NCBI RefSeq assembly: GCF_900100335.1
Contig: NZ_FNFE01000005.1
Coordinates: 1 to 64,000 of the forward strand
Direction of reading: 5' to 3'
Source of the DNA: Natronorubrum texcoconense
Lineage (GTDB): Archaea > Halobacteriota > Halobacteria > Halobacteriales > Natrialbaceae
DNA: 64,000 bases
In this document: in pieces, positions 1 through 64,000 of the stretch
Layout: the number at the start of each line of letters is the position of its first letter
Position numbering within the stretch: the stretch's first letter is position 1
Notes under the pieces: model-generated
Database searches by the model: none
Seen by the model: only the letters and a program-made list of their open reading frames with translations
What the model was told of the DNA's origin: nothing
Position numbers and translations under genes: made by a program

Positions 1-386
1 ATCTTGATCGCGGCTTCGACGGCTTCGGTGCCGCTGGTCGAGAAGAACGTCTTCGAGAGGTTCCCCGGCGTCACCTCCGCGAGTTTCTCGCCGAGGCGGG
101 CACGGGCCTCCGTCGCGAATCCGGGCGCGAAGTACGCCCCTTCCCGGGCCTGTTCGGCGATTGCGTCAGCGACCCCGTCGGCGGAATGTCCGAGGTTCGA
201 ACACATGAGCTGGCCGGAGAAGTCGATATACTCGTTTCCCGCAGCGTCCGTGAAACGGACGCCCTCACCGCCGACGATCTCGGTCGGGTCGACCTCGCTC
301 TGGAACGACCACGTCCCGAACACGTACTCCTTGTCCAGGCGCTCGATCTCGGTCCGATCGTCCGACAACGCTGTCTCGTTCGTCAT
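1..386 (-). CDS. Class-III (omega) aminotransferase, N-terminal part
   Basis: This is the first 128 codons of a PLP-dependent class-III aminotransferase; the rest lies beyond the left edge. The visible part starts MTNETALSDD and carries the family hallmarks: a TWSFQ segment, a GGEGVRFTDAAGNEYIDF entry strand, a substrate-site stretch with MCSNLGH, and the FFSTSGTEAVEAAIK cofactor-phosphate segment near residues 116-128. It runs away from a semialdehyde dehydrogenase gene across a short AT-rich promoter region. That pairing suits removal of an amino group from a beta- or omega-amino acid such as beta-alanine, with the resulting semialdehyde passed to the dehydrogenase. The exact amino donor is inferred, not visible. 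Confidence 0.85.
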   Translation of the reverse strand, partial: MTNETALSDDRTEIERLDKEYVFGTWSFQSEVDPTEIVGGEGVRFTDAAGNEYIDFSGQLMCSNLGHSADGVADAIAEQAREGAYFAPGFATEARARLGEKLAEVTPGNLSKTFFSTSGTEAVEAAIK

Positions 387-411
387 TCTTTCGCAAGGGT
401 TTGAACTCCGA

Positions 412-420
412 CTACATTAA
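412..420 (-). promoter_or_regulatory. TATA box of the left-edge aminotransferase
   Basis: On the minus strand the element reads GATTAATGT and lies 26-34 bases before the ATG at 386. This spacing is that of a leaderless haloarchaeal transcript. Confidence 0.5.
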
Positions 421-534
421 TCTTTCCGACGAGTACATCATTTCCGAACCACTGTTCTAAACAAAACTACTATATTAGAATTAGGTGTGGTGTAATAGCT
501 ACTAGTTCGAACATGCTCCCGTTCCATCGAAGAT

Positions 535-541
535 TTTATTT
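535..541 (+). promoter_or_regulatory. TATA box of the semialdehyde dehydrogenase
   Basis: TTTTATT lies 23-29 bases before the ATG at 564. It supports that ATG over the in-frame upstream ATG at 513, which would sit before the TATA box. Confidence 0.55.
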
Positions 542-563
542 CATCGCTCACGGTACTCCCCCT

Positions 564-2045
564 ATGGTCGAACTACAGTCGATCGGTCAGAGCAGTACAG
601 TCCGCAACTACGTAGACGGTGACTGGCGCGACGCCTCGGGTACCGACGAGTTGACGAGCGTGAACCCGGCGACGGGAGAAGAGCTGGCGACGGTTCCGTT
701 CAGCTCCGCCGACGACGTCGACGAAATCGTTCAAATCGGAACCGAAGCGTTCGAGGAGTGGTCGGCCCGCCCGGTCGAAGAACGGATCCAGCCGCTTTTC
801 GAACTGAAGCAACTGCTCGAGGAGCACCAGGACGAGCTCGCGGAGCTGCTCGTGAAGGATCACGGCAAGACCTTCGCAGAGGCCAGCGGGGAACTCCGCC
901 GCGGCATCGAGAACGTCGAGGTCGCCTGCGGCATCCCGTCGATGATGCAGAGCGGCTCCCTCCTGAACGCCGCTCCGGACATCGACGAGAGCGCCGTTCG
1001 CAAGCCCCTCGGTGTCTTCACCGCCATCACTCCCTTTAACTTCCCCGGCATGATCCCGCTGTGGTTCCTGCCGTACGCCGTCGCGACCGGGAACAGCTTC
1101 ATCCTCAAGCCGAGCGAGCAGAACCCGCTCGTCGCCCAGCGACTGTTCGAACTCGTCGACGAGGCGGGCTTCCCCGACGGCGTCCTCCAACTCGTCAACG
1201 GCGGCCCCGACACCGTCAACGCGCTCCTCGACCACGAGGGCGTCGAGGGTGCGTCCTTCGTCGGCAGCACCCCCATCGCGAAGCTCGTCTACGAGCGCGC
1301 GGCGAAAAACGGCAAGCGCGCTCAGGCTCAGGGTGGCGCGAAGAACCACATCATCGTCACGGAGACGGCCGATCTCGAGTTCGCAGCCGAGAAGACCGTT
1401 TCCTCCGCCTTCGCGTGCGGCGGCGAACGCTGTCTCGCAAACGACATCGCCCTGATCGAGGAGTCGGTGTACGAGGAGTTCACCGACCTCGTCGTCGAGG
1501 AGGCGGCCTCGCAGGTCGTCGGCTACGGGCTCGACGACGGGACCGATATCGGGGCGCTCATCAGCCCCGAACACGAGCAGACGGTTCGAAACTACATCCA
1601 GACCGGTATCGAAGAGGGAGCAGAGCTCCTTCTCGACGGCCGCGACGTCAACGTGGAAGGCTACGAGGACGGCAACTTCCTCGCCCCGACGGTGTTCGGC
1701 GACGTCACCGAGGACATGGTGATCTCCCAGGAGGAAATCTTCGGCCCCGTGCTCGGTCTGGCAGCCGTCTCGGACGTCGACGAGGCGATCGAACGGATGA
1801 ACGGGAGTCAGTTCGGAAACGCCGCGAGCCTGTTCACGGGCAGCGGTGCAGACGCACGAAAATTCCGTCACGAGGGCGATATCGGGAACCTCGGGGTCAA
1901 CGTCGGCACCTCCGCGCCGATGGCCTTCTTCCACTTCGGCGGCTGGAAGGATTCGTTCTTCGGCGACCTCCACGCCCAGGGCGAGGATATGATCCACTTC
2001 TACACCGACAAGGCCGTCTACATCGAGCGCTGGCCGGACGCCTAA
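564..2045 (+). CDS. mmsA: Methylmalonate-/malonate-semialdehyde dehydrogenase (acylating)
   Basis: A 493-residue aldehyde dehydrogenase of the CoA-acylating MmsA type. It would convert methylmalonate semialdehyde to propionyl-CoA, or malonate semialdehyde to acetyl-CoA, with NAD+ and CoA. The N-terminal YVDGDWRDA, the cofactor stretch FTAITPFNFPGMIPLWFLPYA and the catalytic cysteine (about residue 290, in GGERCLA) are all typical. I start it at 564, not at the in-frame ATG 513, because MVELQ aligns with the family start and a TATA box lies just before it. Four bases separate its stop from the next aminotransferase, so the two are very likely co-transcribed. With the flanking aminotransferases it suggests beta-alanine or branched beta-amino-acid breakdown. 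Confidence 0.9.
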   Translation: MVELQSIGQSSTVRNYVDGDWRDASGTDELTSVNPATGEELATVPFSSADDVDEIVQIGTEAFEEWSARPVEERIQPLFELKQLLEEHQDELAELLVKDHGKTFAEASGELRRGIENVEVACGIPSMMQSGSLLNAAPDIDESAVRKPLGVFTAITPFNFPGMIPLWFLPYAVATGNSFILKPSEQNPLVAQRLFELVDEAGFPDGVLQLVNGGPDTVNALLDHEGVEGASFVGSTPIAKLVYERAAKNGKRAQAQGGAKNHIIVTETADLEFAAEKTVSSAFACGGERCLANDIALIEESVYEEFTDLVVEEAASQVVGYGLDDGTDIGALISPEHEQTVRNYIQTGIEEGAELLLDGRDVNVEGYEDGNFLAPTVFGDVTEDMVISQEEIFGPVLGLAAVSDVDEAIERMNGSQFGNAASLFTGSGADARKFRHEGDIGNLGVNVGTSAPMAFFHFGGWKDSFFGDLHAQGEDMIHFYTDKAVYIERWPDA

Positions 2046-2049
2046 ATCG

Positions 2050-3363
2050 ATGACGAATCCGACAGAGTCGACGGATGAGACGATAGGTTCGGCCGACGTC
2101 CGGGAGGCGTACGAACGCGCGACGCCGCAGTCTCGAGCCCTGGCCGAGCGGGCCCGGTCGGTGATGCCCGGCGGGGACACGCGATCGGTCACCTACCACC
2201 GGCCGTATCCCTCGTTCGTCGACTCCGCAAGCGGCGCGACTCTGCAGACGGTCGACGGCGAGACGTTGCTCGACGTCCTCAACAACTACACCCAGAGCGT
2301 CCTCGGACACGCACCCGAGCCGGTTGTCGAGGCAGTCTGTGACCGGTTTCGCGCGGGCAACGGGGTCGCTGCTCCGACCGAACCTGCCGTCGAGCTGGCC
2401 GAACTGCTCGTCGACCGCGTCGCGTCGATCGATCAAATTCGCTTCTGTAATTCGGGAACCGAGGCGACGATGAACGCGATCCGGGCGGCGATGGCCTGGA
2501 CCGGGGCAGAACGGATCTGCAAGATCGACGGCGGCTATCACGGCACCCACGACGTCGTCGAAATCGGCGTTTCGGGCGACGGTCGAGCGCACGAGGGAAT
2601 CCCACGCTCCGCCGAACGTCGAGTCCAAACGGTGAGCTACAACGACAGCGAGCAGCTCAAGGCGACGTTCGAGGCCGTCGGCGACGAACTGGCGTGTCTC
2701 GTTCTCGAGCCGATACTCGGAGCCGGCGGTATGATTCCAGCGACGGACGAGTTCCTGCGGACGGCTCGCGACGTGACCGAGGACGCCGACGTACCGCTGG
2801 TCTTCGACGAAGTGATGTCGTTCCGACTTTCCCCCGGCGGCGCACAAGAACGGCGTGACGTCGAGCCGGATTTGACGGCGCTCGGGAAGCTCATCGGCGG
2901 TGGCCTTCCGGTCGGCGCCGTCGCCGGACGCGAGCAGTTGATGGCGCAGTTCCACCCCGAAACCGGCTCGATCGATCACTCGGGAACGTTCAACGCCAAT
3001 CCTGCGACGATGATCGGCGGCGTCGCGACACTCGAGCAACTCGACGGCGACGCTATTGCCGTACTGAATCGCCGCGGTGACGAACTTCGAGGGCGTCTTC
3101 AGCAGATCGGCGACGACTCGAACCAGCGGATTACGATCACCGGTGAGGGATCGCTGTTCCAGATCCACTTCACGGACGGTCCGGTTCGGGACTGGCGCTC
3201 GTCCGGTGCTGGTAGCCCCCTCTCCGAACCGCTCTTTCACGCGATGCGACGCGAGGGAATCCTCGTCGCACCGCGCGGAATGGGCAACCTCTCGACGCCG
3301 ATGGACGACGAGGACATCGAAACGATCGCGACGGCGTTCGAACGGGCACTCGAGTCGCTCTAG
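2050..3363 (+). CDS. Class-III aminotransferase, glutamate-1-semialdehyde aminomutase-like
   Basis: A 437-residue PLP enzyme resembling glutamate-1-semialdehyde 2,1-aminomutase. The cofactor lysine is K280 in TALGKLIGGGLPVG, the phosphate segment is FCNSGTEATMNAIR, and the PLP-ring aspartate lies in LVFDEVMSFR. It sits four bases after mmsA, so it is probably not the haem-pathway HemL, which is usually found elsewhere. Catabolic beta-amino-acid aminotransferases belong to the same subfamily and would feed the dehydrogenase upstream. Substrate is inferred from context only. Confidence 0.8.
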   Translation: MTNPTESTDETIGSADVREAYERATPQSRALAERARSVMPGGDTRSVTYHRPYPSFVDSASGATLQTVDGETLLDVLNNYTQSVLGHAPEPVVEAVCDRFRAGNGVAAPTEPAVELAELLVDRVASIDQIRFCNSGTEATMNAIRAAMAWTGAERICKIDGGYHGTHDVVEIGVSGDGRAHEGIPRSAERRVQTVSYNDSEQLKATFEAVGDELACLVLEPILGAGGMIPATDEFLRTARDVTEDADVPLVFDEVMSFRLSPGGAQERRDVEPDLTALGKLIGGGLPVGAVAGREQLMAQFHPETGSIDHSGTFNANPATMIGGVATLEQLDGDAIAVLNRRGDELRGRLQQIGDDSNQRITITGEGSLFQIHFTDGPVRDWRSSGAGSPLSEPLFHAMRREGILVAPRGMGNLSTPMDDEDIETIATAFERALESL

Positions 3364-3419
3364 GACGAGGTACCCGACCGAGGGTAACACTATTGTCGCG
3401 TTCCCGCGAGCGTACGTGT

Positions 3420-4163
3420 ATGCCTGCAGCATTAGTGACGGGAGCGTCTCGTGGCATCGGTCGCGCAGTCGCGGAACAGTTCGCCGCAGACGGCTACGAT
3501 GTCGCGGTAAACTACCGGAGCAGCGACTCGGCGGCCCGCGAGGTCGTCGACACGATCGAGCGCGAAACCGATCAGTCCGCCCTCGCGGTACAGGCGGACG
3601 TCGCCGATCCCGACGCCGTCGAGGCGTGTGTCGACGACGCGGTCGACGCGTTCGGCTCGCTTGACCACGTCGTCAACAACGCCGGAATCAACCAGCACCG
3701 ATACACGCCTGAGCTCTCGCCCGAAGACTTCCAGCGACTGCTGAACATCAACGTCGTCGGGACGTTCGCAGTGACGAAGGCCGCACTCCCGCATCTCGAG
3801 GACTCGTCCGTCTCCGAGGGACCGTCGGTAATCAACCTCTCGTCGCGACTCGCATACAGCGGCGCGGACTACGAACCGCACTACGCGACGTCGAAGGTCG
3901 GGATCATCGGGCTCACGAAGAGCCACGCGCTCGAGTTCGGACCGACGATTCGCGTGAACGCCATCGCGCCGGGGTTCATCGAGACGGATATGACCGATGC
4001 GACGACCTCGGAGGAAGCAAAGGAACGAAAGCGACAGGACGTAATTCCGGTCGGCCGATTAGGCAAACCCGAGGATATCGGGCAGGCGGCGGCGTACCTC
4101 CGGGACGCCTCCTTCGTCACCGGTGAAACGCTGAACGTCAACGGCGGACAGCGGATGCAGTAG
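3420..4163 (+). CDS. Short-chain dehydrogenase/reductase, FabG-like
   Basis: A 247-residue NAD(P)-dependent classical SDR. The nucleotide motif TGASRGIGR is at residues 7-15, NNAG follows, and the catalytic serine lies in INLSS with tyrosine and lysine in HYATSK. The C-terminus ends GETLNVNGGQRMQ, as in FabG-type enzymes. I chose the ATG at 3420 because the nine codons before it in frame are not SDR-like. It lies 56 bases after the aminotransferase on the same strand and may be co-transcribed. Its likely role is oxidation or reduction of a 3-hydroxy/3-keto acid or CoA ester; the true substrate cannot be read from sequence. Confidence 0.8.
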   Translation: MPAALVTGASRGIGRAVAEQFAADGYDVAVNYRSSDSAAREVVDTIERETDQSALAVQADVADPDAVEACVDDAVDAFGSLDHVVNNAGINQHRYTPELSPEDFQRLLNINVVGTFAVTKAALPHLEDSSVSEGPSVINLSSRLAYSGADYEPHYATSKVGIIGLTKSHALEFGPTIRVNAIAPGFIETDMTDATTSEEAKERKRQDVIPVGRLGKPEDIGQAAAYLRDASFVTGETLNVNGGQRMQ

Positions 4164-4181
4164 TCGCTTCCACCGGCCACG

Positions 4182-5741
4182 TCAGTCGGTCGATATCGAG
4201 TCGAGGAGCGCCCGACGGTCGATCTTGTCGCTGCTCGTCTTCGGCAACTCCCGCTCGAACACGTACTGACGTGGCCGTTTGAACGACTCGAGTTCGTCAG
4301 ACTCGACGAAAAAGCCCTCGAGGTCGTCGCTCGAGAGGTCCTCGCTCGCCGGAACGACGAACGCGGTGACGACTTCGCCCCACTCGTCGTCGGGAACGCC
4401 GACGACCGCACCCGAAACGACGTCCGGATGGCTGTGGAGGAGGTTCTCGACTTCCGCCGGATAGATGTTCTCGCCGCCGCTGACGATCATGTCATCTTTC
4501 CGGTCGACGAAGTAGAGGAAGCCGTCCTCGTCTCTGCGCCCGAGGTCTCCGGTTCGATACCAGCCGTCGACGATCGCTTCGTCGGTCGCCGCGGGATCTC
4601 GCCAGTACTCGAGCAGACACGTGGAGGCGTTCACGAGGAGTTCCCCCACCTCGTCGGTGTCGACGACGGCGTCCGGAACGGGGTTCTCGGAATCGACGAC
4701 TCGGACGGCTGCGTTCGGAGCGGCCTGTCCGATGCTTCCTAACTTCTCGTCGTGGAACTCCGGATAGATCAGCGTCCCGAAGACGATCTCCGTCGTTCCG
4801 TACGCGTTCACGAACTCGCAGTCCGACACGTGGTCCCGCGCTCGCTTTGCGACGGCGGCGGGCATCGCCGCGCCGGAGTACTGAATCATCCGAACGTGTT
4901 CGATATCGCAATCTCCGATCGATTCCTCGTCGACCAGCGCCCGCACGTGCGTCGGCACTCCCCACATGGTCGTGATTCCCTCCGATTCGATTCGCTCGAG
5001 CGTCGTCGCCGGATCGAACTCGTGCTGGACGACGTTGCACGCGCCGACGTTCAGCGCCGGCAGGACGTTACAGAGCAGCGGTCCGACGTGATAGAGCGGG
5101 CCGAGTGCGACGTTCACGTCCGTCGGTCGGAGCCGGTTGTACGGGAGCGAGACGAGCGCGGCGTTCACGACGGTTCGGTGAGAGTGGAGGACGCCCTTCG
5201 GACGCCCGGTCGTCCCCGAGGTGTAGAGGAGTAGCGCCGGGTCGGATTCGTCGACGTCGGCTTCGGCCGGCATCTGTTTCGTGCCAGCCCCGTCGCCGCC
5301 CTCGAGTTGCTCGTACGACACGCCGGCCGGTTCGGCGTCGACACCCACTCCTACGAGTAGGTTCGGCAACGCCTCGGCCTCGAGCGCATCGACGGTCTCC
5401 AGGCACTCCTCGTCGAAGACCAGCCCGGCCGATTCGGCGTGCTCGAGTACGTACGCGAGCCGTTTCGGCGGCACTCGGTAACTGATCGGATTGAACACGA
5501 GGCCGGCGTACGCCGACGCGAACAGGAGTTCGACGAACTCGATCGAGTCGGTCAACAGGACCGAGAGATGATCTCCGGGTTCGAAGCCGGCCTCGAGCAG
5601 TCCGGCTGCGATATCTTGCGCTCGCTCGTCCAGTTCCGCGAAGGAGACCGTCTCGTCGCGTGCCGGCTCTCGGAGCGCGGCTCGATCCGGAAAGCGGGCC
5701 GCGGCCTGTCCCAGAAGGTCGGCAGTGGTTGGCTGTGTCAC
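4182..5741 (-). CDS. AMP-forming acyl-CoA ligase
   Basis: A 519-residue member of the ANL (acyl-CoA synthetase) family, which activates a carboxylic acid to its CoA thioester with ATP. The P-loop-like motif LLYTSGTTGRPKGVLHSH, the A5 motif NAYGTTE, the hinge YRTGDLGRRDEDGFLYFVDRKDD and the C-terminal lysine in PKTSSDKIDRR are all present. Translation appears to start at a GTG. The gene is divergent from an acyl-CoA dehydrogenase across 139 bases and convergent with the SDR at its 3' end. It supplies the CoA ester that neighbouring enzymes could oxidise; chain type is unknown. Confidence 0.88.
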   Translation of the reverse strand: MTQPTTADLLGQAAARFPDRAALREPARDETVSFAELDERAQDIAAGLLEAGFEPGDHLSVLLTDSIEFVELLFASAYAGLVFNPISYRVPPKRLAYVLEHAESAGLVFDEECLETVDALEAEALPNLLVGVGVDAEPAGVSYEQLEGGDGAGTKQMPAEADVDESDPALLLYTSGTTGRPKGVLHSHRTVVNAALVSLPYNRLRPTDVNVALGPLYHVGPLLCNVLPALNVGACNVVQHEFDPATTLERIESEGITTMWGVPTHVRALVDEESIGDCDIEHVRMIQYSGAAMPAAVAKRARDHVSDCEFVNAYGTTEIVFGTLIYPEFHDEKLGSIGQAAPNAAVRVVDSENPVPDAVVDTDEVGELLVNASTCLLEYWRDPAATDEAIVDGWYRTGDLGRRDEDGFLYFVDRKDDMIVSGGENIYPAEVENLLHSHPDVVSGAVVGVPDDEWGEVVTAFVVPASEDLSSDDLEGFFVESDELESFKRPRQYVFERELPKTSSDKIDRRALLDSISTD

Positions 5742-5765
5742 ACACGACGGTATCGGAGCACACCG

Positions 5766-5771
5766 TTATAA
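5766..5771 (-). promoter_or_regulatory. TATA box of the acyl-CoA ligase
   Basis: TTATAA reads the same on both strands and lies 25-30 bases before the GTG start at 5741, which supports that GTG as the start of a leaderless message. Confidence 0.5.
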
Positions 5772-5880
5772 TGCTGCTGTCCGCCGGTCAGCCTGTGCGT
5801 GTGGATGGCGGGCCATCCCACGGAATTATGTGGGACGCCACCAAGGTACGACTGCGATCGGACGGGTCGCACGTAATACC

Positions 5881-7017
5881 ATGATAACAACGATCGAGCT
5901 CTCGGAGTCGCATCAGGAACACCGAGAGTCAGTTCGCCAGTTCTGTGAAACGGAGGTCGAACCGCACGTCGACGAGTACGAATCGTCCGGCACGTTTCCG
6001 ACGGACGTCGTCGAACGGGTCGCCGAAGCCGGATTCCACGGGGTCCAGTACGGGACGGAGTACGACGGCCTCGGCCTCGATTACCGGTCCTACGCCATCA
6101 CTATCGAGGAACTCTCCCGAAGCTGGAAGCTCCTCGCCGGAACCGCCTCGGTCGCCGGCAGTCTCGTCGGCTATCCGATCCACGAGTTCGGCGCGGAGTG
6201 GCAACGCGAGGAGTGGCTCGGAAACATCTGCTCGGGCGCGTGGATCCCCGCGCTCTCGTTGACCGAACCGAACGCCGGCAGCGACGCGGGCTCGCTCGAG
6301 ACGACGGCGACTCGAGACGGCGACGAGTACGTCCTCGACGGCGAGAAGGTGTGGACGACGAACGGGAGTATTGCGGATTTCCTGGTCGTCGGTGCGCGGA
6401 CGGACGAGGGCGTCAGCCTGATCGGCGTCCCGAACCCGGCGGATCGAGACGGCCTCGAGTTCGTTCGCGACATCCCGTGTATGGAAGGCGATGCCTCGAT
6501 CGAGACCGAACTTCGGTTCGACGACGTTCGGGTTCCGGCGGAGAACGTCATCGGAGAACCGGGGAAGGGCCTCCGATACGTCCTCGAGGGGCTGGACATC
6601 GGGCGAATCGGGACGGCCGCTCAGGGGGTCGGCGTGGCACAGGGCTCGTTCGAGGATAGCGTGGCGTTCGCCGACGAGCGCGAGCAGTTCGGACAGCCGA
6701 TCCGGGAGTTCCAGGGCATCTCGTTCAAGCTCGCGGACATGGCGATCGAGATCGAAGCGTCGCGGCTGCTCACCCTCTCCGCCGCGGCGAAGCGGGATCG
6801 GGGAGAACGCGTAACCTCTGAGGCGGCGATGGCGAAGACGAAGGCGACGGACGTCGCGATGGACGTGACGACCGAAGCCGTCCAGGTTCACGGCTCCCGC
6901 GGCTACTCGAAGGACTACCCGCTCGAGCGGCGAATGCGCGTCGCGAAGGGGATGCAGATCTACGAGGGAACGAACGAAATCAATCGGATCGTGGTCGCGA
7001 ACGGGCTTTACGACTGA
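5881..7017 (+). CDS. Acyl-CoA dehydrogenase
   Basis: A 378-residue FAD flavoenzyme that puts a double bond into an acyl-CoA. It has the FAD/substrate segment LTEPNAGSD, the WTTNGS strand, and the catalytic base glutamate in QIYEGTNEINR near the C-terminus. The reading frame stays open upstream to 5725, but those residues are cysteine- and arginine-rich and unlike the family, so I start at the ATG at 5881. It is divergent from the acyl-CoA ligase, and a cyclase-family gene follows 41 bases downstream. Substrate class cannot be assigned; short or branched chains are usual for enzymes of this length. Confidence 0.88.
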   Translation: MITTIELSESHQEHRESVRQFCETEVEPHVDEYESSGTFPTDVVERVAEAGFHGVQYGTEYDGLGLDYRSYAITIEELSRSWKLLAGTASVAGSLVGYPIHEFGAEWQREEWLGNICSGAWIPALSLTEPNAGSDAGSLETTATRDGDEYVLDGEKVWTTNGSIADFLVVGARTDEGVSLIGVPNPADRDGLEFVRDIPCMEGDASIETELRFDDVRVPAENVIGEPGKGLRYVLEGLDIGRIGTAAQGVGVAQGSFEDSVAFADEREQFGQPIREFQGISFKLADMAIEIEASRLLTLSAAAKRDRGERVTSEAAMAKTKATDVAMDVTTEAVQVHGSRGYSKDYPLERRMRVAKGMQIYEGTNEINRIVVANGLYD

Positions 7018-7058
7018 CTGTGAGAACAGTTATTAGCTGACCGGTCACACGTGTTATC

Positions 7059-7784
7059 GTGTCTCAACTGATCGACCTGACTGCAGAGATCACCGAAGAG
7101 ATGGCGAACCACCCGAACCACGGTCGAAGCCCGCTGTTTCTTTCGGGCACTCGAATGAACCACGAGCAGGCCGAAGACACGTGGCGTGGAAAGGGGGTCG
7201 ACGACCTGTCGTTGGTCAACGGCTTCGTCTACATCGCCGAACACAACGGGACGCACATCGACGCGCCGTTTCACCTCCACCCGGACGGGAAAACGATCGA
7301 CGAGATCGGTCTCGAGGAGTGTCACGGTCCGGCCGTCTGGCTCGACGTCTCCGACGTCGGGCCGAAGGGAGAGATCGGCCCCGAGGTGCTCGAAGACGCC
7401 GCGGCCGATGCCGGCGTCGAGGTCGAACGCGGCGACTCGGTGTTGCTGTACACCGGCTGGGATGACTACCTGCCGGATGACGAAGCCACGTATCTGGGAG
7501 ATCACCCGGGCCTCTCGGAAACGGGCGCGGAGTGGCTCTACGAACGCGACGTGAGCGTCGTCGGCATCGACTGCGGGAACGTCGACATCGCCGGCGACGT
7601 CTCGATGCCGGCTCATCGCGTTCTTCTCAGGGAGGGCGCACCCGACTCTTACACACTAATCGTCGAAAACCTCCGGAATATCGACGACATTCCGTCCCAC
7701 CGCTTCGTCTTCAGCGCGACCCCCCTTCCGCTCAGCGGTGCGACGGCGAGTCCGATCCGCGCGTTCGCCGTCGTCGACGACTGA
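7059..7784 (+). CDS. Cyclase-family (kynurenine formamidase-like) hydrolase
   Basis: A 241-residue metal hydrolase of the cyclase/KynB superfamily. The metal-binding signature HNGTHIDAPFH, at about residues 66-76, is intact. Translation starts at a GTG: MSQLIDLTAEITEEM fits the family start, and no better ATG precedes it. Members hydrolyse amides, lactones or isatin-type rings. The position directly after an acyl-CoA dehydrogenase suggests a ring- or amide-opening step in the same catabolic route, but no aromatic pathway genes are visible. Function beyond hydrolase is inference. Confidence 0.75.
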   Translation: MSQLIDLTAEITEEMANHPNHGRSPLFLSGTRMNHEQAEDTWRGKGVDDLSLVNGFVYIAEHNGTHIDAPFHLHPDGKTIDEIGLEECHGPAVWLDVSDVGPKGEIGPEVLEDAAADAGVEVERGDSVLLYTGWDDYLPDDEATYLGDHPGLSETGAEWLYERDVSVVGIDCGNVDIAGDVSMPAHRVLLREGAPDSYTLIVENLRNIDDIPSHRFVFSATPLPLSGATASPIRAFAVVDD

Positions 7785-7922
7785 GCGGTACGCGTTACGA
7801 ATCGGTATCGGGCGGTAGTACAGGATTCTCACGAACAAACGGGAGGCCGATGCTGCGTTCGATTTTCCTCGTTCGACAGTACGGACGACCGGAGGAGTAG
7901 CCGTTCCGTCCGGATTCCGACG

Positions 7923-9155
7923 CTACTGCTTTCGGTGTTCCTCGACGACGTCCCAGTCGAGTTCGATCCCGAGCCCCGGTTCGTCGGGAACCTCGATTCG
8001 CCCGTCCTGGATGAGCGGTTCGTCGGCGTCGACGAGGTCGTCCCACCACGGGACGTCTCGAGCGTGGAACTCGAGCGCGAGGAAGTTCGGGACCGTCGCA
8101 CCGACGTGAACGCCGGCCATCGTCGCGACGGGGCTGCCGATGTTGTGGGGGCACATCGTCAGGTAGTAGGTGTCGGCTAGTTCGGCGATCTTCTTCGTCT
8201 CCGCGATGCCGCCGGTCTTCGGCACGTCGGGGGCGACGAAGGAGACGGCTTCCTCCTCGACGAGGTCGCGAAAGCCATGGCGGCCGTAGCGGTTCTCCCC
8301 GGTGAGCAGCGGCTGCTCGACGCTCCGGTTGAGCGTCGCCAGCGCGTCGGCGTTTTCCGGCGGGAGCGGGTCCTCGATCCACGCGAGGTCGTACGGCTCG
8401 AGGGCCGCACACAGCTTTTCGGTCGCCTCGACGCTGAAGTTCCAGTGGAGGTCGACCGCGACCTCCGCTTCGTCGCCGACCTCCTCAGTCACGGCTTCGA
8501 CCAGCCCGCGCTTGTGTTCGATCTCGGGGCCGTCGAAGTGGCGTGCGAGCGTGTCGATCTCGCGGCCCGACGGGACGTCGAGGTCGAACTTGATTATCTC
8601 GTAGCCGTCGTCGACCGCCGCCCGCGCCGCCTTGGCGTAGGCCTTCGCCTCGTACGTCTCGTTCGGCTGTTCGTTGAGGGCCGACTCGACCATCCCCTCG
8701 CCGGCGTGGCAGTCCGCGTACATCCGGACCTCCTCGCGCATCTTGCCGCCCAGCAGTTGGTACACCGGCTGTTCGAGGATCTTTCCGGCGGCGTCCCAGA
8801 GCGCGAGTTCGATTCCGCTGATCGCGATCGTGCCGATCCCCTGCTGCGAACCGCGCCCCGAGAGGCTCTCGCGCATGAGATGGTACAGTCGCTCGACGTC
8901 CAGCGGGTTCTCGCCGACGAGTACGGGTTCGAAGTAGTCGGTGATCACCTCGTGGACGCCCGGCGAGGGGTAGGATTCGCCGATGCCCACGACGCCGGCA
9001 TCGGTCTCGAGTCGAACGATCGTCCACGGAAAGTTTCCGTCGACGACGACCGTCTCGAGACCGGTAATCTCGGGTGTTTCGGTCGAGCGATCGGGCGTGT
9101 CACCGAAGTCGGGCCAGATGCTCGAGGCTAACCGCGACGCGAAGTCTGCATACAT
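7923..9155 (-). CDS. Enolase-superfamily sugar-acid dehydratase (mandelate racemase/MLE type)
   Basis: A 410-residue protein with an enolase-superfamily N-terminal cap and TIM barrel. Metal ligands are visible as Asp in VDLHWNF, Glu in WIEDPLPPEN and Glu in LLTGENRYG, and a catalytic histidine is in CPHNIGSP. Haloarchaeal xylonate and gluconate dehydratases belong to this superfamily, so dehydration of an aldonic acid to a 2-keto-3-deoxy acid is the likely reaction. The GTG at 9170 is in frame, but the ATG at 9155 (MYADFASRL) looks better. The next gene upstream in the same direction is a GlcD-type oxidase. Exact substrate is uncertain. Confidence 0.82.
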   Translation of the reverse strand: MYADFASRLASSIWPDFGDTPDRSTETPEITGLETVVVDGNFPWTIVRLETDAGVVGIGESYPSPGVHEVITDYFEPVLVGENPLDVERLYHLMRESLSGRGSQQGIGTIAISGIELALWDAAGKILEQPVYQLLGGKMREEVRMYADCHAGEGMVESALNEQPNETYEAKAYAKAARAAVDDGYEIIKFDLDVPSGREIDTLARHFDGPEIEHKRGLVEAVTEEVGDEAEVAVDLHWNFSVEATEKLCAALEPYDLAWIEDPLPPENADALATLNRSVEQPLLTGENRYGRHGFRDLVEEEAVSFVAPDVPKTGGIAETKKIAELADTYYLTMCPHNIGSPVATMAGVHVGATVPNFLALEFHARDVPWWDDLVDADEPLIQDGRIEVPDEPGLGIELDWDVVEEHRKQ

Positions 9156-9231
9156 GGTACCACAAAACACATTGCCGGACGGTTATATTAATCTATGGGA
9201 GCACTGACCGAGGGACGTCTCGCCGTTCGTG

Positions 9232-10641
9232 CTACCGTTCGTCGGCCGGTAGTTCGGGGAGTACCTTTCCGGGGTTCAAGATCCCCTTCGGGTCGAACGT
9301 GTCCTTTACCGAACGCATGAGATCGATCGCCAGACCGTGTTCCTCGTCCATGAACTTCCGTTTCCCGATTCCGACCCCGTGTTCCCCGGTCGCGCTGCCG
9401 CCGAGCGCGATCGCTTTTCTGACGACGCGTTCGTTCAGTTCCTGGGCCCGCTCGACCATCTCCTCGTCTTCGGGATCGACGAGCGACGTGAAGTGGAGGT
9501 TTCCGTCGCCCGCGTGACCGACGCAGGAGGTCAGCAGGTCGAGTTCCTCGCTGGCCCGGGAGACCTCCTCGACGATCTCCGGATACTGCGAGATCGGCAC
9601 GACCACGTCGCCGACCAGTGCGACTTCCCACCCCTCCCGGTAGGCCTGGGTCGCCGGGTACTTGTCCCGGCGGGCCTGCCAGATATCGCCCAGATTCTCC
9701 TCGGACGCCGCCTCCCACGAGCGCATTCCGTGGTCCTCGCAGATCGCCTTCGCGAACTCGAGGTCCTCCTCGATCCCGGCGTTGTTCGCGTGTAACTCGA
9801 TGATCAGCGTCGGCCGTTCCTCGAAGGAGACGTCGTCGTGGTAGGCGTTCAGCATCTTTATCGCGGTCGTGTCGATGAACTCGATCGCACCGGGGACCAG
9901 CGCCGATCCGATGGCGTCCGCGACGGCCCGCGATGCGGCGGCGCGCGACGGGAACGTCACCAGCGCCGCCCGGCGATACTCGGGGATGCCGACCAGCCCG
10001 AGCGTTACCTCGGTGACGACGCCGAGGGTGCCCTCGCTGCCGACGAAGAGGTCCTTCAGACTGTACCCCGCGGACGTCTTGACGACGTCTCTGCCGCACT
10101 CAACGATACGTCCGTCTGCGGTGACGACCTCGAGCCGCCGAACGTGGTCGCGCGTTTCGCCGTAGCGGACCGCGTTGAAGCCGCTCGCGTTCGTCGCGAC
10201 CATCCCCCCGATCGTCGCCACATCGCCGCTCGAGATGCCGGGCGCGAACCGCAACCCCTTCGAGGCCAGTTTGTCGTTCAAGTCGTCGTAGACGACGCCC
10301 GCGCCGACCGTCGCCTGCAGGTCGGCGGGTGATACTTCGACGTGTTCGATCTCGGCCGTGCTGAGGACGATGCCGCCGTGGGAGGGGATCGCGTTCCCCT
10401 CGAGACCCGAGCCGCCCGACCGCGGCGTCACGGGGATATCGCGTTCGTTGGCTTCCGCGAGGACGGCCGCGACCTCGTCGGCCGACGCCGGCCAGACGAC
10501 GGCGTCCGGCATGCGGCCAGCGTGTGGGCTCTCGTCGGTCGCGTACTGTTCGCGCACGCTCTCGGTGTGTGCGACCCGTCCGTCGGTGACTGCGCCGTCC
10601 AGAAACGCGCAGTCGTGGCTCGAATCGGGGTTCCGTTGCAT
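9232..10641 (-). CDS. glcD: FAD-linked oxidase, glycolate oxidase GlcD / D-lactate dehydrogenase type
   Basis: A 469-residue FAD-binding PCMH-type oxidase with a C-terminal FAD-oxidase domain. The PCMH signature TPRSGGSGLEGNAIP is near residues 68-82, followed by GGMVATNASGFNAVRYG. The C-terminal part has GHAGDGNLH, the metal/substrate-binding histidine motif of the family, and ends TGEHGVGIGKRKFM...HG. It would oxidise a D-2-hydroxy acid such as glycolate or D-lactate and pass electrons to the membrane. I start at ATG 10641 (MQRNPDSS), which gives the usual start; an in-frame ATG at 10668 is possible. The next gene downstream is the enolase-superfamily dehydratase. Confidence 0.85.
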   Translation of the reverse strand: MQRNPDSSHDCAFLDGAVTDGRVAHTESVREQYATDESPHAGRMPDAVVWPASADEVAAVLAEANERDIPVTPRSGGSGLEGNAIPSHGGIVLSTAEIEHVEVSPADLQATVGAGVVYDDLNDKLASKGLRFAPGISSGDVATIGGMVATNASGFNAVRYGETRDHVRRLEVVTADGRIVECGRDVVKTSAGYSLKDLFVGSEGTLGVVTEVTLGLVGIPEYRRAALVTFPSRAAASRAVADAIGSALVPGAIEFIDTTAIKMLNAYHDDVSFEERPTLIIELHANNAGIEEDLEFAKAICEDHGMRSWEAASEENLGDIWQARRDKYPATQAYREGWEVALVGDVVVPISQYPEIVEEVSRASEELDLLTSCVGHAGDGNLHFTSLVDPEDEEMVERAQELNERVVRKAIALGGSATGEHGVGIGKRKFMDEEHGLAIDLMRSVKDTFDPKGILNPGKVLPELPADER

Positions 10642-10730
10642 GATACCGCATGGTACGGGAACTGGCATAAAATCTCTCCGGTCCCCACACCACCAGTAGC
10701 TATTCCTATATCGGGCGTCTGGGTTGAACC

Positions 10731-10913
10731 ATGACCTGTCCGTACCTCTCGTACCGACGATCCGACGGTGACCTGGAGTTCGATACCGAACGCGCCTACT
10801 GCGGCGTCGTCGAGGAGTTCGTCTCGCCGATGCGAGCGGACGTCTGCAACGACCGTCACGAACTGGACCACGAGCGCGACTGCGAGTTTTACCGCGACGC
10901 CGAATCCGAGTGA
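10731..10913 (+). CDS. Small conserved haloarchaeal cysteine protein
   Basis: A 60-residue protein, MTCPYLSYRR..., with four cysteines at about positions 3, 24, 39 and 51 and a histidine-rich stretch HELDH before the last one. From memory, similar 55-65-residue proteins beginning MTCPYLxYRR are widespread in haloarchaea, so I treat it as real despite its size. The cysteine/histidine spacing could bind zinc or iron, but no named metal motif is matched. It stands alone, divergent from the GlcD-type oxidase. Function is unknown. Confidence 0.7.
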   Translation: MTCPYLSYRRSDGDLEFDTERAYCGVVEEFVSPMRADVCNDRHELDHERDCEFYRDAESE

Positions 10914-11043
10914 TACGGTCCGCTGTAAGTCATTTCCGGTGCAACCGCAGGACGGTCGCGGTTGTATTGATAAGTCGTTACAACAAACCGTATGAGTCGC
11001 CGTAAAATCGACGCGCTCGCGGTTTACTGAACGGAACCCCCAA

Positions 11044-11889
11044 CTACTGCGACGACATGCCGAGAAGCTCGCGCGCTTCCGCAGGGCTCGCGAGGTCCCG
11101 ATCGAGCTTGTCCGCAATGCCCACCGTTCGTTCGACGAGTTGCGCGTTGCTCTCGGCGGGCTCTCCGCGACGGAAATAGAGGTTGTCCTCCATCCCGATG
11201 CGGACGTGACCGCCCATCACGATCCCCATCGTCGTCAGCGGGAGCTGGTGCGGGCCGATCGCGAGCACGTTGAAGATCGAGTTCTCCGGGAGGTTGTTCA
11301 CCATGTTGACCATGTTCTCCGGCGTCGGCGGCGTGAGCGTCCCCGGCCCGAAGATGAGGTTGATGTAGTACGGTTCGTCCAGCAACCCCTTCTCGATGAG
11401 GCGGTGTACCTCGTTGAGGTGGCCGTTGTTGAACACCTCCATCTCCGGCTTGATGCCCTTCTCCTGCATCTCTTCGGCCAGCGAGTCGATCATGTGGCGC
11501 GTGTTCTCGGACGTGATGTGCTGGTACCGATTCATCGGCCCCATATCGAGCGACGCCATCTCAGGGAGCGGATCGGTCCGGATTCCGGCCACTCGCCCCT
11601 CGAGTGGGATCCCCGTTCCACCGGTCGTGTTCTGGATGATGATATCGTCGCAGCGATCGCGAACGGCGTCGTTGACTTCCTGAAGCCGACCGGCGTCTCG
11701 CTCGCCGTGTTCGTCACGCCCGTGCAGGTGGACGATAGCCGCGCCGAGTTGCTCGCACTCGTATGCCGCTTCGGCGATCTCCTCGGGCTGTTCCGGGAGG
11801 TTCGGGTTCGCTTCCTTTCCTTGGACGCCGCCCGTCGTCGGGACGGTCAGGATTAGCTTCCCGCCCTCGAGGTAGTTCTGGTAACTCAT
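11044..11889 (-). CDS. Beta-keto acid cleavage enzyme (BKACE, DUF849)
   Basis: A 281-residue TIM-barrel enzyme of the BKACE family, which reacts a beta-keto acid with acetyl-CoA to give acetoacetate and a new CoA ester. The N-terminal KLILTVPTTGG, the metal-site segment AAIVHLHGRD with its paired histidines, and QNTTGGTG are characteristic, as is the later GGHVRIGMEDNLY. It is divergent from a 3-hydroxyacyl-CoA dehydrogenase-family gene with only 61 bases between starts. This suggests that a hydroxy acid is oxidised and its keto product cleaved here. The known pairing of this sort is carnitine dehydrogenase with dehydrocarnitine cleavage enzyme; whether carnitine is the substrate here is open. 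Confidence 0.85.
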   Translation of the reverse strand: MSYQNYLEGGKLILTVPTTGGVQGKEANPNLPEQPEEIAEAAYECEQLGAAIVHLHGRDEHGERDAGRLQEVNDAVRDRCDDIIIQNTTGGTGIPLEGRVAGIRTDPLPEMASLDMGPMNRYQHITSENTRHMIDSLAEEMQEKGIKPEMEVFNNGHLNEVHRLIEKGLLDEPYYINLIFGPGTLTPPTPENMVNMVNNLPENSIFNVLAIGPHQLPLTTMGIVMGGHVRIGMEDNLYFRRGEPAESNAQLVERTVGIADKLDRDLASPAEARELLGMSSQ

Positions 11890-11950
11890 CTACCACCTTC
11901 CAGACGGGCCACCACGAAAGCATTAATGGACGCCCCCGAAACGGTCGAGC

Positions 11951-12958
11951 ATGGAAGGAAACTCTCCCGACGACAACGAGGCTGCCCCCCGTCCTGCGAT
12001 CATCGGTGCCGGTACGATGGGACGTAATATCGCCGTCGCTAGCGCCGTCGGCGGCCAACCCGTGACGCTGTTCGATATCGACGACGAGGCGCTGGCCGAC
12101 GCGGAATCGGAGGTCCGTTCGACCGTTCGGACCCTCACCGACCGCGGGGTCGCGGACGTGACCGACGTCTCCGAGGTCCGCGAGCGCGTGACGTACGTGA
12201 GCGATCTGGAGACGGCCGTGGCGGACGCGCCGCTGATCATCGAAGCGGTCACTGAGGACCGCGAGACGAAAGCGGCCGTCTACGACCGGATCGAACGCCA
12301 CGCATCGCCGTCCGCGACGCTCGCGACGAACACCTCCTCGCTGTCGATCACCGAACTCGCCGCCTCGCTCGCCCACCCAGAGCGGTTCTGCGGCATGCAC
12401 TGGTTCCACCCGGCTCACATCGTTCCGGTCGTGGAAGTCGTCTACGGCGAACACACTACGGACGAAACCGTCGACGTCGCCACGGCGTTTCTCGAGACGA
12501 TCGGGAAAGATCCCGTCGTCGTCGAAGAGGACATTCCCGGATTCATCGCCAACCGAATCCAGTCGGCGATGGCCCGCGAGGCGTGGGCGCTGCTCGGAGC
12601 GGGCGTCGCCAGCGCCGAGGACATCGATCGCGCGGTGAAGGGGACGTTCGGCTTTCGCCTGCCGACGCTCGGCGTTCTCGAGAAGGGGGATCACTCCGGA
12701 CTCGACGTTCATCACACGGTCCTCTCGGAACTGCTCGAGGAGATCGACCGGCAGACGACGCCGCCGTCGGTGCTGTCCGATCTCGTCGCCGAGGGTCGGC
12801 TCGGCGTGAAGACCGACCGCGGGGTCTACGACTGGTCGGATGCCGACCTCGAGCGGACGATGGCCGAACGGGATCAACGACTCCTCGATCAACTCGAGGT
12901 CTACCGGGCCGCTCGCGGGCCGCCCGACGCTCCCGACGAGTTCGAATCCGGTTCGTGA
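11951..12958 (+). CDS. 3-hydroxyacyl-CoA dehydrogenase family protein
   Basis: A 335-residue NAD-dependent dehydrogenase. The Rossmann motif GAGTMGRNIA is at residues 20-29 and the NAD-discriminating acidic strand is LFDIDDE. The catalytic histidine is in CGMHWFHP with its glutamate partner in PVVEVV, and the helical C-terminal domain opens GFIANRIQSAMAREAW. The family covers 3-hydroxybutyryl-CoA dehydrogenases and also free hydroxy-acid dehydrogenases such as carnitine dehydrogenase. The divergent BKACE neighbour favours an enzyme that makes a beta-keto acid for cleavage. No enoyl-CoA hydratase or thiolase is seen in the window. Confidence 0.85.
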   Translation: MEGNSPDDNEAAPRPAIIGAGTMGRNIAVASAVGGQPVTLFDIDDEALADAESEVRSTVRTLTDRGVADVTDVSEVRERVTYVSDLETAVADAPLIIEAVTEDRETKAAVYDRIERHASPSATLATNTSSLSITELAASLAHPERFCGMHWFHPAHIVPVVEVVYGEHTTDETVDVATAFLETIGKDPVVVEEDIPGFIANRIQSAMAREAWALLGAGVASAEDIDRAVKGTFGFRLPTLGVLEKGDHSGLDVHHTVLSELLEEIDRQTTPPSVLSDLVAEGRLGVKTDRGVYDWSDADLERTMAERDQRLLDQLEVYRAARGPPDAPDEFESGS

Positions 12959-13000
12959 GGCGAGTTTGCGGGTCAGTACTCGGCAAACTCGCGAGTACGG

Positions 13001-13008
13001 TTATATAG
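13001..13008 (+). promoter_or_regulatory. TATA box of the first universal stress protein gene
   Basis: TTATATAG lies 28-35 bases before the ATG at 13036. Confidence 0.5.
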
Positions 13009-13035
13009 CTGGAATCCAAACTTTACGGTGAACCC

Positions 13036-13473
13036 ATGTACCAGATCGTCATCCCGGTAGACGAAGACGAGACGCGAGCGAAGAACGCGGCCGAGTTCGT
13101 CACGGAACTGACCGACGAATCGGGGCTCGACGTCGACACCGAGCGTATTTCGGTTTCGATAGTGAACGTTTTCAAGGAGTTCAAAGCGATCGACGAGGGA
13201 GGGAACGTCAAGTCGAAGGACCTCTACGACGAAGACGCGCTTCCGGAATCGATGGTGATCGTCCGAGATGCACTCGTCGCGGCCGGCGTCTCGGTCGACC
13301 TGGAGCGTCGCCACGGCGACCCCGCGGACGAGATCGTCGAATACGCCGACTCGGTCGACGCCGATACCATCATCGTCCCCGGTCGGAAGCGGTCTCCGGT
13401 CGGCAAGGCGGTGTTCGGAAGCGTCACGCAGGACGTGATTCTCGACTCCGACCGGCCCGTCACGATCGTTTAG
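13036..13473 (+). CDS. Universal stress protein (UspA family)
   Basis: A 145-residue cytoplasmic protein with the Usp fold. The nucleotide-binding C-terminal motif is PGRKRSPVGKAVFGSVTQ, which fits the G-x2-G-x9-G(S/T) class that binds ATP. The N-terminal MYQIVIPVDED strand also fits. It has its own TATA box and is convergent with the downstream CoA-transferase gene. A relative lies at 50,704-51,162. In haloarchaea such genes often sit beside transporters or catabolic operons without a defined role. Confidence 0.85.
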   Translation: MYQIVIPVDEDETRAKNAAEFVTELTDESGLDVDTERISVSIVNVFKEFKAIDEGGNVKSKDLYDEDALPESMVIVRDALVAAGVSVDLERRHGDPADEIVEYADSVDADTIIVPGRKRSPVGKAVFGSVTQDVILDSDRPVTIV

Positions 13474-13609
13474 CTCCCGTCGTCGGTTCGAACGAGCGGC
13501 CGACTGTTCATTTCTCGCACCGAAAGTCACCGACGAACGCTGTAGTAGCTACTGAACGTCAATGCACACCTGGTCACACGACGGCCGTGCGATCAGCGTG
13601 CAAATCGGT

Positions 13610-14803
13610 TCAGTTGTTACTATGGACGATTCCATCCGACCGCAGTCGGTCGCGCTCTGACTCGTCGAACCCGAGTTCCGCAAGTACCTCGTCAGTGTGT
13701 TCGCCGAGACGAGGCGGCGGACCGTCCGCGTCGGTCTCGAGCGAGGAGAAGTTGACCGGGTTGGCCGGCGACTTGAACGTTCCAAGCTCCGGGTGCTCCA
13801 TCTCCGCGATCATGCCGCGCGTCTCGATGTGCGGATCGTCGACCAGCGTTTCGACGTCCCGTACCGGCGTGCAGGGAACGTTTTCGTTCTGGAGGATCGT
13901 CATCCACTCGTCGGTCGGACGCGCTGAGAAGATGTCGTCGAGGACGGGATCGAGTTCGCCTCTGTTCTCGACGCGGTCGGAAAACGTCGCGTAGCGCTCG
14001 TCGTCGATCCACTCCTCGCGGCCGATCGCTCGGCACAGCTTCGGCCAGATGTGTTCGCTCACGACGCCGACGACGATGTGTGAGTCGGCGGTTTCGAACG
14101 CCTGATAGGGCATGAGACTGGGGTGGCGGGTGCCCATGCGTCCCGGATTCTCGCCCGTCGCGAAGTAGTTCGACACGTGGTAGCCCAGAAACTGGAAGCT
14201 CGCGTCCAGCAACGAGACGTCGATGTACTGGCCCTCACCGGTTCGCTCGCGGTGATAGAGCGCGGTGAGAATGGAGTAGATCGCCGTCATCGCCCCCGCC
14301 AAATCGCAGATCGAGACGCCGATACGGGCGGGCTGCGCTTCGGTTCCGGTGACGCTCATCATCCCCGATTCGCCTTGCAGGATGATGTCGAAGGACTTGC
14401 GATCGGCGTACGGACTGTCTTCACCGTAGCCGGAGATATCACAGTAGACGAGATCGTCGGTCACCGACGAGAGCGTTTCGTACTCGGCGCCGAACGCCTT
14501 CGCCTTCCCGGGCGAGAAGTTCTGGACGAACACGTCCGCCCCCGCAACCAGATCGTGAAGGATCGCTTGTCCCTCTGCCGTCGTGAGATCCAGGCTGATG
14601 CTGCGCTTGTTTCGGTTCGTACTCACGAAGTACGCCGAGAGCTCTTCGCCGTACTGCGGCGAGTACGTTCGCGTCAAGTCTCCGTGGCCCGGCCGCTCGA
14701 CCTTGATTACGTCCGCACCGAGATCGCCGAGCGTCTGTCCCGTGAACGGACCGACGAGCGCCTGCGTCGCATCGATGACGGTAATCCCCGCTAATGGTTG
14801 CAT
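13610..14803 (-). CDS. Family III CoA-transferase (CaiB/BaiF type)
   Basis: A 397-residue family-III CoA-transferase that moves CoA between carboxylic acids. The N-terminus MQPLAGITVIDATQALVGPFTGQ and the NRNKRSISLDLT segment are typical. The catalytic aspartate is in the RKSFDIILQGESG stretch. I start at ATG 14803; the residues before it in frame do not match the family. It is divergent from an atypical SDR gene. Such enzymes activate carnitine, formate/oxalate, itaconate or similar acids. Together with the CitE-type lyase 8 kb away an itaconate/citramalyl route is conceivable but unproven. Confidence 0.87.
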   Translation of the reverse strand: MQPLAGITVIDATQALVGPFTGQTLGDLGADVIKVERPGHGDLTRTYSPQYGEELSAYFVSTNRNKRSISLDLTTAEGQAILHDLVAGADVFVQNFSPGKAKAFGAEYETLSSVTDDLVYCDISGYGEDSPYADRKSFDIILQGESGMMSVTGTEAQPARIGVSICDLAGAMTAIYSILTALYHRERTGEGQYIDVSLLDASFQFLGYHVSNYFATGENPGRMGTRHPSLMPYQAFETADSHIVVGVVSEHIWPKLCRAIGREEWIDDERYATFSDRVENRGELDPVLDDIFSARPTDEWMTILQNENVPCTPVRDVETLVDDPHIETRGMIAEMEHPELGTFKSPANPVNFSSLETDADGPPPRLGEHTDEVLAELGFDESERDRLRSDGIVHSNN

Positions 14804-14963
14804 GCTCACGAAACCTGTCGGGCCAGTGCGGATATACTTTGTGCAGCCCACTGTAACCCCCTCGACAGGAGCTGAGTGGACGCTTGCCGATTTTCCGCGT
14901 GAACGTTACATTACCGTTTGCCCGCGAACGCGTGACTCCGAAACGAGCCACCCACCACAGCAG

Positions 14964-14969
14964 CTATAT
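14964..14969 (+). promoter_or_regulatory. TATA box of the atypical SDR gene
   Basis: CTATAT lies 26-31 bases before the ATG at 14995 and supports that start over the longer open frame that begins at 14884. Confidence 0.45.
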
Positions 14970-14994
14970 CTGCGTGGTGTGTTTCCGAATACCG

Positions 14995-15786
14995 ATGGAC
15001 CTGGAACTTGCGGGAGATGCGGCGCTCGTAACGGCCTCGAGCAGCGGCCTCGGGAAAGCATCCGCCAAAGCGCTGGCCCGAGAAGGATCGAACGTGGTTC
15101 TCAACGGTCGCGACGAAGGACGACTCGAGGATGCCCGCACGGAAATCGAGTCCGTCGCTTCCGGACGCGTGGTTACACACGCGGGAGATTTGACCGACCC
15201 GGACGATATCTCCGAACTCGTTTCGGTGACGGTCGAGGAGTTCGGCGGACTCGACCATCTGGTTACCTCCGCAGGCGGGCCGCCGAGCGGGCCGTTCCTC
15301 GAGACGACCGACGAGGACTGGTACGCTGCCTACGACCTGCTCGTGATGAGCGTCGTTCGGCTGATTCGGGCGGCCGCCGACGAACTGCGGGCCGGTGACG
15401 GCGGCTCCGTCGTTCACATCACGTCCCACAGCGTCAAGGAAGCTATCGACTCGCTCGTGCTCTCCAACTCGGTTCGGATGAGCGTTATCGGCCTCGAGAA
15501 GACGCTCTCGCGCGAACTCGCCCCGGAGGTGCGGTTCAACAGCGTGTTACCCGGCCCGATCGAAACCGAACGAACCCGCGAACTGCTCGAGCAGGCGATC
15601 GAACGTGGCGAGTTCGACTCCTACGAGGAAGGTCTCGCGGCAAAGGGGAGCACGAACCCAGTAGAACGAATCGGCCGGCCGATGGAGCTCGGTAACACGG
15701 TTGCGTTCCTCTGCTCGCCAGCGTCTGCTTTCACAAACGGGATTACAGTGCCTATCGATGGCGGTCTCGGCCGGTCGAACATATAG
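14995..15786 (+). CDS. Atypical short-chain dehydrogenase lacking the YxxxK motif
   Basis: A 263-residue SDR-fold protein. The nucleotide-binding segment is the variant TASSSGLGKA. At the place of the catalytic Tyr-x3-Lys the sequence reads SNSVR (in LVLSNSVRMSVIG), 13 residues after the serine of HITS. Tyrosine and lysine are therefore both replaced. A known SDR subgroup, annotated as beta-ketoacyl reductase-like, shares this departure, so this is not a sequencing error or pseudogene: the rest of the fold and the GGLGR end are intact. Its reaction, if any, is unknown. It is divergent from the CoA-transferase and precedes the TRAP importer. Confidence 0.82.
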   Translation: MDLELAGDAALVTASSSGLGKASAKALAREGSNVVLNGRDEGRLEDARTEIESVASGRVVTHAGDLTDPDDISELVSVTVEEFGGLDHLVTSAGGPPSGPFLETTDEDWYAAYDLLVMSVVRLIRAAADELRAGDGGSVVHITSHSVKEAIDSLVLSNSVRMSVIGLEKTLSRELAPEVRFNSVLPGPIETERTRELLEQAIERGEFDSYEEGLAAKGSTNPVERIGRPMELGNTVAFLCSPASAFTNGITVPIDGGLGRSNI

Positions 15787-16012
15787 CGTGATCTGTCCGA
15801 GGAGCTACTCGTGTCCAGTCAGCGGGAGACGGTAGTCGTTCATACTCCACACCTCACTGGTCTGTTCAAAGAGGGACCCGATCCGAAAGGTTGTCTATAG
15901 TTCATATAAGTTGGACATTTACGCAACCACGTTCGACTCACATTGCGAGATATTGCTATTTGTCCGGAACTCACTTAATAGGGGGCGAAGTAAGCGTAGT
16001 CTCTGGGGAAAG

Positions 16013-16020
16013 TTTTAAAT
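16013..16020 (+). promoter_or_regulatory. TATA box of the TRAP importer operon
   Basis: TTTTAAAT, preceded by an A/G-rich BRE-like stretch, lies 26-33 bases before the ATG at 16046. That ATG is the one next to the Tat signal. Confidence 0.6.
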
Positions 16021-16045
16021 AAGGTTGGCTATATCATCTATAACA

Positions 16046-17095
16046 ATGGTTGAGAATGGTAATCAGTCACGAAGGGATGTGTTAAAAGGGACCGCCGGAA
16101 TCGGGATGATCGGACTCGCAGGGTGTCTCGGTGGGGACGGCGATTCGGTCGACATGACCGTCGGCTCCTCGTCCTCCGGATCGTCGACGTACGGTAACTC
16201 ACAGGCGATTCAGCGGGTGGTCAGCCAAGAGTCCGATAGCATCAATTTCATCACGCAAGACGCGGGTGGTGACCCACAGTCGATTCGACTGTTCGCCGAC
16301 GACGAACTGAACTCCTACTCGGCGGGGAACTATATCTTGAATCAGGCACTCGAACAGACGGGGCCGTTCGAAGAGCCGGACGACGTTTCGGAGTTCCCAC
16401 AGCACGGTTTCGGCCACCTCTCGCTTAACCTCTACTGGATGGCCCTCGAGGACAGCGACATCGAGACCACCGACGACCTCCCCGGACGAGATATCTACGC
16501 ACTCCCCGCGGGGTGGGGACTGCGTGCGATGACCGAGGAGATGTACGGTAATGCCGGCCTCTGGGAGGACCTGGAGGAGGGCGTCGTCAACTTCGAAACC
16601 AGCGAGGCGGCGAGTGCACTCGAGGAGGGCCGAGTCGAGGCGTTCGTCACCTACAGTTCGAACTACGACCAGTTACCGTCGTGGGCGGTCGAAATCGACT
16701 CGCGCGCCGACGTCAGGGCGATCGAGATGACCGACGACTACATCGAGGCGGCCGAAGACTTCGGCGGCGCAGGATACGAGGAAGTCGACGAAATCGGCGG
16801 TTGGGATCAGGACGTTCAGGGAGGCGACTTCCCGAAGCACACCTGGACGGAGACCTACCCATATCTCTTCAGTTCCGAGATTCCCGCGGATGCAGTGTAC
16901 GAGCTAATGGATATCTGTCACGAACACTACCAGTCGATGCAGGATGCAAATCCGACGATCCTCGACTGGGACGATCCGGATAACTTCACGTTCGCACTGA
17001 CGCACACGGACGAAATTCCAGTTCACCCCGGCGCTGCAGACTGGTACGAAGACCACGACGTCTGGGACGACAGCTGGACTCGCGGCGACGAATAG
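16046..17095 (+). CDS. TAXI-family TRAP solute-binding lipoprotein
   Basis: A 349-residue extracellular binding protein of the TAXI branch of TRAP transporters. The N-terminus has a twin-arginine motif SRRDVLKG followed by a lipobox LAGC, so it is Tat-exported and lipid-anchored. The mature start MTVGSSSSGSSTYGNSQAIQRVV is the TAXI TIGR-like opening. It captures an acidic solute outside the cell for the permease encoded 32 bases downstream. The surrounding CoA-ester genes make a mono- or dicarboxylate the likely cargo. Confidence 0.88.
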   Translation: MVENGNQSRRDVLKGTAGIGMIGLAGCLGGDGDSVDMTVGSSSSGSSTYGNSQAIQRVVSQESDSINFITQDAGGDPQSIRLFADDELNSYSAGNYILNQALEQTGPFEEPDDVSEFPQHGFGHLSLNLYWMALEDSDIETTDDLPGRDIYALPAGWGLRAMTEEMYGNAGLWEDLEEGVVNFETSEAASALEEGRVEAFVTYSSNYDQLPSWAVEIDSRADVRAIEMTDDYIEAAEDFGGAGYEEVDEIGGWDQDVQGGDFPKHTWTETYPYLFSSEIPADAVYELMDICHEHYQSMQDANPTILDWDDPDNFTFALTHTDEIPVHPGAADWYEDHDVWDDSWTRGDE

Positions 17096-17127
17096 CTCAC
17101 GGCCACAGCTGCTACGGGCAACAAACT

Positions 17128-19134
17128 ATGGTTTACTCAATTTCAAACAAAGACCGCTTAGAGGTCGCCAACGACTTAGTAACGGCATTAGCGATCATTA
17201 CGTGGGTCTGGGTCCTGTACTATGCGTTTACGCAACGAATGGATCGGATCCTGTTCACGGTGATCTTCCTCGGGGCCATCATCGTCGTCTACCTCGGTAG
17301 CGAAATGATCGAGGCGTACAGGGAGGAGAAGATGCTGGAGGTAGCGGGTCTCGGTATCTCTGCAGCCGTCACAATCGTCACGACGCTGTACATGACGGCG
17401 TTCTACAACACGCTGTTGTCGGTTCGTGTTGGCACCGCGTTACCTCGAGAGTACGCGTTAGCTGCAGCGTTCGTCCTCGTCATCCTCTATCTCTCGTACC
17501 GAGCCTACGGTTTCACGTTCCTGGCCGTGATCGTCGCCGCGTTGCTGTACGGACTCTACGGCGATCTCGCTCCGGGTATCCTCCGACACGGTGGGTTCAG
17601 TCTCAACCGCACGGCGAACATCATGGTTCTCGACTTCCAGGGAGTGTACGGATCTATCTCGAGGATTATCGCGACGTGGGTCGCGTTATTCCTGCTGTAC
17701 GCCGGGTTAATGCGGGGCTTCGGAGCGTTCGATCTCATCATGCGCGTCGCGTTCCGGATGGCGACGTACGTCCGCTCCGGAATTGCGCTGTCCGCGGTGA
17801 CCTCGAGCATCATCATCGGCTCGATCACCGGCAGCCAGGCGGCGAACACGGCGATTACGGGATCGTTCACGATTCCGCTGATGAAAGAGAGCGGCATGAA
17901 AAGCGAAACCGCCGGTGGTATCGAGTCCGTCGCATCGACAGGCGGGCAGATCATGCCCCCCATCATGGGTGCGGCCGCGTTCGTGATGGCCTCGCTGCTC
18001 GGAATTACCTACGTCGAAGTCATGGTTGCGGGTATCGTTCCTGCCCTCATCTTCTATGGCTCCGTCGTTATCGCTGTTCACTACAAAGGCATCGGCGAGC
18101 TTCGGGGCAAATCGATCGAACTCGATGCTGCAGATAAGTTCGACGAAACGATGTCGACCAAGGAGTTTGCGGTCCAATGTCTCCGATTCGGTATCCCGTT
18201 CGCCGTCCTGATCTACATGCTCGGTGTGCTCCAGTACACCGTGCTTACGTCCGCACTTTACACCATCATCGTGATGTTCATCACCGGCTTCGGGTTCCCG
18301 TTAGTGACGGCGGCGTCGGAAGGGAACGACCTCAAGGAGGAGTTCGTTTCCCTCCTTCACGATACCGCCTTTGGCTTCAGAGAGGGCGCGATGATTCTCG
18401 CACCGATCGCGATCATCATTGCGGCGATTAACGGCGTCGTCGACGTCTTCGAGGCCTCGGGTATTCCGGGCGTTCTCTCGCTCGCCCTCCTCGATATTTC
18501 CGGCGGCGTCATGCTGTACGCAGTGATCCTCGCGATGGTCATCTCGATCATTCTTGGACTCGGAATGCCGACCGTCGCGGCGTACGTCATCGTCGCGTCG
18601 TTGATCGCGCCAGCGCTGGTTCAGCAGTTCTTCGTTCCGGATCTGGCGGCCCACTTCTTCGTGCTGTACGCTGCGATTCTGTCCGGGCTGACGCCCCCAA
18701 TCGCGATTGCAGTCGTGGTTGCCACAGGGATTGCGGGGAGTAATTTCTGGCGGACGGTCCACGAGGCGCTGAAGATATCTGCGCCGATCTACGTCCTGCC
18801 GTTCGCGTTCATCTACAACCCAGAAATCGTCGTCGGTGGCTGGGGGATGGAAACGTTCTTCTCGGGACTCGTTGCCCTGCTCGGCGCGCTCGGCATCGCT
18901 CACGGTCTCAACTACTACGGGAAGTTCTTCCACGAGAGCCCGTTCGTCAAGTTCCCCGTCAAGGGCGTCTACTTCGTACTCGGCGTGCTCGCGATGGTCT
19001 ATCCCAGCATGCCGGTCCGTCTCGCCTGCATTGCGATCATCTTCGTGATGATGGCAGTGCAACTTCGGAGCCACATCTGGAAACGATTCAATCGAAAATC
19101 TAAGACGGAGAGCGTCCAAACGGCCGAAGACTGA
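17128..19134 (+). CDS. TRAP transporter fused 4TM-12TM permease (DctQM type)
   Basis: A 668-residue membrane protein in which the small DctQ-like and large DctM-like TRAP subunits are one chain, as is usual for TAXI systems. It is hydrophobic almost throughout. The DctM part shows SIIIGSITGSQAANTAITGSFTIPLM, EsvASTGGQIMPPIMGAAAF and LGMPTVAAYVI, the repeated helix-loop signatures of the transport domain. It uses an ion gradient, presumably sodium, to import what the adjacent binding protein delivers. It forms a two-gene operon with that binding protein. Confidence 0.9.
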   Translation: MVYSISNKDRLEVANDLVTALAIITWVWVLYYAFTQRMDRILFTVIFLGAIIVVYLGSEMIEAYREEKMLEVAGLGISAAVTIVTTLYMTAFYNTLLSVRVGTALPREYALAAAFVLVILYLSYRAYGFTFLAVIVAALLYGLYGDLAPGILRHGGFSLNRTANIMVLDFQGVYGSISRIIATWVALFLLYAGLMRGFGAFDLIMRVAFRMATYVRSGIALSAVTSSIIIGSITGSQAANTAITGSFTIPLMKESGMKSETAGGIESVASTGGQIMPPIMGAAAFVMASLLGITYVEVMVAGIVPALIFYGSVVIAVHYKGIGELRGKSIELDAADKFDETMSTKEFAVQCLRFGIPFAVLIYMLGVLQYTVLTSALYTIIVMFITGFGFPLVTAASEGNDLKEEFVSLLHDTAFGFREGAMILAPIAIIIAAINGVVDVFEASGIPGVLSLALLDISGGVMLYAVILAMVISIILGLGMPTVAAYVIVASLIAPALVQQFFVPDLAAHFFVLYAAILSGLTPPIAIAVVVATGIAGSNFWRTVHEALKISAPIYVLPFAFIYNPEIVVGGWGMETFFSGLVALLGALGIAHGLNYYGKFFHESPFVKFPVKGVYFVLGVLAMVYPSMPVRLACIAIIFVMMAVQLRSHIWKRFNRKSKTESVQTAED

Positions 19135-19289
19135 GAACGGCTCGGTTTGAACTCCGACCGGTTTGCGTTCGTTCGCGGTCTCTTTTCGCGTTTCGGTAGG
19201 GTACTGGTCGATGTAGCGGATGACTCGATTCGAACTCATCTATTCGTCCAACCTCCCGATCGCTTTCGACGTTTCGATCAGAGCAATCG

Positions 19290-19296
19290 TTATATG
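19290..19296 (+). promoter_or_regulatory. TATA box of the SDR at 19,315
   Basis: TTATATG lies 19-25 bases before the ATG at 19315, slightly close but consistent with a leaderless message. Confidence 0.4.
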
Positions 19297-19314
19297 GGCC
19301 GCGAATAGTTACCT

Positions 19315-20067
19315 ATGAACATGACGTCGTTACTATCCGGGAAAACGGCCGTAGTTACCGGTGCAAGCGCCGGTATTGGCGAAGCGACTGCAACGGCACT
19401 GGCCAGGCGCGGAGTAAACGTCGCGATGATCGCTCGTCGAGAATCGAGATTACAGACGATAGCTGATCGTCTCGAGGCAGAAACGGAGGGCTCGACCCTC
19501 GTCCTTCCAGCAGACGTTAGCAACGAGGACGAGGTTCAGGCCGCTGTAGAACACACCGTCGAGGCCTTCGATGGGATCGACGTACTGGTCAACAACGCCG
19601 GAATAGCGACCGGCCACGAGACGGTAGAAAACACGCCCACCGAGCAGTATCGGACCGTGATGGGTGTGAACGTGGACGGGGTCTTTTTTATGACTCGAGC
19701 GGTACTTCCCTTCCTCCGCGAGACGGCCGGGAACGCTATTTTCGTCGGCAGCTTTGCCGGTCAGTATCCGCGACCGGGGGCACCAGTGTACGCCGCATCG
19801 AAGTGGTGGGTACGAGGGTTCGCACTGAGTCTGGCTGGATCGGTTGGCAACGACGGGATCGGTGTCAGCATCATCAATCCGACCGAAGTGCGAACGGAGT
19901 TCGGGAAGGAGTACCGAGACGAAATCTCTCAGGACCGGTTCGATCCGGATGAAGTCACGAATCCGGAAACGATAGCGGAAGCGATCGCTTTTGCAGCCGA
20001 ACAGGAACCGCCGAACGTCGTGAACGAGCTCGACCTCTATCGAAGAGATAAATTCACCCCGTTCTAG
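19315..20067 (+). CDS. Short-chain dehydrogenase/reductase
   Basis: A 250-residue classical SDR. It has TGASAGIGEA at the nucleotide site, NNAGIA, a catalytic serine in FVGSFAG, and YAASK as the Tyr/Lys pair. The C-terminal region ends in NVVNELDLYRRDKFTPF, a tail seen in a group of SDRs related to clavaldehyde-dehydrogenase-like enzymes. It stands alone between the TRAP operon and the IclR gene, with its own TATA box. The substrate is unknown; oxidation of a hydroxy acid imported by the TRAP system is only a guess. Confidence 0.82.
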   Translation: MNMTSLLSGKTAVVTGASAGIGEATATALARRGVNVAMIARRESRLQTIADRLEAETEGSTLVLPADVSNEDEVQAAVEHTVEAFDGIDVLVNNAGIATGHETVENTPTEQYRTVMGVNVDGVFFMTRAVLPFLRETAGNAIFVGSFAGQYPRPGAPVYAASKWWVRGFALSLAGSVGNDGIGVSIINPTEVRTEFGKEYRDEISQDRFDPDEVTNPETIAEAIAFAAEQEPPNVVNELDLYRRDKFTPF

Positions 20068-20203
20068 CGGGTCGACATTTGGCCGGTACGGCCGCCGGAA
20101 CCCGCTTTTTGTTGCGAACCAGATTGCCTCGTTCAGCTCCGGTTGTGAGTGTGTAGCATCAGAAATACACACTGTCTGTCGCAGATCACCGCTCTCGTTC
20201 TCG

Positions 20204-20268
20204 CCCTGCGTCCTCTCTCAGAGAACACAAATCCGTCTCTTCCTCTCTCAGTGAACGGGTCCGGATCC
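20204..20268. repeat. Degenerate short repeats upstream of the IclR gene
   Basis: A 24-base word at 20204-20227 starts CCCTGCGT and ends GAACA. It recurs with four mismatches at 21477-21500. A 16-base inner part is repeated at 20241-20256, followed by GGTCCGGATCC at 20258-20268. The downstream copy is likewise followed by GGTCCGGATTCC. The pair flanks the IclR gene. They may be remnants of a dispersed element. Confidence 0.4.
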
Positions 20269-20324
20269 GATCTGTGAAACAAACTGGCAGACACGGCGGA
20301 CCTCTTGGTCAACTGTGCGAATGA

Positions 20325-20332
20325 TTAATTAA
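20325..20332 (+). promoter_or_regulatory. TATA box of the first IclR gene
   Basis: TTAATTAA lies 24-31 bases before the ATG at 20356. Confidence 0.5.
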
Positions 20333-20355
20333 CGTGGAAGCCGTTAACACGCAGT

Positions 20356-21129
20356 ATGACCGATAACACAGGGGCGAGCGAGTTTGTGAAGTCCGATCAG
20401 ACGATGTTCTCTATCATCGAATGCATTCACCAAGAAGACGAGATGGGAGTTACGGAGCTGGCGGACGCAGTCGACTTCTCGAAAAGTGCCGTTCACAAAC
20501 ACCTAAAAACGCTTGAAGAACACGGATACGTCGTCAACAACGGTGGACGGTATCAACTCGGCCTGAAACTGCTCACACTCGGCGGTCATATCCGCGACCG
20601 GAACGCGTTCTGCCGATGTGCACGCTCTACGGTCGAGGACCTGGCCGAAGAGAGTAATCAAATGGCATCGTTCATTCTTCGTGATCGGACACACGGCGTC
20701 TTCGTTTTCATCGAAAACGATCGTTACGGACTTCGGAAACCGGTTCCACTCGGGAACCGATACGTTATTCACCAGAACGCCGCAGGAAAAGCGATTCTCG
20801 CTGAACTCCCCGATGAGACGGTTGCGGATATCATCGAAGAAACGAACCTCCCGGCTGAGACGGACAACACTATTACCGATGCAGCTGAGCTGCGAACCGA
20901 ACTCGAGGAGATCCGCGAGCAGCGATACGCGACGAGTACGGGGGAGCGAATCGAGGACATTCAGTCGATCGCTGCTGCGGTCAAGAGCCCCGATTCGGAT
21001 CAGATCGGAGCGATCAGTATTACCGGCCCAGCCGACCACCTATCGCAGGACACCGTACACACCGAGTGTGCGGAACTGGTCCGGGAGGCAGCGAACGAAC
21101 TCGAATTGCGGATGCGGTACGTCGAATAG
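20356..21129 (+). CDS. IclR-family transcriptional regulator
   Basis: A 257-residue regulator. Residues 10-75 form a winged helix-turn-helix, with the recognition region GVTELADAVDFSKSAVHKHLKTLEEHGYV. The rest is the IclR effector-binding domain, with LGNRYVIHQNAAGKAILAELPDE and a C-terminal SITGPADHL. IclR proteins sense small organic acids or sugars as dimers or tetramers and bind palindromic operators. Two copies of a 20-bp palindrome lie 34 and 103 bases after its stop, in front of the CitE-type gene, and are candidate binding sites. It has its own promoter and sits between the TRAP/SDR genes and the lyase gene. Confidence 0.9.
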   Translation: MTDNTGASEFVKSDQTMFSIIECIHQEDEMGVTELADAVDFSKSAVHKHLKTLEEHGYVVNNGGRYQLGLKLLTLGGHIRDRNAFCRCARSTVEDLAEESNQMASFILRDRTHGVFVFIENDRYGLRKPVPLGNRYVIHQNAAGKAILAELPDETVADIIEETNLPAETDNTITDAAELRTELEEIREQRYATSTGERIEDIQSIAAAVKSPDSDQIGAISITGPADHLSQDTVHTECAELVREAANELELRMRYVE

Positions 21130-21162
21130 CGACCACCACGAAGCTCCTCGGCCATAGGAGAA

Positions 21163-21182
21163 TTACAAATGTACTACTGTAA
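21163..21182. promoter_or_regulatory. Operator-like palindrome, site 1
   Basis: TTACAA-N8-CTGTAA with a GTAC centre. It matches the TTACAG-N8-CTGTAA consensus of four other sites in the window except for one base in the left arm. It is followed by a short conserved tail, TTTGG-CCGTG, also found after site 3. Confidence 0.55.
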
Positions 21183-21231
21183 AATTTGGCCGTGTTGTTC
21201 GCCTCCCGAAACTTGTCTCTTTCACAGGAAA

Positions 21232-21251
21232 TTACAGGAGTACTTCTGTAA
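21232..21251. promoter_or_regulatory. Operator-like palindrome, site 2
   Basis: A perfect-armed TTACAG-N8-CTGTAA with GTAC at the centre, 69 bases after site 1. The tandem arrangement after an IclR gene suggests cooperative binding by that or another dimeric regulator. Confidence 0.6.
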
Positions 21252-21476
21252 ATGTATCTAACAGACACAGTACCCTACCCGTAGGTACTCCGGCTTAGCA
21301 GTCGACCACTCGGCTGGCGACGACCATCCCTGTTACACGTCGTCAACACGGGGCAACTACGTCTGCTGTGGCCGGACGTGGTCCCCTGGAGGGGACTCGA
21401 TCCGTTAGCATACGAGTTCGTTTTGGTTGACGCACCCTCCCTCGCGGTGGAGTGGTGAGTACTGGCGGTGACTGCA

Positions 21477-21520
21477 CCCTGCGTTCTCTGTGAGTGAACA
21501 GCAGAACCGGTCCGGATTCC
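21477..21520. repeat. Second copy of the degenerate IclR-flanking repeat
   Basis: Twenty of 24 bases match the copy at 20204-20227, and the block is followed at 21509 by GGTCCGGATTCC as in the upstream copy. Confidence 0.4.
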
Positions 21521-21756
21521 AATAGCGGCTGATTTATACTCTCAGATCGTTGAAAACGGCGCTTCATCGTGGATTCGAATTCGAGGTGAAACCGAATCAG
21601 AACCGCTGGCCCTCGCCAATTCCACGGCTGGCAAATGACCGAGCGGACTCCAGTGTTACGCCCACACGACCCCGACTAGCAGTTACTCGTCTGCCTCGAG
21701 TCGATGACTGCGACGAACAGAAACTGACCGCCGGGGGCGATTTCGAGAGTGGGTAA

Positions 21757-21764
21757 CATATAAG
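21757..21764 (+). promoter_or_regulatory. TATA box of the CitE-type lyase gene
   Basis: CATATAAG lies 24-31 bases before the ATG at 21788. Confidence 0.55.
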
Positions 21765-21787
21765 AACGCATCGACCGACGTCAGCGT

Positions 21788-22720
21788 ATGGAACCTGTCA
21801 GATCCGCGCTGTTCGTCCCGGGGAACCGCGAAGAGTGGGTCTCGAACGCCCATACGAACGACGCTGATGTCGTGATCTTCGATCTCGAGGACTCGGTGCC
21901 GCCGGGGGAGAAAGCGGCGGCGAGGGAGATCGTCGCCGACAACGTCTCGGCGCTCGCCGACGAGGGACAGCGGATCCACGTCCGCGTCAACGCACACCCG
22001 AACGCGAGTCAGGGGTTCGCCGAACACGACTACGAGGCTGTCGTCCGCGCCGGTGTCGAGGCGATTACGGTCCCGAAGGTCAGGAACCCGGACGATCTCG
22101 AGCGACTCGATTCGGTGTTGACCCACATCGAGCGCCGCGAGGGACTGCCCGAAAACAGCGTCGAACTGCTGGTCAACATCGAGACCGCACAGGCGATGCG
22201 ACAGGTGTACGACCTCTGTACGACCACTGAACGCGTCGCGACGATCGGCTGTGGCGCCGTGAAGGGGACCGACACCAACCGAGCGCTCGGCTTCGAGTGG
22301 ACCGGTCCCGGCCGGGAGGGCTTGGAGACGGTTCACCTCCGCCAACAGGCGCTGATGGACGCTCGAGCGGCGGGTATCGAACACCCGCTCGCCGGCCCGT
22401 ACGTCGACGTCGGCGACATCGAGGGACTCAGGAAGGACATGCAGTTCTCGCGGGAGATGGGCTACACCGGCTACATCGTCATCCACCCCTCCCACGTCGA
22501 ACACGCGAACGACCTCTTCCTCCCCGACGCCGAAACCATCGAGTACTGGATCGGTGCGCTCGAGGCGCTCCAAGAGGCCGAAGAACAGAACAAGAGCGCG
22601 ATCACCTACGAGGGGGAGATGATCGATATCGCGAACATATCGACGGCGGAACGCTACCTCGAGTACGCAAAGGCGTTCGAGGACGACCTCGATATCGAGA
22701 CGGACCTCGACGCGTACTAA
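21788..22720 (+). CDS. CitE-type CoA-ester lyase (HpcH/HpaI family)
   Basis: A 310-residue TIM-barrel lyase of the CitE / malyl-CoA lyase group. The opening RSALFVPGNREEW, the metal-binding FDLEDSVPPGEK, the substrate arginine strand HVRVNAHPN and the second metal region VNIETAQAMR fit the family, which cleaves malyl-, citramalyl- or methylmalyl-CoA with Mg2+. It is followed 177 bases later by an acyl-CoA dehydrogenase on the same strand. A role in cleaving a hydroxyacyl-CoA made by neighbouring enzymes is plausible. L-malyl-CoA, beta-methylmalyl-CoA and citramalyl-CoA are equally possible from sequence alone. Confidence 0.85.
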   Translation: MEPVRSALFVPGNREEWVSNAHTNDADVVIFDLEDSVPPGEKAAAREIVADNVSALADEGQRIHVRVNAHPNASQGFAEHDYEAVVRAGVEAITVPKVRNPDDLERLDSVLTHIERREGLPENSVELLVNIETAQAMRQVYDLCTTTERVATIGCGAVKGTDTNRALGFEWTGPGREGLETVHLRQQALMDARAAGIEHPLAGPYVDVGDIEGLRKDMQFSREMGYTGYIVIHPSHVEHANDLFLPDAETIEYWIGALEALQEAEEQNKSAITYEGEMIDIANISTAERYLEYAKAFEDDLDIETDLDAY

Positions 22721-22866
22721 CGAGGGCCCGACGGATCGTGACCTGATTTTGACAGTCACGTTCGCTCGCTCTCACGAGTTCCGAGGCGTGGTGGTGGTCA
22801 CTTCCTCGAGGCTATCTCAACGCTTCCCGTCCGCTTTCTGTCACGGTCTCCGCAGCAGTGAGAACG

Positions 22867-22874
22867 CTTAATAA
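22867..22874 (+). promoter_or_regulatory. TATA box of the second acyl-CoA dehydrogenase
   Basis: CTTAATAA lies 24-31 bases before the ATG at 22898, so this gene is probably transcribed on its own as well. Confidence 0.5.
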
Positions 22875-22897
22875 CGTTTGCGAGTTGGGTATAGGAA

Positions 22898-24058
22898 ATG
22901 ACTGGAATCTCAAACGTCCTTCTGGATCAAGAACATCAACTGTTTCGCGACGAGACGAAACGGTTCGTCGAGAACGAAGTGCTTCCGGAGGCGAGCGAAC
23001 GGGACCCGAACCGAGAAGAGATGTCGGCCGAACTCGTCGACAATCTCCGCGAGATGGGTTTTTTCGGCATTCTCATCGACGAGGAGTACGACGGTCTCGG
23101 GCTGGATCTCAAAGCCTACGCGGTGATCGCCGAGGAGCTCTCTCGAGGCTGGCTCAGCGTCGGCAGCATCATCGCTCGCGGCCAGAGTCTCGCCGGGGCG
23201 ACCGAGGAACAGAAACAGGAGTACCTCCCGAAGATGGCGAGGGGAGAGCTCCTCAAGAGCATCGCGATCAGCGAACCCGACGCCGGCAGCGACGTCTCGA
23301 ACATGCGACTGCGGGCGGAGCGAGACGGCGACGAGTACGTCCTCAACGGGCAGAAGATGTGGTGTACGTTCGCGAAGGGGTCTGATTTCATCCTGACGTA
23401 CGCCGTCACCGATCCCGATGCAGAGCCGTCCTATCGCGGTATCTCTGGATTCATCGTCGAAAAACCGGCCGGAACGTTCGACCGAGAGGGGCTGAGCGGC
23501 ACCGCGATCGACAAGATCGGCTACCACGGCTGGAAGACCTGGGAGGTCAACTTCGACGACGTCCGGGTCGACGCGGACAAACTCGTCGGCGGCGAGGAGG
23601 GGCAGGGGTTCTACCAGATCATGGAGTTCTTCGAGGAGGGCCGGGTTCACACGGCGGCCAGAGCGGTCGGGCTGGCTCGCGGCGCGCTCGAGGACTCCCT
23701 GGGATACGCGGCGGAACGAGTGCAGTTCGACGAACCGATTTCAGAGTTCCAGGCGATCCGGTTCAAACTGGCCGACATGGCGACCGAGGTCGAAGCCGCT
23801 CGAGCCCTGACGCTCCTCGTCGCGGACGCCGTAGACCAGGGCGAAGGCGCGGACGCAGAGGCCGCGATGGCGAAACTGTTCGCGAGCGAAGTCGCGGAAC
23901 GGGTCACGAGCGAAGGAATCCAGATCCACGGTGGCTACGGCTACACCACCGACTTCGACGTCGAACGCTATTGGCGAGACGCCCGACTCACCCGAATCTT
24001 CGAGGGGACGAGCGAGATTCAGAAGCGAATTATCGCCGATAAACTGCTCTCCTCGTAG
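22898..24058 (+). CDS. Acyl-CoA dehydrogenase
   Basis: A 386-residue FAD-dependent acyl-CoA dehydrogenase. Visible signatures are ISEPDAGSDVSNM, the KMWCTFAKGSDF strand, the IHGGYGYTTDF loop, and the catalytic glutamate in IFEGTSEIQKR near the end. It differs clearly from the dehydrogenase at 5,881, so the two probably take different CoA esters. It follows a CitE-type lyase. A methylsuccinyl-CoA or other branched short-chain substrate would suit that neighbour, but this is inference. Confidence 0.88.
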   Translation: MTGISNVLLDQEHQLFRDETKRFVENEVLPEASERDPNREEMSAELVDNLREMGFFGILIDEEYDGLGLDLKAYAVIAEELSRGWLSVGSIIARGQSLAGATEEQKQEYLPKMARGELLKSIAISEPDAGSDVSNMRLRAERDGDEYVLNGQKMWCTFAKGSDFILTYAVTDPDAEPSYRGISGFIVEKPAGTFDREGLSGTAIDKIGYHGWKTWEVNFDDVRVDADKLVGGEEGQGFYQIMEFFEEGRVHTAARAVGLARGALEDSLGYAAERVQFDEPISEFQAIRFKLADMATEVEAARALTLLVADAVDQGEGADAEAAMAKLFASEVAERVTSEGIQIHGGYGYTTDFDVERYWRDARLTRIFEGTSEIQKRIIADKLLSS

Positions 24059-24244
24059 CTTCCGCCTGCGTTTCACGCCGGTATCGCTCGACGGGCACTG
24101 GCTGCAATGCCCAAGCCCCGGGAACGGCTTAGTCGTGGCGTCGTAGCGAGTCGTGTTCGAGCAGAACTGCAACTCGCCCGCTCGTACTGTAACTTCGGTC
24201 ACAGAAACTATGATATTACGTACCATAGAACGAGTACGTACTCA

Positions 24245-25186
24245 ATGACTCACGCGACCACCCCTCTTGACGGTGCCGCTCGTTCTCGAACCGTCCACGA
24301 CGAACCGAAGCAGACGATCGAGTTCGGGGTCGTGACGGTAGGCCTGTTCGTCGTCTGGCTCGTCTGGGTATCCGACGGCCACTCACCGACGTCCGGCTTG
24401 GGTACCGACGTCCCCTCCATCGCACTCGGGGCGCTCGTCGCCAGTAGCTCCATCCCTGCGGCGAGGATCGCCGTCGATCGGGAGCGCGAACAACTGATGC
24501 AAGAGCGCGACGCTTTCCATCAGTTCGCGACTGAGGTCGATTCGATCCCCGTCTCGGCCGATGTTGGCGGCGGGCTCCCGCTGGTCGGCGTGGAGCACGC
24601 GAACACGGTCGTGGGAGAACTCGATAGCGTTCGGGCAGCCTACCGCGAGTGCATCATGGGACTCGAGCATTTCGATCAGTTGTACGGCGAAGCGCTGTAC
24701 GACAACATGGCGTCCGAACTCTCGGCAGACGTCGCGACGGCCGTCGTCTGCGGCGATCAGTTCTCGCTCCCGGTCAAGCGGGCGGCGATCCAGCGAGCGA
24801 CCGAGGCCAGTCTCCGCCGCGAGCGACTGCTGCAGACGATCGATTCGGAACGCGATTCACTCGACTGCGCGGAGCGACAGCTCCGGGCGATTGCGTCGGA
24901 TCTCGAGGCTGAACCGTCGCTGTCCGAGGCGACGCTCACCGAACTCTTCGACCACGAACGACGGCTGTCTCGGTGGAAAGATCGGTGCGAACGGTTGCTC
25001 CGAAGCCGCCAGCAACACATCCACGCCGAGAGCATGTTTCGGTCGAACCTCGACCTGCTGTTCGTTCAATCCTACCTATACGCGGAACTCGAGACCGACT
25101 TTCCGGTGTTAGACGCCTGTGTGCGACTGCATTCGCGACTCGAGGCGCGCCAGCAGGCTATCCACCGCGCGATCACGTATCGATGA
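24245..25186 (+). CDS. DUF7260-like haloarchaeal membrane protein
   Basis: A 313-residue protein of unknown function. Two hydrophobic stretches near the N-terminus (about residues 29-48 and 61-78) could form membrane spans. The rest is a long, mostly helical domain with repeated RERxxLxxxRDAF and ERQL/ERRL heptad-like runs. I recall similar proteins in haloarchaea as DUF7260: the AYRECIMGLEHFDQLYGE segment and the VATAVVCGD motif match my memory of that family. I start at ATG 24245 because the preceding in-frame residues are cysteine-rich and unlike the protein. It stands alone at the end of the CoA-ester region. Confidence 0.65.
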   Translation: MTHATTPLDGAARSRTVHDEPKQTIEFGVVTVGLFVVWLVWVSDGHSPTSGLGTDVPSIALGALVASSSIPAARIAVDREREQLMQERDAFHQFATEVDSIPVSADVGGGLPLVGVEHANTVVGELDSVRAAYRECIMGLEHFDQLYGEALYDNMASELSADVATAVVCGDQFSLPVKRAAIQRATEASLRRERLLQTIDSERDSLDCAERQLRAIASDLEAEPSLSEATLTELFDHERRLSRWKDRCERLLRSRQQHIHAESMFRSNLDLLFVQSYLYAELETDFPVLDACVRLHSRLEARQQAIHRAITYR

Positions 25187-25696
25187 TCTGGGTACCCACC
25201 TGCAGTGGCGTTCCACCCGATTGGTAAAATCGAAATCCAGCTCATTGGTGTGAACCTATCTTCTACGGATACTACTAGACGAAACACCATTTGATGGGAC
25301 TCGAGATCAATGAGCGAATATCATAGATCGAACTGTAATCCGTATTGTAACAACGATAGTCGACGTACTCTATGACCTTCGATTTGTATTGGTGCCATAT
25401 CTTGACGACAGGTCTCTGTGTAGACCGCTCGAACTGATCGCTGAGAACACATCAGATATCACATGAAATAGGAAACGTTCTCCGATCTCGAATTAACTTA
25501 CATGAAGTTTTACTCAGCATCTATCCTAAATGCTCTATAAACCACCCATACATAGGATTCAATGGGAATATACAACTTTCACTTCTCCATATTTGTACTA
25601 GAGCCTCCGATATACAGAAAACTGGCGTCAATTCAATACCCGATCGGTGTGTCCAATCATAGCTAGATTGAAGTAAAAACCGCTGAACCACATGGT
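25187..25696. other. 510-base AT-rich spacer between the two gene modules
   Basis: This space is visibly poorer in G and C than everything around it and has no credible open reading frame. It holds short A/T runs that could act as TATA boxes, among them TAAAAA about 20 bases before the lactonase start. I see no tRNA, terminal inverted repeats or transposase remnant. It may be an old junction between the acid-catabolism and polysaccharide regions. Confidence 0.5.
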
Positions 25697-26566
25697 ATGG
25701 TTCGCGTCAACCGCGTCGCCGATACCCGTGCGCATACCGGAGAGGGACCGCTCTGGCATCCCGACGAACAACGACTGTACTGGGTCGATATCCCGGCCGG
25801 CCGGCTCTATCGATACGACCCCGAAATCGACGAGTACGAGTGTGTCTACGAGACGGACGACGAACCGCTCGGCGGCTACACCATCGAAGCGGACGGAGCA
25901 CTGCTTCTGTTCACTCACGGCACCGTCAGCCGCTGGGTTCCGGGTGGGGAGAGGGCCGAACCGGTCGCCGAAATCGACGCTGACACGCGGTTCAACGACG
26001 TCATCGCGGATCCCGAGGGACGCGTGTTCTGCGGGACGATGCCCGGCGAGAACGAACTCGGCGACCTCTATCGTCTCGATCCGGATGGCACCTCGACGGT
26101 CGTTCTCGAAGATGTCGATATCGCGAACGGAATGGGGTTCTCCAGCGATCACGAGACGTTCTATTTCACAGAATCCGAGGCCCATCGAATCTACGCGTTC
26201 GAGTACGACCGCGCGACCGGCGACATCTCGAACGAGCGGACGTTCCTCGAAACGCCCGCGGACGACGGTATCCCGGATGGGATGACCGTCGACGAAAGGG
26301 GCTGTATCTGGTCCGCTCGATGGAACGGCGGGCGAGTCGTCCGGTACGCTCCCGATGGCGGACCGATCGACGAGATCGAACTTCCCGCGAGAAAAGTCTC
26401 CTCCGTCACGTTCGGCGGACCGAACTATCGTGATCTCTATCTGACGACCGCGCTGACAGACGGGGATCGGGCCATCGAGGGTGACGGTGCCGGCGCACTC
26501 TTTCGGATTCCGGACGTCGGCGTGGCTGGCGTCCCCGAGTTCCGATCGCGCATCGCCCTCGAGTAA
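25697..26566 (+). CDS. SMP-30/gluconolactonase-type sugar lactonase
   Basis: A 289-residue six-bladed beta-propeller lactonase of the SMP-30/LRE group. It has GEGPLWHPDEQRLYWVDI at the first blade, with the metal-binding glutamate, FNDVIADPEGRVFCGTM with the asparagine ligand, and GIPDGMTVDERGCIWSARWNGG with the catalytic aspartate. Such enzymes open aldonolactones (arabino-, xylono- or gluconolactone) to the free acids. That fits a non-phosphorylating sugar-oxidation route: the Gfo/Idh/MocA dehydrogenases nearby make lactones, and an enolase-superfamily dehydratase lies at 7.9-9.2 kb. It is convergent with the sugar-isomerase operon. Confidence 0.85.
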   Translation: MVRVNRVADTRAHTGEGPLWHPDEQRLYWVDIPAGRLYRYDPEIDEYECVYETDDEPLGGYTIEADGALLLFTHGTVSRWVPGGERAEPVAEIDADTRFNDVIADPEGRVFCGTMPGENELGDLYRLDPDGTSTVVLEDVDIANGMGFSSDHETFYFTESEAHRIYAFEYDRATGDISNERTFLETPADDGIPDGMTVDERGCIWSARWNGGRVVRYAPDGGPIDEIELPARKVSSVTFGGPNYRDLYLTTALTDGDRAIEGDGAGALFRIPDVGVAGVPEFRSRIALE

Positions 26567-26638
26567 CGCCCCCGCTGTGGATCACTCCGATACGGACGCT
26601 GCCGTGTCCGCAGTTCTCCGGTCCGAAACGGCGTTCCG

Positions 26639-27412
26639 TTATCGCTCCACACCGAGGAGTTCTCTCGTCGCCGCCATCGCCTCGTCGGGGTCCTCGAGCG
26701 GCGAGAACTCACAGCCGACGAAGCCGTCGTAGCCGCTCTCCTCGAGTGCGTCGATGATATTCGCGTAGTTCAGTTCGCCCGTCCCGGGTTCGTGGCGACC
26801 GGGGACGTCGGCGATGTGGACGTGGCCGACGTGCTCGATACAGTCGGTGAGCGTCTGGATGACGTTCCCCTCGGTGATCTGCTGGTGGTAGACGTCGTAC
26901 AGCAGCTTCACGTTCGGGGAATCGACCGCCTCGACGATCTCGACGCCCTCGCGGGTCGACGTGAGGTAGTAGCCGGGGTGGTCGACCGCGGTGTTCAGCG
27001 GCTCTACGACGATCGTTACGCCCGCCTCTTCAGCGTCCGGCGCGACGCTCGAGAGGACGTCGACGATATTCCGATGTTGGGTCTCGCGGTCGAGACCCTC
27101 CTGGTCGGGACCGGTCGTCGCGATGAGCGTCGAACAGTCTATCTCGGCGGCCGTTTCGATCGACTCACGGACCGTCTCGGCGGCGTCATCCGCCTGCTCC
27201 GAGTCGGTGAGCGTTCCACCGGCGACACAGCCGACCACCGGTAGGTCCGCCTCGTCGGCGGCTGTCGTGACCGCTTCGAGATCCTTCTCGCGCCAGTCCC
27301 AGAACTCGACGGCGTCGGCGCCCGCGTCGGCGGCGCGCGAGACGCGCTCGTGAAACGGCTCGTCGTCGTAGACGGTCTCGAGACAGACCGAGAGATCCAC
27401 CACGTCAGGCAC
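26639..27412 (-). CDS. Hydroxypyruvate-isomerase-like TIM-barrel protein
   Basis: A 257-residue xylose-isomerase-like TIM-barrel protein close to the Hyi family. The N-terminal VDLSVCLETVYDDEPF, the metal glutamate in IVVEPLNTAVDHPGYYL, NVKLLYDVYHQQITEGN and GCEFSPLEDPDEAM are Hyi-like. The start is a GTG at 27412 that overlaps the end of the upstream oxidoreductase gene by eight bases; the family length supports it over the much longer open frame. It is the last gene of the minus-strand operon. The physiological substrate could be hydroxypyruvate or a keto-sugar; sequence cannot decide. Confidence 0.78.
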   Translation of the reverse strand: MPDVVDLSVCLETVYDDEPFHERVSRAADAGADAVEFWDWREKDLEAVTTAADEADLPVVGCVAGGTLTDSEQADDAAETVRESIETAAEIDCSTLIATTGPDQEGLDRETQHRNIVDVLSSVAPDAEEAGVTIVVEPLNTAVDHPGYYLTSTREGVEIVEAVDSPNVKLLYDVYHQQITEGNVIQTLTDCIEHVGHVHIADVPGRHEPGTGELNYANIIDALEESGYDGFVGCEFSPLEDPDEAMAATRELLGVER

Positions 27413-28514
27413 CTCCCTCGCCGATCTCGTCCGCGGCTGGTTCCGGCGACAGGTCGCCGCTTGCGACCATCGCCTCGAGCGGGTTGTCGTCGATCTCGAG
27501 CGGTAGGTCGACGCGGCCGCGTCTGCGAACTGACTCGTAGCCGCCGAACAGGATCTCCGCCGTGTTGAGGCCGATTCGTCCGCTGAGCTCGGGCTCCGTC
27601 CCCTCCTCGAGACAGTCGAGGACGTGTTCGACCGCTCGGTCGTGGAACTCCGAGCCGAATCGGTCCCCTTCGTTCCCGGTTCGGTGCATCGTCTCGCCGC
27701 CGACGTCGATCCGCTCGGTCGAACCGCCGCTGCGTACCTCGAGCATCGGCCCGTCGTCGACGGCGATCCGGATCTCGCCGTCGGTGCCGCGGAGCAGGAT
27801 GGCTGCTCCGACCAGTTCCTTTCCGGCACCGGTCGACAGCACGGCGTGGACGCCGTCGTCGTACCGCCACTGGGCCCACATCTGGTTCTCCTGGTGGGAG
27901 CCAAAGCGCCGGTCTTCCTCGCGATAATCCAGCTGTGCGATGACCCACTTGGCGGACCGGTCGCCGGCGAACATCCCGGCGAGATCGACCGTGTGGGCGC
28001 CCGTGTCGTAGAAGTCGCCCCAGCCGATCTCGATTCGCTCGAGGTCGCCGATTGCGCCGTCCTCGAGGAGTTGTTTGGCGTCGACGAACGGGCGCCCGAA
28101 GCGGCGCTGCCGGTTGAACGTCAACTGGACGTCGGCGCGCCAGCACGTCTGGACCGTTCGCTGGGCGCTCGCCCACGTGTGGGCCAGCGGCTTCTCGCAG
28201 TGGATCGCGTCGACGACGCTGCGGGCGCACCCGACGACGATCTCCTCGTGGATCGCCGGCGGGACCGCCACGCTGACGACGTCCGGTTCGACCGCCGCGA
28301 GCAGTTCGCGGTAGTCCTCGAAAACGTACTCCGCGGCGATCTCGAACTCGTCGGCGAAGGCCGCGCCGTTCTCCGGGACGATGTCGGCACAGGCTACGAG
28401 CCGACAGTCGTCGTGGTTTCGGTACGCTTCCGCGTGTCGGTACCCCATCGCGAAGCCGTCGAGCGTCGGATTGCTCGGGTCCGGGCCGGTGCCGACGATG
28501 GCAACGTCGTACAT
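27405..28514 (-). CDS. Gfo/Idh/MocA-family oxidoreductase A
   Basis: A 369-residue NAD(P)-dependent sugar oxidoreductase. The Rossmann start MYDVAIVGTG is followed by an extra loop PDPSNPTLDGFAM before the usual helix, then CADIV, a VSVAVPPAIHEE strand and the EKP motif (HCEKPLAHT) with the catalytic lysine. The C-terminus RGRVDLPLEIDDNPLEAMV is nearly identical to that of the relative at 31,284, so the two are paralogues. It starts five bases after the upstream isomerase-like gene. Likely role: oxidation of an aldose to its lactone, or of a sugar derivative from the polysaccharide. Confidence 0.83.
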   Translation of the reverse strand: MYDVAIVGTGPDPSNPTLDGFAMGYRHAEAYRNHDDCRLVACADIVPENGAAFADEFEIAAEYVFEDYRELLAAVEPDVVSVAVPPAIHEEIVVGCARSVVDAIHCEKPLAHTWASAQRTVQTCWRADVQLTFNRQRRFGRPFVDAKQLLEDGAIGDLERIEIGWGDFYDTGAHTVDLAGMFAGDRSAKWVIAQLDYREEDRRFGSHQENQMWAQWRYDDGVHAVLSTGAGKELVGAAILLRGTDGEIRIAVDDGPMLEVRSGGSTERIDVGGETMHRTGNEGDRFGSEFHDRAVEHVLDCLEEGTEPELSGRIGLNTAEILFGGYESVRRRGRVDLPLEIDDNPLEAMVASGDLSPEPAADEIGEGGA

Positions 28515-28519
28515 CGAGA

Positions 28520-29257
28520 TCACCGAAACTCCTCGAGGGCGGCCGCGCCGTGTTCGAGGGATTCGCGCGGATCCGTCGGTTCGTCGTGTTCGTAGATGTA
28601 CCACTCGACGTCCGCCCTTCGAGCCGCGTCCAGACACGCCTCGAGATCGACGTCGCCGTCTCCGAGTTCGACGGGCGACATCGTCTCAGTCTCGACGTCG
28701 GCGAAGTGCGCGAGCGAGATTCGGTCGCCGTAGCGCTCGAGGAGGGTAACCGGATCGAGGCCGCCGGCGACCGCCCAGCCGAGGTCGAGTTCGAACCCGA
28801 GGCCGTCGTCGGACTCCTCGAGGAGTACCTCCATCGCCGTCGAGTCGCCGCAGTCGACGAACTCGTGGTCGTGATTGTGATAGTGAAGCTCGAAGCCGCG
28901 GTCGGCGACGGTTTCAGCCATCGCGGACAGCCGTCGTGCCGTGGACTGGACGGCCTCCGCCGACTCGAAGTGCGTCTCGTCGAGATACGGGACGACGAGC
29001 GTGTCACAGCCGAGTCGCTCGTAGATCGCCAGGGTCTCTTCGAGCGACTCTTCGAGGTTTTCGAGCCCGACGTGTGCGCTGGCGACGGTGAGGCCCGTCC
29101 CCTCGAGGACGGTCGCGATCGCTTCGACGTCCGCGTCGCGAACGCGGTGGGTGAACTCGACGCCGTCGAACGGCGTCGCAGCGACGTCTTTCAGCACCTC
29201 TGAGAGCGGTTCCTCGAGGTCCCGGAGCGTATAGAGTTGGATGGCCGTCTGTGGCAT
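28520..29257 (-). CDS. Sugar phosphate isomerase/epimerase-like protein
   Basis: A 245-residue TIM-barrel protein of the xylose-isomerase-like family. It starts MPQTAIQLYTLRDLEEPLSE and has the metal-site strands FDGVEF, LHYHNHDHEF and FELDLGWAVAGG, then ISLAHFADV and YIYEHDEPTDP. It is the first gene of a three-gene operon with a Gfo/Idh/MocA oxidoreductase and a hydroxypyruvate-isomerase-like protein, a triad often seen in inositol- or rare-sugar catabolism. A TATA box lies just before it, and an operator-like palindrome lies further upstream. The exact sugar is unknown. Confidence 0.8.
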   Translation of the reverse strand: MPQTAIQLYTLRDLEEPLSEVLKDVAATPFDGVEFTHRVRDADVEAIATVLEGTGLTVASAHVGLENLEESLEETLAIYERLGCDTLVVPYLDETHFESAEAVQSTARRLSAMAETVADRGFELHYHNHDHEFVDCGDSTAMEVLLEESDDGLGFELDLGWAVAGGLDPVTLLERYGDRISLAHFADVETETMSPVELGDGDVDLEACLDAARRADVEWYIYEHDEPTDPRESLEHGAAALEEFR

Positions 29258-29283
29258 ACGCTACAAACTTGATGCGAGCCACG

Positions 29284-29289
29284 TATATA
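29284..29289 (-). promoter_or_regulatory. TATA box of the sugar-isomerase operon
   Basis: TATATA lies 27-32 bases before the ATG at 29257 on the minus strand. Confidence 0.55.
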
Positions 29290-29479
29290 GCTAGTGCTAC
29301 CGGGTGTCGTGAACGAGAGCGGTTGTCCGTACACACCGCTGTGCTGTCGCGGTCACGAATTGTCCGTCCCAGATCGTCATATAGAACACTACGGGTGGCC
29401 TGCGTAACGCACGTTCACCGTGCGACCGTTGCGATGCGATCTCGAATTCGATGCGATCGGGCACTCTCGCACCCGTTCT

Positions 29480-29499
29480 TTACAGGGGTATGTCTGTAA
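29480..29499. promoter_or_regulatory. Operator-like palindrome, site 4
   Basis: TTACAG-N8-CTGTAA with perfect arms and a GTAT centre. It lies 223 bases before the start of the sugar-isomerase gene and 171 bases after the stop of the mannonate dehydratase gene. Confidence 0.55.
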
Positions 29500-29669
29500 C
29501 GATGCGCCGGTATTGCGATTCGGGTACCTCGATACGGCGCCTCGACCGAACGACGAGCGTCTCGCTAGAGACCGTCGTCTCGTTCTCGAGAGCACTACTA
29601 CGGTTCCGATATGATATCCGCGCGTTCGAGCGGAACAGCACCGTCGAGATGACGTCGTTTCGCGATCGG

Positions 29670-30635
29670 CTACTCGAGTAACCCCTTCATGTACCCGACG
29701 GCGAACAGTTTGCCCGTGATGTGGTAGCCGGGAATCGAATTGTCCTCGCCGGCCATCGTCGGCACGTGGTCGGGACGTATGGGGCCGTCGAAGCCGACCT
29801 CGCGGTAGGCGTCGATCGCGACCTGCATGTCCGTCGGTCCCTCGTCGTGCCAGGTCTCGACGAAGCCGTCCGCGTCGCCGTCGACGTCACGGAAGTGGAC
29901 GAACTGAATCCGATCGCCGAAGTGGCGAATCGTCTCTGGGATATCGACGCCCATCGCCGCGAAGTTACCCTGACAGAAGGTGATTCCGTTCGCCGGCGAG
30001 TCGACGATCTCGAGGACGCGGTCGTAGGCCTCGACGCTAGTGATTATCCGGGGCATGCCGCGAACCTTCTCGCGAGGCGGATCGTCGGGGTGGAGGCCGA
30101 GTTTCACGCCTGCCTCTTCGGCGACCGGCACGACGCGCTCGAGAAAGTACTCGAGGCTCTCCCACAGGTCCGCTTCGGCGGTGTTTCTGGCCGCCGGCGG
30201 CGTCGGTCCGCGTCGCATCTGCTCGTTATCGTAGGCCGTCGTCAGCGAGCCGCCGCGGGCCGGCGTCGTCGTCGACGTCCGCGCCCAGCGGAGGCCGGCC
30301 ATCCAGTCGTAGCAGACGACCTCGACGCCGAGTTCGCCGATATTCCTGAGAAACCGACAGAATTCGTCGATCTCCTCGTCGCGGCCGTCCAGCCCGAGTC
30401 TGGTCTCGTCCGTGATCGGTACGCTCCCTTCGAAGACGGCGGGTTCGATGCCCCGGTCGCGATACCGGTTGGTCAGGTGCAAGAGGTCGTCGTAGTTCGA
30501 GGGACAGCCCCCGTCACCGATCTCGAGCGAGTGATAGACGGCGGTCTCGACGCCGACCTGTGTAGCGAGTTCCCACCGCTCGTCGGGCTCCGGAGGAAGG
30601 ACTAGTGCAACGTCCATGTTCGGTATGTCGAGCAT
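29670..30635 (-). CDS. uxuA: Mannonate dehydratase
   Basis: A 321-residue UxuA-family enzyme that dehydrates D-mannonate to 2-keto-3-deoxy-D-gluconate. LGLHPDDPPREKVRGMPRI, the metal-site segment FCQGNFAAMG, and QFVHFRDVDGDADGFVETWHDEGPTDM are family signatures, as is the GKLFAVGYMKGLLE end. It is shorter than E. coli UxuA (394 residues) but close to compact bacterial forms. The start at 30635 gives MLDIPNMDVALVLP; an ATG at 30617 is also possible. Together with glucuronate isomerase at 61.9 kb and the UxuB-like SDR at 43.9 kb it would complete the glucuronate-to-KDG route. Confidence 0.87.
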   Translation of the reverse strand: MLDIPNMDVALVLPPEPDERWELATQVGVETAVYHSLEIGDGGCPSNYDDLLHLTNRYRDRGIEPAVFEGSVPITDETRLGLDGRDEEIDEFCRFLRNIGELGVEVVCYDWMAGLRWARTSTTTPARGGSLTTAYDNEQMRRGPTPPAARNTAEADLWESLEYFLERVVPVAEEAGVKLGLHPDDPPREKVRGMPRIITSVEAYDRVLEIVDSPANGITFCQGNFAAMGVDIPETIRHFGDRIQFVHFRDVDGDADGFVETWHDEGPTDMQVAIDAYREVGFDGPIRPDHVPTMAGEDNSIPGYHITGKLFAVGYMKGLLE

Positions 30636-31283
30636 TGTTCCAAGGCCTCTTATGTGTTTTCGGAGGCTTTCTTCTCGCCTTCGAATCGCGGTAGCCACTG
30701 GTCGAAAATTTCTCGTCGCTCGCCGGGTTCCGGTATCGTCTCCAGTTTGGCCGTCGGCTGGCGTTCACTACTACGGATGTATCGCTCCCTTCCCCGGATC
30801 GTGTTCCCCATTCGCACGAAGCTCTCGTCGGATCTGTCTCCACACTATCTATGATTGTTCGAACACAATTCTGAGTACTCGGTATCCGCGACTCGGTCGG
30901 ATCGTACTCGTTCTCTATACGCCTGATTTGGACTCGGGTGCCACTACAGGCCTTCTCCCGTCTATTCGGCTCGTGACGATCGCGACTACTCACACCGATA
31001 TCGTTCACGACGTTTATTGTAAACTGCAACCTCCATACGGATTGTTTCTTCGTATTCCACTACTCGTAACATCGATAATCGATCTGTTAAAATCGAATAT
31101 GGTTGTGAATATCAATCCTGGAGACGATGCCTGGTCGGCGCCAATATTCGTGTAACTGATGTGTCGGAGGCGATTTCACCTCTGATTATATACGCTTGTT
31201 ATCTGTGGAACTGATCGCTATCCCGGGAGACCACTGTGAGGGTGTAGCGAACGAGTGCGCCGTACGACGCCTCGCTCGAGACG
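30636..31283. other. 648-base spacer upstream of uxuA with one small open frame
   Basis: Apart from a possible 53-codon gene near its left end, this space shows no gene. The right half is AT-rich, with TATA-like runs. No palindrome of the TTACAG family is present. Confidence 0.45.
30650..30811 (-). CDS. Possible 53-residue protein ahead of uxuA
   Basis: An open frame starting MGNTIRGRERYIRSSE and ending EGEKKASENT stops 14 bases before the uxuA start, a spacing typical of co-transcribed genes. Its third-position GC and the phrase REIFDQWLPRFEGE look more protein-like than random frames around it, but it is richer in arginine than most haloarchaeal proteins. An in-frame stop closes it upstream, so it could also be the tail of a decayed larger gene. 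No family is recognised. Confidence 0.3.
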   Translation of the reverse strand: MGNTIRGRERYIRSSERQPTAKLETIPEPGERREIFDQWLPRFEGEKKASENT

Positions 31284-32432
31284 TTACTCTTCGTTCGTTC
31301 CGGTCGTGGGACCGGGCGTTACCTCGCCGGTCTCGACCATCGCCTCGAGCGGGTTGTCGCCGATTTCGAGCGGGAGGTCCACGCGACCGCGACGGCGCGA
31401 GGACTCCCAGGCGGCGAAGATGAGTTCGGTCGCGTTCAGCGCGTTTCGAGCACAGAGTTCGGGCTCGTCATCCGTCTCGAGACAGCGAACGAGATCGGCG
31501 ATCGCGCGGTCGACGAACGCCCAGCTGTGGAGGCCGTCGTCGGTCTCGACGGCGGTCCACGTCTCGTCGCCGGCGCGACGTATGCGAAGCGGCGGCAGCT
31601 CTCGATCTCCGCCACCGTCTCCACCGTCGTCGCTTCCGCCAGCGGCCGGTCCGACTTCGATCACGCCGCGGGTGCCGACCAGTCGATTGTGACACCCAAC
31701 GGCTCCCGTCGGTCCGCGACTCCCGACGCCGTCGCTGTCGCTCGTTCCGAGCCCGTGGACGCCGTTCTCGTACTCCCAGTGAACGATCGCCTGATTCTCG
31801 TTGTGCGCGCCGAACAGCAGATTCTCCTCGCTGTAATCGATCTGTGCCAGCACCCACTCGCCGGCGGTCTCGTCGACGAAGTAGTTACAGAGGTCGAAGG
31901 AGTGCGAGCCGTAGTCGAAGATGCCGACCGGCGCGGCGAACTCGACGCGCTCTAACTCGCCGATCTCGCCGCCGTCGAGCAGTTCCTTGGCCGTTCGAAC
32001 CGCGTCGGAGAACCTGCGCTGGTGGTTGAACGTCAGCTGTACGTCGTGGCGGTCGGCCTCCTGGACCATCAGGCGAGCCCCGCCGTAGGTGTCGGCCATC
32101 GGCTTCTCGCAGTGGATCGCTTCGACGACACCGGAACGAATGCAGTCGACGACGATCCGCTCGTGGATCGAAGGCGGCACGCAGACCGAGACGACGTCGG
32201 GTTCGACGGCCTCGAGCATCGCCGCGTACTCCTCGAAGATCCCGTCCTGTCCGATCTCGAACTCGTCGGCGAACGCCTCCGCGTTCGCCCGGACGATGTC
32301 GACACAGGCGACGAGGTCGCAGTTCTCCGTGTTCTCGTAGCCCGCAGCGTGGTGATACGCCATCGCGTAGCCGTCTCGTCCCGGATCGTCCGGTTCGGCA
32401 CCGGTGCCGATAACGGCGACTGTGTACGCCAT
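31284..32432 (-). CDS. Gfo/Idh/MocA-family oxidoreductase B
   Basis: A 382-residue NAD(P)-dependent oxidoreductase, paralogous to the protein at 27,405. It opens AYTVAVIGTGAEPDDPGRDGYAM with the same unusual insertion after the glycine motif. The catalytic lysine is in HCEKPMADT, and the end is RGRVDLPLEIGDNPLEAMV. A glycine/aspartate-rich insert (GGSDDGGDGGG) near residue 265 is absent from the paralogue. It lies 55 bases after the GH4 gene and is probably the last gene of the ABC/glycosidase operon. It may oxidise the monosaccharide released by those glycosidases. Confidence 0.83.
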   Translation of the reverse strand: MAYTVAVIGTGAEPDDPGRDGYAMAYHHAAGYENTENCDLVACVDIVRANAEAFADEFEIGQDGIFEEYAAMLEAVEPDVVSVCVPPSIHERIVVDCIRSGVVEAIHCEKPMADTYGGARLMVQEADRHDVQLTFNHQRRFSDAVRTAKELLDGGEIGELERVEFAAPVGIFDYGSHSFDLCNYFVDETAGEWVLAQIDYSEENLLFGAHNENQAIVHWEYENGVHGLGTSDSDGVGSRGPTGAVGCHNRLVGTRGVIEVGPAAGGSDDGGDGGGDRELPPLRIRRAGDETWTAVETDDGLHSWAFVDRAIADLVRCLETDDEPELCARNALNATELIFAAWESSRRRGRVDLPLEIGDNPLEAMVETGEVTPGPTTGTNEE

Positions 32433-32487
32433 ACGAACCGTTCAATCGCCACGAGCTTACCGCTTTCGCACCTCCCACGTGTATCAG

Positions 32488-33822
32488 TCAGGCGAACTCG
32501 GGCAGGTACTCGGCGTTGGCCTTGAGCAAGTCGTCGACCATCCCGTCGATCTCCTCGAGCGTACAGACCGCACCCGCCAACGGATCGAGTTTGACGGCCC
32601 GGCGAAGCGCGTCCTCGTCGCGCTCGAGGGCGGCGTCGACGGCGAGCGACTGAACGTTTACGTTCGTCCGATTGAGCGCCGCGAGCTGCGGCGGGAGGTC
32701 GCCGACGGAGCAGGGGTGGACGCCCGTTGCGTCGACGTGACACGGCACCTCGACGATCGCGTCGTCGGGAAGATTCGTGATGAGTCGGCCGTCGTTCGGG
32801 ACGTTGAGGTTCATCCGTCGACTCTCGCCCGTCTCGAGGGAGTGGACGATCCGCGCGGCGTACTCGCCCGAGCGCTCGAGGCTGGTATCTACCTCCCCGG
32901 GATCGAACTGGTCGGCGTGATCGATCTCACTCCACTGGTCGAAGTACTCGCCCGTCGGCAGCCAGCAGACGGGGGAGTACTCGAACGCTTCGCGGTCGGG
33001 ATCGTAGGCGCTGGCGTCGACGAGCCGGTCGATCTCGGCTTGCTCGTGGCGGAAGTAGGGCAGGTACTCGCTCAGGTGGTGACTCGACTCCGTGATGAAC
33101 CGCCCGAAGTGATCCATCGTCTCGAAGCGAACGACGTCCCGCGCGTAGATTTCGGGGTCGGTCATCGCTTCCTCGAGGTCGGGATACAGGTCGCGACCCT
33201 CGTGCCCTATGTCGAGGAACCACGCCATGTGGTTGATGCCGGCGACCCAGTACTCGAGTTCTTCGAACGGGACGTCGACGTAGCTCGCGATGGCGTGGGC
33301 CGTCCCGACGATGCTGTGACAGATGCCGTAGACGTCGATCTCGGTCTCGGCCTCGAGTGCCCAGCAGACCATCGCCATCGGGTTGGTGTGCTGCAGCAGC
33401 GGCGCGTCGGGACACAGTTCCTCCATATCGCGGGCGATGTCGAGCATCGTCGGAATCGTTCGCGTGGCCCGGAAGACGCCTCCCGGACCGAGCGTGTCGC
33501 CGACGGACTGCTCGACGCCGTATCGTCGGGGAATCTCGATCTCGTTGCGAACCGGCTCGGTGCCGCCGACGTGAATCATCGTGATCACGTAGTCCGCTCC
33601 CTCGAGCGCTTCCCGTCGATCGGTCGTCGCCTCGACCGTCGCGGGGAGGTCGTTCCCGTCGACCAGCGTCCGCGTCGCAGTCTCGATTCGCTCGAGGCGG
33701 TCGGCGTCGATATCCATCAGACTAAGCGTCGAGTCCTGGAGCGTCGGAAACGAGAGGACGTCGCGGACGAGCGTCCGCGTGAACGTGTGGCTCCCGGCGC
33801 CGATAAACGCAATTTTCACCAT
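32488..33822 (-). CDS. GH4 alpha-galactosidase/alpha-glucosidase-like hydrolase
   Basis: A 444-residue glycoside hydrolase family 4 enzyme, which cleaves by an NAD+- and Mn2+-dependent redox-elimination route. The NAD site is IAFIGAGSHTFTR at residues 4-16. The metal ligands are C168 and H198, in the motifs GICHS and GINHMAW. The CHS triplet is the form seen in alpha-glucosidases and alpha-galactosidases of the family, in contrast to the CHEV form in the second GH4 at 51,239. It has no signal peptide, so it acts on imported oligosaccharides. It sits between GH127 and a Gfo/Idh/MocA gene. Confidence 0.87.
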   Translation of the reverse strand: MVKIAFIGAGSHTFTRTLVRDVLSFPTLQDSTLSLMDIDADRLERIETATRTLVDGNDLPATVEATTDRREALEGADYVITMIHVGGTEPVRNEIEIPRRYGVEQSVGDTLGPGGVFRATRTIPTMLDIARDMEELCPDAPLLQHTNPMAMVCWALEAETEIDVYGICHSIVGTAHAIASYVDVPFEELEYWVAGINHMAWFLDIGHEGRDLYPDLEEAMTDPEIYARDVVRFETMDHFGRFITESSHHLSEYLPYFRHEQAEIDRLVDASAYDPDREAFEYSPVCWLPTGEYFDQWSEIDHADQFDPGEVDTSLERSGEYAARIVHSLETGESRRMNLNVPNDGRLITNLPDDAIVEVPCHVDATGVHPCSVGDLPPQLAALNRTNVNVQSLAVDAALERDEDALRRAVKLDPLAGAVCTLEEIDGMVDDLLKANAEYLPEFA

Positions 33823-33886
33823 CGTACGTCAGCGTGTCTCACGCACGATATTAGCTCGTTCGGTCGCCGAAGGTCGCTCGATCGAA

Positions 33887-35866
33887 TCAGTCCTCGCGGA
33901 GCCAGACAGCCATCTCGCCGGGCGCTCGGTTGTCCCACAAGAAGTGGGGTATCGCTATAAACGGGGCCGCAACTCGATTCGTTTCCGTGGCCGGCAAGTA
34001 TAGGTCGTCGTCCCAGTCCTCGAAATCCGGGGCCATCGCTTCGCCCTCGAGGACGACGGTGCCACGGAGGAGGTCGTCCCGATAGGTCGTATCGGCCGTC
34101 GACGCCGACTCCGGACCGATCAGATACTGGTGAAGCGGTCGATCGTTGTCCACCGCCTCGAGGCAGTAGACGAGCGGCCCGCGAGTGAGCGCGATCCGGC
34201 CGGCGTTGGCCTCGACAGCCGGGTGCGCCCGAATCGGGACGACCGACTGCTCGAACGAGACCTCGATCCGATCGTCGTCCCACTCGCGCTCGAGGGTAAC
34301 GTAGTCGGCGGTCCAGCGTCCGGTCCCGGGTTCCGGTTCGATATCCAGCGCACGCTCCTCGCCGTTCACTCGAACCGCCGCGTCGGTGCACCACGACGGA
34401 ACTCGAAGGGAGATGCCGAACTCGGTCGGGACCGCGACGTCAATCTCGAGGCTCACGTCGCCGCCCCACGGCAACTCTGCGGTTTGGGTTATGTCGACCG
34501 CCGACCCGGCGACCTCGACCGTCGCCGAACTGCCGACGTACTGATTCACGTACAGTTGCGCTTCTTCACTTCCGACAGCGTACAGATACTCCCCGAGCGA
34601 GGCGAGCAACCGCGCGACGTTCGGCGGACAGCACGCACACTCGAACCAGCCCTCGCGGTGGTGGTCGCCGTCGCTCTCGAGGCGGTTGTCGTAGAAGAAC
34701 TCGGTGCCGTCTTGGGACATCCCGACGAGGACGGCGTTGTACAGCGTCCACTCGATCAGGTCGGCGTAACGCGCGTTCCCAGTGAGTTCGAACAGCCGCT
34801 GATTCCAGAAGACGCTCCCGATCGCCGCGCAGGTCTCGGCGTAGGCGGTGTCGTTGGGCAGGTCGTAGTCCTCGGTGAAGCGTTCGCCGTAGGCGCTCGA
34901 GCCGATGCCGCCGGTGACGTACGTTCGCCGTTCGGTCATGCTTTCCCAGAGATGTTCGAGGTGTGCGAGCAACTCCTCGTCGTCAGTTTCGGCGGCGACC
35001 TCCGCGATCCCGGCGAAGAAGTACATCGCGCGAACCGAGTGCCCTTCCACGGACGTCTGCTCGAGAACCGGCGCGTGCGCCTGGGCGTAGCTCCCGTCGT
35101 ACGCGCCGTCCTCGTAGAAGATGTCCCGCGCGCCGGCCGCGATGCCCTCCTCGTCGCTCTCGTAGCCCGCGAGTTCGTCGATGCGCTCGAGTTCCCGGGC
35201 GAGCCGGTCGTCGCGGCCCCGCAGGTCGACGAAGTATCGCGCGAGGTCGACGTAGCGGTCCTCGTCCGTCGCGCGAGCGAGTTTCACCAGCGCGAGTTCG
35301 ATCCCCTGGTGGCCCGGAACGCCGTCGATCTCGTCGCCGAAGATCGAATCGATGTGATCTGCGAACCGAATCGCGACCTCGAGCAAGTCGCGTTCGCCCG
35401 TCGCCCAGTGGTGGGCGACGGCGGCCTCGATCAGGTGGCCCCCACAGTACAGTTCGTGCATCGTATTCAGATTCGTCCATCGCTTTCCGGGCTCTTCGAG
35501 TACGAAGTACGTGTTCAGATAGCCGTCGTCGTCCTGGGCCGCGGCGACGAGGTCGATCACCTCGTCGACCCGTCGCCGGAGCTCGGGTTCGTCGCGACGC
35601 GCGAGGACGTAACTCGCGGCCTCGAGCCACTTGTAGGCGTCCGAATCGGCGAACCAGATTCCCTGGAATCCGCCGCGGTCGTCCGCCCGTCCGTTTAGCA
35701 CGGTGGCGGCCCGACGGAAGTTCTCGAGACAGCCGGTCGTCTCGAGGTGGTCGTACTGGTACTCGAGGCTGACCTCGCGGTTGCGTTCGAGCCGCGAGTT
35801 CCAGAACTCGTCGTCGATCGTGACGTCGGCCAGAGGTACCGACCGGGCGTGGCGAAGCGTCGTCAT
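33887..35866 (-). CDS. GH127 beta-L-arabinofuranosidase
   Basis: A 659-residue GH127 (DUF1680) enzyme. The complete zinc-thiolate active site of the HypBA1 type is visible: E344 and C346 in YAETCAA, and C410, C412 and C413 in ECACCPPN, with C412 as the expected nucleophile and E328 as acid/base. It lacks a signal peptide. The ATG at 35866 overlaps the stop of the GH2 gene by four bases, which fixes the start; the open frame further upstream is only a shadow of GH2. It removes beta-linked arabinofuranose from arabinan, arabinoxylan or plant glycoprotein fragments, feeding arabinose into oxidation. Confidence 0.9.
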   Translation of the reverse strand: MTTLRHARSVPLADVTIDDEFWNSRLERNREVSLEYQYDHLETTGCLENFRRAATVLNGRADDRGGFQGIWFADSDAYKWLEAASYVLARRDEPELRRRVDEVIDLVAAAQDDDGYLNTYFVLEEPGKRWTNLNTMHELYCGGHLIEAAVAHHWATGERDLLEVAIRFADHIDSIFGDEIDGVPGHQGIELALVKLARATDEDRYVDLARYFVDLRGRDDRLARELERIDELAGYESDEEGIAAGARDIFYEDGAYDGSYAQAHAPVLEQTSVEGHSVRAMYFFAGIAEVAAETDDEELLAHLEHLWESMTERRTYVTGGIGSSAYGERFTEDYDLPNDTAYAETCAAIGSVFWNQRLFELTGNARYADLIEWTLYNAVLVGMSQDGTEFFYDNRLESDGDHHREGWFECACCPPNVARLLASLGEYLYAVGSEEAQLYVNQYVGSSATVEVAGSAVDITQTAELPWGGDVSLEIDVAVPTEFGISLRVPSWCTDAAVRVNGEERALDIEPEPGTGRWTADYVTLEREWDDDRIEVSFEQSVVPIRAHPAVEANAGRIALTRGPLVYCLEAVDNDRPLHQYLIGPESASTADTTYRDDLLRGTVVLEGEAMAPDFEDWDDDLYLPATETNRVAAPFIAIPHFLWDNRAPGEMAVWLRED

Positions 35867-38649
35867 CGGGCGGTATCCCTCGGGGACGTATCGAGTCTCG
35901 CAGATTCCTCGAGTGACATCGCGACCAACTCGTCGACGAGCGCCGTCGCTACCGGACAGGAGCCGTAGCCGTCGATCACCCGAAGCGTGCAGACGCGAAC
36001 GGCGCCGTCGCCGTACTGACGCGTCGCGACCGCCGCCGACGGATTGGCGAGCCACCCCTCGACGTATCCGACCGATACGTCGTCGCCCTCGGTTACGGAC
36101 GCGACCGTATACGGGTACCGCCCGTCGAGTTCCCAGCCCGGGACCGACCCGAGCGGTGGCTCGAGTCTCTCGTCGTTGGTGTAAAGTAGCGACGCGACGA
36201 GGTTCCAGCTCTCGTCTTCGGGCAGGTCGCGGTAGTCGAACACGTCTCCGTCGGCGACTGATCCGTCCCGGTCGGCCAGCAACACCACGTCGCCGCCGTC
36301 GCGAGCGTACTCGAGTACCGCGTGCCTCGTCTCCGTGACGACGGCGGCGGCGACGGTGTCGTCGAGTTGGTCGACGACGGACGTCCCGCGTTCTTCGAGT
36401 GCGTCTCGGAGCGCCTCGTCCTCGGCGTAAATCGGCTCGTCGGCTCCGGATTCTCGACCGAGAACTGGGCTGCTGGAGTCGGCTCGCGGGCCGATCGTGA
36501 CGGGTTCCTCGGTCGTCGCGTCGCCGAACGCGAGGGTGATCGCCTCGGTCCCCACGGCGTCTACCGTCGGCGCATCGACCGCGATGAGATCCTCGACGCG
36601 AACCGTCGAAACGGGGTCGACTGCGACCGTCCGTTGTCCTGATTCGCCGGCGGCGGTCCACGACAGCTCCGCCTCGAGTCGCTCGTCCGTGTCGTTGACG
36701 ACGACCGCGTCGGCTGCGATAGTTCCGTCGTCCCAGACGGTCCGCGACTCGCACTCGAGTTGGACGGCGACCGGCGCGTTGACGCGGGCGAACTCGTCGT
36801 GGAAAACTTTCTGCTCGCGGCGATAGTCGAGGATCCCGTTGAACTCCCACTCGATATCCGAGAACTCCGTGATGACGTAGCCCGCGACGTCGTCTCGCGC
36901 TCGCATGCGTTCGATAACGTCCTTGTTCGAACGGAACTCCCGCCACTGCCAGGCCTCGGCCAGTGCCTCGAACTCGTCGAACGCCTCGGTGAGCGTGCTC
37001 TCCTCGAACCGTTCGCGGTAGCCGTCGGGTCGTTTCAGTCCCTGCTCTAAGAACTCGTAGTCGAACCAGGGCGGTCGCTCGCCGTAGGACTCCTCGATCG
37101 CCGGCGCGTCGCACAGCCCCCACGTGCCGAACTCGGAGACGATGATCGGCGCGTCGTCCGGATCCGTCTCGGCCGCCGCGTAGTTGTCTTCGGGGCGGTC
37201 GGCCATCCGATCGAGGTCCGCCTCCCAGGCGTCGGCGCGGTCGGGACTGACGAAGTACCGGTGATAATCGTTGACGTCGGTCGCCACGTGCGCCCAACCG
37301 GAGTTGTCACAGACGAGCCGCGTCGGATCTCGCTCGCGGGTCGATTCGTAGCAGTCGGCGAGGTAGCGCTGTTTTCCCTCGTCTTCCCACAGCGACGTCT
37401 CGACGTCCAGCCCCTGCGGGTTGCCGATCCCCCACTCCTCGTTGTAGATACTCCAGATGACGACGCTCGGTCGGTTGTAATCGCGCTCGATCATTCCCTC
37501 CAGTTGTTCGAAGACGGCCCGTCTCGAGCGATCGGTGTGAACCGTCGGGTTCGCGGGCTCCTCCCAGACGAGAATGCCGAGTCGGTCGGCACACTCGAGG
37601 AAGTCGGGATGGGCCGGCTTGATGTGCTTTCGCAGGAGGTTGAAGCCGAGTTCCGTGGCGGTCCGGACCTCCCGCTCGAAGCAGTCCTCGTCGAACGGTC
37701 GGTACAGCGTCTCCGGGTAGTAGCCCTGTTCGAGGGCACCCCGAAGGACGTACGGTTCGCCGTTCAGATACACCTGCCCGTCTCGAGCCTCGACGCTTCG
37801 CATTCCGAAGTAGTCCTCGTGTCGATCGACGACGGCGCCCTCGCGCTCGAGGTCGACGCGAACGTCGTAGAGCGCGGGCGTCTCCGGCGTCCAGTAGTCG
37901 GCGTCGGGAATCGGGATCGAGACCGCTTCCGTGCCGCTTGCTCCGTCCCCGTCGATCGCCGTCGATTCGGCCGCGACCGTCCTGTCGTCTCGAGTGACGA
38001 CGACGTGAGCGACGACGGTTGATCCGCCGTTCGATCCGGCCGATCCGGACAGGTCGTCCAGTCCGTCCACGTCGAGTTCGACGTGGGCCGTGTCCGTCTC
38101 GAGGTCGGGTGTGACGCGAATCCCCTCGACGCGTACCGGCGGGACGGCCTCGAGGGTCACGTCCTGCCAGATACCGCTGACTCGTTGGTACCACGGCTCG
38201 CCCTGCTTGCCGTGTGGGAGTTCGCTCAGGTCGTCAGGGTCGACCACCTCGACGACGACCTCGTTCTCGCCGTCGACGAGCGCGTCGGTGACGTCCGTTT
38301 CGAAGGGGAGGTAGCCGCCGCGGTTCGCGCCGACGCGGTCGCCGTTGACCCAGACGGTCGTCTCGTAGTCGACGGCGTCGAACCGGAGGCGTCGCCGGAA
38401 GCGGTCGTCGTCCGGTGCGTCCAGCGCGATCGTCCGTCGGTACCACGCGGTGCCCGTGTACCCGCGGAACTCCTCGAGTTCCTGCCAGGCGTGGGGCACC
38501 TCCACGGACCGCGTTCGGTCGGGCCAGGCGCTGTCGGGTTCGTACCACCCCTCGTCGCGCCCGTCGTCGTCGGGATCGGTGGCGAACTGCCACGTGCCGT
38601 TCAGTTCCGTTTCCTGTCGACTGTCGTCCGCTCGGAAATCTGTCTCCAT
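35863..38649 (-). CDS. GH2 beta-galactosidase/beta-glucuronidase-type hydrolase
   Basis: A 928-residue GH2 enzyme with sugar-binding, immunoglobulin-like and TIM-barrel domains. The acid/base is E404 in IWSIYNEEWG, and the nucleophile is E506 in IIVSEFGTWG. The preceding RKHIKPAHPDFLECADRLGILVWEE is the conserved barrel entrance. About 280 further residues after the barrel form a beta-rich tail. It has no signal peptide. The family covers beta-galactosidases, beta-glucuronidases, beta-mannosidases and arabinofuranosidases; the neighbourhood (GH127, GH4) suggests side-chain removal from imported plant oligosaccharides. Confidence 0.88.
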   Translation of the reverse strand: METDFRADDSRQETELNGTWQFATDPDDDGRDEGWYEPDSAWPDRTRSVEVPHAWQELEEFRGYTGTAWYRRTIALDAPDDDRFRRRLRFDAVDYETTVWVNGDRVGANRGGYLPFETDVTDALVDGENEVVVEVVDPDDLSELPHGKQGEPWYQRVSGIWQDVTLEAVPPVRVEGIRVTPDLETDTAHVELDVDGLDDLSGSAGSNGGSTVVAHVVVTRDDRTVAAESTAIDGDGASGTEAVSIPIPDADYWTPETPALYDVRVDLEREGAVVDRHEDYFGMRSVEARDGQVYLNGEPYVLRGALEQGYYPETLYRPFDEDCFEREVRTATELGFNLLRKHIKPAHPDFLECADRLGILVWEEPANPTVHTDRSRRAVFEQLEGMIERDYNRPSVVIWSIYNEEWGIGNPQGLDVETSLWEDEGKQRYLADCYESTRERDPTRLVCDNSGWAHVATDVNDYHRYFVSPDRADAWEADLDRMADRPEDNYAAAETDPDDAPIIVSEFGTWGLCDAPAIEESYGERPPWFDYEFLEQGLKRPDGYRERFEESTLTEAFDEFEALAEAWQWREFRSNKDVIERMRARDDVAGYVITEFSDIEWEFNGILDYRREQKVFHDEFARVNAPVAVQLECESRTVWDDGTIAADAVVVNDTDERLEAELSWTAAGESGQRTVAVDPVSTVRVEDLIAVDAPTVDAVGTEAITLAFGDATTEEPVTIGPRADSSSPVLGRESGADEPIYAEDEALRDALEERGTSVVDQLDDTVAAAVVTETRHAVLEYARDGGDVVLLADRDGSVADGDVFDYRDLPEDESWNLVASLLYTNDERLEPPLGSVPGWELDGRYPYTVASVTEGDDVSVGYVEGWLANPSAAVATRQYGDGAVRVCTLRVIDGYGSCPVATALVDELVAMSLEESARLDTSPRDTAR

Positions 38650-38721
38650 GTCGTGTTCGTATTCTCTGTTGGTATCGATCGTTGCTCGTCGCTCGTGGAA
38701 TCCTCCGCTGCCAGCCGTCGC

Positions 38722-39888
<1,167 letters not shown>

Positions 39889-39993
39889 TGTTGAAGCTCC
39901 GTTGGTGGTCGTGAGTACCGCTCTCGTTCGTATCCGTTGCACTCGATTCGCCCGTTTTCGGGGAGGCTATCCGCGTGCGGTCGCTGTGTCCGG

Positions 39994-40641
39994 TCATCGC
40001 TCGGTCACCACCGTCGTACCCTGGGCCTCTTGCTCGGCGACGCTCGAGATGAACTCGACGTGAAGCGCGAACGCGATGCCGGCGAACAGGAGCGCCACGG
40101 CGACGGTCAGCAGCGACGTAACGACGAGCAACGCGCCGGTCACGACGCCGAGTGCCACCGCGCCGACGGCGTGGCGCGCCGTCCAGAGCAGTCCGTCCTT
40201 GAGTGCGGTGCCGACGGTTTTGTCCTCCGCCAGACCAAGCAGCGTCGGCATCGACACGAGCCAGGCGTACAGACCGGCGTACGCACAGCAGAGCGCGAAC
40301 AGACCGGCGAGGACGGTTCCGCTCACGAGGTACGCGAGCGCGTAGTTCGCCGCGATCGCGAGTAGCGCGAGCGGGACGAGTCCCAGCAGCGTCGCGTGGA
40401 CGAACTGACGGCGAACGGTCTCGAGGACCGCCGTCCGATCGATGCCGACGTGCCCGTCCTCCCGAAGCGACAGCACGGCGCGGTAGGCCCCGACGGTCGC
40501 CGGGCCGAGCGTCACGATCGGCAGTGACGCGAGGAACCAGCCGACGCTGATCCACACGATCGACGTGAGGTTCGCCCAGACGAACCGTCCCGTCCGCTCG
40601 AGCGAGGCGTACATCGGGTCGAGGTCGGTTGGTCGGGTCAT
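39994..40641 (-). CDS. DUF624 (YesL-like) membrane protein
   Basis: A 215-residue integral membrane protein with about five or six hydrophobic spans. It opens with a short cytoplasmic segment and FVWANLTSIVWISVGWFLASLPIVTLGPA, the DUF624/YesL signature. Such proteins are encoded inside carbohydrate ABC operons in bacteria and archaea; their role is not established. The ATG overlaps the stop of the second permease by four bases, so it is translated with the transporter. It is not a canonical permease, since it has no EAA loop. Confidence 0.8.
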   Translation of the reverse strand: MTRPTDLDPMYASLERTGRFVWANLTSIVWISVGWFLASLPIVTLGPATVGAYRAVLSLREDGHVGIDRTAVLETVRRQFVHATLLGLVPLALLAIAANYALAYLVSGTVLAGLFALCCAYAGLYAWLVSMPTLLGLAEDKTVGTALKDGLLWTARHAVGAVALGVVTGALLVVTSLLTVAVALLFAGIAFALHVEFISSVAEQEAQGTTVVTER

Positions 40642-41504
40642 TTCGTGGTCCCCTGCATCTCGACGGCTCGGACGAGGTGTTTCTGCATGACGAGGAAGAC
40701 GATCAGGAGCGGGGTCGACGCGATGACCGCGGAGGTCATGATCACGCCGGGTTCGGTGACGCCCAGGTTGTCCTGCAGCGTCACCAGCCCGATCGGCAGC
40801 GTGTACATCGTCTCGCTCTGGAGGATGAGCAGCGGCCAGACGAAGGCGTTCCACGTCCAGATGAAGATGAACAGTCCGAGCGCCGCGAGGGCCGACCGCA
40901 TCAGCGGGAGGACGATGTGGGTGAACACCCGGAGCCGAGAGAACCCGTCCAGACGCGCCGCCTCCTCGAGCTCCTCCGGAATGTCCTTGAAGAACTGAAC
41001 GAGCATGAACACGCCCAGCGGGTTCGCGGCGCTCGGGAGGACGACGCCCCACATGGAGTTTACCAGCCCGAGTTCGCTCACGATGATGTACACCGGGACG
41101 AGGTTGACGATACCGGGTACCATGAAACTCGCCACGATGACCGCGAAGATGACGCGCCGGCCCGGCCACTCGAGGCGGGTCAGCGAGTAGGCGATCATCG
41201 CGTCGATGATGAGCACCACGACGGTCGTCACGCCCGCCAGGATTAGCGTGTTGACCGTCCACATGCCGATCAGCGAGTTAGCGAGGAGGTACTCGTACCA
41301 GTAGAGCGTGACGTCCCACGGGATCAGGTGTGGCACCTCGGAGTACACCAGATCGCGGGTCATGAACGACGTCGCGAACATGTACCAGTACGGGATGAGG
41401 AACAGCGCCGCCGTGCCGTACAGCCCGACGTACAGCGCGATGGTTCGAAGCCGTTCGTCGGTGATCGTCAGACTGTCGCGTACGGTCGTTGATTTCGTAC
41501 TCAT
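40638..41504 (-). CDS. Sugar ABC importer permease, MalG type
   Basis: A 288-residue inner-membrane permease with about six spans. The EAA-type loop that docks the ATPase reads EEAARLDGFSRLRVFTHIVLPLMR. It pairs with the MalF-type permease at 41,501, whose stop overlaps its start by four bases. It forms part of the CUT1 importer that also includes the binding protein, the DUF624 protein and the ATPase. Confidence 0.9.
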   Translation of the reverse strand: MSTKSTTVRDSLTITDERLRTIALYVGLYGTAALFLIPYWYMFATSFMTRDLVYSEVPHLIPWDVTLYWYEYLLANSLIGMWTVNTLILAGVTTVVVLIIDAMIAYSLTRLEWPGRRVIFAVIVASFMVPGIVNLVPVYIIVSELGLVNSMWGVVLPSAANPLGVFMLVQFFKDIPEELEEAARLDGFSRLRVFTHIVLPLMRSALAALGLFIFIWTWNAFVWPLLILQSETMYTLPIGLVTLQDNLGVTEPGVIMTSAVIASTPLLIVFLVMQKHLVRAVEMQGTTK

Positions 41505-42412
41505 TCGCGGTCACCACTGAGGAAGTAGTAGCTGGTCGCCGAGACGGCGATCAGGATCATGAACAGAACGTAGCCGACCGCGGCGGCGTAGCCGAAGTCG
41601 CGGCCGGTAAAGGCCGTATCGTACAGGTACAGGACGATCGTCGTCGTCGAGAACGACGGACCGCCGTCGGTCATGATGAACGGTTGGCCGAACACCTGGA
41701 ACGACCCTACGAACGTCACGATGACGACGAAGATGAGCGGATTCTGCATCTGTGGGATGGTGATGTCGCGCATCATTCGCCACGTGCTCGCGCCGTCCAG
41801 CTTCGCCGCCTCGTAGAGGCGATCCGAGACGTTCTGTCGGGCGGCCAGCAGGATGATGAAGTTGAACGCCAGCTGCCACCAGATCGTCGCGATAGCGAGC
41901 GCGGGCATCGCGAGGCTGTGGGAGTTCAGCCAGTTTCCGCCGCCGACGTAGTACGGAATGAGCCCCGAGGCGTTGAAGATGTCCGCCCACAGCAGGCCGA
42001 CAACCGCGACGGTCAGTACGTAGGGGCTGAAGAAGACCGTTCGAAGGAACCACTGCCCCTTCACGTCACGGTTAACGCCGAGTGCCAGCAGGAGCGAGCC
42101 GATAACGATCGGTGGCACCGTGAGGACGACGAAGTAGACCGTGTTCCACAACGCGTTCCAGAACTCCGGATCCGAGAGCAGGATCTGGTAGTTCTCGAAG
42201 CCGATGAACTCCGACTGGCCCGGCTCGAGTGCGTTCCAGTCGTGTAAACTCATGTACAGCGCGAGGAGCAGCGGGCCGAACAGGAACAGTCCGGCGATCA
42301 CGAGGTACGGAAGCGAAAACGTGACTCCCGCGAGTAACTCACGCGTCGACGACTTCGAGAGGTCGATGCCTCCCGAATCGCTCGTCTCGGTCTGTTGGTT
42401 TGCTTGTGCCAT
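41501..42412 (-). CDS. Sugar ABC importer permease, MalF type
   Basis: A 303-residue permease with six or so membrane spans and the EAA loop YEAAKLDGASTWRMMRDITIPQMQ. The first ~25 residues are polar and cytoplasmic. It lies two bases after the binding-protein gene, so the two are translationally coupled. Oligosaccharides from arabinose- or galactose-rich plant polymers are the likely cargo, given the glycosidase genes downstream. Confidence 0.9.
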   Translation of the reverse strand: MAQANQQTETSDSGGIDLSKSSTRELLAGVTFSLPYLVIAGLFLFGPLLLALYMSLHDWNALEPGQSEFIGFENYQILLSDPEFWNALWNTVYFVVLTVPPIVIGSLLLALGVNRDVKGQWFLRTVFFSPYVLTVAVVGLLWADIFNASGLIPYYVGGGNWLNSHSLAMPALAIATIWWQLAFNFIILLAARQNVSDRLYEAAKLDGASTWRMMRDITIPQMQNPLIFVVIVTFVGSFQVFGQPFIMTDGGPSFSTTTIVLYLYDTAFTGRDFGYAAAVGYVLFMILIAVSATSYYFLSGDRE

Positions 42413-42414
42413 CG

Positions 42415-43725
42415 TTATTGCCTGCTAAACGTTTGTCTGACGCCGTCCGCGGCGGTCTCGATGACTTCTTCCGGAGTCATGTTCCCGGCGCGCATGTCGT
42501 CTAACGGCTGGTAGATCCGTTCCATATACTGGGTCGTTCTCGGGGTCGAGGGCGGCCGACGGAACTCGTCTTCCTCGACCATCTCGTGGAAGGTCTCGAG
42601 CGTCTGCGACCACGTCTCGGAGTCGCGAAGTTCGTCGCTCTCGGTCGCCGCTTCACTGGCGGGAAGGTGACCGGCGTCGTACCCCCATCGCGGGTTGAAC
42701 TCCTGCGTGAGCAGTCGAATCGTCTCGATCGTGTCCTCGAGACGGGCCTGATCGCGATCCTCGCTCTGGGGGATGATCATCATGTGACTCTCACCGAGCG
42801 TCACGGGGGTAGTCGAGTCCGGCATGACGAACGGTTTCGTCATCCCGAACTCGAACCCCGTTTCGCGAACGACGCTGATGTGCCACGATCCCTCGAGCCG
42901 CATGCCGACCTCGCCTCGATTCCAGGCGTCCCAGCCGGTGTCCGGATCGACGGGTGCCCACTCCCGTTCGTGCACCCAGTCGTGCATCTCCTGGACGACC
43001 GCGAGTCCGTCGTCCGTTTCGAACGCCGGCTCGTAGTCGTCGTCGAGGAGCCGTCCGCCCCGACTGGCTACCATCATCCGCATCACTTCGACTCCCTGCT
43101 CGCCATCGAAGAAGTCGAACGCGTAGTGATCCGTATTGTCGACGATCGCATCGGCCGCATCGATGAACTGTTCCGGGGTCTCCGGGGGGTCCTCCGGGTC
43201 CAACCCGGCCTCCTCGAAGATTTCTTTGTTGTAGTAGAGGCCGAACGGGTGGCTATCGAGCGGGACGGCGAGTTGCTCGCCGCCGACGACGCCGCCCTGT
43301 GCGACCTCCTCCAGGTACGGCTCCGTGCCGATCTCGTCGGTGACCGGCACGAGGCTGTCTTCGTACTCGTCCATCATCCGCGAGTGCATGATCGCGAGAT
43401 CCGGCGGATTGCCGCCGACCATCGACGTGTACAGGCGACCGTAGTACTCGTCCCACGGCACTCGCTGTCGGTTGATGTGCACGTCGTCGTTCTCGTTGAT
43501 TTCGTCGACCATCGCCTCCATGACGTCACCGTCACCGCCGCCGAACAGCGTCCAGTACTCGACGCCCTCCTGAGATCTTCCGACGAACCCGGTACAGCCG
43601 GCGAGGCCGGTAAGACCACCAGCACCTGTCGCCTGAAGCAGCCCCCGGCGACTGACGGACCTCGAGCCCTGGCGGTGGCTCGAGCGGGGTCTATGAGGCC
43701 CCCTCTCTTTGTCACCTGCTGTCAT
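42415..43725 (-). CDS. Sugar-binding lipoprotein of the CUT1-type ABC importer
   Basis: A 436-residue extracellular solute-binding protein. A Tat motif SRRGLLQ is followed by the lipobox LAGC, so it is exported folded and lipid-anchored. The binding domain starts VEYWTLFGGG, and later has FDFFDGEQGVEVM and MRLEGSWHIS. I start at ATG 43725; upstream in-frame residues lack Tat features and lie beyond the TATA box. It is the first gene of the minus-strand polysaccharide operon. Confidence 0.9.
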   Translation of the reverse strand: MTAGDKERGPHRPRSSHRQGSRSVSRRGLLQATGAGGLTGLAGCTGFVGRSQEGVEYWTLFGGGDGDVMEAMVDEINENDDVHINRQRVPWDEYYGRLYTSMVGGNPPDLAIMHSRMMDEYEDSLVPVTDEIGTEPYLEEVAQGGVVGGEQLAVPLDSHPFGLYYNKEIFEEAGLDPEDPPETPEQFIDAADAIVDNTDHYAFDFFDGEQGVEVMRMMVASRGGRLLDDDYEPAFETDDGLAVVQEMHDWVHEREWAPVDPDTGWDAWNRGEVGMRLEGSWHISVVRETGFEFGMTKPFVMPDSTTPVTLGESHMMIIPQSEDRDQARLEDTIETIRLLTQEFNPRWGYDAGHLPASEAATESDELRDSETWSQTLETFHEMVEEDEFRRPPSTPRTTQYMERIYQPLDDMRAGNMTPEEVIETAADGVRQTFSRQ

Positions 43726-43750
43726 ACAACCGTATCGATCAGAGAGACAC

Positions 43751-43760
43751 ACATATATGT
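43751..43760 (-). promoter_or_regulatory. TATA element of the polysaccharide operon
   Basis: The 10-base palindrome ACATATATGT lies 26-35 bases before the ATG at 43725. A second AT-rich stretch, TTTTTATATATTC, lies a little further upstream and may hold a further promoter or BRE. Confidence 0.5.
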
Positions 43761-43926
43761 TACGGTGGTTCGAATTTTTATATATTCGATTGCTGGTATA
43801 ATATGCGGCGAACGGAGGTCTGATTCCATCGTGCGCCAGGAACGGGGAGGTCGACACGCTATCCGACGTTCGCGGTCGAGACAGTGGCCAAATCAGTATC
43901 GGTCCGATCGCGGTCTCGACCGGCGG

Positions 43927-44700
43927 TCAGAACGCGCTATCGGCGAATCCACCGTCGACGGTGAGTACCTCGCCGGTGACGAACGACGACGCGTCGCTCG
44001 AGAGGTAGATCGCCGCCCCGATGAGTTCCTCGCGTTCGCCGACGCGGCCGAGCGGCGTTCGCTCGTCGATCCGCTCTCGCTTCTCGGTTCCCTCGGCGTA
44101 GGTGTCGGCGTTCTGCGGCGTGATGAAGAAGCCGGGCGCGATGGCGTTCACGCGGATCTCGGGGGCTAACTCCTTGGCCGCGGCGCGGGTGAACGCTTCG
44201 ACGCCGCCTTTGACCGCCGAGTACGCCGGCAGGTTCGCCATCGACAGCCGTGCGGCGAGCGAGGAGATGTTGATGATACTCCCGTCGTCTTCCATCGCGG
44301 GCGCGAACGCCTGGGTTACCCGCCGTACGCCGTCGAGTGCGACGCTCGTGACGAACTCCCAGTCGTCGTCTTCGATGCCGAGGACGGTCTCTCGAGAGAT
44401 TGCTCCCTGCGAGGCAACGACGATGTCGATCCCGCCGAGCGTCTCCTCGGCGACCTCCCGAACCCGCTCGAGCGACTCCCGGTCGGTGACGTCACAGGTG
44501 ACGCGAGCCGTCGTCGCACCGCGGTCCTCGAGGAGGTCGGCCGTCTCCTCGACTTTTTGCTCGTCCCGGCTCGTCGCGATGACGTCGGCCCCGTCGGCTG
44601 CAAACCCGACGGCGATCGCCTGTCCGAGTCCGCTGGTCCCGCCGACGACGACGGCGCGTTTGTCTGCGACTGTCACTGGCGTGTGCGTACAACCGTCCAT
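43927..44700 (-). CDS. SDR oxidoreductase, candidate D-mannonate oxidoreductase (UxuB-like)
   Basis: A 257-residue classical SDR. GGTSGLGQA is the nucleotide motif, INISS holds the catalytic serine, and PAYSAVK the Tyr/Lys pair. The stretch NAIAPGFFITPQN followed by TPLGRVGEREELIGAAIYL and SSFVTGEVLTVDGGF resembles the SDR-type fructuronate reductases of Gram-positive bacteria, which carry IAPGFF-x-T-x-QN at the same place. With glucuronate isomerase and mannonate dehydratase in the window, reduction of fructuronate to mannonate is a fitting role. Assignment rests on motif memory plus context. It is divergent from the GH51 gene. Confidence 0.7.
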   Translation of the reverse strand: MDGCTHTPVTVADKRAVVVGGTSGLGQAIAVGFAADGADVIATSRDEQKVEETADLLEDRGATTARVTCDVTDRESLERVREVAEETLGGIDIVVASQGAISRETVLGIEDDDWEFVTSVALDGVRRVTQAFAPAMEDDGSIINISSLAARLSMANLPAYSAVKGGVEAFTRAAAKELAPEIRVNAIAPGFFITPQNADTYAEGTEKRERIDERTPLGRVGEREELIGAAIYLSSDASSFVTGEVLTVDGGFADSAF

Positions 44701-44800
44701 ACGCCAGCCACTCTCACGCACGCGTATGAACGTTCGCATCGGTCGACGGGGGCGTCCGATAGTACCGCGTACTGGTTGCTGTCGCAGACATAACCCCGAA

Positions 44801-44810
44801 CTATTAATAT
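44801..44810 (+). promoter_or_regulatory. TATA box of the GH51 gene
   Basis: CTATTAATAT lies 28-37 bases before the ATG at 44838. Confidence 0.5.
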
Positions 44811-44837
44811 TGGCATGTGGAAACACGGAACTAGTGC

Positions 44838-46346
44838 ATGACTGACGCACGTATAGCGGTTCACACAGAGGCGAGTATCGACCGGATCGCACCCGAAGTA
44901 CACGGCCACTTCGCCGAACACCTCGGTCGCTGTATCTACGGCGGGATCTGGCACGCCGACAGCGCCGCCGAGAGCGGTTTCCGCGAGGACACCGTCTCGC
45001 TGCTCGAGGATCTCGACCTCCCGGTCCTCCGCTGGCCGGGCGGCTGTTTCGCCGACGACTACCACTGGGAGGACGGCGTCGGACCGCGAGACGAACGGCC
45101 CCGCCGTCGCAACCTCTTCTGGGCGCAGGGGCCGGAGGAGACGCCCGAGGAGTCGAACGCCTTCGGCTCCGACGAGTTTCTCGAGCTCTGTGAGCGCATC
45201 GGCACCGAAGCCTACCTCGCGGCGAACGTCGGCTCCGGCGATCCACAGGAGGCCGCAAACTGGGTCGAGTACTGCAACTACGACGGCGACACCGAGCTGG
45301 CGAACCGACGCCGGGAGAACGGTCACGAGGAGCCCTACGGCGTCACATACTGGGGTCTCGGAAACGAGAACTGGGGCTGTGGCGGTCGGATGTCCCCCGA
45401 ACAGTACGCACGCGAGTACCGACGGTTCGCGACTTACGTCGGTACCATGGACGGCCTGTTGCTCGACCACGACCTCGAACTCATCGCCTGCGGCTACGAG
45501 GGCCACGAGTGGAATCGTCGATTCCTCGACGAGGTTTCCGGCGCCCCGTGGGGCGAACCGTTCCCGCTCGACCACCTCACGCTCCACCACTACTACGGCC
45601 GATCGATGACCGTCGCCGAGGCCGACGAGGATCAGTACGACCAGTTCCTCGTCGAGGCCCTCGAGATGGACCGCCACATCGAGCGAATCGCCGCGGCCAT
45701 CGACGCGGTGGCGACGACCCGCGACATCGGCGTCATCGTCGACGAGTGGGGCTCCTGGCATCCCGAGGCGACGCCCGAGACCGGCTTAGAGCAGCCGGGA
45801 ACCGTCCTCGACGGGCTCTCGGCGGCGGCCGTCCTCGACGTCTTCAACGACAACAGCGACGTCGTGACGATGACGAACATCGCACAGACCGTCAACGTCC
45901 TCCAGTGTCTCGTCGAGACCGACGAAGACGACGCCTGGGCGCGTCCGACCTACCGCGTCTTCGACCTCTACGCGCCCCACAAGGGTAACGAGGCCGTCCG
46001 GACCTCGGTCTCCGCGCCGACGCGCGAACTCGTCGACGACGACGAGAACCGCGAACTGCCCCTCGTCGGCGCCTCCGCCTCCGTCGGCGACGACGAAACC
46101 TACGTCACCGTCACCAACCTCGACTGCCGCGAGGACCACGCCGTCGAGATCGCCCTCGAGGGCGCAGACCTTCGCGAGGGCGACGTGCGGGCCGAGATCC
46201 TGTTCGCCGAGCAGGAACCCGACCTCGAGGTCACCGCCGCCAACGCCGAGGCGTTCACCGCCGACGACCTGTCGGTCTCGGTCGACGGCAAATCGATCGT
46301 CGCGGAACTGCCGCCGTCGACGGTCGCCGCGATCACCGTCGAGTAA
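44838..46346 (+). CDS. GH51 alpha-L-arabinofuranosidase
   Basis: A 502-residue cytoplasmic GH51 enzyme that removes alpha-linked arabinofuranose from arabinoxylan or arabinan oligosaccharides. It begins with the family segment HGHFAEHLGRCIYGGIW and LRWPGGCFADDYHWEDGVG. The acid/base is E177 in GLGNENWG and the nucleophile E303 in IVDEWGSWH; a beta-sandwich C-terminal domain follows. It has no signal peptide. Codons ending in C are used even more than in neighbours. It complements the GH127 enzyme, which takes the beta-linked form of the same sugar. Confidence 0.92.
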   Translation: MTDARIAVHTEASIDRIAPEVHGHFAEHLGRCIYGGIWHADSAAESGFREDTVSLLEDLDLPVLRWPGGCFADDYHWEDGVGPRDERPRRRNLFWAQGPEETPEESNAFGSDEFLELCERIGTEAYLAANVGSGDPQEAANWVEYCNYDGDTELANRRRENGHEEPYGVTYWGLGNENWGCGGRMSPEQYAREYRRFATYVGTMDGLLLDHDLELIACGYEGHEWNRRFLDEVSGAPWGEPFPLDHLTLHHYYGRSMTVAEADEDQYDQFLVEALEMDRHIERIAAAIDAVATTRDIGVIVDEWGSWHPEATPETGLEQPGTVLDGLSAAAVLDVFNDNSDVVTMTNIAQTVNVLQCLVETDEDDAWARPTYRVFDLYAPHKGNEAVRTSVSAPTRELVDDDENRELPLVGASASVGDDETYVTVTNLDCREDHAVEIALEGADLREGDVRAEILFAEQEPDLEVTAANAEAFTADDLSVSVDGKSIVAELPPSTVAAITVE

Positions 46347-46458
46347 TCGGTCGCCACCATCGTTTTCGTCTCGTCGCTCGTTTGGACGATCGCACGCTCG
46401 AGCGACGCACCAGTTTCACACGAATCGAGAGCGAAGCGGAGCGAAACGACGAGCGCGA

Positions 46459-47478
46459 TCAGCGCCCTCTGAAGACGATGTCGAGGACGACCGCGGCGAT
46501 GATGATCACGCCCGTCAACAGCTCCTGAATGTCGACGCTCATCCCGTTCAAGACGAGCACCTGCGGGATGATCGCGATAACGAGCGCGCCGAGTACCATC
46601 CCGGAGAGCGAACCCTCCCCGCCGAAGAGGTTCGTCCCGCCGATGACGACGGCTGCGATGATCAGTAGCTCGTACGTCTGTCCGGTCGAGGCGAACATCG
46701 ACCCGTAGTAGGAGATGTTGATCATGCCGGCCAGCGCCGCGAGCATCGCGACGAGGACGAAGTTCCGAATCTTCACCATGTCGGCATCGATGCCGGTCTT
46801 CTCGGCGGCGTCCTGATCGTCGCCGACGGCGAAGACGTGATACCCAAAGCGCGTCTTCTGTAGGATAACCCCGAAGACGACGACGAGCAGCACCGCCCAG
46901 ACGACCTGGTGAGCGACCGTGACGCCGAGGATCTCCATTCGACCGCCGAGGAGTCCGACGACGGCGTCGTTCTGGGGAACGCCCCACGATCCCTCGGTGA
47001 TCGCGAGGGCCACGCCCCGGAGCACGCTCAACATACCGATGGTCGCGATCAGCGACGGCACGCCGACTTTCGTCACGATCACGCCGTTCGTGAGGCCGAC
47101 GGCCGCCGCGAGCATGAGTACGAGCACCACGCTCACGAGGCCCGTGAGCCGGTAGTCCTGCATAAGCATCGCGAACGTGAGGCCGCCTACGGCGAACATC
47201 GATCCGACCGAGAGGTCGAACTCGCCGCTGATGATCAGGAAGCTCATGCCGATGCCGATGATGACGTAGATCGACGCCGTCCGGAAGAGCCGGAAGGTCA
47301 CGCCCGAGATGTCCTGCCAGCTGAAGAAGATGTCCGGTCGGGTGACCGCGATGATCGCGTAGAGGGCGAGGAACCCGAGCAGTACGCCGGCTTCTCGCCT
47401 CGAGGTGAATCGCCGAAGCAGGGTCGTCGGTTCGCGGGAGATGGCGAAGTCGCCGGCCGTCGCGGTTTCCTCGCTCAT
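46459..47478 (-). CDS. Ribose/xylose-type ABC importer permease (RbsC family)
   Basis: A 339-residue CUT2-type permease with eight to ten membrane spans. It has GEFDLSVGSMFAVGG, the loop VGLTNGVIVTKVGVPSLIATIGML, and GGTNLFGGEGSLSGMVLGAL, all typical of RbsC/XylH. Its start overlaps the ATPase stop by four bases. It is the last gene of an SBP-ATPase-permease operon that imports a monosaccharide such as xylose or arabinose, judging by the xylan-degrading genes nearby. Confidence 0.9.
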   Translation of the reverse strand: MSEETATAGDFAISREPTTLLRRFTSRREAGVLLGFLALYAIIAVTRPDIFFSWQDISGVTFRLFRTASIYVIIGIGMSFLIISGEFDLSVGSMFAVGGLTFAMLMQDYRLTGLVSVVLVLMLAAAVGLTNGVIVTKVGVPSLIATIGMLSVLRGVALAITEGSWGVPQNDAVVGLLGGRMEILGVTVAHQVVWAVLLVVVFGVILQKTRFGYHVFAVGDDQDAAEKTGIDADMVKIRNFVLVAMLAALAGMINISYYGSMFASTGQTYELLIIAAVVIGGTNLFGGEGSLSGMVLGALVIAIIPQVLVLNGMSVDIQELLTGVIIIAAVVLDIVFRGR

Positions 47479-48278
47479 GCTGTCGATCCCTCCTCGGCGC
47501 CGGCCTCGGTGATCTCTTCGACCTGATCGTCCTCGCTTCCGCCCATCATCAAGAGGACGATGTCCTCGCGGTCGGCGTCGTCGGCGTCGAGGACGCCCAT
47601 TAACTCTCCCTGGTGGAGCACCGTGATTCGGTCGGCGATACCGAGGACCTCCTCGATGTTGTGGCTGATGAGAACGATCGTAATGCCGCGTTCACGAAGG
47701 TCGTTCACCACGTTCAGGACGTTCCGAACGCCCTCGATCGACAGCGCGCTCGTCGGTTCGTCCATGATGAGTATCTCCGGATCGAACTGCAGCGCTCGAG
47801 CGATCGCGACCGCCTGTTGCTGCCCGCCGGAGAGGCTCCGGACGGCGGCGTGGGGATCGACGGGAATTTTCACCTGCTCGAGAATCGCCGACGCTTCGGT
47901 GGCCATCTCGCGCTCGTCGACGAGTCCCAGTCGGCCGGCGAGTCCCGCCTTCGTCGGTTCGTTTCCGAGGAAGATGTTCGCCGCGACCGACTGGCTCTCC
48001 GCGAGCGCGAGGTCCTGGTAGACGGTGCCGATCCCGGCCTCCTGTGCGTCGTTGTAGTCGTCGAACTCCACTCGCTCTCCCCTGAGGAAGACGTCGCCGT
48101 CGGTTGGCTTCAACACGCCACAGAGCATCTCGATCAGCGTCGACTTCCCCGCGCCGTTGTCGCCGACGACGGCCATGATCTCACCTTCGGCGGCGCTGAA
48201 GTCGACGTCTTTGACCGCGTGAACGGTTTCGAACCGTTTCGACAGCCCGTCCGTCCGGATGATCGGTTTCGAACTCAT
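47475..48278 (-). CDS. Single-domain sugar ABC ATPase (RbsA-related)
   Basis: A 267-residue ATPase with Walker A GDNGAGKST, the signature LSGGQQQ and Walker B ILIMDEPTSAL. Unlike RbsA or XylG, which carry two ATPase domains in about 500 residues, this has only one; FrcA-type importers share that arrangement, so two copies must assemble per transporter. Its ATG at 48278 is two bases from the binding-protein gene. The acidic tail EEITEAGAEEGSTA is typical for halophiles. Confidence 0.88.
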   Translation of the reverse strand: MSSKPIIRTDGLSKRFETVHAVKDVDFSAAEGEIMAVVGDNGAGKSTLIEMLCGVLKPTDGDVFLRGERVEFDDYNDAQEAGIGTVYQDLALAESQSVAANIFLGNEPTKAGLAGRLGLVDEREMATEASAILEQVKIPVDPHAAVRSLSGGQQQAVAIARALQFDPEILIMDEPTSALSIEGVRNVLNVVNDLRERGITIVLISHNIEEVLGIADRITVLHQGELMGVLDADDADREDIVLLMMGGSEDDQVEEITEAGAEEGSTA

Positions 48279-48280
48279 TG

Positions 48281-49438
48281 TCAGTCCTGTTGATCCAGCA
48301 GCGCCGACCAGTCGTCTCGCTCCAACGCGAACTCGATGTTCTCCTGGTCGATGACTTCGGCGCCCGTCATGTAGTCTTTCGGCGGGATGCCCCGTTCCAC
48401 GTACAGCCAGGCGAGTATCGTCGGAACGTACCCCTGAGAGTACGGATCCTGTCCAATCGTGTAGTCCATGATCCCGGCGTCGATGGCCTCCATCGTCGGC
48501 TCTTCGAGATCGAAGCCGCCGCCGAGTAGTTCGTCTTCGACGCCCTGACTCTCGAGCGCCTCGCCGATGAACCAGGTGTAGGCGTCCGTCCCGACGATGC
48601 CGAGCAGGTTCTCGGTCGAGGCGATGTGGTTCTCCAGTCGGCCGATCCCCTCGTTCGAGTCGTCGGTGACGTCGAGGGTGTCGGTTTCGACGCCCGTCTC
48701 CTCGGTTAGCGCGTCCTCGATGCCGGCGGCGCGCTCGCCGAGCGCCGAGTGACCCGGACAGCACGTGGCGATCGTCACCTGTCCGTCCTCGCTCTCGAGT
48801 CGTTCCGCGGCGGCGAGGCCGCAGACGTAGCCAGCCGCGTAGTTATCCTGTCCGACGTAGGCCAGCGACCGGCCCAATCGGTCCTCCATCTGTTCCGTCG
48901 AGAGCGAGTTCGCGTTGTACGCGAGCACGACGATGTCGTTCTCTACGGCCTCCTCCAGCACCGAGTCGTAGGCGTGTTCGTCGATGATCGTCGTGAGAAT
49001 CACGTCCGGCCCGGCATCGACCGTCGATTCGAGGATCGTCACCTGTTCTTCGATGTCTTCCCCGCCGGTCGGTCCGGAGAAATTCGCGCTCCAGCCGACC
49101 TGACTCGCGGCGTCGTGCAACCCCGCCACCGTCGGGTCGAAGAACGACGTTGCCGCGTCGTGGGTTACCATGTTCACCTCCAGTTCGCGCCCGCCGCTCT
49201 CGTAATCGAGGTCGGTCGGCGGCGGGATGAGGTCGATCTGCTGGTAGTTCGGTTCGTCCTCACAGGCGCCCGGCCCCGTTTCGCCGTCCTCGTCGTCGCG
49301 GAACACCAGATCGCTACACCCCGCCAGCCCCGCCGTCGCACCGACCGCACTCGCCGCACCGAGTTGTCGCATGACGTCCCGTCGAGAGACGCCGCTCCCG
49401 AGGTCTATGCTCCGTCTACCACTGTCACTGGGTGGCAT
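48281..49438 (-). CDS. Periplasmic-type sugar-binding lipoprotein (RbsB family)
   Basis: A 385-residue solute-binding protein. It has a Tat motif SRRDVMRQL and the lipobox LAGC near residue 40. The mature protein follows the type-I fold: VNMVTHDAATSFFDPT, ILTTIIDEHAYDSVLEEAVENDIVVLAYN and QDPYSQGYVPTILAWLYV. I start at ATG 49438, which puts the Tat motif close to the N-terminus. It delivers a monosaccharide to the ATPase and permease encoded directly downstream. Confidence 0.9.
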   Translation of the reverse strand: MPPSDSGRRSIDLGSGVSRRDVMRQLGAASAVGATAGLAGCSDLVFRDDEDGETGPGACEDEPNYQQIDLIPPPTDLDYESGGRELEVNMVTHDAATSFFDPTVAGLHDAASQVGWSANFSGPTGGEDIEEQVTILESTVDAGPDVILTTIIDEHAYDSVLEEAVENDIVVLAYNANSLSTEQMEDRLGRSLAYVGQDNYAAGYVCGLAAAERLESEDGQVTIATCCPGHSALGERAAGIEDALTEETGVETDTLDVTDDSNEGIGRLENHIASTENLLGIVGTDAYTWFIGEALESQGVEDELLGGGFDLEEPTMEAIDAGIMDYTIGQDPYSQGYVPTILAWLYVERGIPPKDYMTGAEVIDQENIEFALERDDWSALLDQQD

Positions 49439-49586
49439 GGATTTGTGTGCCACATCCGCTCGTATAAATTTTCGTGTCTGACCGGGAGCCACAATCACGT
49501 CGAGACGTTACCGTATCGAAGCGATTTCCCGATCGAATTCGGCTTATCGACCCCGACGGGTCAGTCACCTCGAACGCGAGATCGAT

Positions 49587-50348
49587 CTACGAGTAGTTGT
49601 ACTCGAGTTCGATCACGTTCGCCGCGCCGAGGACCGCTTCGGGGATGTCCTCGTAGAACCGTTCGTCGTCGACCCGGTGGACGGGACAGGCGACGCTGAT
49701 CGCAGCGATGCTTCGATCCGCGTCGTCGGTGATCGGCGAGGCGATACATCGCAACCCGTTGAGCCGTTCTTCCCGGTCGATCGCGTAGCGTTGCTCGCGT
49801 ATCTCCTCGAGTTCCGCGTAGAACTCCTCGCGGTCGGTGATGGTGTGATTGGTCAGTTTCGGCAGTCCGTGTTCGTCGATGATTTCGTCTACCTCTTCCC
49901 GAGGACGAAACGCGAGCGTTGCCTTTCCGAGCCCCGTGCAGTGCATCCGGACTCGTTTCCCTTCGTGGGTGTCGAGTTCGACCGCGTTCTCTCCTTTCGC
50001 CTGATAGAGGTAGATCCCCATCCCGTTCTTTTCGACGAGGAGGTTCACTAGCTCGCCCGTCTGATCGGCGAGATTGTCTGCCTGGGACTGTGCGGCGTCG
50101 TAGATGGGCGTCCGGTTTCGTGCGTACGCGCCGAGTCCGAGAAACGACAGTCCGATGTGGTACTCGTCGCCGTCTTTGTCGACGTACTCGCGGTTCGCGA
50201 GCGTCGTCAAATGGTTGTGCACTGCGCTCTTCCCGATGTCGACTCGGTCGGCGATCTCCGAGACGCCAGCACCATCGAGTTCCTGGATCACCTCGAGGAT
50301 TTCGAAGGTTCTGTTGACCGTTTGAACGGGGTGATTCGGTTTTGCCAT
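49587..50348 (-). CDS. IclR-family transcriptional regulator
   Basis: A 253-residue IclR protein with an N-terminal winged helix (GVSEIADRVDIGKSAVHNHLTTLANREYV) and an effector domain (MHCTGLGKATLAFRPREEVDE...AISVACPVHRV). It starts MAKPNHPVQTVNRTFEI at 50348, with a TATA box 22-31 bases upstream. It sits 148 bases upstream of the ribose-type sugar importer operon on the same strand, so that operon is a natural target. A short inverted repeat just upstream of its own TATA box could be an autoregulatory site. Haloferax XacR, which governs pentose oxidation, is an IclR protein, so a pentose effector is likely. Confidence 0.88.
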   Translation of the reverse strand: MAKPNHPVQTVNRTFEILEVIQELDGAGVSEIADRVDIGKSAVHNHLTTLANREYVDKDGDEYHIGLSFLGLGAYARNRTPIYDAAQSQADNLADQTGELVNLLVEKNGMGIYLYQAKGENAVELDTHEGKRVRMHCTGLGKATLAFRPREEVDEIIDEHGLPKLTNHTITDREEFYAELEEIREQRYAIDREERLNGLRCIASPITDDADRSIAAISVACPVHRVDDERFYEDIPEAVLGAANVIELEYNYS

Positions 50349-50369
50349 ATCCGTACCAGGACCTGAAAT

Positions 50370-50379
50370 CATATATATG
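50370..50379 (-). promoter_or_regulatory. TATA element of the second IclR gene
   Basis: The palindromic run CATATATATG lies 22-31 bases before the ATG at 50348. Confidence 0.5.
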
Positions 50380-50394
50380 TTGTTTCGTCACACT

Positions 50395-50406
50395 GAACTG
50401 TAGTTC
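50395..50406. promoter_or_regulatory. Inverted repeat upstream of the IclR TATA box
   Basis: GAACT-N2-AGTTC lies 16 bases beyond the TATA element, where an activator or autorepressor would bind. The centre and size differ from the TTACAG-N8-CTGTAA family. Confidence 0.35.
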
Positions 50407-50703
50407 GTATCGCTCGGGTCGAGGCGCTCATATCAGAACAGCGCACGCGTCTTCACGAACTCCCCTGCTGAACGCACGGATCGACGCGACGATTCCGAAG
50501 TCAGCCGTCGGAACCGCGACAGCCGCATCCCTACACTGGCGTTCGTCGCCTCGAACCGATACCGTCCGGCACATCCCGATACAATCGCTGTGACTGCTCC
50601 CGGGCGTCGCACCTGTCGGCCCATTATACGGGTGGCTGGGCCGACTGGTCGAGCTCGTTCATTGGATCAAAATGCTTATTGGTTGGCGAGTGAATGGGAA
50701 CCC

Positions 50704-51162
50704 ATGAACCGCGCGCTCGTTATGGTCGAATCCACGGAGTTTTCCCGACAGTTAGTTCGGGAAGCCGGCGAACTGGCGGCCGGCGTCGACGCCGATCTCA
50801 AACTGCTCGCGACGATGGAGCAAGACGAGTACGAACACGATCTCGAGACGATGTCGACGATCGCCGACGTCGAAGGAACGGCGTACTCGCCGGCAGACGT
50901 CAAAGAGAGCGGGAGACAGTTCGCTCGAGATATTGCTCGGACGGAACTGGAGGACGTAGACGTCGAGTACGACCCGCTCTGTATCGTCGTCGACGATGGG
51001 AAGAAGGCACAGCGGATCGTCGCGCTGGCGGAGGAGCACGACTGCGATCACATCTTTATCGCTGGACAGAAGCGCTCCCCGACGGGGAAGGCGATCTTCG
51101 GCGACACGGCACAACGCGTGATTCTCAACTTCAACGGAGCCGTTACTGTCGTCACGGACTGA
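50704..51162 (+). CDS. Universal stress protein (UspA family)
   Basis: A 152-residue Usp-fold protein with MNRALVMVESTEFSRQLVREAG at the start and the nucleotide-binding motif GQKRSPTGKAIFGDTAQ near the end. I begin at ATG 50704, because the residues upstream in frame are not Usp-like. It is divergent from the IclR gene and precedes the second GH4 gene by 76 bases. It is related to the Usp at 13,036 but clearly different in sequence. Role unknown; nucleotide binding is expected from the motif. Confidence 0.83.
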   Translation: MNRALVMVESTEFSRQLVREAGELAAGVDADLKLLATMEQDEYEHDLETMSTIADVEGTAYSPADVKESGRQFARDIARTELEDVDVEYDPLCIVVDDGKKAQRIVALAEEHDCDHIFIAGQKRSPTGKAIFGDTAQRVILNFNGAVTVVTD

Positions 51163-51215
51163 CGTTCGATCCGCGAACCGGAGCCTCCTCGTTCCGGTAT
51201 ACGTGTGTTTATGCC

Positions 51216-51230
51216 GCTGTATTTCACAGC
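51216..51230. promoter_or_regulatory. Inverted repeat between TATA box and start of the second GH4 gene
   Basis: GCTGT-ATTTC-ACAGC lies just after a TATA-like TTTATG and ends nine bases before the ATG at 51239. It covers the expected transcription start. It could be a repressor site or a short hairpin. The half-words CTGT and ACAG are those of the larger palindrome family, but in reversed order. Confidence 0.4.
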
Positions 51231-51238
51231 TATAGACG

Positions 51239-52693
51239 ATGGCTCAACGTATCCAATCGAGCGGCGCGATCGATCCCGACGATATCACGATCGCCTATCT
51301 CGGCGGTGGAAGTCGACAGTGGGCACCGAATCTCATCCAGGACCTCGCACAGTCCGACCTCGACGGTCGGGTTCGGCTCTACGACGAATACTACGAGAGC
51401 GCAGCGCGGAACGCGCGCTTTGGAAACTGGGTGCAAGAACGGGACGGTGCCGTCGCGGACTGGTCGTACGAGGCGACGGATTCCCTCGAAACGGCGCTCG
51501 CGGGCGCGGACGTTGTCATCCTCTCCACGCAGTACGATCCGGCCGAGACGTTCGTCCACGATCTCGACATCCCCGAACGCTACGGCATTTACGGCGCGGT
51601 CGCGGCGACCATCGGCCCCGGTGGCATCTTCCGGGCGATGAGAACGGTGCCGCTTTACCGCACGTTCGCCGCCGCGATCCGCGAGCACTGCCCCGACGCG
51701 TGGGTGTTCAACTACACGAACCCCGTCCACTTCGTAACGCGGGCATTGTACGACGAGTACCCCGAAATCAACGCGCTCGGCCTCTGTCACGAGGTGCTCG
51801 GCACCCGCCACCGCCTCGCGCGCTACGCTCGAGAACAGCTCGACATGGACGCCGAGCGAAGCGATATTTCGGTCAACGTCAAGGGAATCAACCACTTCAC
51901 GTGGGTCGACGAGGCCCGCTGTAAGGGCGTCGACCTCTGGCCAGTGCTCGAGGAGCTTCGAGACGGCCCAGAGGGTCATCAGACGTTCACACCAGAGGAT
52001 CTGGCCGACGACAGCGTCTTCGTCGATCACTGGCAGGTGACCTGGGAGCTGTTCCGCCGATTCGGCGTGCTTCCCGCCGCGGGCGACCGTCATCTCGTCG
52101 AGTACGCGACCTGGTTCATTCAGGGCGGCCAGGAGGGGCTCAATCGCTGGGGCGTCAAGCGCACGGGAAGCGACTACCGAGCCAAACACTGGACGCCCGC
52201 CGAATCGGATCAGACGACCGACGTCGAGGCGTGGATGGCGGGCGACCGCGAGTTCGAACTGAGCGAATCCGACGAAGTCTTCGTCGACATCCTCGCGGGG
52301 CTCGCAGGACAGGCGGAGTACGTCACGAACGTCAACCTCCCTAACACCGGGCAGGTATCGGACCTGCAGGATGGTGCCGTCGTCGAAACGAATGCGCTCG
52401 TCAGCGCCGACGAGGTGAAACCGATGACCGCCGGCGGGTTCCCGCGCCCGGTCCGGAGTCTGCTTCGCGGCCACATCGACACCATCGAGACGGTGATCGA
52501 GGCGTCCGCCGACGGCGATCTCGACGCCGCGTTTCAGGGGTTCCTCATCGATCAGCAGATCCGCACCTTACAAACCGAGGACGCACGAGAGCTGTTCGCG
52601 GAACTGGTCGCCGCACAGGAGTCGTATTTGCAGGATTGGGACCTCGAGGAGGCCGCCGTCCTCGAGGAAGCGTCGGCGTATCCGGCCGAGTGA
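51239..52693 (+). CDS. GH4 hydrolase with CHEV motif, candidate alpha-glucuronidase
   Basis: A 484-residue GH4 enzyme needing NAD+ and Mn2+. The NAD site is IAYLGGGSRQW at residues 18-28, NYTNP is at 158-162, and the metal-binding cysteine and histidine are C183 (GLCHEV) and H219 (GINHFTW). In this family the residues after the cysteine track specificity. CHS goes with alpha-glucosidase/galactosidase. As I recall, CHEV goes with the Thermotoga alpha-glucuronidase. No GH67 or GH115 glucuronidase is visible although glucuronate genes are present, so this enzyme would fill the gap. Lack of a signal peptide means it acts inside the cell. Confidence 0.8.
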   Translation: MAQRIQSSGAIDPDDITIAYLGGGSRQWAPNLIQDLAQSDLDGRVRLYDEYYESAARNARFGNWVQERDGAVADWSYEATDSLETALAGADVVILSTQYDPAETFVHDLDIPERYGIYGAVAATIGPGGIFRAMRTVPLYRTFAAAIREHCPDAWVFNYTNPVHFVTRALYDEYPEINALGLCHEVLGTRHRLARYAREQLDMDAERSDISVNVKGINHFTWVDEARCKGVDLWPVLEELRDGPEGHQTFTPEDLADDSVFVDHWQVTWELFRRFGVLPAAGDRHLVEYATWFIQGGQEGLNRWGVKRTGSDYRAKHWTPAESDQTTDVEAWMAGDREFELSESDEVFVDILAGLAGQAEYVTNVNLPNTGQVSDLQDGAVVETNALVSADEVKPMTAGGFPRPVRSLLRGHIDTIETVIEASADGDLDAAFQGFLIDQQIRTLQTEDARELFAELVAAQESYLQDWDLEEAAVLEEASAYPAE

Positions 52694-52838
52694 CCGATAT
52701 CGCCACGACGCGTCGAGTGATCGTCTCCTGAGCGCTCGGCGACGTCGAGTACTTCTCTTCGTGTAGGCGCAAAGCACTACGTCGAGCTGACTCAGTCGGT
52801 TAGTTCACGACCCGCAGTAAAAGAATTCGAACGGCCGT

Positions 52839-54899
52839 TCAGACGTGCTCGTCGTCGTCGACCGATTTCGCGTGGCGCGCTCTGATTCGCGGGTTGCTGA
52901 TCCGGTCTAATGCCTGTGCGATGAGGATCAGTCCCATCGAGAGCCCGATGATGAACAGCGTCGGGGCGAGGATGTAGTGGACCTGTCCGATGGAGTAGAG
53001 CGAGTGTGCCTCCTCTGCGTTGTTGAGGACGACACCCCAGTTCTGCGTGCTGACCGGGAGGAAGCCCAGGTAGTACAGGGCGACCGAGGCGAAGATGATG
53101 TTGCGCGCGTGGTTTGCGAGGTTGATGAGGACGTAGGGCCAGATGTTCGGCAGGATATCCTTGAGGATCGTCGAAACTGTGCCGACGCCCATCGCGCGTG
53201 CCGCTTCGACGTACTCCTGGCTTCTCACTTTGAGCACTTCGGAGCGGATCGAGCGCCCGAGTCCACCCCAGGCGGCGACGGAGAGGACGAGCCCGACCAT
53301 CGCCGGATGGCGCGGTTCGATGATCGCCGCGATGACGATGATCAGGGGGAGACCGGGGATCGAGACGACGATGTCACAGAGCGTCATGAGGATCCGATCG
53401 GTGGTCCCGCCGCGGAATCCGGCGGTCGCGCCGACGCTGACGCCGAGCGTGACCGTCGCGAGTGCACCGGCGGTGATCATGATCAGTACGGGCGTCGTCC
53501 CAGTGACCATCAACGAGAGGACGTCCGTTCCGGTGTTCGTGGTTCCAAGCGGGTGAGCGAGGACGCCGTCCAGCGGCGAAATCCACGTTTCGAACGTGGC
53601 TGTCGGGCTGTGGACGAATCGGGGTCCGAAGATACCGAGTAAGAAGAACGAAATCGTGATAGTGACCCCGAGGAACCCGCGCCAGTCGCTCAGCACGATC
53701 TTCGCGGGCGCGTATATCGACCGGTCGAACTTTCGGTACAGCACCTCCTTTCGATTGACGTCGATTTCGGTTTCCTCGCCGAAGAACGCGTGTTTGGTAG
53801 TGCCGCCGTCCGCCCGCGGTTCTTTGGTTTTGTTCGTCAGTCGCTTGACGTAGCGTTTGAACTGCGTCCGGAGCGGAACGCCGGCCGAACTGCCGTACAC
53901 CTGCATGTTGTCTCCGCCGGTTTTCGCCCGCGGGTCGATGCGACTGTACGTGAGGTCGGCGACGAACATCGCGATAACGACCGTGATACAGATGACCGTA
54001 AACCCGCCGACCATGAGCGGGTAGTCGCGGTTCTCGACGCCCTCGAACATGTACCACCCCATCCCGCGATAGGTGAAGATGTCCTCGAGGATAATCGACC
54101 CGCCGATCATGAACCCGATCGTCAGTAGCAGACCCGTGTAGAGCGGGAGCAAGGCGTTTCGCATGACGTATCGGAGTGCGATTCTCGTCGGCGGCAGTCC
54201 GCGGAGACGAGCGACCCGGATGTGATCGGCACCGAGGACGCTGATCGAATTGCCACGCATACTGAGGGACGCGGCCGCGCCCGTCACGATTAACGAGAGG
54301 ATCGGTAACGTAGCGTGATGTAACGCGCCGAGAACGAACTCGGCGTTGAGTCCGATATCTGCGCCACCGGGGTATCGCGCACCGGTCGGGAACCAACCCA
54401 GCTGGTACGCGAAGACGAACGACAGGAGGAGCGCGGCGACGTAGTACGGCGTCGAGCTCTCGATGACGGCGACGGCGGTCATCACTGTGTCGAACTTCGA
54501 GCCCTCGTAGTAGGCCATGATCGCCCCGAGACAGATGCTCGTCACGAACGTGATGATCATCGCGATGGACATGTAGAAAATCGTCCACGGCACCGCCTCG
54601 GCGAGGATCTGGTTGACTGATTGGTTCTGAGACAACGAGTGTCCGAGATCACCCTGCAACATCGCAGTCATGTACTCGATGTACTGGACGTGCATCGGGT
54701 CGTCAGGATGAATGTTTATCGTCAGTTCGACCAGTCGTCGAGCGGCATCCGGATTGTTCGGATTGTCCGCCAGCATCTGCGCGTACATCGCCTCGAACGG
54801 GTTCCCGGGCATGAACCGTACGAGCGCGAACGTCAGATGGAACACGACGAGTACTGTTAACACACCCTGGCCGATTCGCTTGATTAGCCAGTTAGACAT
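52839..54899 (-). CDS. Fused DppB-DppC oligopeptide-type ABC permease
   Basis: A 686-residue protein joining two complete permeases. Residues 1-330 are DppB-like (LIKRIGQGVLTVLVVFHLTFAL at the start, docking loop RVARLRGLPPTRIALRYVMRNALLP). A polar linker at about 331-400 follows. The rest is DppC-like (docking loop EAARAMGVGTVSTILKDILPNIWP). They are normally separate genes. Met332, just after DPRAKTGGDN, could be the start of an ancestral DppC, but the frame is continuous. No binding protein or ATPase gene lies beside it. In this neighbourhood the cargo may be xylo-oligosaccharides, which related importers carry in haloarchaea and Thermotoga. Confidence 0.87.
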   Translation of the reverse strand: MSNWLIKRIGQGVLTVLVVFHLTFALVRFMPGNPFEAMYAQMLADNPNNPDAARRLVELTINIHPDDPMHVQYIEYMTAMLQGDLGHSLSQNQSVNQILAEAVPWTIFYMSIAMIITFVTSICLGAIMAYYEGSKFDTVMTAVAVIESSTPYYVAALLLSFVFAYQLGWFPTGARYPGGADIGLNAEFVLGALHHATLPILSLIVTGAAASLSMRGNSISVLGADHIRVARLRGLPPTRIALRYVMRNALLPLYTGLLLTIGFMIGGSIILEDIFTYRGMGWYMFEGVENRDYPLMVGGFTVICITVVIAMFVADLTYSRIDPRAKTGGDNMQVYGSSAGVPLRTQFKRYVKRLTNKTKEPRADGGTTKHAFFGEETEIDVNRKEVLYRKFDRSIYAPAKIVLSDWRGFLGVTITISFFLLGIFGPRFVHSPTATFETWISPLDGVLAHPLGTTNTGTDVLSLMVTGTTPVLIMITAGALATVTLGVSVGATAGFRGGTTDRILMTLCDIVVSIPGLPLIIVIAAIIEPRHPAMVGLVLSVAAWGGLGRSIRSEVLKVRSQEYVEAARAMGVGTVSTILKDILPNIWPYVLINLANHARNIIFASVALYYLGFLPVSTQNWGVVLNNAEEAHSLYSIGQVHYILAPTLFIIGLSMGLILIAQALDRISNPRIRARHAKSVDDDEHV

Positions 54900-55484
54900 T
54901 GTTTAATGATACTAAGGAACTCCTTCTCAGACCTAATAAATTTACTGTTTCAACCGGTAGCGACTGTCCGACAGACGAGTCAGCGGACCGTAAACGGAGT
55001 CGCCAGTTCACTTTTCGAGCGCGGATTTTGACGACTGGAACAGCGAGATCGACGCTGCACGTGTGGTGTACCCACTCGTGGTCTGTGAACTCATTGCTCA
55101 ATGAGTGTTCGCTGTTATAGAACCTGATTCTGTATCCCTGGATGATGCGTGACTCGTGTTCTCATCCCTTCGGAGCCGTATCCGGGAGGGTTATTACAGA
55201 AGTACGCCTGTAATTTTGGGCCGTGAATCGTTCGTCTCTCGATCTGTGCCCTTGTTCGGTTTTGATTCAATTGCTAAACAGCGTTCTGTATCACTACCTC
55301 TTAATACAGTAATAGAAAACTATCATCTCCATATAAGAACCACTCTACTGGTGCGGATAACATCTCTCGACCGTATCGCTGGCGACTGCCGAACACGTTC
55401 GAGGACTCGACATCGCTGGTCGACGACCCCCGCCGAGAATCTCCTGTCAGAACTACTAAGACGGTCGGTCACCACTGTCCGGCT
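54900..55484. other. 585-base divergent spacer with operator-like palindrome
   Basis: It separates the fused permease from GH3. It holds a TATA-like AATTTATTAGG at 54938-54948 for the permease, a TTACAG-N8-CTGTAA palindrome at 55194-55213, and ACAG-N4-CTGT at 55278-55289, which uses the same half-words with shorter spacing. The TATA-like CTACTAAG near 55452 could serve GH3. I see no gene. Confidence 0.55.
55194..55213. promoter_or_regulatory. Operator-like palindrome, site 3
   Basis: TTACAG-N8-CTGTAA with perfect arms and a GTAC centre, between the fused permease and GH3. The bases right after it (TTTTGGGCCGTG) resemble those following site 1 at 21183. Confidence 0.6.
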
Positions 55485-57806
55485 GTGACACGAGAACAGT
55501 CCACTGCCACGTACCGTGACGAGACGGCATCCGTCTCGGTACGGGTCGAGGATCTCCTCGAGCGAATGACGCTCGAAGAAAAGGCCGCACAGCTCGGTTC
55601 AGTCAACGCCGATCGGTTGCTCGACGACGGAGCGCTCGACACCGAGGCAGTCGAGGAGTGGCTCGAGCACGGAATCGGCCACTTCACCCGCCTCGGCGGG
55701 GAAGGCGGACTCTCGCCGACGGACGCCGCGAGGGTCACGAACGAACTGCAGTCGTACCTGCGCGAGGAGACGCGCCTCGGGATTCCCGCAATCCCCCACG
55801 AGGAGTGTCTCAGCGGCTACATGGGACCGGAGGCGACGACGTTCCCGCAGATGCTCGGCATGGCGAGTAGCTGGAACGCCGATCTTCTGCAGACCGTCAC
55901 CGGAACGATTCGCGGCGAACTCGAGGGAATCGGCACGGTTCACGCGTTGTCGCCAGTACTCGACGTCGCTCGCGACCTTCGGTGGGGCCGCGTCGAGGAG
56001 ACCTTCGGCGAGGATCCGTATCTGGTGTCGGAGATGGCACGCGCATACGTGAACGGATTACAGGGAGAGGGCCGTGCAGACGGCATCTCGGCGACGCTGA
56101 AACACTTCGTCGGTCACGGGTCGACCGACGGCGGGAAGAACCGTTCGTCGCTCAACGTCGGCATGCGGGAGCTCCGCGAAACGCACCTGTTCCCCTACGA
56201 GGCCGTTATCAGCGAGGCGAACGCCGAATCGGTGATGAACGCCTACCACGATATCGACGGCGTTCCGTGTGTCACCAACGAGTGGCTGCTGACCGATCTG
56301 CTGCGCGGCGAGTTCGGCTTCGACGGTACCGTGGTCTCTGACTACTACAGCGTTCGGCACTTAGAGACCGAGCACGGGACCATCAACACGAAACAGGAGG
56401 GTGCTGTCGCCTCGATCGAGGCCGGTCTCGACGTGGAACTGCCGTACACGGAGTACTTCGGCGAACACCTCGTCAACGCCGTCGAGGACGGCGACCTCGC
56501 CGAGGAAACCCTCGACGAAGCGGTCCGTCGCGTCCTCCGAGAGAAGTTCCGGAAAGGCGTCTTCGACGCGGGCGAGATCGACGAGGATGCGGCGGCAGAC
56601 GCGTTCCACACCGACGAGGCCCGCGAGATCACCCGAGAAGCGGCTCGCCAGTCCATGACGCTGCTCAAGAACGAGGGCGACCTCCTCCCCCTCGACGTCG
56701 ACTCCGTCGCGGTCGTGGGGCCGAAAGCCGACGACCCGAAGGAGCTGATGGGCGACTACGCCTACGCGGCCCACTACCCCGAGGAGGAGTACGAAGCCGA
56801 CGCGATCACGCCGCTCGAGGCGCTCGAGTGGCGCGACGACGTCGATGTCTCCTACGAGCAGGGGTGTACCATCTCCGGCCCCTCGACCGACGGCTTCGAT
56901 GCGGCGACCGAGGTTGCCGAAGACGCAGACGTTGCGCTGGCGTTCGTCGGCGCTCGCTCCGCGGTCGACTTCTCCGACGTCGACGCCGAGAAAGCGGAAA
57001 AACCGAGCGTCCCGACCAGCGGCGAAGGCTGTGACATGACCCATCTCAGGCTCCCTGGCGTCCAGGAAGATCTCGTCGCGGAACTGCTCGAGACGGGAAC
57101 GCCGGTCGTGGTCGTGCTCGTCAGCGGCAAGCCTCACGCGATCGAGTGGATGGCCGAGGACGTCCCCGCGATCCTCTACGCGTGGCTGCCTGGCGACGAG
57201 GGCGGCCCGGCCATCGTCGAAACGCTGTTCGGCGAGAACAACCCTGCCGGAAAGCTCCCCGTCTCCCTGCCCAAGTCCGTCGGGCAACTCCCGGTCTACT
57301 ACAACCGGAAGGCCAACACGGCGAACAAGGATTACGTCTACACCGACAGCGAGCCGGTGTACCCGTTCGGGCACGGCCTGAGCTACGCCGAATTCGAGTA
57401 CGGCGATATTTCGCTGTCGTCCGACAGCGCCACGCCGCTCGAGTCGGTCACCGCGAGCGTGACGGTCACGAATACGGGCGAGCGCGCCGGCGACGAAGTC
57501 GTTCAGCTGTACACGCACGCTGTGAATCCGAGCCAGGCCCGTCCGGTGCAGGAACTGCTCGGCTTCGAACGCGTTGCCCTCGAGGCTGGCGAGTCCAAGC
57601 GCGTTACCTTCGAGTTCTCTGCGACGCAACTGGCGTTCCACGATCTCGATATGAACCTCACCGTCGAGGAAGGGCCGTACGAGATCCGCGTCGGAAGCTC
57701 CGCGACCGATATCGAGGCAACCGAGGACCTCGAGATCACGGACACGAAGACGGTGCCGAAGACTGCCCGCACGTACTACACGGACTCGGCAGTCGACGCA
57801 GAGTAA
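55485..57806 (+). CDS. GH3 beta-glucosidase/beta-xylosidase
   Basis: A 773-residue GH3 enzyme starting at a GTG. The TIM-barrel domain has LKHFVGHG (K206, H207) and the nucleophile D286 in GTVVSDYYSV. The alpha/beta sandwich domain follows, and a fibronectin-III-like domain ends the protein (VVQLYTHAVNPSQARPVQELLGFERV). With no signal peptide it is probably cytoplasmic and takes xylobiose or other imported oligosaccharides. It stands beside the secreted xylanases, which suggests beta-xylosidase activity, but beta-glucosidase cannot be excluded. Confidence 0.9.
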   Translation: MTREQSTATYRDETASVSVRVEDLLERMTLEEKAAQLGSVNADRLLDDGALDTEAVEEWLEHGIGHFTRLGGEGGLSPTDAARVTNELQSYLREETRLGIPAIPHEECLSGYMGPEATTFPQMLGMASSWNADLLQTVTGTIRGELEGIGTVHALSPVLDVARDLRWGRVEETFGEDPYLVSEMARAYVNGLQGEGRADGISATLKHFVGHGSTDGGKNRSSLNVGMRELRETHLFPYEAVISEANAESVMNAYHDIDGVPCVTNEWLLTDLLRGEFGFDGTVVSDYYSVRHLETEHGTINTKQEGAVASIEAGLDVELPYTEYFGEHLVNAVEDGDLAEETLDEAVRRVLREKFRKGVFDAGEIDEDAAADAFHTDEAREITREAARQSMTLLKNEGDLLPLDVDSVAVVGPKADDPKELMGDYAYAAHYPEEEYEADAITPLEALEWRDDVDVSYEQGCTISGPSTDGFDAATEVAEDADVALAFVGARSAVDFSDVDAEKAEKPSVPTSGEGCDMTHLRLPGVQEDLVAELLETGTPVVVVLVSGKPHAIEWMAEDVPAILYAWLPGDEGGPAIVETLFGENNPAGKLPVSLPKSVGQLPVYYNRKANTANKDYVYTDSEPVYPFGHGLSYAEFEYGDISLSSDSATPLESVTASVTVTNTGERAGDEVVQLYTHAVNPSQARPVQELLGFERVALEAGESKRVTFEFSATQLAFHDLDMNLTVEEGPYEIRVGSSATDIEATEDLEITDTKTVPKTARTYYTDSAVDAE

Positions 57807-57924
57807 CGCAGACAGCCGCGGGTTCGGTTTTCGTCGATCGGCCGCCTCGAGTGTTCCGCTACTACGCTGGTCCTGGATAGCCAGTCGGCCGTCCCCGACT
57901 TTCGCTTGAATCCCAGTTGATTGA

Positions 57925-57944
57925 TAACAGAAACGCATCTGTAT
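57925..57944. promoter_or_regulatory. Operator-like palindrome, site 5
   Basis: TAACAG-N8-CTGTAT matches the TTACAG-N8-CTGTAA consensus at all but the second and the last base. Its right arm abuts the TATA box of the GH11 gene, the expected position for a regulator to affect TBP/TFB binding. Confidence 0.45.
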
Positions 57945-57953
57945 TATATATTT
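57942..57953 (+). promoter_or_regulatory. TATA box of the GH11 xylanase
   Basis: TATTATATATTT is a strong TATA element but lies about 138-149 bases before the ATG at 58091. If it is used, this gene has a leader of about 110 bases, unlike the leaderless neighbours. Confidence 0.45.
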
Positions 57954-58090
57954 AGTAACTAATATTCAGAAAACTTTATCAACAATCTTCGTTGACTACC
58001 CTAGCGTGGTGGTAACCCATACCGAACGGTTGGGAGGCCCACCCACACAGTAGCGGATCGAACGACCAAGGCGACACAACCACGAGAACA

Positions 58091-59293
58091 ATGACAAACG
58101 ACGAGACACACGACGCGAACGCATCGACTGATGAACTAATCGACCGACGCGACTACATGAAAGCGGCGGGAGCAACCGCAGCGGCCGGTCTCGGAATCGG
58201 GGCAATGTCGACTTCGGCTGCAGCCCAGGAAACGCTCACGGAGAACCAACAGACCACCTACGACGGCTCGTTCGTGTCGTTCTGGACCGACACCGACGAC
58301 ACGGTCTCGATGACGCTCGAGGACGGCGGCAGTTACAGCGTCGACTGGCAAAACACCGGCAACTTCGTCGTCGGGATGGGCTGGGATCCCGGTGCGAGCC
58401 GGACGATCGAGTACGATGCCACGCACAACCCATCGGAAAACTCCTATCTCTGCGTCTACGGGTGGACGACGGATCCGCTCGTGGAGTACTACATCATCGA
58501 AAACTACGGCACCTATCGGCCTGGCGACGAAGAACACGGTACCCACCAGAGCGACGGCGGCACGTACGACATCGCCACGTCCGAACGCATCGAAGAGCCG
58601 TCCATCATCGGCACGGCGACGTTCACCCAGTACTGGAGCATCCGCCAGAACTCACGAACCAGCGGCACCATCAACGTCGGCAATCACTTCGACGCCTGGG
58701 AGAACCACGGCCTCGAGTTGGGCGACCACGACTACCAGATTATGGCCGTCGAAGCCTGGGACTACCAGGGTCCCAACAGTGCCTCCGTCTCGTTCGGCGA
58801 AGCCAGCGGTGGTGGTGACCCTGGCGGCGACCCCGGTGACGACGACGGCAACGGCGGCTCCTCCGGAGACCTCGCCGACGGCACCTATGGCATCCAGAAC
58901 GTCAACAGCGGCAAGGGCCTCGACGTCTCCGAAGAGTCGACAGACGACGGCGCGAACATCCAGCAGTACGAGTACTGGGGCGGCACCAACCAGCAGTGGA
59001 ACGTCGAGGACACTGGTGGCGGTGCGTATCGTATCGAGAACGTCAACAGCGGCAACGTCCTCGATGTCGGCGGCGAGTCGGACGGCGCAAACGTCCAGCA
59101 GTACTCGGACCACGGTGGCGACAACCAGCGCTTCTACCTGCACGACCAGGGCAGCGGCCAGTACCACATCCAGCCGGTTCACACCGAGAAGGCACTCGAA
59201 GTCGAAAGCTCCTCGACCGATGACGGTGCCAACGTCCAGCAGTACGAGTGGCACGGCGACGATAACCAGCTCTGGACGTTCGATAACGTCTAA
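58091..59293 (+). CDS. Tat-secreted GH11 endo-1,4-beta-xylanase with ricin-type (CBM13) lectin domain
   Basis: A 400-residue extracellular xylanase. A Tat signal DRRDYMKAAG lies at residues 18-27 and cleavage is expected around 45. Residues 46-236 form the GH11 jelly roll with nucleophile E132 in PLVEYYIIENYGTYRP and acid/base E221 in YQIMAVEAW. A Gly/Asp linker at 238-258 leads to a beta-trefoil lectin of about 140 residues whose three repeats each contain QxxxxxGxxNQxW-like ends (NQQW, NQRF, NQLW). It cuts the xylan backbone outside the cell. GH11 is unusual in archaea. Confidence 0.92.
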   Translation: MTNDETHDANASTDELIDRRDYMKAAGATAAAGLGIGAMSTSAAAQETLTENQQTTYDGSFVSFWTDTDDTVSMTLEDGGSYSVDWQNTGNFVVGMGWDPGASRTIEYDATHNPSENSYLCVYGWTTDPLVEYYIIENYGTYRPGDEEHGTHQSDGGTYDIATSERIEEPSIIGTATFTQYWSIRQNSRTSGTINVGNHFDAWENHGLELGDHDYQIMAVEAWDYQGPNSASVSFGEASGGGDPGGDPGDDDGNGGSSGDLADGTYGIQNVNSGKGLDVSEESTDDGANIQQYEYWGGTNQQWNVEDTGGGAYRIENVNSGNVLDVGGESDGANVQQYSDHGGDNQRFYLHDQGSGQYHIQPVHTEKALEVESSSTDDGANVQQYEWHGDDNQLWTFDNV

Positions 59294-59440
59294 GCAGGAC
59301 TCGAGCAGAGATCGGCGCTCCCGAACGTCACCACACTCGAGCCGGATGGCGTTGCGGTCACTGTGTGACTCGTTTCAAGAGCGCCGACAGCCGTTTCTTC
59401 GTTTCTTTCCCGTATTTTACCCAGCGGAACTTGGAAACAT

Positions 59441-59448
59441 TTTTATTT
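59441..59448 (+). promoter_or_regulatory. TATA box of the GH10 xylanase
   Basis: TTTTATTT lies 21-28 bases before the GTG at 59469 and 27-34 before the ATG at 59475, so either could be the leaderless start. Confidence 0.5.
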
Positions 59449-59468
59449 ATGATTGAGAATAGTTACCG

Positions 59469-61766
59469 GTGGACATGACAAATCCAAACGATCGGGAGGA
59501 GCGAGAGCAATCGTCGTCGGACGGATCGATCCGTCGTCGTCCGTTCTTGGGAACGGTTGGCGCATTTGGCCTCGGAGCGGGATTGGCAGGCCGCGTCGGC
59601 GCGGACGAGGACGGGTGGCCGTCACCGGACGATCACTACTACGCGGAGCTAGTCGGCGACCTTTCACAACTCGACATCCCACCCGGCGAGTTCGTGTGCG
59701 CGGAGAACGAGGCTGACACCTTCGCGACTTACGAACTCGCGGGGGAACACGAGGATCTCGCCGCGCGTGAATCGCTCGATGTTAGCGACGACGATGTCAC
59801 CTTCGTCGAAGCGACCCGCATTTCGGTTGGCGAACTCGAGGACGGGTCGCTTGATCCGTGGGGTGTCACCGTCCAGGCGACGGTCGAGGACCAGGCCGTT
59901 TCGGCCGGCGATACGTTACTCGGCGTGGCGTACGTCCGCAATCCAGGGACGGGTGGCTCGACGGCAGATGTCACGTACAAATCGACCGAGGCGGACAACG
60001 AAGCAGAGAACTACGTCCTGAACGGCGGCATCGCGGCCGGCCAGGAGTGGGAGCGCTACTTCTTCCCGATCGACTTCCAGACGGCCGGCGACGCCGGCGA
60101 GTGGTGGACTGAGTTCTGGGTCGGTATCGAAGGCCAGACCGTCGATATCGGCGGTCTCGCCTTGCTCAACTTCGCACAGGACGTCGACGCCAACGAACTC
60201 CCCTCCTGGGACGACGAGATCGACCTCGAGGACGGCTGGGAAGAAGAAGCGGACGCGCGCATTCAGGAACACCGGACCGCGAATCTCACGGTTTCGGTCA
60301 CCGATGCAGATGGGGACGCGGTCGACGCCGCTGTCGACCTCGAGATGCAAGACCACGAGTTCGCGTTCGGAACGGCCGTCGACGCGAACCGACTTCAGAC
60401 GGATGACGCCGACGGCGAGCAGTACCGAGGGCTGATTCCTGAACTGTTCAACACGACCGTCCTCGAGAACCACCACAAGTGGCGCTTCTTCGAGGACAAT
60501 CAGGAACTGGCCGACGACGCAACCGACTGGATCCTCGAGCAGGACCTCGATATTCGCGGTCACGCCTGTCTGTGGTCGAGCCGAGACTCGAACTCCATCC
60601 CCGAAGACGTCGAGGATGCGATGGACGAAGGCGACGCCGACTACGTCGCAGAGCGCTCGCTCGAGCATATCGAGACGGTCATCGAACACTACGGCGACGA
60701 CATGGAACACTGGGACGTGGTCAACGAGGCAGTCCACGAAACCGAGATGACGGAGGTAATCGACGGTGAAGACGTTGACCCCGTCGAAGCGCCGATACTC
60801 GAGGAGTGGTACGAGACGGCGACGGAGGTCGCTCCCGAGAGCGTCGCACTCGACGTCAACGACTACAACGTGCTCTCCGGTCCCTACGAGGGGACTCGCG
60901 ACGACTACGAGCGCCAGATCGAGTTCCTCGCAGGGGCAGCGGGGGTCGACCTCGGCGGGATCGGCCTGCAGAGTCACTTCAGCCGCGGCGAGCAACTCAC
61001 ACCCGGTGAGATCATGGACGTGCTCGACCGCTACGCCGAGGCCGGCGATGGGGCGCCCCTTCGGATCACCGAGTTCGACATGGCCGATCCGAACTGGCTC
61101 GAGGCGGACAAAGCCGACTTCTTCCACTGGTTCCTCAAGACGATCTACAGTCACCCCGAGATGGAGGATTTCCTCATGTGGGGCTTCTGGGACGACGAAC
61201 ACTGGCAGGACGATGCACCGTTGTTCGACGAAGAGTGGAATCCAAAGCCGACCTACGATGTCTACACCGACCTCGTCTTCGAGGAGTGGTGGACCGACGA
61301 AACGGGCGAGACGAACGCCGACGGTGCGTTCAATGCGACGGCGTTCCTCGGTGAGTACGACCTGACCATTGACGCCGGCGACGGCGAATTCTCGACGTCG
61401 CTCTCGCTCGAGGAACCAACTGACGAGTCGGTCGAAATCACACTCGTCGAGATTGACGTTCGGGGCTCGGGACGCGGCAACGGCCGCGTGCCAGTACACG
61501 TTCACGGCGGAGACGCGTTCGATCCTGCCGATGTCGACTACGACACGGTTCGCTTCGGTGACCCCGACGTCGTTGCAGGCGGCGGCGGGAGCGATGTCGT
61601 TCATCTCCCCGGTGGACCAGGCGACGGGACCGGACGCGGCAACGGCCGTGGCAATTGCTCGCAGATGGTCCATTTCGACGGCGCTGACAGCGAACTCGAG
61701 GACGTTGCGATGATAACCGGCCGAACGGCCGACGGCGACATCATCGTCGGCTTCGACCGGCTGTAA
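59469..61766 (+). CDS. Tat-secreted GH10 endo-1,4-beta-xylanase
   Basis: A 765-residue secreted xylanase (763 if ATG 59475 is the start). A Tat motif RRRPFLG lies at residues 22-28. Residues ~100-240 form a CBM4/9-like binding domain, and ~270-610 the GH10 barrel, with acid/base E420 in DVVNEAVHE and nucleophile E535 in LRITEFDMAD. The tail, from about residue 660, holds VPVHVHGGDAFDPADVDYDTVRFG and TADGDIIVGFDRL, a pattern common at the C-terminus of surface proteins, interrupted by a Gly/Arg-rich stretch with a lone cysteine. It follows GH11 by 175 bases with its own promoter and complements it on substituted xylan. Confidence 0.92.
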   Translation: MDMTNPNDREEREQSSSDGSIRRRPFLGTVGAFGLGAGLAGRVGADEDGWPSPDDHYYAELVGDLSQLDIPPGEFVCAENEADTFATYELAGEHEDLAARESLDVSDDDVTFVEATRISVGELEDGSLDPWGVTVQATVEDQAVSAGDTLLGVAYVRNPGTGGSTADVTYKSTEADNEAENYVLNGGIAAGQEWERYFFPIDFQTAGDAGEWWTEFWVGIEGQTVDIGGLALLNFAQDVDANELPSWDDEIDLEDGWEEEADARIQEHRTANLTVSVTDADGDAVDAAVDLEMQDHEFAFGTAVDANRLQTDDADGEQYRGLIPELFNTTVLENHHKWRFFEDNQELADDATDWILEQDLDIRGHACLWSSRDSNSIPEDVEDAMDEGDADYVAERSLEHIETVIEHYGDDMEHWDVVNEAVHETEMTEVIDGEDVDPVEAPILEEWYETATEVAPESVALDVNDYNVLSGPYEGTRDDYERQIEFLAGAAGVDLGGIGLQSHFSRGEQLTPGEIMDVLDRYAEAGDGAPLRITEFDMADPNWLEADKADFFHWFLKTIYSHPEMEDFLMWGFWDDEHWQDDAPLFDEEWNPKPTYDVYTDLVFEEWWTDETGETNADGAFNATAFLGEYDLTIDAGDGEFSTSLSLEEPTDESVEITLVEIDVRGSGRGNGRVPVHVHGGDAFDPADVDYDTVRFGDPDVVAGGGGSDVVHLPGGPGDGTGRGNGRGNCSQMVHFDGADSELEDVAMITGRTADGDIIVGFDRL

Positions 61767-61897
61767 CGCCACTCCCGTTTTTCGATCGCTTTGGACAGCC
61801 TCGAGAGACGGCCTGTGCCTCGTCGGGTCGAACTCGGTAATGCACGAACGCACGTTCGGCGACACGTCACCGTCGAACAGTACGTCGTCGCAGGAGT

Positions 61898-63262
61898 CTA
61901 GAACCCGTACAGTTCGTTCGGTCGTTCGTAGGCGAGTCGCTCGACGAGGTCACGGGCCACGTCCATCGGTATCTGTCCGCGATCGACTTGTTTTCCGACG
62001 ACGTTCGACAAGGAGCGTCTGAACATCTCGAAACGCGAGCCGTAGGAGAGGAGTTTTCGGGAGTCGCTGACCATCCCGGCGTGCTGGGAGAGCAGGTCGA
62101 CCGTGCCGACGTACTCGAGTTGGTGTTCCATACCGAACGGGCTGTCGTTGAACCACCAGGCGGGGCCGATGGTAACGTTGGGGAAGACGCGAGCCATCGT
62201 CGCGATCGTCGGATAGTGGGTCGGGTCGATCGTGTACAGGACCATCTCGGTCTCGCCGTCGAACCGGTTGACGAAGTGCTCGAGCGAGTCGGCGAGTTCG
62301 ACGTCCCCCGTAGAGATGTCGCCGCCGGCCGCGGGACCCAGCCGGTCGAACAGGTCGTCTCGATAGTTACGAACGGGACCGATGTGGAGTTGCGTCACCC
62401 ACCCCTTCTCGGCGTTCAACTCGCCCACGAACTCGAGGAGGAACGCCTGGAAATCCCCGATCTCGCGCTCGGAGAGCGAACCGCCCGCGAGTCCCGTGCG
62501 GAAGACGTCCCGCGCTCGCCGCTCGCTGACGGGACGGGAGGTGGGCTGTTCGATACCCAGGTCGCTGGCCCGGCAGCCGCGCTCGTCGAAGTAGTCGTGG
62601 GTCGCGGCGAGCGCCTCGCAGAAGCCGTCGAACTCGTCGGCGCTGATCCCGGTTGCGGACTCGAGTTCGTCGACGAACGCGATCCACTCGGGTCGGTCGA
62701 TTTTGACCGCGCGGTCCGCCCGCCACGTCGGCACGATATCGACGCCGGACACCTCCTCGGCGGCGCGCTCGTGGTACTCGAGGTCGTCCGTCGGGTCGTC
62801 GGTGCTGCCGACGATTTCGACGTTCATCGCCTCGAGGAGCTGCTGGGGCCGCATATCGTCGTCAGCGAGTTGGGTCCTCGTTTCCGTCCAGATCTCGTCG
62901 GCCGTGTCCGCCGAAATCGATTTCTCGATCCCGAACCGGCGCTGTAGATCGAGGTGGACCCACTCGTAGGTCGGGTTGCCGGCGAACCGCGGGAACACTT
63001 CCGCGAGCGCGTTCCACTTCTCGCGATTGGGCGCGTCGCCGGTGATCAGTTCCTCGTCGACGCCGCAGTTGCGCATCAGCGCCCAGACGTAGTGATCCGT
63101 GGCGGCCTCGACCTCCCAGATGTCGTTCCAGCCGTCGTTTTCGACGATCTCGGCGACGTCCACGTGGGTGTGGGCGTCGACGATCGGAAGGTCCGCGATT
63201 TCGTCGTACAGTTCTCGCGCGGCGTCCGTCTCGAGCAGATAGTCCTCACCGAGGAAACTCAT
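61898..63262 (-). CDS. uxaC: Glucuronate isomerase
   Basis: A 454-residue UxaC protein that converts D-glucuronate to D-fructuronate (and galacturonate to tagaturonate). The N-terminal metal site is PIVDAHTHVD, the substrate region is YEWVHLDLQRRFGIE, and VGSTDDPTDDLEYH is a clear family signature. RGQIPMDVARDLVERLAYERPNELYGF ends the protein. It is convergent with GH10 and divergent from the LLM-class gene. The downstream enzymes UxuB-like SDR and UxuA are encoded 18 and 31 kb away, so the pathway is scattered over the locus. Confidence 0.92.
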   Translation of the reverse strand: MSFLGEDYLLETDAARELYDEIADLPIVDAHTHVDVAEIVENDGWNDIWEVEAATDHYVWALMRNCGVDEELITGDAPNREKWNALAEVFPRFAGNPTYEWVHLDLQRRFGIEKSISADTADEIWTETRTQLADDDMRPQQLLEAMNVEIVGSTDDPTDDLEYHERAAEEVSGVDIVPTWRADRAVKIDRPEWIAFVDELESATGISADEFDGFCEALAATHDYFDERGCRASDLGIEQPTSRPVSERRARDVFRTGLAGGSLSEREIGDFQAFLLEFVGELNAEKGWVTQLHIGPVRNYRDDLFDRLGPAAGGDISTGDVELADSLEHFVNRFDGETEMVLYTIDPTHYPTIATMARVFPNVTIGPAWWFNDSPFGMEHQLEYVGTVDLLSQHAGMVSDSRKLLSYGSRFEMFRRSLSNVVGKQVDRGQIPMDVARDLVERLAYERPNELYGF

Positions 63263-63285
63263 TGTCTACCGTTTCCAGTGAATCG

Positions 63286-63293
63286 GATTAAAA
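63286..63293 (-). promoter_or_regulatory. TATA box of uxaC
   Basis: On the minus strand TTTTAATC lies 24-31 bases before the ATG at 63262. Confidence 0.5.
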
Positions 63294-63389
63294 CTACGGG
63301 TGCGATCCCCCCGACTCGATCGATTCGGTTTCGCGTGGGATGACCGGTCGATTGACGTCGCCCGACAAGCCGGGTTGAAAATGCCCACC

Positions 63390-63395
63390 TATTTA
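63390..63395 (+). promoter_or_regulatory. TATA box of the LLM-class gene
   Basis: TATTTA lies 26-31 bases before the ATG at 63421. Confidence 0.5.
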
Positions 63396-63420
63396 CTGCA
63401 GGTCTCCGAATGTCACGTCG

Positions 63421-64000
63421 ATGAATGGCTCCGATTCGAACGACCTGACCTTCGGCTGTCAGGTCGTCGCGTACGGCGACGTCAACGGAACGATCGAACA
63501 GGCGAAACGCGCCGAGGATGCGGGGTTCGACGTTCTCACGCTTCCCGACCACCTGTTTCACCCGACCGGGTCCGAGGAGTTCCTCGTCGAACCGCCGTGG
63601 GAGGCGTTTACCGTCCTCGGCGCGATCGCACAGCACACCGAGCGAGCGACCCTGATGCCGGGCGTCACCGACTCGGTGCGACGGCATCCGACGGAGCTCG
63701 CACACGCCGTCGCGACGCTCGATCGGATGACCAACGGACGTGCGGGCCTCGGGATCGGCGCGGGTGAGGCGTTCAACTTCGTACCGATCGGAGATATCGA
63801 CTGGGACGACCCGTTCACGCGGTTCGTCGAGGCGGTGAAGGTCGTCGACGGCCTCTGGACGTCCACGCCGGACGAGTGCTTCTCGTTCGACGGCGAGTTC
63901 TTCCAGCTCGAGGACGCACACATGGGCCTCAAGCCGGTCCAGAAGCCACGGCCGCCGCTGTGGGTCGGCGGCTACGGTCCCAGCATGCGCGGCTTTGCGG
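63421..64000 (+). CDS. LLM-class F420-type oxidoreductase, N-terminal part
   Basis: The first 193 codons of a luciferase-like monooxygenase-fold protein; the rest is beyond the right edge. It opens LTFGCQVVAYGDVNGTIEQAKRAEDAGFDVLTLPDH and carries LATLDRMTNGRAGLGIGAGEAFN and GLKPVQKPRPPLWVGGYGP, typical of F420-dependent members in archaea. Haloarchaea make F420, so that cofactor is more likely than FMN. It is divergent from uxaC. Its substrate is unknown; a sugar or alcohol dehydrogenase role is possible. Confidence 0.85.
   Translation, partial: MNGSDSNDLTFGCQVVAYGDVNGTIEQAKRAEDAGFDVLTLPDHLFHPTGSEEFLVEPPWEAFTVLGAIAQHTERATLMPGVTDSVRRHPTELAHAVATLDRMTNGRAGLGIGAGEAFNFVPIGDIDWDDPFTRFVEAVKVVDGLWTSTPDECFSFDGEFFQLEDAHMGLKPVQKPRPPLWVGGYGPSMRGFA

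Follow-up and report, generated by a model that had tools for sequence, protein, structure and literature searches.

A GH4 glycosidase encoded in a haloarchaeal xylan locus is probably a second enzyme for removing sugar acids from xylan, and not a missing one, because its close relatives lie in xylan gene clusters beside GH67. The protein belongs, with near certainty, to GH4 and to the LplD-type lineage of that family. Every characterized protein with the CHEV motif that is known to us is a galacturonidase. The fuller proposal that we favor, and to which we give about an even chance, is that an LplD-derived, NAD+/Mn2+-dependent alpha-uronosidase has been recruited to glucuronoxylan use, where it acts beside GH67 on (4-O-methyl)glucuronosyl xylo-oligosaccharides. 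GH4 motifs are used in annotation to name specificity, and CHEV spans two haloarchaeal clades with opposite neighborhoods, pectin in one and xylan in the other. Should the xylan clade (clade A below) prove to cleave glucuronides, naming by motif gives it the wrong specificity, and CHEV alone is no mark of an alpha-galacturonidase. The window, meaning the whole 64-kb stretch of DNA that was analyzed, is C6:1-64000 of genome contig C6, and its relevant features are given in Table 1.

Table 1. Genes of the window that bear on the GH4 enzyme, with positions in the window
Feature	Position	Strand	Basis or remark
GH4 alpha-uronosidase (putative), LplD/CHEV lineage, haloarchaeal clade A	51239..52693	+	sequence, Pfam, AlphaFold2, fold search
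Universal stress protein	50590..51162	+	directly upstream of GH4; adjoins orthologue in several relatives
Fused DppB-DppC-type ABC permease, candidate oligosaccharide importer	52839..54899	-	
GH3, beta-xylosidase/arabinosidase-like	55485..57806	+	
GH11 xylanase with ricin-type lectin domain, Tat-like N terminus	58091..59293	+	
GH10 xylanase, Tat-like N terminus	59469..61766	+	
Glucuronate (uronate) isomerase UxaC	61898..63262	-	NCBIfam 522 bits, cut-off 387
UxuA-type mannonate dehydratase	29670..30698	-	
Second GH4, MelA-type alpha-galactosidase (CHS), contrast protein	32488..33822	-	NCBIfam 563 bits, cut-off 486
GH51 alpha-L-arabinofuranosidase, wider hemicellulose context	44838..46346	+	

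Family, lineage, and motif of the GH4 protein

The open reading frame is intact, begins with ATG, and encodes 484 residues; its GC3 of 0.81 and acidic product reflect the codon and acid bias of haloarchaea. The protein matches Pfam Glyco_hydro_4 with 142 bits and Glyco_hydro_4C with 132 bits (cut-offs 23 and 24), and carries the residues expected of GH4: the GGGS NAD motif at 22-25, N158, C183, H184, and H219. Residues C183-H184-E185-V186 make up CHEV, and D283-R284-H285 are also present. The catalytic positions that we examined are intact across the GH4 set, with single deviant residues in two relatives. On our best reading, GH4 membership predicts an enzyme that depends on NAD+ and Mn2+.

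Three approaches place the protein with LplD. Bacillus subtilis LplD is its best solved relative by phmmer (PDB 3fef, deposited under alpha-galacturonidase; 316 bits, next 101), the AlphaFold2 model (pLDDT 92) retrieves 3fef at rank 1 in a fold search (E 5.5e-43, TM 0.84/0.93), and the tree groups the protein with LplD-type bacteria as against the other GH4 branches. The two proteins share the whole-chain GH4 fold (39% identity), CHEV, the invariant Cys/His/Asn/His, and GDRH. They differ at position 123, where LplD has an invariant Asp and our protein has Ala, in the changes from Gln119 to Gly, Met163 to Val, and Cys166 to Val, and in neighborhood, which is pectin for LplD and xylan here. That Asp, within a V(G/A)DTxGxxG segment, forms part of a definition of the LplD type that is our own and unpublished; in this one respect the protein departs from the type.

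The first-pass annotation had noted that the two GH4 proteins of the window differ after the metal cysteine, CHS in one and CHEV in the other, and the sequence bears this out. It had also taken CHEV as the mark of the Thermotoga alpha-glucuronidase, which does not hold: TM0752 (1vjt/6kcx/7brf) and T. neapolitana 3u95 read CHGV, and CHEV is the unique motif of GH4 alpha-galacturonidases, described as strictly specific, according to the title of Thompson et al. 2013, which PMC4650693 and PMC6547498 cite. TM0752 scores just 50 bits against our protein, and its entries appear at rank 42 and lower in the fold search. This enzyme, Agu4B, shares with our protein the GH4 fold and redox chemistry, and would share a uronide substrate too if the best reading holds; it differs in its CHGV, in an identity of about 18%, in its place on a far, AglA-like branch, and in being non-xylanolytic (PMC8618192). 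Neither CHGV nor closest kinship to TM0752, the features of the Thermotoga (Agu4B) type, is found in the protein.

In a GH4 phylogeny, the check that the annotation had proposed, the MelA-type alpha-galactosidases form a separate clade, the protein groups with the LplD type, and TM0752 lies on its far branch. The MelA-type protein of the window, also GH4, is 31% identical to the CHEV protein, which reaches 241 bits in the NCBIfam alpha-galactosidase model, below the cut-off of 486.

CHEV clades and their gene neighborhoods

Across 292 haloarchaeal genomes, the CHEV GH4 proteins form three clades. Clade A, the orthologues, was found in 23 genomes at 68-91% identity to the GH4 protein; clade B reaches 59-60% and was found in 3, and clade C, the paralogues, reaches 46-53% and was found in 28. 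MelA-type haloarchaeal proteins are set apart at about 30%. In a tree built by a quick method and rooted at the midpoint, SH-aLRT support is 100% for clade A and for clade A+B, and the haloarchaeal CHEV set is separate from LplD and the other bacterial CHEV proteins. CHEV is kept in all three clades (and, among 72 bacterial-type relatives, E185 in 71 and V186 in 70). Its presence in our protein is thus no accident, but it cannot tell clade A from clade C, which neighborhoods can.

Our conclusions on neighborhoods rest on tblastn counts and genome searches. In raw counts that ignore kinship, GH67 is present in 21 of 23 clade A genomes versus 8 of 269 others (Fisher p 2e-23), and lies within 25 kb of 17 of 23 clade A genes versus 0 of 31 clade C genes (p 2e-9). 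Over the same distance, with kinship again ignored, UxaA or UxaE accompanies 0/23 clade A and 8/31 clade C genes, and PL11 accompanies 0/23 and 7/31, respectively. By tblastn, UxaC, UxuA, GH67, or GH10/11 occur at 21 of 22 clade A loci versus 4 of 22 clade C loci, and PL11, PL2, GH78, GH105, GH28, UxaA, or UxaE at none of the 22 clade A loci and at 15 of the 22 for clade C. The pairing of clade A with GH67 recurs in many genera, which belong to several families. Within each of the genera g1, g41, g43, g44, and g47, the sampled genomes tend to have both or neither. A 90.5%-identical gene lies on a Halosolutus gelatinilyticus plasmid in the same order of neighbors, and the annotated H. gelatinilyticus and Halorussus vallis have the same xylanase/UxuA/UxaC context around the orthologue. 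The xylan association of clade A is strong, and the GH4 gene itself has the linkage to xylan and glucuronate genes that we looked for in an alpha-glucuronidase.

Clade C resembles the GH4 protein in identity, CHEV, and shared ancestry, but differs in keeping Asp123 and in lying with pectin and galacturonate genes: PL11, PL2, GH78, a GH88/105-type hydrolase, and UxaE are its neighbors, along with GH105, GH28, and UxaA at some loci. GH28 is frequent among clade C genomes, GH78 is absent from most genomes with the orthologue only, and GH115, which most clade A genomes lack, is found in those of the clade C type. UxaA (PF04295) was rejected as a genome-level separator because it is weak, with 9 of 23 orthologue genomes carrying it, and only adjacency discriminates; PF04295 also covers galactarate dehydratases.

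These neighborhoods bear on whether the enzyme could be an ordinary LplD-like alpha-galacturonidase, acting on pectic oligogalacturonides or galacturonides and placed by chance in a plant-cell-wall island. CHEV, the closeness of LplD among solved structures, and the ability of UxaC to isomerize galacturonate too (PMC6353982) all fit such an enzyme. We nevertheless judge it rather unlikely: the tested pectin/galacturonate genes occur at 0/22 orthologue loci, pectin loci are already occupied by the separate clade C, the otherwise invariant D123 is lost, and single-family searches found GH28, PL11, GH78, UxaA, and UxaE absent from the organism's own genome.

As a separate observation, the tagaturonate epimerase UxaE was seen in a single haloarchaeal genus, in 3 of 292 genomes (G050, at 5530-7038 of locus L035; G089; G268), and in G050 and G089 its neighbors are a GH4 of clade C, UxaC, and GH78. 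UxaE beside UxaC may allow galacturonate to enter the UxuA route in these archaea.

GH67 past the window edge and the uronate route

The first-pass annotation had proposed the GH4 enzyme as the missing alpha-glucuronidase, on the grounds that no GH67 or GH115 was visible and that glucuronate isomerase and mannonate dehydratase were present. The latter two genes are indeed in the window, neither GH67 nor GH115 is, and GH115 is absent from the whole genome. However, the whole-genome search located a GH67 gene with all three GH67 Pfam domains at C6:69499-70485, some 5 kb beyond the edge of the window; more xylanases and another UxuA-type gene lie in between. The absence of GH67 is therefore an edge effect, the enzyme is not missing from this genome, and a fixed window edge can evidently produce an apparent gap of this kind. 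That GH4 serves as the organism's only alpha-glucuronidase, replacing GH67 and GH115, accordingly has next to no probability despite the presence of UxaC and UxuA, the lack of GH115, and a relative (G276) that has the orthologue with neither GH67 nor GH115; GH67 is intact here and accompanies the orthologue in nearly all genomes, as counted above. What survives of the proposed link from xylan side chains to the uronate path is that the orthologues keep company with GH67 and xylan genes and not with genes for pectin or galacturonate. An enzyme serving the xylan-glucuronate path as an addition to GH67, not a replacement, is the better-supported reading.

The combination of GH67, UxaC, and mannonate dehydratase has already been reported in Halorhabdus utahensis (PMC3102087), with the same pathway and partners as in this genome; GH67 differs from GH4 in family and mechanism, and the accessible part of that report describes no companion GH4. 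Galacturonate and glucuronate share UxaC and then part into UxaB/UxaA and UxuB/UxuA, two branches that UxaE connects (PMC6353982). Since UxaC and genes of the UxuA type occur in this genome but UxaA and UxaE do not, the two isomerase-pathway routes for galacturonate beyond tagaturonate are not visible.

The same absences weigh on a second kind of galacturonidase, one directed at the galacturonate inside xylan, in the tetrasaccharide Xyl-Rha-GalA-Xyl at the reducing end of dicot glucuronoxylan. Such an enzyme would square CHEV ancestry with a place among xylan genes, and the tetrasaccharide is real (PMC4827005), yet it strikes us as improbable: an alpha-rhamnosidase would be needed first, and GH78, the rhamnosidase family searched, is absent from the genome; the searches for UxaA and UxaE found no route for galacturonate; and each xylan chain offers one such residue. 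Viewed by substrate, a galacturonosyl group of either kind, pectic or xylan-borne, is possible though doubtful, and a (methyl)glucuronosyl group has roughly equal chances of being right or wrong.

A fructuronate reductase was not identified at the locus. An LLM-class luciferase-like oxidoreductase adjoins UxaC (63421-64000, +, running on to C6:64500), shows 73-89% conservation across many loci with the orthologue, and occurs near some clade C genes too; it could be a candidate for that activity.

Position 123 and the proposed role

Ala123 is present in 29 of 29 clade A+B proteins, as opposed to Asp in 99 of 99 CHEV proteins from clade C and from bacteria, and in 3 of 3 of the MelA type. By alignment the position corresponds to the Glu of GQETxGPGG in phospho-glucosidases, so that Asp marks the galacto-specific kinds, Glu the 6-phospho-gluco kinds, and neither is found in clade A+B. 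G119, V163, V166, and I416 are fixed along with D123A and are common to clade A and its sister clade B. We found no usable published account of a role for Glu111 of GlvA, which aligns with position 123. From the alignment, we infer that residue 123 belongs to the ring-reading part of the -1 subsite, perhaps reading O4. We hypothesize that D123A relaxes O4 recognition and that, with Ala in place, a 4-O-methyl group could be accommodated. Most glucuronate of wood xylan is methylated in this way (97% in poplar; PMC4827005). More specifically, and tentatively, a clade of haloarchaeal GH4 enzymes that descends from alpha-galacturonidases may have switched to 4-O-methyl-alpha-D-glucuronosyl xylan substrates, with loss of the acid at 123 making room for the methyl group.

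The same five substitutions, being common to clade B outside xylan loci, would also suit an enzyme for some other hemicellulose-derived alpha-glycoside, whether a non-uronide or a uronide such as an alpha-1,3-glucuronide. The tight association with UxaC, UxuA, and GH67 points instead to glucuronate, and we hold this alternative to be unlikely.

In the glucuronoxylan reading that we prefer, secreted GH10/GH11 xylanases would cleave xylan outside the cell, the acidic xylo-oligosaccharides would be imported, and GH67 and GH4 would strip alpha-linked uronosyl residues, by our placement in the cytosol. The sugar cleaved by GH4 would most likely be glucuronate or 4-O-methylglucuronate on xylose or xylo-oligosaccharides, by the GH4 route of transient C3 oxidation, C2 deprotonation, elimination, water addition, and re-reduction, and free glucuronate would then be handled by UxaC and UxuA. 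If this is true, the enzymes known to act on xylan gain a redox-type glycosidase, and D123A is a testable specificity switch. Counting against it, a glucuronidase role for GH4 is not required for xylan use, because GH67 already takes off the same side chain. The characterized CHEV proteins, as galacturonidases, count against it as well. Agu4B is, to our knowledge, the one characterized GH4 alpha-glucuronidase. That Thermotoga maritima enzyme is inactive on xylan fragments (PMC8618192), which also weighs against our reading and means that a xylan-active GH4, if true, would be the first of its kind known.

Several minor observations concern the surroundings of these genes. The clade B GH4, with A123, has a GH4 of clade C as a neighbor in three genomes (loci L033, L034, L037), along with a sugar ABC transporter and a gene of the thermosome/Cpn60 type; none of the genes identified near it there concerns xylan or pectin. 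The permease beside the GH4 gene unites DppB and DppC domains in a single 686-aa protein, and comparable fusions of 683-686 aa adjoin the orthologue in L055, L060, and Halosolutus gelatinilyticus. Finally, a GH127 (beta-L-arabinofuranosidase) coding region lies at approximately 33887-35800 (-) within a longer open frame, with its true start downstream of the listed TTG.

What the first reader, a model, noticed from the sequence alone, without database searches (positions are those of the whole stretch)
58091..59293. Archaeal GH11 xylanase fused to a three-repeat ricin lectin and Tat-exported
GH11 is mainly bacterial and fungal. Here it has complete catalytic glutamates (E132, E221), a Tat signal and a beta-trefoil domain. 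The combination with folded export into brine is unusual and suggests acquisition from bacteria followed by acidic adaptation.
Basis: partly seen in the sequence, partly recalled or inferred. Interest (0 to 1): 0.55.

Follow-up and report, generated by a model that had tools for sequence, protein, structure and literature searches.

The report
Haloarchaeal secreted xylanase with sugar-binding tail
This gene encodes an ordinary plant-fibre-cutting enzyme (a xylanase) joined to a sugar-binding tail in a salt-loving archaeon; other haloarchaea share the same design and it is already in print, and what is new is mainly how its pieces have been mixed and passed around.

Summary
The ORF at 58091-59293 encodes 400 aa: a twin-arginine signal (RRDYMK), a complete GH11 domain (E132, E221 aligned with the family's catalytic pair), an acidic linker and a three-repeat ricin/CBM13 trefoil. 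It sits in a (glucurono)xylan-utilisation island on a 398-kb contig that may be a megaplasmid. The architecture is not unusual among haloarchaeal GH11s: 20 of 391 Halobacteria genomes searched have GH11, and of their 35 copies 18 have this lectin and 35 a twin-Arg motif. Halorhabdus GH11s with ricin-type domains are published (PMC7720462), and an 82%-identical Natronoglomus protein matches a GH11 listed there as TAT-exported (PMC10963439). The 35 catalytic domains form one clade (98/89) and the least diverged are 78% identical to an actinobacterial GH11, so bacterial origin is supported. Acidity rises from reference to haloarchaeal copies. The lectin was probably added from a haloarchaeal pool. 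Catalytic and lectin trees conflict, and the window's GH11 resembles copies from other Natrialbaceae genera (96% catalytic domain) while its flanking permease resembles its congener's (93%); so within haloarchaea the gene has moved and been reshuffled. A new member of a known kind; low to moderate interest.

The parts
58091..59293 (+). GH11 xylanase with C-terminal ricin/CBM13 beta-trefoil, 400 aa
58091..58225 (+). predicted Tat signal peptide, residues 1-45; twin-arginine RRDYMK at 58145-58162; AAA|Q cleavage site judged by eye
   Evidence: sequence; cleavage is inference
58229..58798 (+). GH11 catalytic domain (residues 47-236); nucleophile E132 = 58484-58486, acid/base E221 = 58751-58753
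   Evidence: the roles of the two Glu are from GH11 knowledge (recalled)
58799..58870 (+). acidic Gly/Asp-rich linker (residues 237-260)
   Evidence: sequence
58868..59290 (+). ricin-B/CBM13 beta-trefoil, three repeats (about residues 262-309, 313-353, 357-400)
59469..61766 (+). neighbour: GH10 xylanase with twin-Arg N terminus (RRRPFLG)
55485..57806 (+). neighbour: GH3, beta-xylosidase/arabinosidase-like (below the NCBIfam cut-offs), no evident signal peptide
61898..63262 (-). neighbour: glucuronate isomerase UxaC
52839..54899 (-). neighbour: fused two-part Opp-type ABC permease
51239..52693 (+). neighbour: GH4 glycosidase

Best explanation
It is a Tat-exported, salt-adapted endo-beta-1,4-xylanase of family GH11 whose C-terminal CBM13/ricin-type trefoil keeps it on xylan. 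Shown by sequence: intact catalytic pair, jelly-roll domain, lectin repeats, twin-Arg signal, and a clustered xylan-utilisation gene set. Inferred: the folded enzyme is exported through Tat, cuts xylan by retaining catalysis (E132 nucleophile, E221 acid/base) outside the cell together with the neighbouring GH10, and the oligosaccharides enter by the Opp-type ABC system for GH3, UxaC and UxuA inside. History (inferred): the catalytic domain entered Halobacteria once or a few times from an actinobacteria-like source, the lectin was added from the haloarchaeal CBM13 pool, and the genes then spread between haloarchaea, partly on megaplasmids, with recombination of the two cassettes. The window's copy belongs to the most acidic clade, whose named members Natronoglomus and Natronobiforma are soda-lake genera, and was probably brought into this island together with at least the adjacent GH10.
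For: Families. Catalytic Glu. Fold of the catalytic part. Twin-Arg in 35 of 35 haloarchaeal copies (32 of 35 with a stricter pattern). Distribution: 20 of 391 genomes, 12 of 86 genera. One clade of 35 copies, 98/89; 84/90 after dropping D/E-variable columns and the Sphingomonas row. Nonomuraea 78% to a Halocatena copy; PMC7720462 section 5 puts Halorhabdus GH11s in a cluster with Thermopolyspora, Thermobifida, Nesterenkonia and Jonesia (that these are actinobacteria is recalled). 18 GH11 lectins form one clade, 99/95. Nearest other lectin listed haloarchaeal. At least 80% of the protein matched in 2 of 72,556 plasmid records, both haloarchaeal. Shared gene set GH4, ABC permease, GH3, GH11, UxaC in G062, G105, G241 and the Halosolutus plasmid. 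Mosaic: permease 93.1% to congener G270 but catalytic domain 61.2% to G270 and 95.8% to G062. Contig C6: 0 of 43 tRNA hits and one Orc1/Cdc6.
Against: No activity, binding or export was measured. In the tree a weakly supported branch (95/68) joins the haloarchaeal clade to the fungal, gammaproteobacterial and metagenomic rows rather than to the actinobacterial ones, which stay unresolved at the base; the tree is rooted at its midpoint, so the donor rests mainly on identity and on PMC7720462. Reference sampling is thin (17 rows), so one versus several transfers is open. In PMC7720462 (passages) Xyn6 could not be made and was dropped, and Xyn4 and Xyn7 were discarded as clearly less active; I did not see which of these were the Halorhabdus enzymes. 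The lectin data do not reject monophyly of the window clade's four lectins (p-AU 0.138), so plain descent with a fast catalytic domain is possible there. GH3 is only modestly closer to G062 (89.0%) than to Halosolutus (83.7%), so its place in an imported block is weak. C6 as plasmid is circumstantial: 3 other contigs also lack tRNA hits and several with tRNAs also have Cdc6. The lectin AlphaFold model failed (pLDDT 35).
Confidence: 0.85

Rival explanations
1. The whole GH11+lectin gene was acquired as a fused unit from a bacterium.
For: GH11s followed by CBMs occur in about 15% of sequences in PMC7720462 (section 5); many bacteria have CBM13 lectins.
Against: The only plasmid records that match at least 80% of the protein are haloarchaeal (2 of 72,556); the lectin's nearest non-GH11 relative listed is haloarchaeal (57% against at most 46% for bacterial rows); 0 of 11 bacterial GH11 ORFs show the QxW lectin repeats. 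Bacterial chromosomes were not searched for the fusion.
Confidence: 0.12
2. Several independent transfers of GH11 from bacteria into haloarchaea, with the window's divergent clade a separate import.
For: The window clade has a long stem (0.51 changes per site) and is less identical to Nonomuraea, 7eo6 and 5ej3 than any other haloarchaeal copy is (against Microbulbifer the ranges overlap); patchy distribution.
Against: It lies inside the haloarchaeal clade behind successive branches of which most have 98-100 bootstrap support, two being weak (80/0 and 82/63); the archaeal clade survives removal of D/E-variable columns (84/90); none of four references compared is close to it (51-63%).
Confidence: 0.15
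3. Vertical descent of one GH11-CBM13 gene within Halobacteria with many losses and no recombination.
For: One archaeal clade; shared island order in several genomes of the window's family.
Against: Present in 20 of 391 genomes and in 2 of the 8 genomes of the window's genus in that sample; copies of the window's family fall in four separate places among those of another family; catalytic and lectin topologies reject each other (p-AU 7.8e-50 and 3.0e-6); G079_2 has a catalytic domain nearest G241 but a congeneric lectin; same-genus G270 has a 61%-identical catalytic domain in an island with a 93%-identical permease.
Confidence: 0.08
4. The trefoil is not a xylan-binding module but serves something else, such as attachment to cell-surface glycans.
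For: CBM13/ricin domains bind varied sugars (recalled); two of three sites depart from the classical pattern (Asp340 in place of an aromatic in 18 of 18, Glu370 in 12 of 18; the functional reading of these positions is recalled).
Against: Site alpha keeps D278, Y295, N300 and Q301 in 18 of 18; solved xylanase CBM13s are among its relatives; [quoted passage not shown]
Confidence: 0.15

Closest known systems
Natronoglomus mannanivorans AArc-m2/3/4 GH11 (locus tag MCU4972+ 2295, 428 aa, PMC10963439 Table 1; L031)
   Same: GH11 + ricin lectin, twin-Arg signal, 82% identical overall; the paper lists a 428-aa extracellular TAT/SPI GH11 xylanase. That L031 is this entry is inferred from equal length and family.
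   Different: The paper's main text has 0 hits for CBM13 or ricin. L031 and L083 share an adjacent GH10 (69%) but show no GH3, UxaC or close permease match in the stretches read.
[quoted passage not shown]
   Same: Same domain types in a haloarchaeon, already described in print (section 5 and passages).
   Different: I did not have these sequences by name, so no identity is given; the paper's experimental outcome for them is not clear from what I saw.
Halosolutus gelatinilyticus and Halocatena salina megaplasmid GH11 proteins (WP_247004735, WP_247995230)
   Same: Same architecture, on 562-kb and 532-kb plasmids; the Halosolutus one lies with the same gene set.
   Different: Catalytic domain only 58-61% identical, lectin 69-77%.
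Bacterial GH11 xylanases: Nonomuraea flexuosa 1m4w, Thermobifida fusca 3zse, XlnB2 5ej3, 7eo6 (organism of 7eo6 not shown)
   Same: Catalytic domain and catalytic pair.
   Different: Much less acidic as a set (17 references mean D+E 6.5%); 0 of 11 bacterial GH11 ORFs have the lectin repeats.
Xylanase CBM13 domains (1knl, 2d1z; Streptomyces origin recalled) and ThreeFoil (3pg0)
   Same: Three-repeat trefoil; ThreeFoil is the best solved match, E 1.2e-35.
   Different: Not attached to GH11 (2d1z and 1knl are labelled endo-1,4-beta-xylanases; that they are GH10 is recalled).

Membership tests
GH11 xylanase | Match to the family model over the curated cut-off | tested here: met
   242 bits against 27
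GH11 xylanase | Two catalytic Glu in conserved context | tested here: met
   E132, E221
GH11 xylanase | Beta-jelly-roll fold | tested here: met
   AlphaFold catalytic part: ten-residue blocks at pLDDT 65-90 with one at 54; Foldseek 7eo6 TMt 0.95
GH11 xylanase | Endo-beta-1,4-xylanase activity | not testable with these tools
   needs an assay
CBM13 / ricin-B lectin | Three repeats of a beta-trefoil with QxW-like motifs | tested here: met
   two Pfam ricin models over cut-off; QQW, QRF, QLW in the sequence
CBM13 / ricin-B lectin | Predicted fold of the trefoil | tested here: inconclusive
   AlphaFold with 2 rows gave pLDDT 35
CBM13 / ricin-B lectin | Binding of xylan or other glycan | not testable with these tools
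   needs a binding assay
Tat substrate | Twin-Arg motif followed by a hydrophobic stretch and cleavage site | tested here: met
   by sequence pattern and by eye only; twin-Arg in 35 of 35 haloarchaeal copies; no signal-peptide predictor was available
Tat substrate | Export depends on the RR pair | not testable with these tools
   needs an RR-to-KK mutant
Megaplasmid-borne gene | Separate replicon with its own origin protein and no tRNA genes | tested here: inconclusive
   C6: 0 of 43 tRNA hits, one Cdc6_C hit; circularity not known

The most novel reading that the evidence does not exclude
Haloarchaeal GH11 xylanases behave as a two-cassette system: catalytic domains and lectins recombine independently and travel on megaplasmids, so that a conserved island can keep its flanks while its secreted xylanase is exchanged (as in the window against its congener G270), or only its catalytic half is exchanged (as in G079_2).
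Probability: 0.5. Interest if true: 0.4.

Novelty: new member of a known kind. Interest (0 to 1): 0.25.

Why it matters
It shows a bacterial-type xylanase that has been taken over by haloarchaea, given a sugar-binding domain and made strongly acidic. It also gives a small graded series (mean D+E 6.5% in references, 11.4% in other haloarchaeal copies, 16.7% in the window clade) for studying how enzymes become salt-adapted. For practice, the named members of the window clade are soda-lake genera and may hold alkali- and salt-active xylanases; a 2021 review (PMC8458939, passages) knew of no alkaliphilic archaeal xylanase.

Tried and rejected
Fusion acquired whole from bacteria: not favoured, see rivals. 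Composition artefact behind the single archaeal clade: tested by dropping D/E-variable columns (131 kept) and the Sphingomonas row; the clade stays at 84/90, weaker than before, and one changes-count in the bootstrap range reached 2. D+E of the catalytic domain falls with identity to Nonomuraea (Spearman -0.62 over 35 copies), so the branching order inside the clade may be partly driven by composition. Foreign base composition: none seen; the GH11 gene has GC 0.62 and GC3 0.82, neighbours 0.61-0.65 and 0.78-0.86. Holding the window clade's four lectins together is not rejected (p-AU 0.138), nor is adding G241 to that clade in the catalytic tree (0.066), nor adding the G137/G281 copies to it in the lectin tree (0.079); for G079_2, lectin data reject grouping it with G241 weakly (0.038) and with G241 and G270 more clearly (0.0019) (all; groups chosen after seeing the trees). 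Structure of the lectin: failed. Broader bacterial sampling by class of a Microbulbifer genome gave 3 of 229 genomes with GH11, one of them Microbulbifer itself and two distant. A phylum-wide search found 5 of 392 genomes, all of them in the window's order; how many of the 392 lie outside Halobacteria was not shown. The genome-contig scan uses short peptide patterns and returned 5 loci: three haloarchaeal, two gammaproteobacterial. The sigma-70 promoter scan has no bearing on archaea.

Rows dropped before counts: three truncated duplicate rows (G137_3, G281_4, G079_3) and four divergent rows (Cellvibrio_6, Cellvibrio_7, G405, Ruminococcus); Sphingomonas also. G536 did not pass the filter. Architecture labels are regular-expression calls, not Pfam scans. 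The twin-Arg count searches the reading frame from the preceding stop codon to the domain, not from a confirmed start.

Literature: I found no paper that discusses transfer or recombination of GH11 genes among haloarchaea; searches were made, in an open-licence PMC library only. The clustering of Halorhabdus GH11s with Thermobifida and others is in print (PMC7720462). PMC10443357, named in another paper's reference list, is not held. PMC10267330, PMC11212257, PMC13260240, PMC10266531 and PMC11001535 were looked into by passages only and added nothing decisive.

Full report
Observation. The ORF 58091..59293 (+) gives a 400-aa protein. Pfam finds Glyco_hydro_11 at 59-229 (E 3.7e-72) and two ricin-lectin models over 262-399. 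E132 and E221 are Glu at those exact positions and align with the corresponding Glu of solved GH11 xylanases; both are invariant in a 6-row alignment. The N terminus carries DRRDYMK, a hydrophobic stretch and SAAAQ. An AlphaFold model of the whole protein (6 rows) is good only in the catalytic part, which matches GH11 crystal structures (7eo6, TM by target 0.95). A separate model of the lectin failed, so the trefoil rests on sequence: Pfam, and phmmer to solved trefoils (ThreeFoil E 1.2e-35; xylanase CBM13s 1knl, 2d1z and 1isv E 2.5e-16 to 1.9e-13). D+E is 17.5% and K+R 3.0% of the protein.

Genome setting. This is the only GH11 gene found in its genome, and the only RicinB_lectin_2 matches are its own repeats. 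Neighbours are GH4, a fused Opp-type ABC permease, GH3 (xylosidase/arabinosidase-like), GH10 and glucuronate isomerase. A sugar ABC transporter, an IclR regulator and an arabinofuranosidase lie upstream, and UxuA, GH2, a second GH4 and Gfo/Idh oxidoreductases further upstream. Two further GH10 genes lie just beyond the window. This reads as a (glucurono)arabinoxylan-utilisation island. Its contig, C6 of 398,115 bases, holds 0 of the genome's 43 tRNA hits and one Orc1/Cdc6 gene. That suggests but does not prove an extrachromosomal replicon: C1, C8 and C11 also lack tRNA hits, and contigs with tRNAs also have Cdc6.

Distribution. In 391 Halobacteria genomes drawn evenly, 20 have GH11 (12 of 86 genera), 35 copies in all. 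By pattern, 18 of 35 have the ricin tail; the rest have CBM6-like and/or PKD, CBM5/12-like or dockerin tails, or none. A twin-Arg motif precedes the domain in 35 of 35, or 32 of 35 with a stricter pattern. Among 72,556 plasmid records, 86 match somewhere and two match at least 80% of the protein, the Halosolutus gelatinilyticus (562 kb) and Halocatena salina (532 kb) megaplasmids; the former has GH11, GH10, mannonate dehydratase, uxaC, GH3, IclR, permease and GH4 together. In the genus of the window, 2 of 8 genomes in the sample have GH11. Equal contig lengths identify G378, G360, G344 and G104 with Halosolutus, Halocatena, Natronoglomus and Natronobiforma records (inference).

Catalytic-domain tree. 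With 17 non-archaeal reference rows (actinobacterial, fungal, gammaproteobacterial, metagenomic, one Sphingomonas), the 35 haloarchaeal copies form one clade, 98/89, and 84/90 after removal of D/E-variable columns and of Sphingomonas. The tree is rooted at its midpoint. In it the actinobacterial rows stay unresolved at the base, and a weak branch (95/68) joins the archaea to the fungal, gammaproteobacterial and metagenomic rows, so the tree alone does not name the donor. Identity does point to one: Nonomuraea gerenzanensis is 78% identical to a Halocatena copy, which is 53% identical to Microbulbifer, and PMC7720462 clusters Halorhabdus GH11s with Thermopolyspora, Thermobifida, Nesterenkonia and Jonesia (that these are actinobacteria is recalled). 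The window's copy sits in a nine-member clade (100/100, stem 0.51) with Natronoglomus, Natronobiforma, G062 and G105. Mean D+E is 6.5% in the 17 references, 11.4% in 26 other haloarchaeal copies, 16.7% in these nine. So bacterial origin and acidification are both supported; the donor is best described as actinobacteria-like.

Lectin tree and shuffling. The 18 GH11 lectins form one clade, 99/95, among 32 rows. The nearest other lectin listed is haloarchaeal (57%, Halocatena); bacterial ones reach 46% at most in the 50 rows shown of 93 matching records. The deeper order of that tree is weak (20/72). The ML topologies of the two domains, on the same 18 genes, reject each other (p-AU 7.8e-50 on catalytic data, 3.0e-6 on lectin data). 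A clear case is G079_2: catalytic domain 85.5% to G241 of another family, lectin 90.2% to its congener G050_2, and holding its catalytic domain with its congeners is rejected (p-AU 2.5e-5, groups chosen after seeing the trees). For the window clade the picture is less sharp. Against the other clade the lectin is more alike than the catalytic domain in 56 of 56 pairs (means 72.8 and 59.6%), while within the other clade the catalytic domain is the more alike in 46 of 91 pairs (means 77.5 and 77.4%), and within the window clade in 6 of 6. That fits either a catalytic-domain exchange or a burst of change on its stem; lectin data do not reject monophyly of the four lectins (0.138).

Mosaic island. 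Against the same-genus genome G270 and Halosolutus, the permease is 93.1 and 92.6% identical, GH4 93.3 (65% covered) and 87.7 (45% covered), UxaC 86.8 and 87.0, but the GH11 catalytic domain only 61.2 and 60.7. Against G062 and G105 the permease is 78.7 and 79.1, but the catalytic domain 95.8 and 92.1 and the adjacent GH10 80.1 and 85.1; in the stretches read, G270 has no match to that GH10 and Halosolutus only a 26.5% partial one. GH3 is 89.0 and 87.7 to G062 and G105, against 84.5 to G241 and 83.7 to Halosolutus, a modest difference; no GH3 match was found in the G270 stretches. The simplest reading is that at least GH11 and GH10 came as a block from a G062/G105-like lineage into an island of the window's own lineage. 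The gene itself has the island's base composition.

Mechanism. Shown: the parts. Inferred: Tat export of the folded enzyme into brine, where GH11 with the GH10 makes xylo-oligosaccharides; binding through the trefoil; uptake by the Opp-type ABC system; GH3 and UxaC/UxuA act inside. In 18 of 18 lectins repeat alpha keeps D278, Y295, N300 and Q301; repeat beta has Asp340 where the other two have an aromatic; repeat gamma has Trp387 in 18 of 18 with Glu370 (12 of 18) or Asp (6 of 18). From recalled CBM13/ricin binding sites, alpha is the likeliest site and beta the weakest.

Literature. PMC7720462 (section 5 read; [quoted passage not shown] PMC3102087 (passages) reports two GH11 proteins in H. 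utahensis and cites its xylan-degrading activity. PMC10963439 (passages) lists a 428-aa TAT/SPI GH11 in Natronoglomus, the length of the L031 ORF. PMC9726719 (passages) counts GH11 genes in other isolates. PMC8458939 (passages) says that the Halorhabdus utahensis xylanase had activity up to 30% NaCl. Hence architecture, host group and predicted export route are known; this is a further member.

Noticed in passing
L025 (G079_2), minus strand, GH11 match from about 1528: Chimeric haloarchaeal GH11: catalytic domain nearest a copy of another family (G241, 85.5%), lectin nearest its congener G050_2 (90.2%).
   Followed up: partly
window 59027-59149 (lectin repeat beta): Asp340 replaces the aromatic residue that the other two repeats have at this position, in 18 of 18 haloarchaeal GH11 lectins.
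   Followed up: partly
own genome C6, 66481-67422 (+) and 67751-68689 (-), just outside the window: Two further GH10 genes next to the island, making three GH10 and one GH11 on this contig.
   Followed up: no
window 52839-54899 (-): Two Opp-type permease halves are fused in one 686-aa protein (two BPD_transp_1 stretches); G270 and Halosolutus islands match it over its whole length.
   Followed up: no
window 63259-63921 (-): Reading frame without Pfam match next to uxaC, with matches beside uxaC in G270, Halosolutus and G241 (58-73%); in Halosolutus it overlaps a gene annotated as an LLM-class oxidoreductase on the opposite strand, so it is probably not a gene in this frame.
   Followed up: partly
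Haloterrigena, Natrinema, Halarchaeum, Halocatena, Halomontanus and Halomicrobium plasmid records: CBM13/ricin modules are attached to proteins annotated as GH32, GH43, GH97 or simply RICIN-domain on several haloarchaeal plasmids: a shared module pool.
   Followed up: partly
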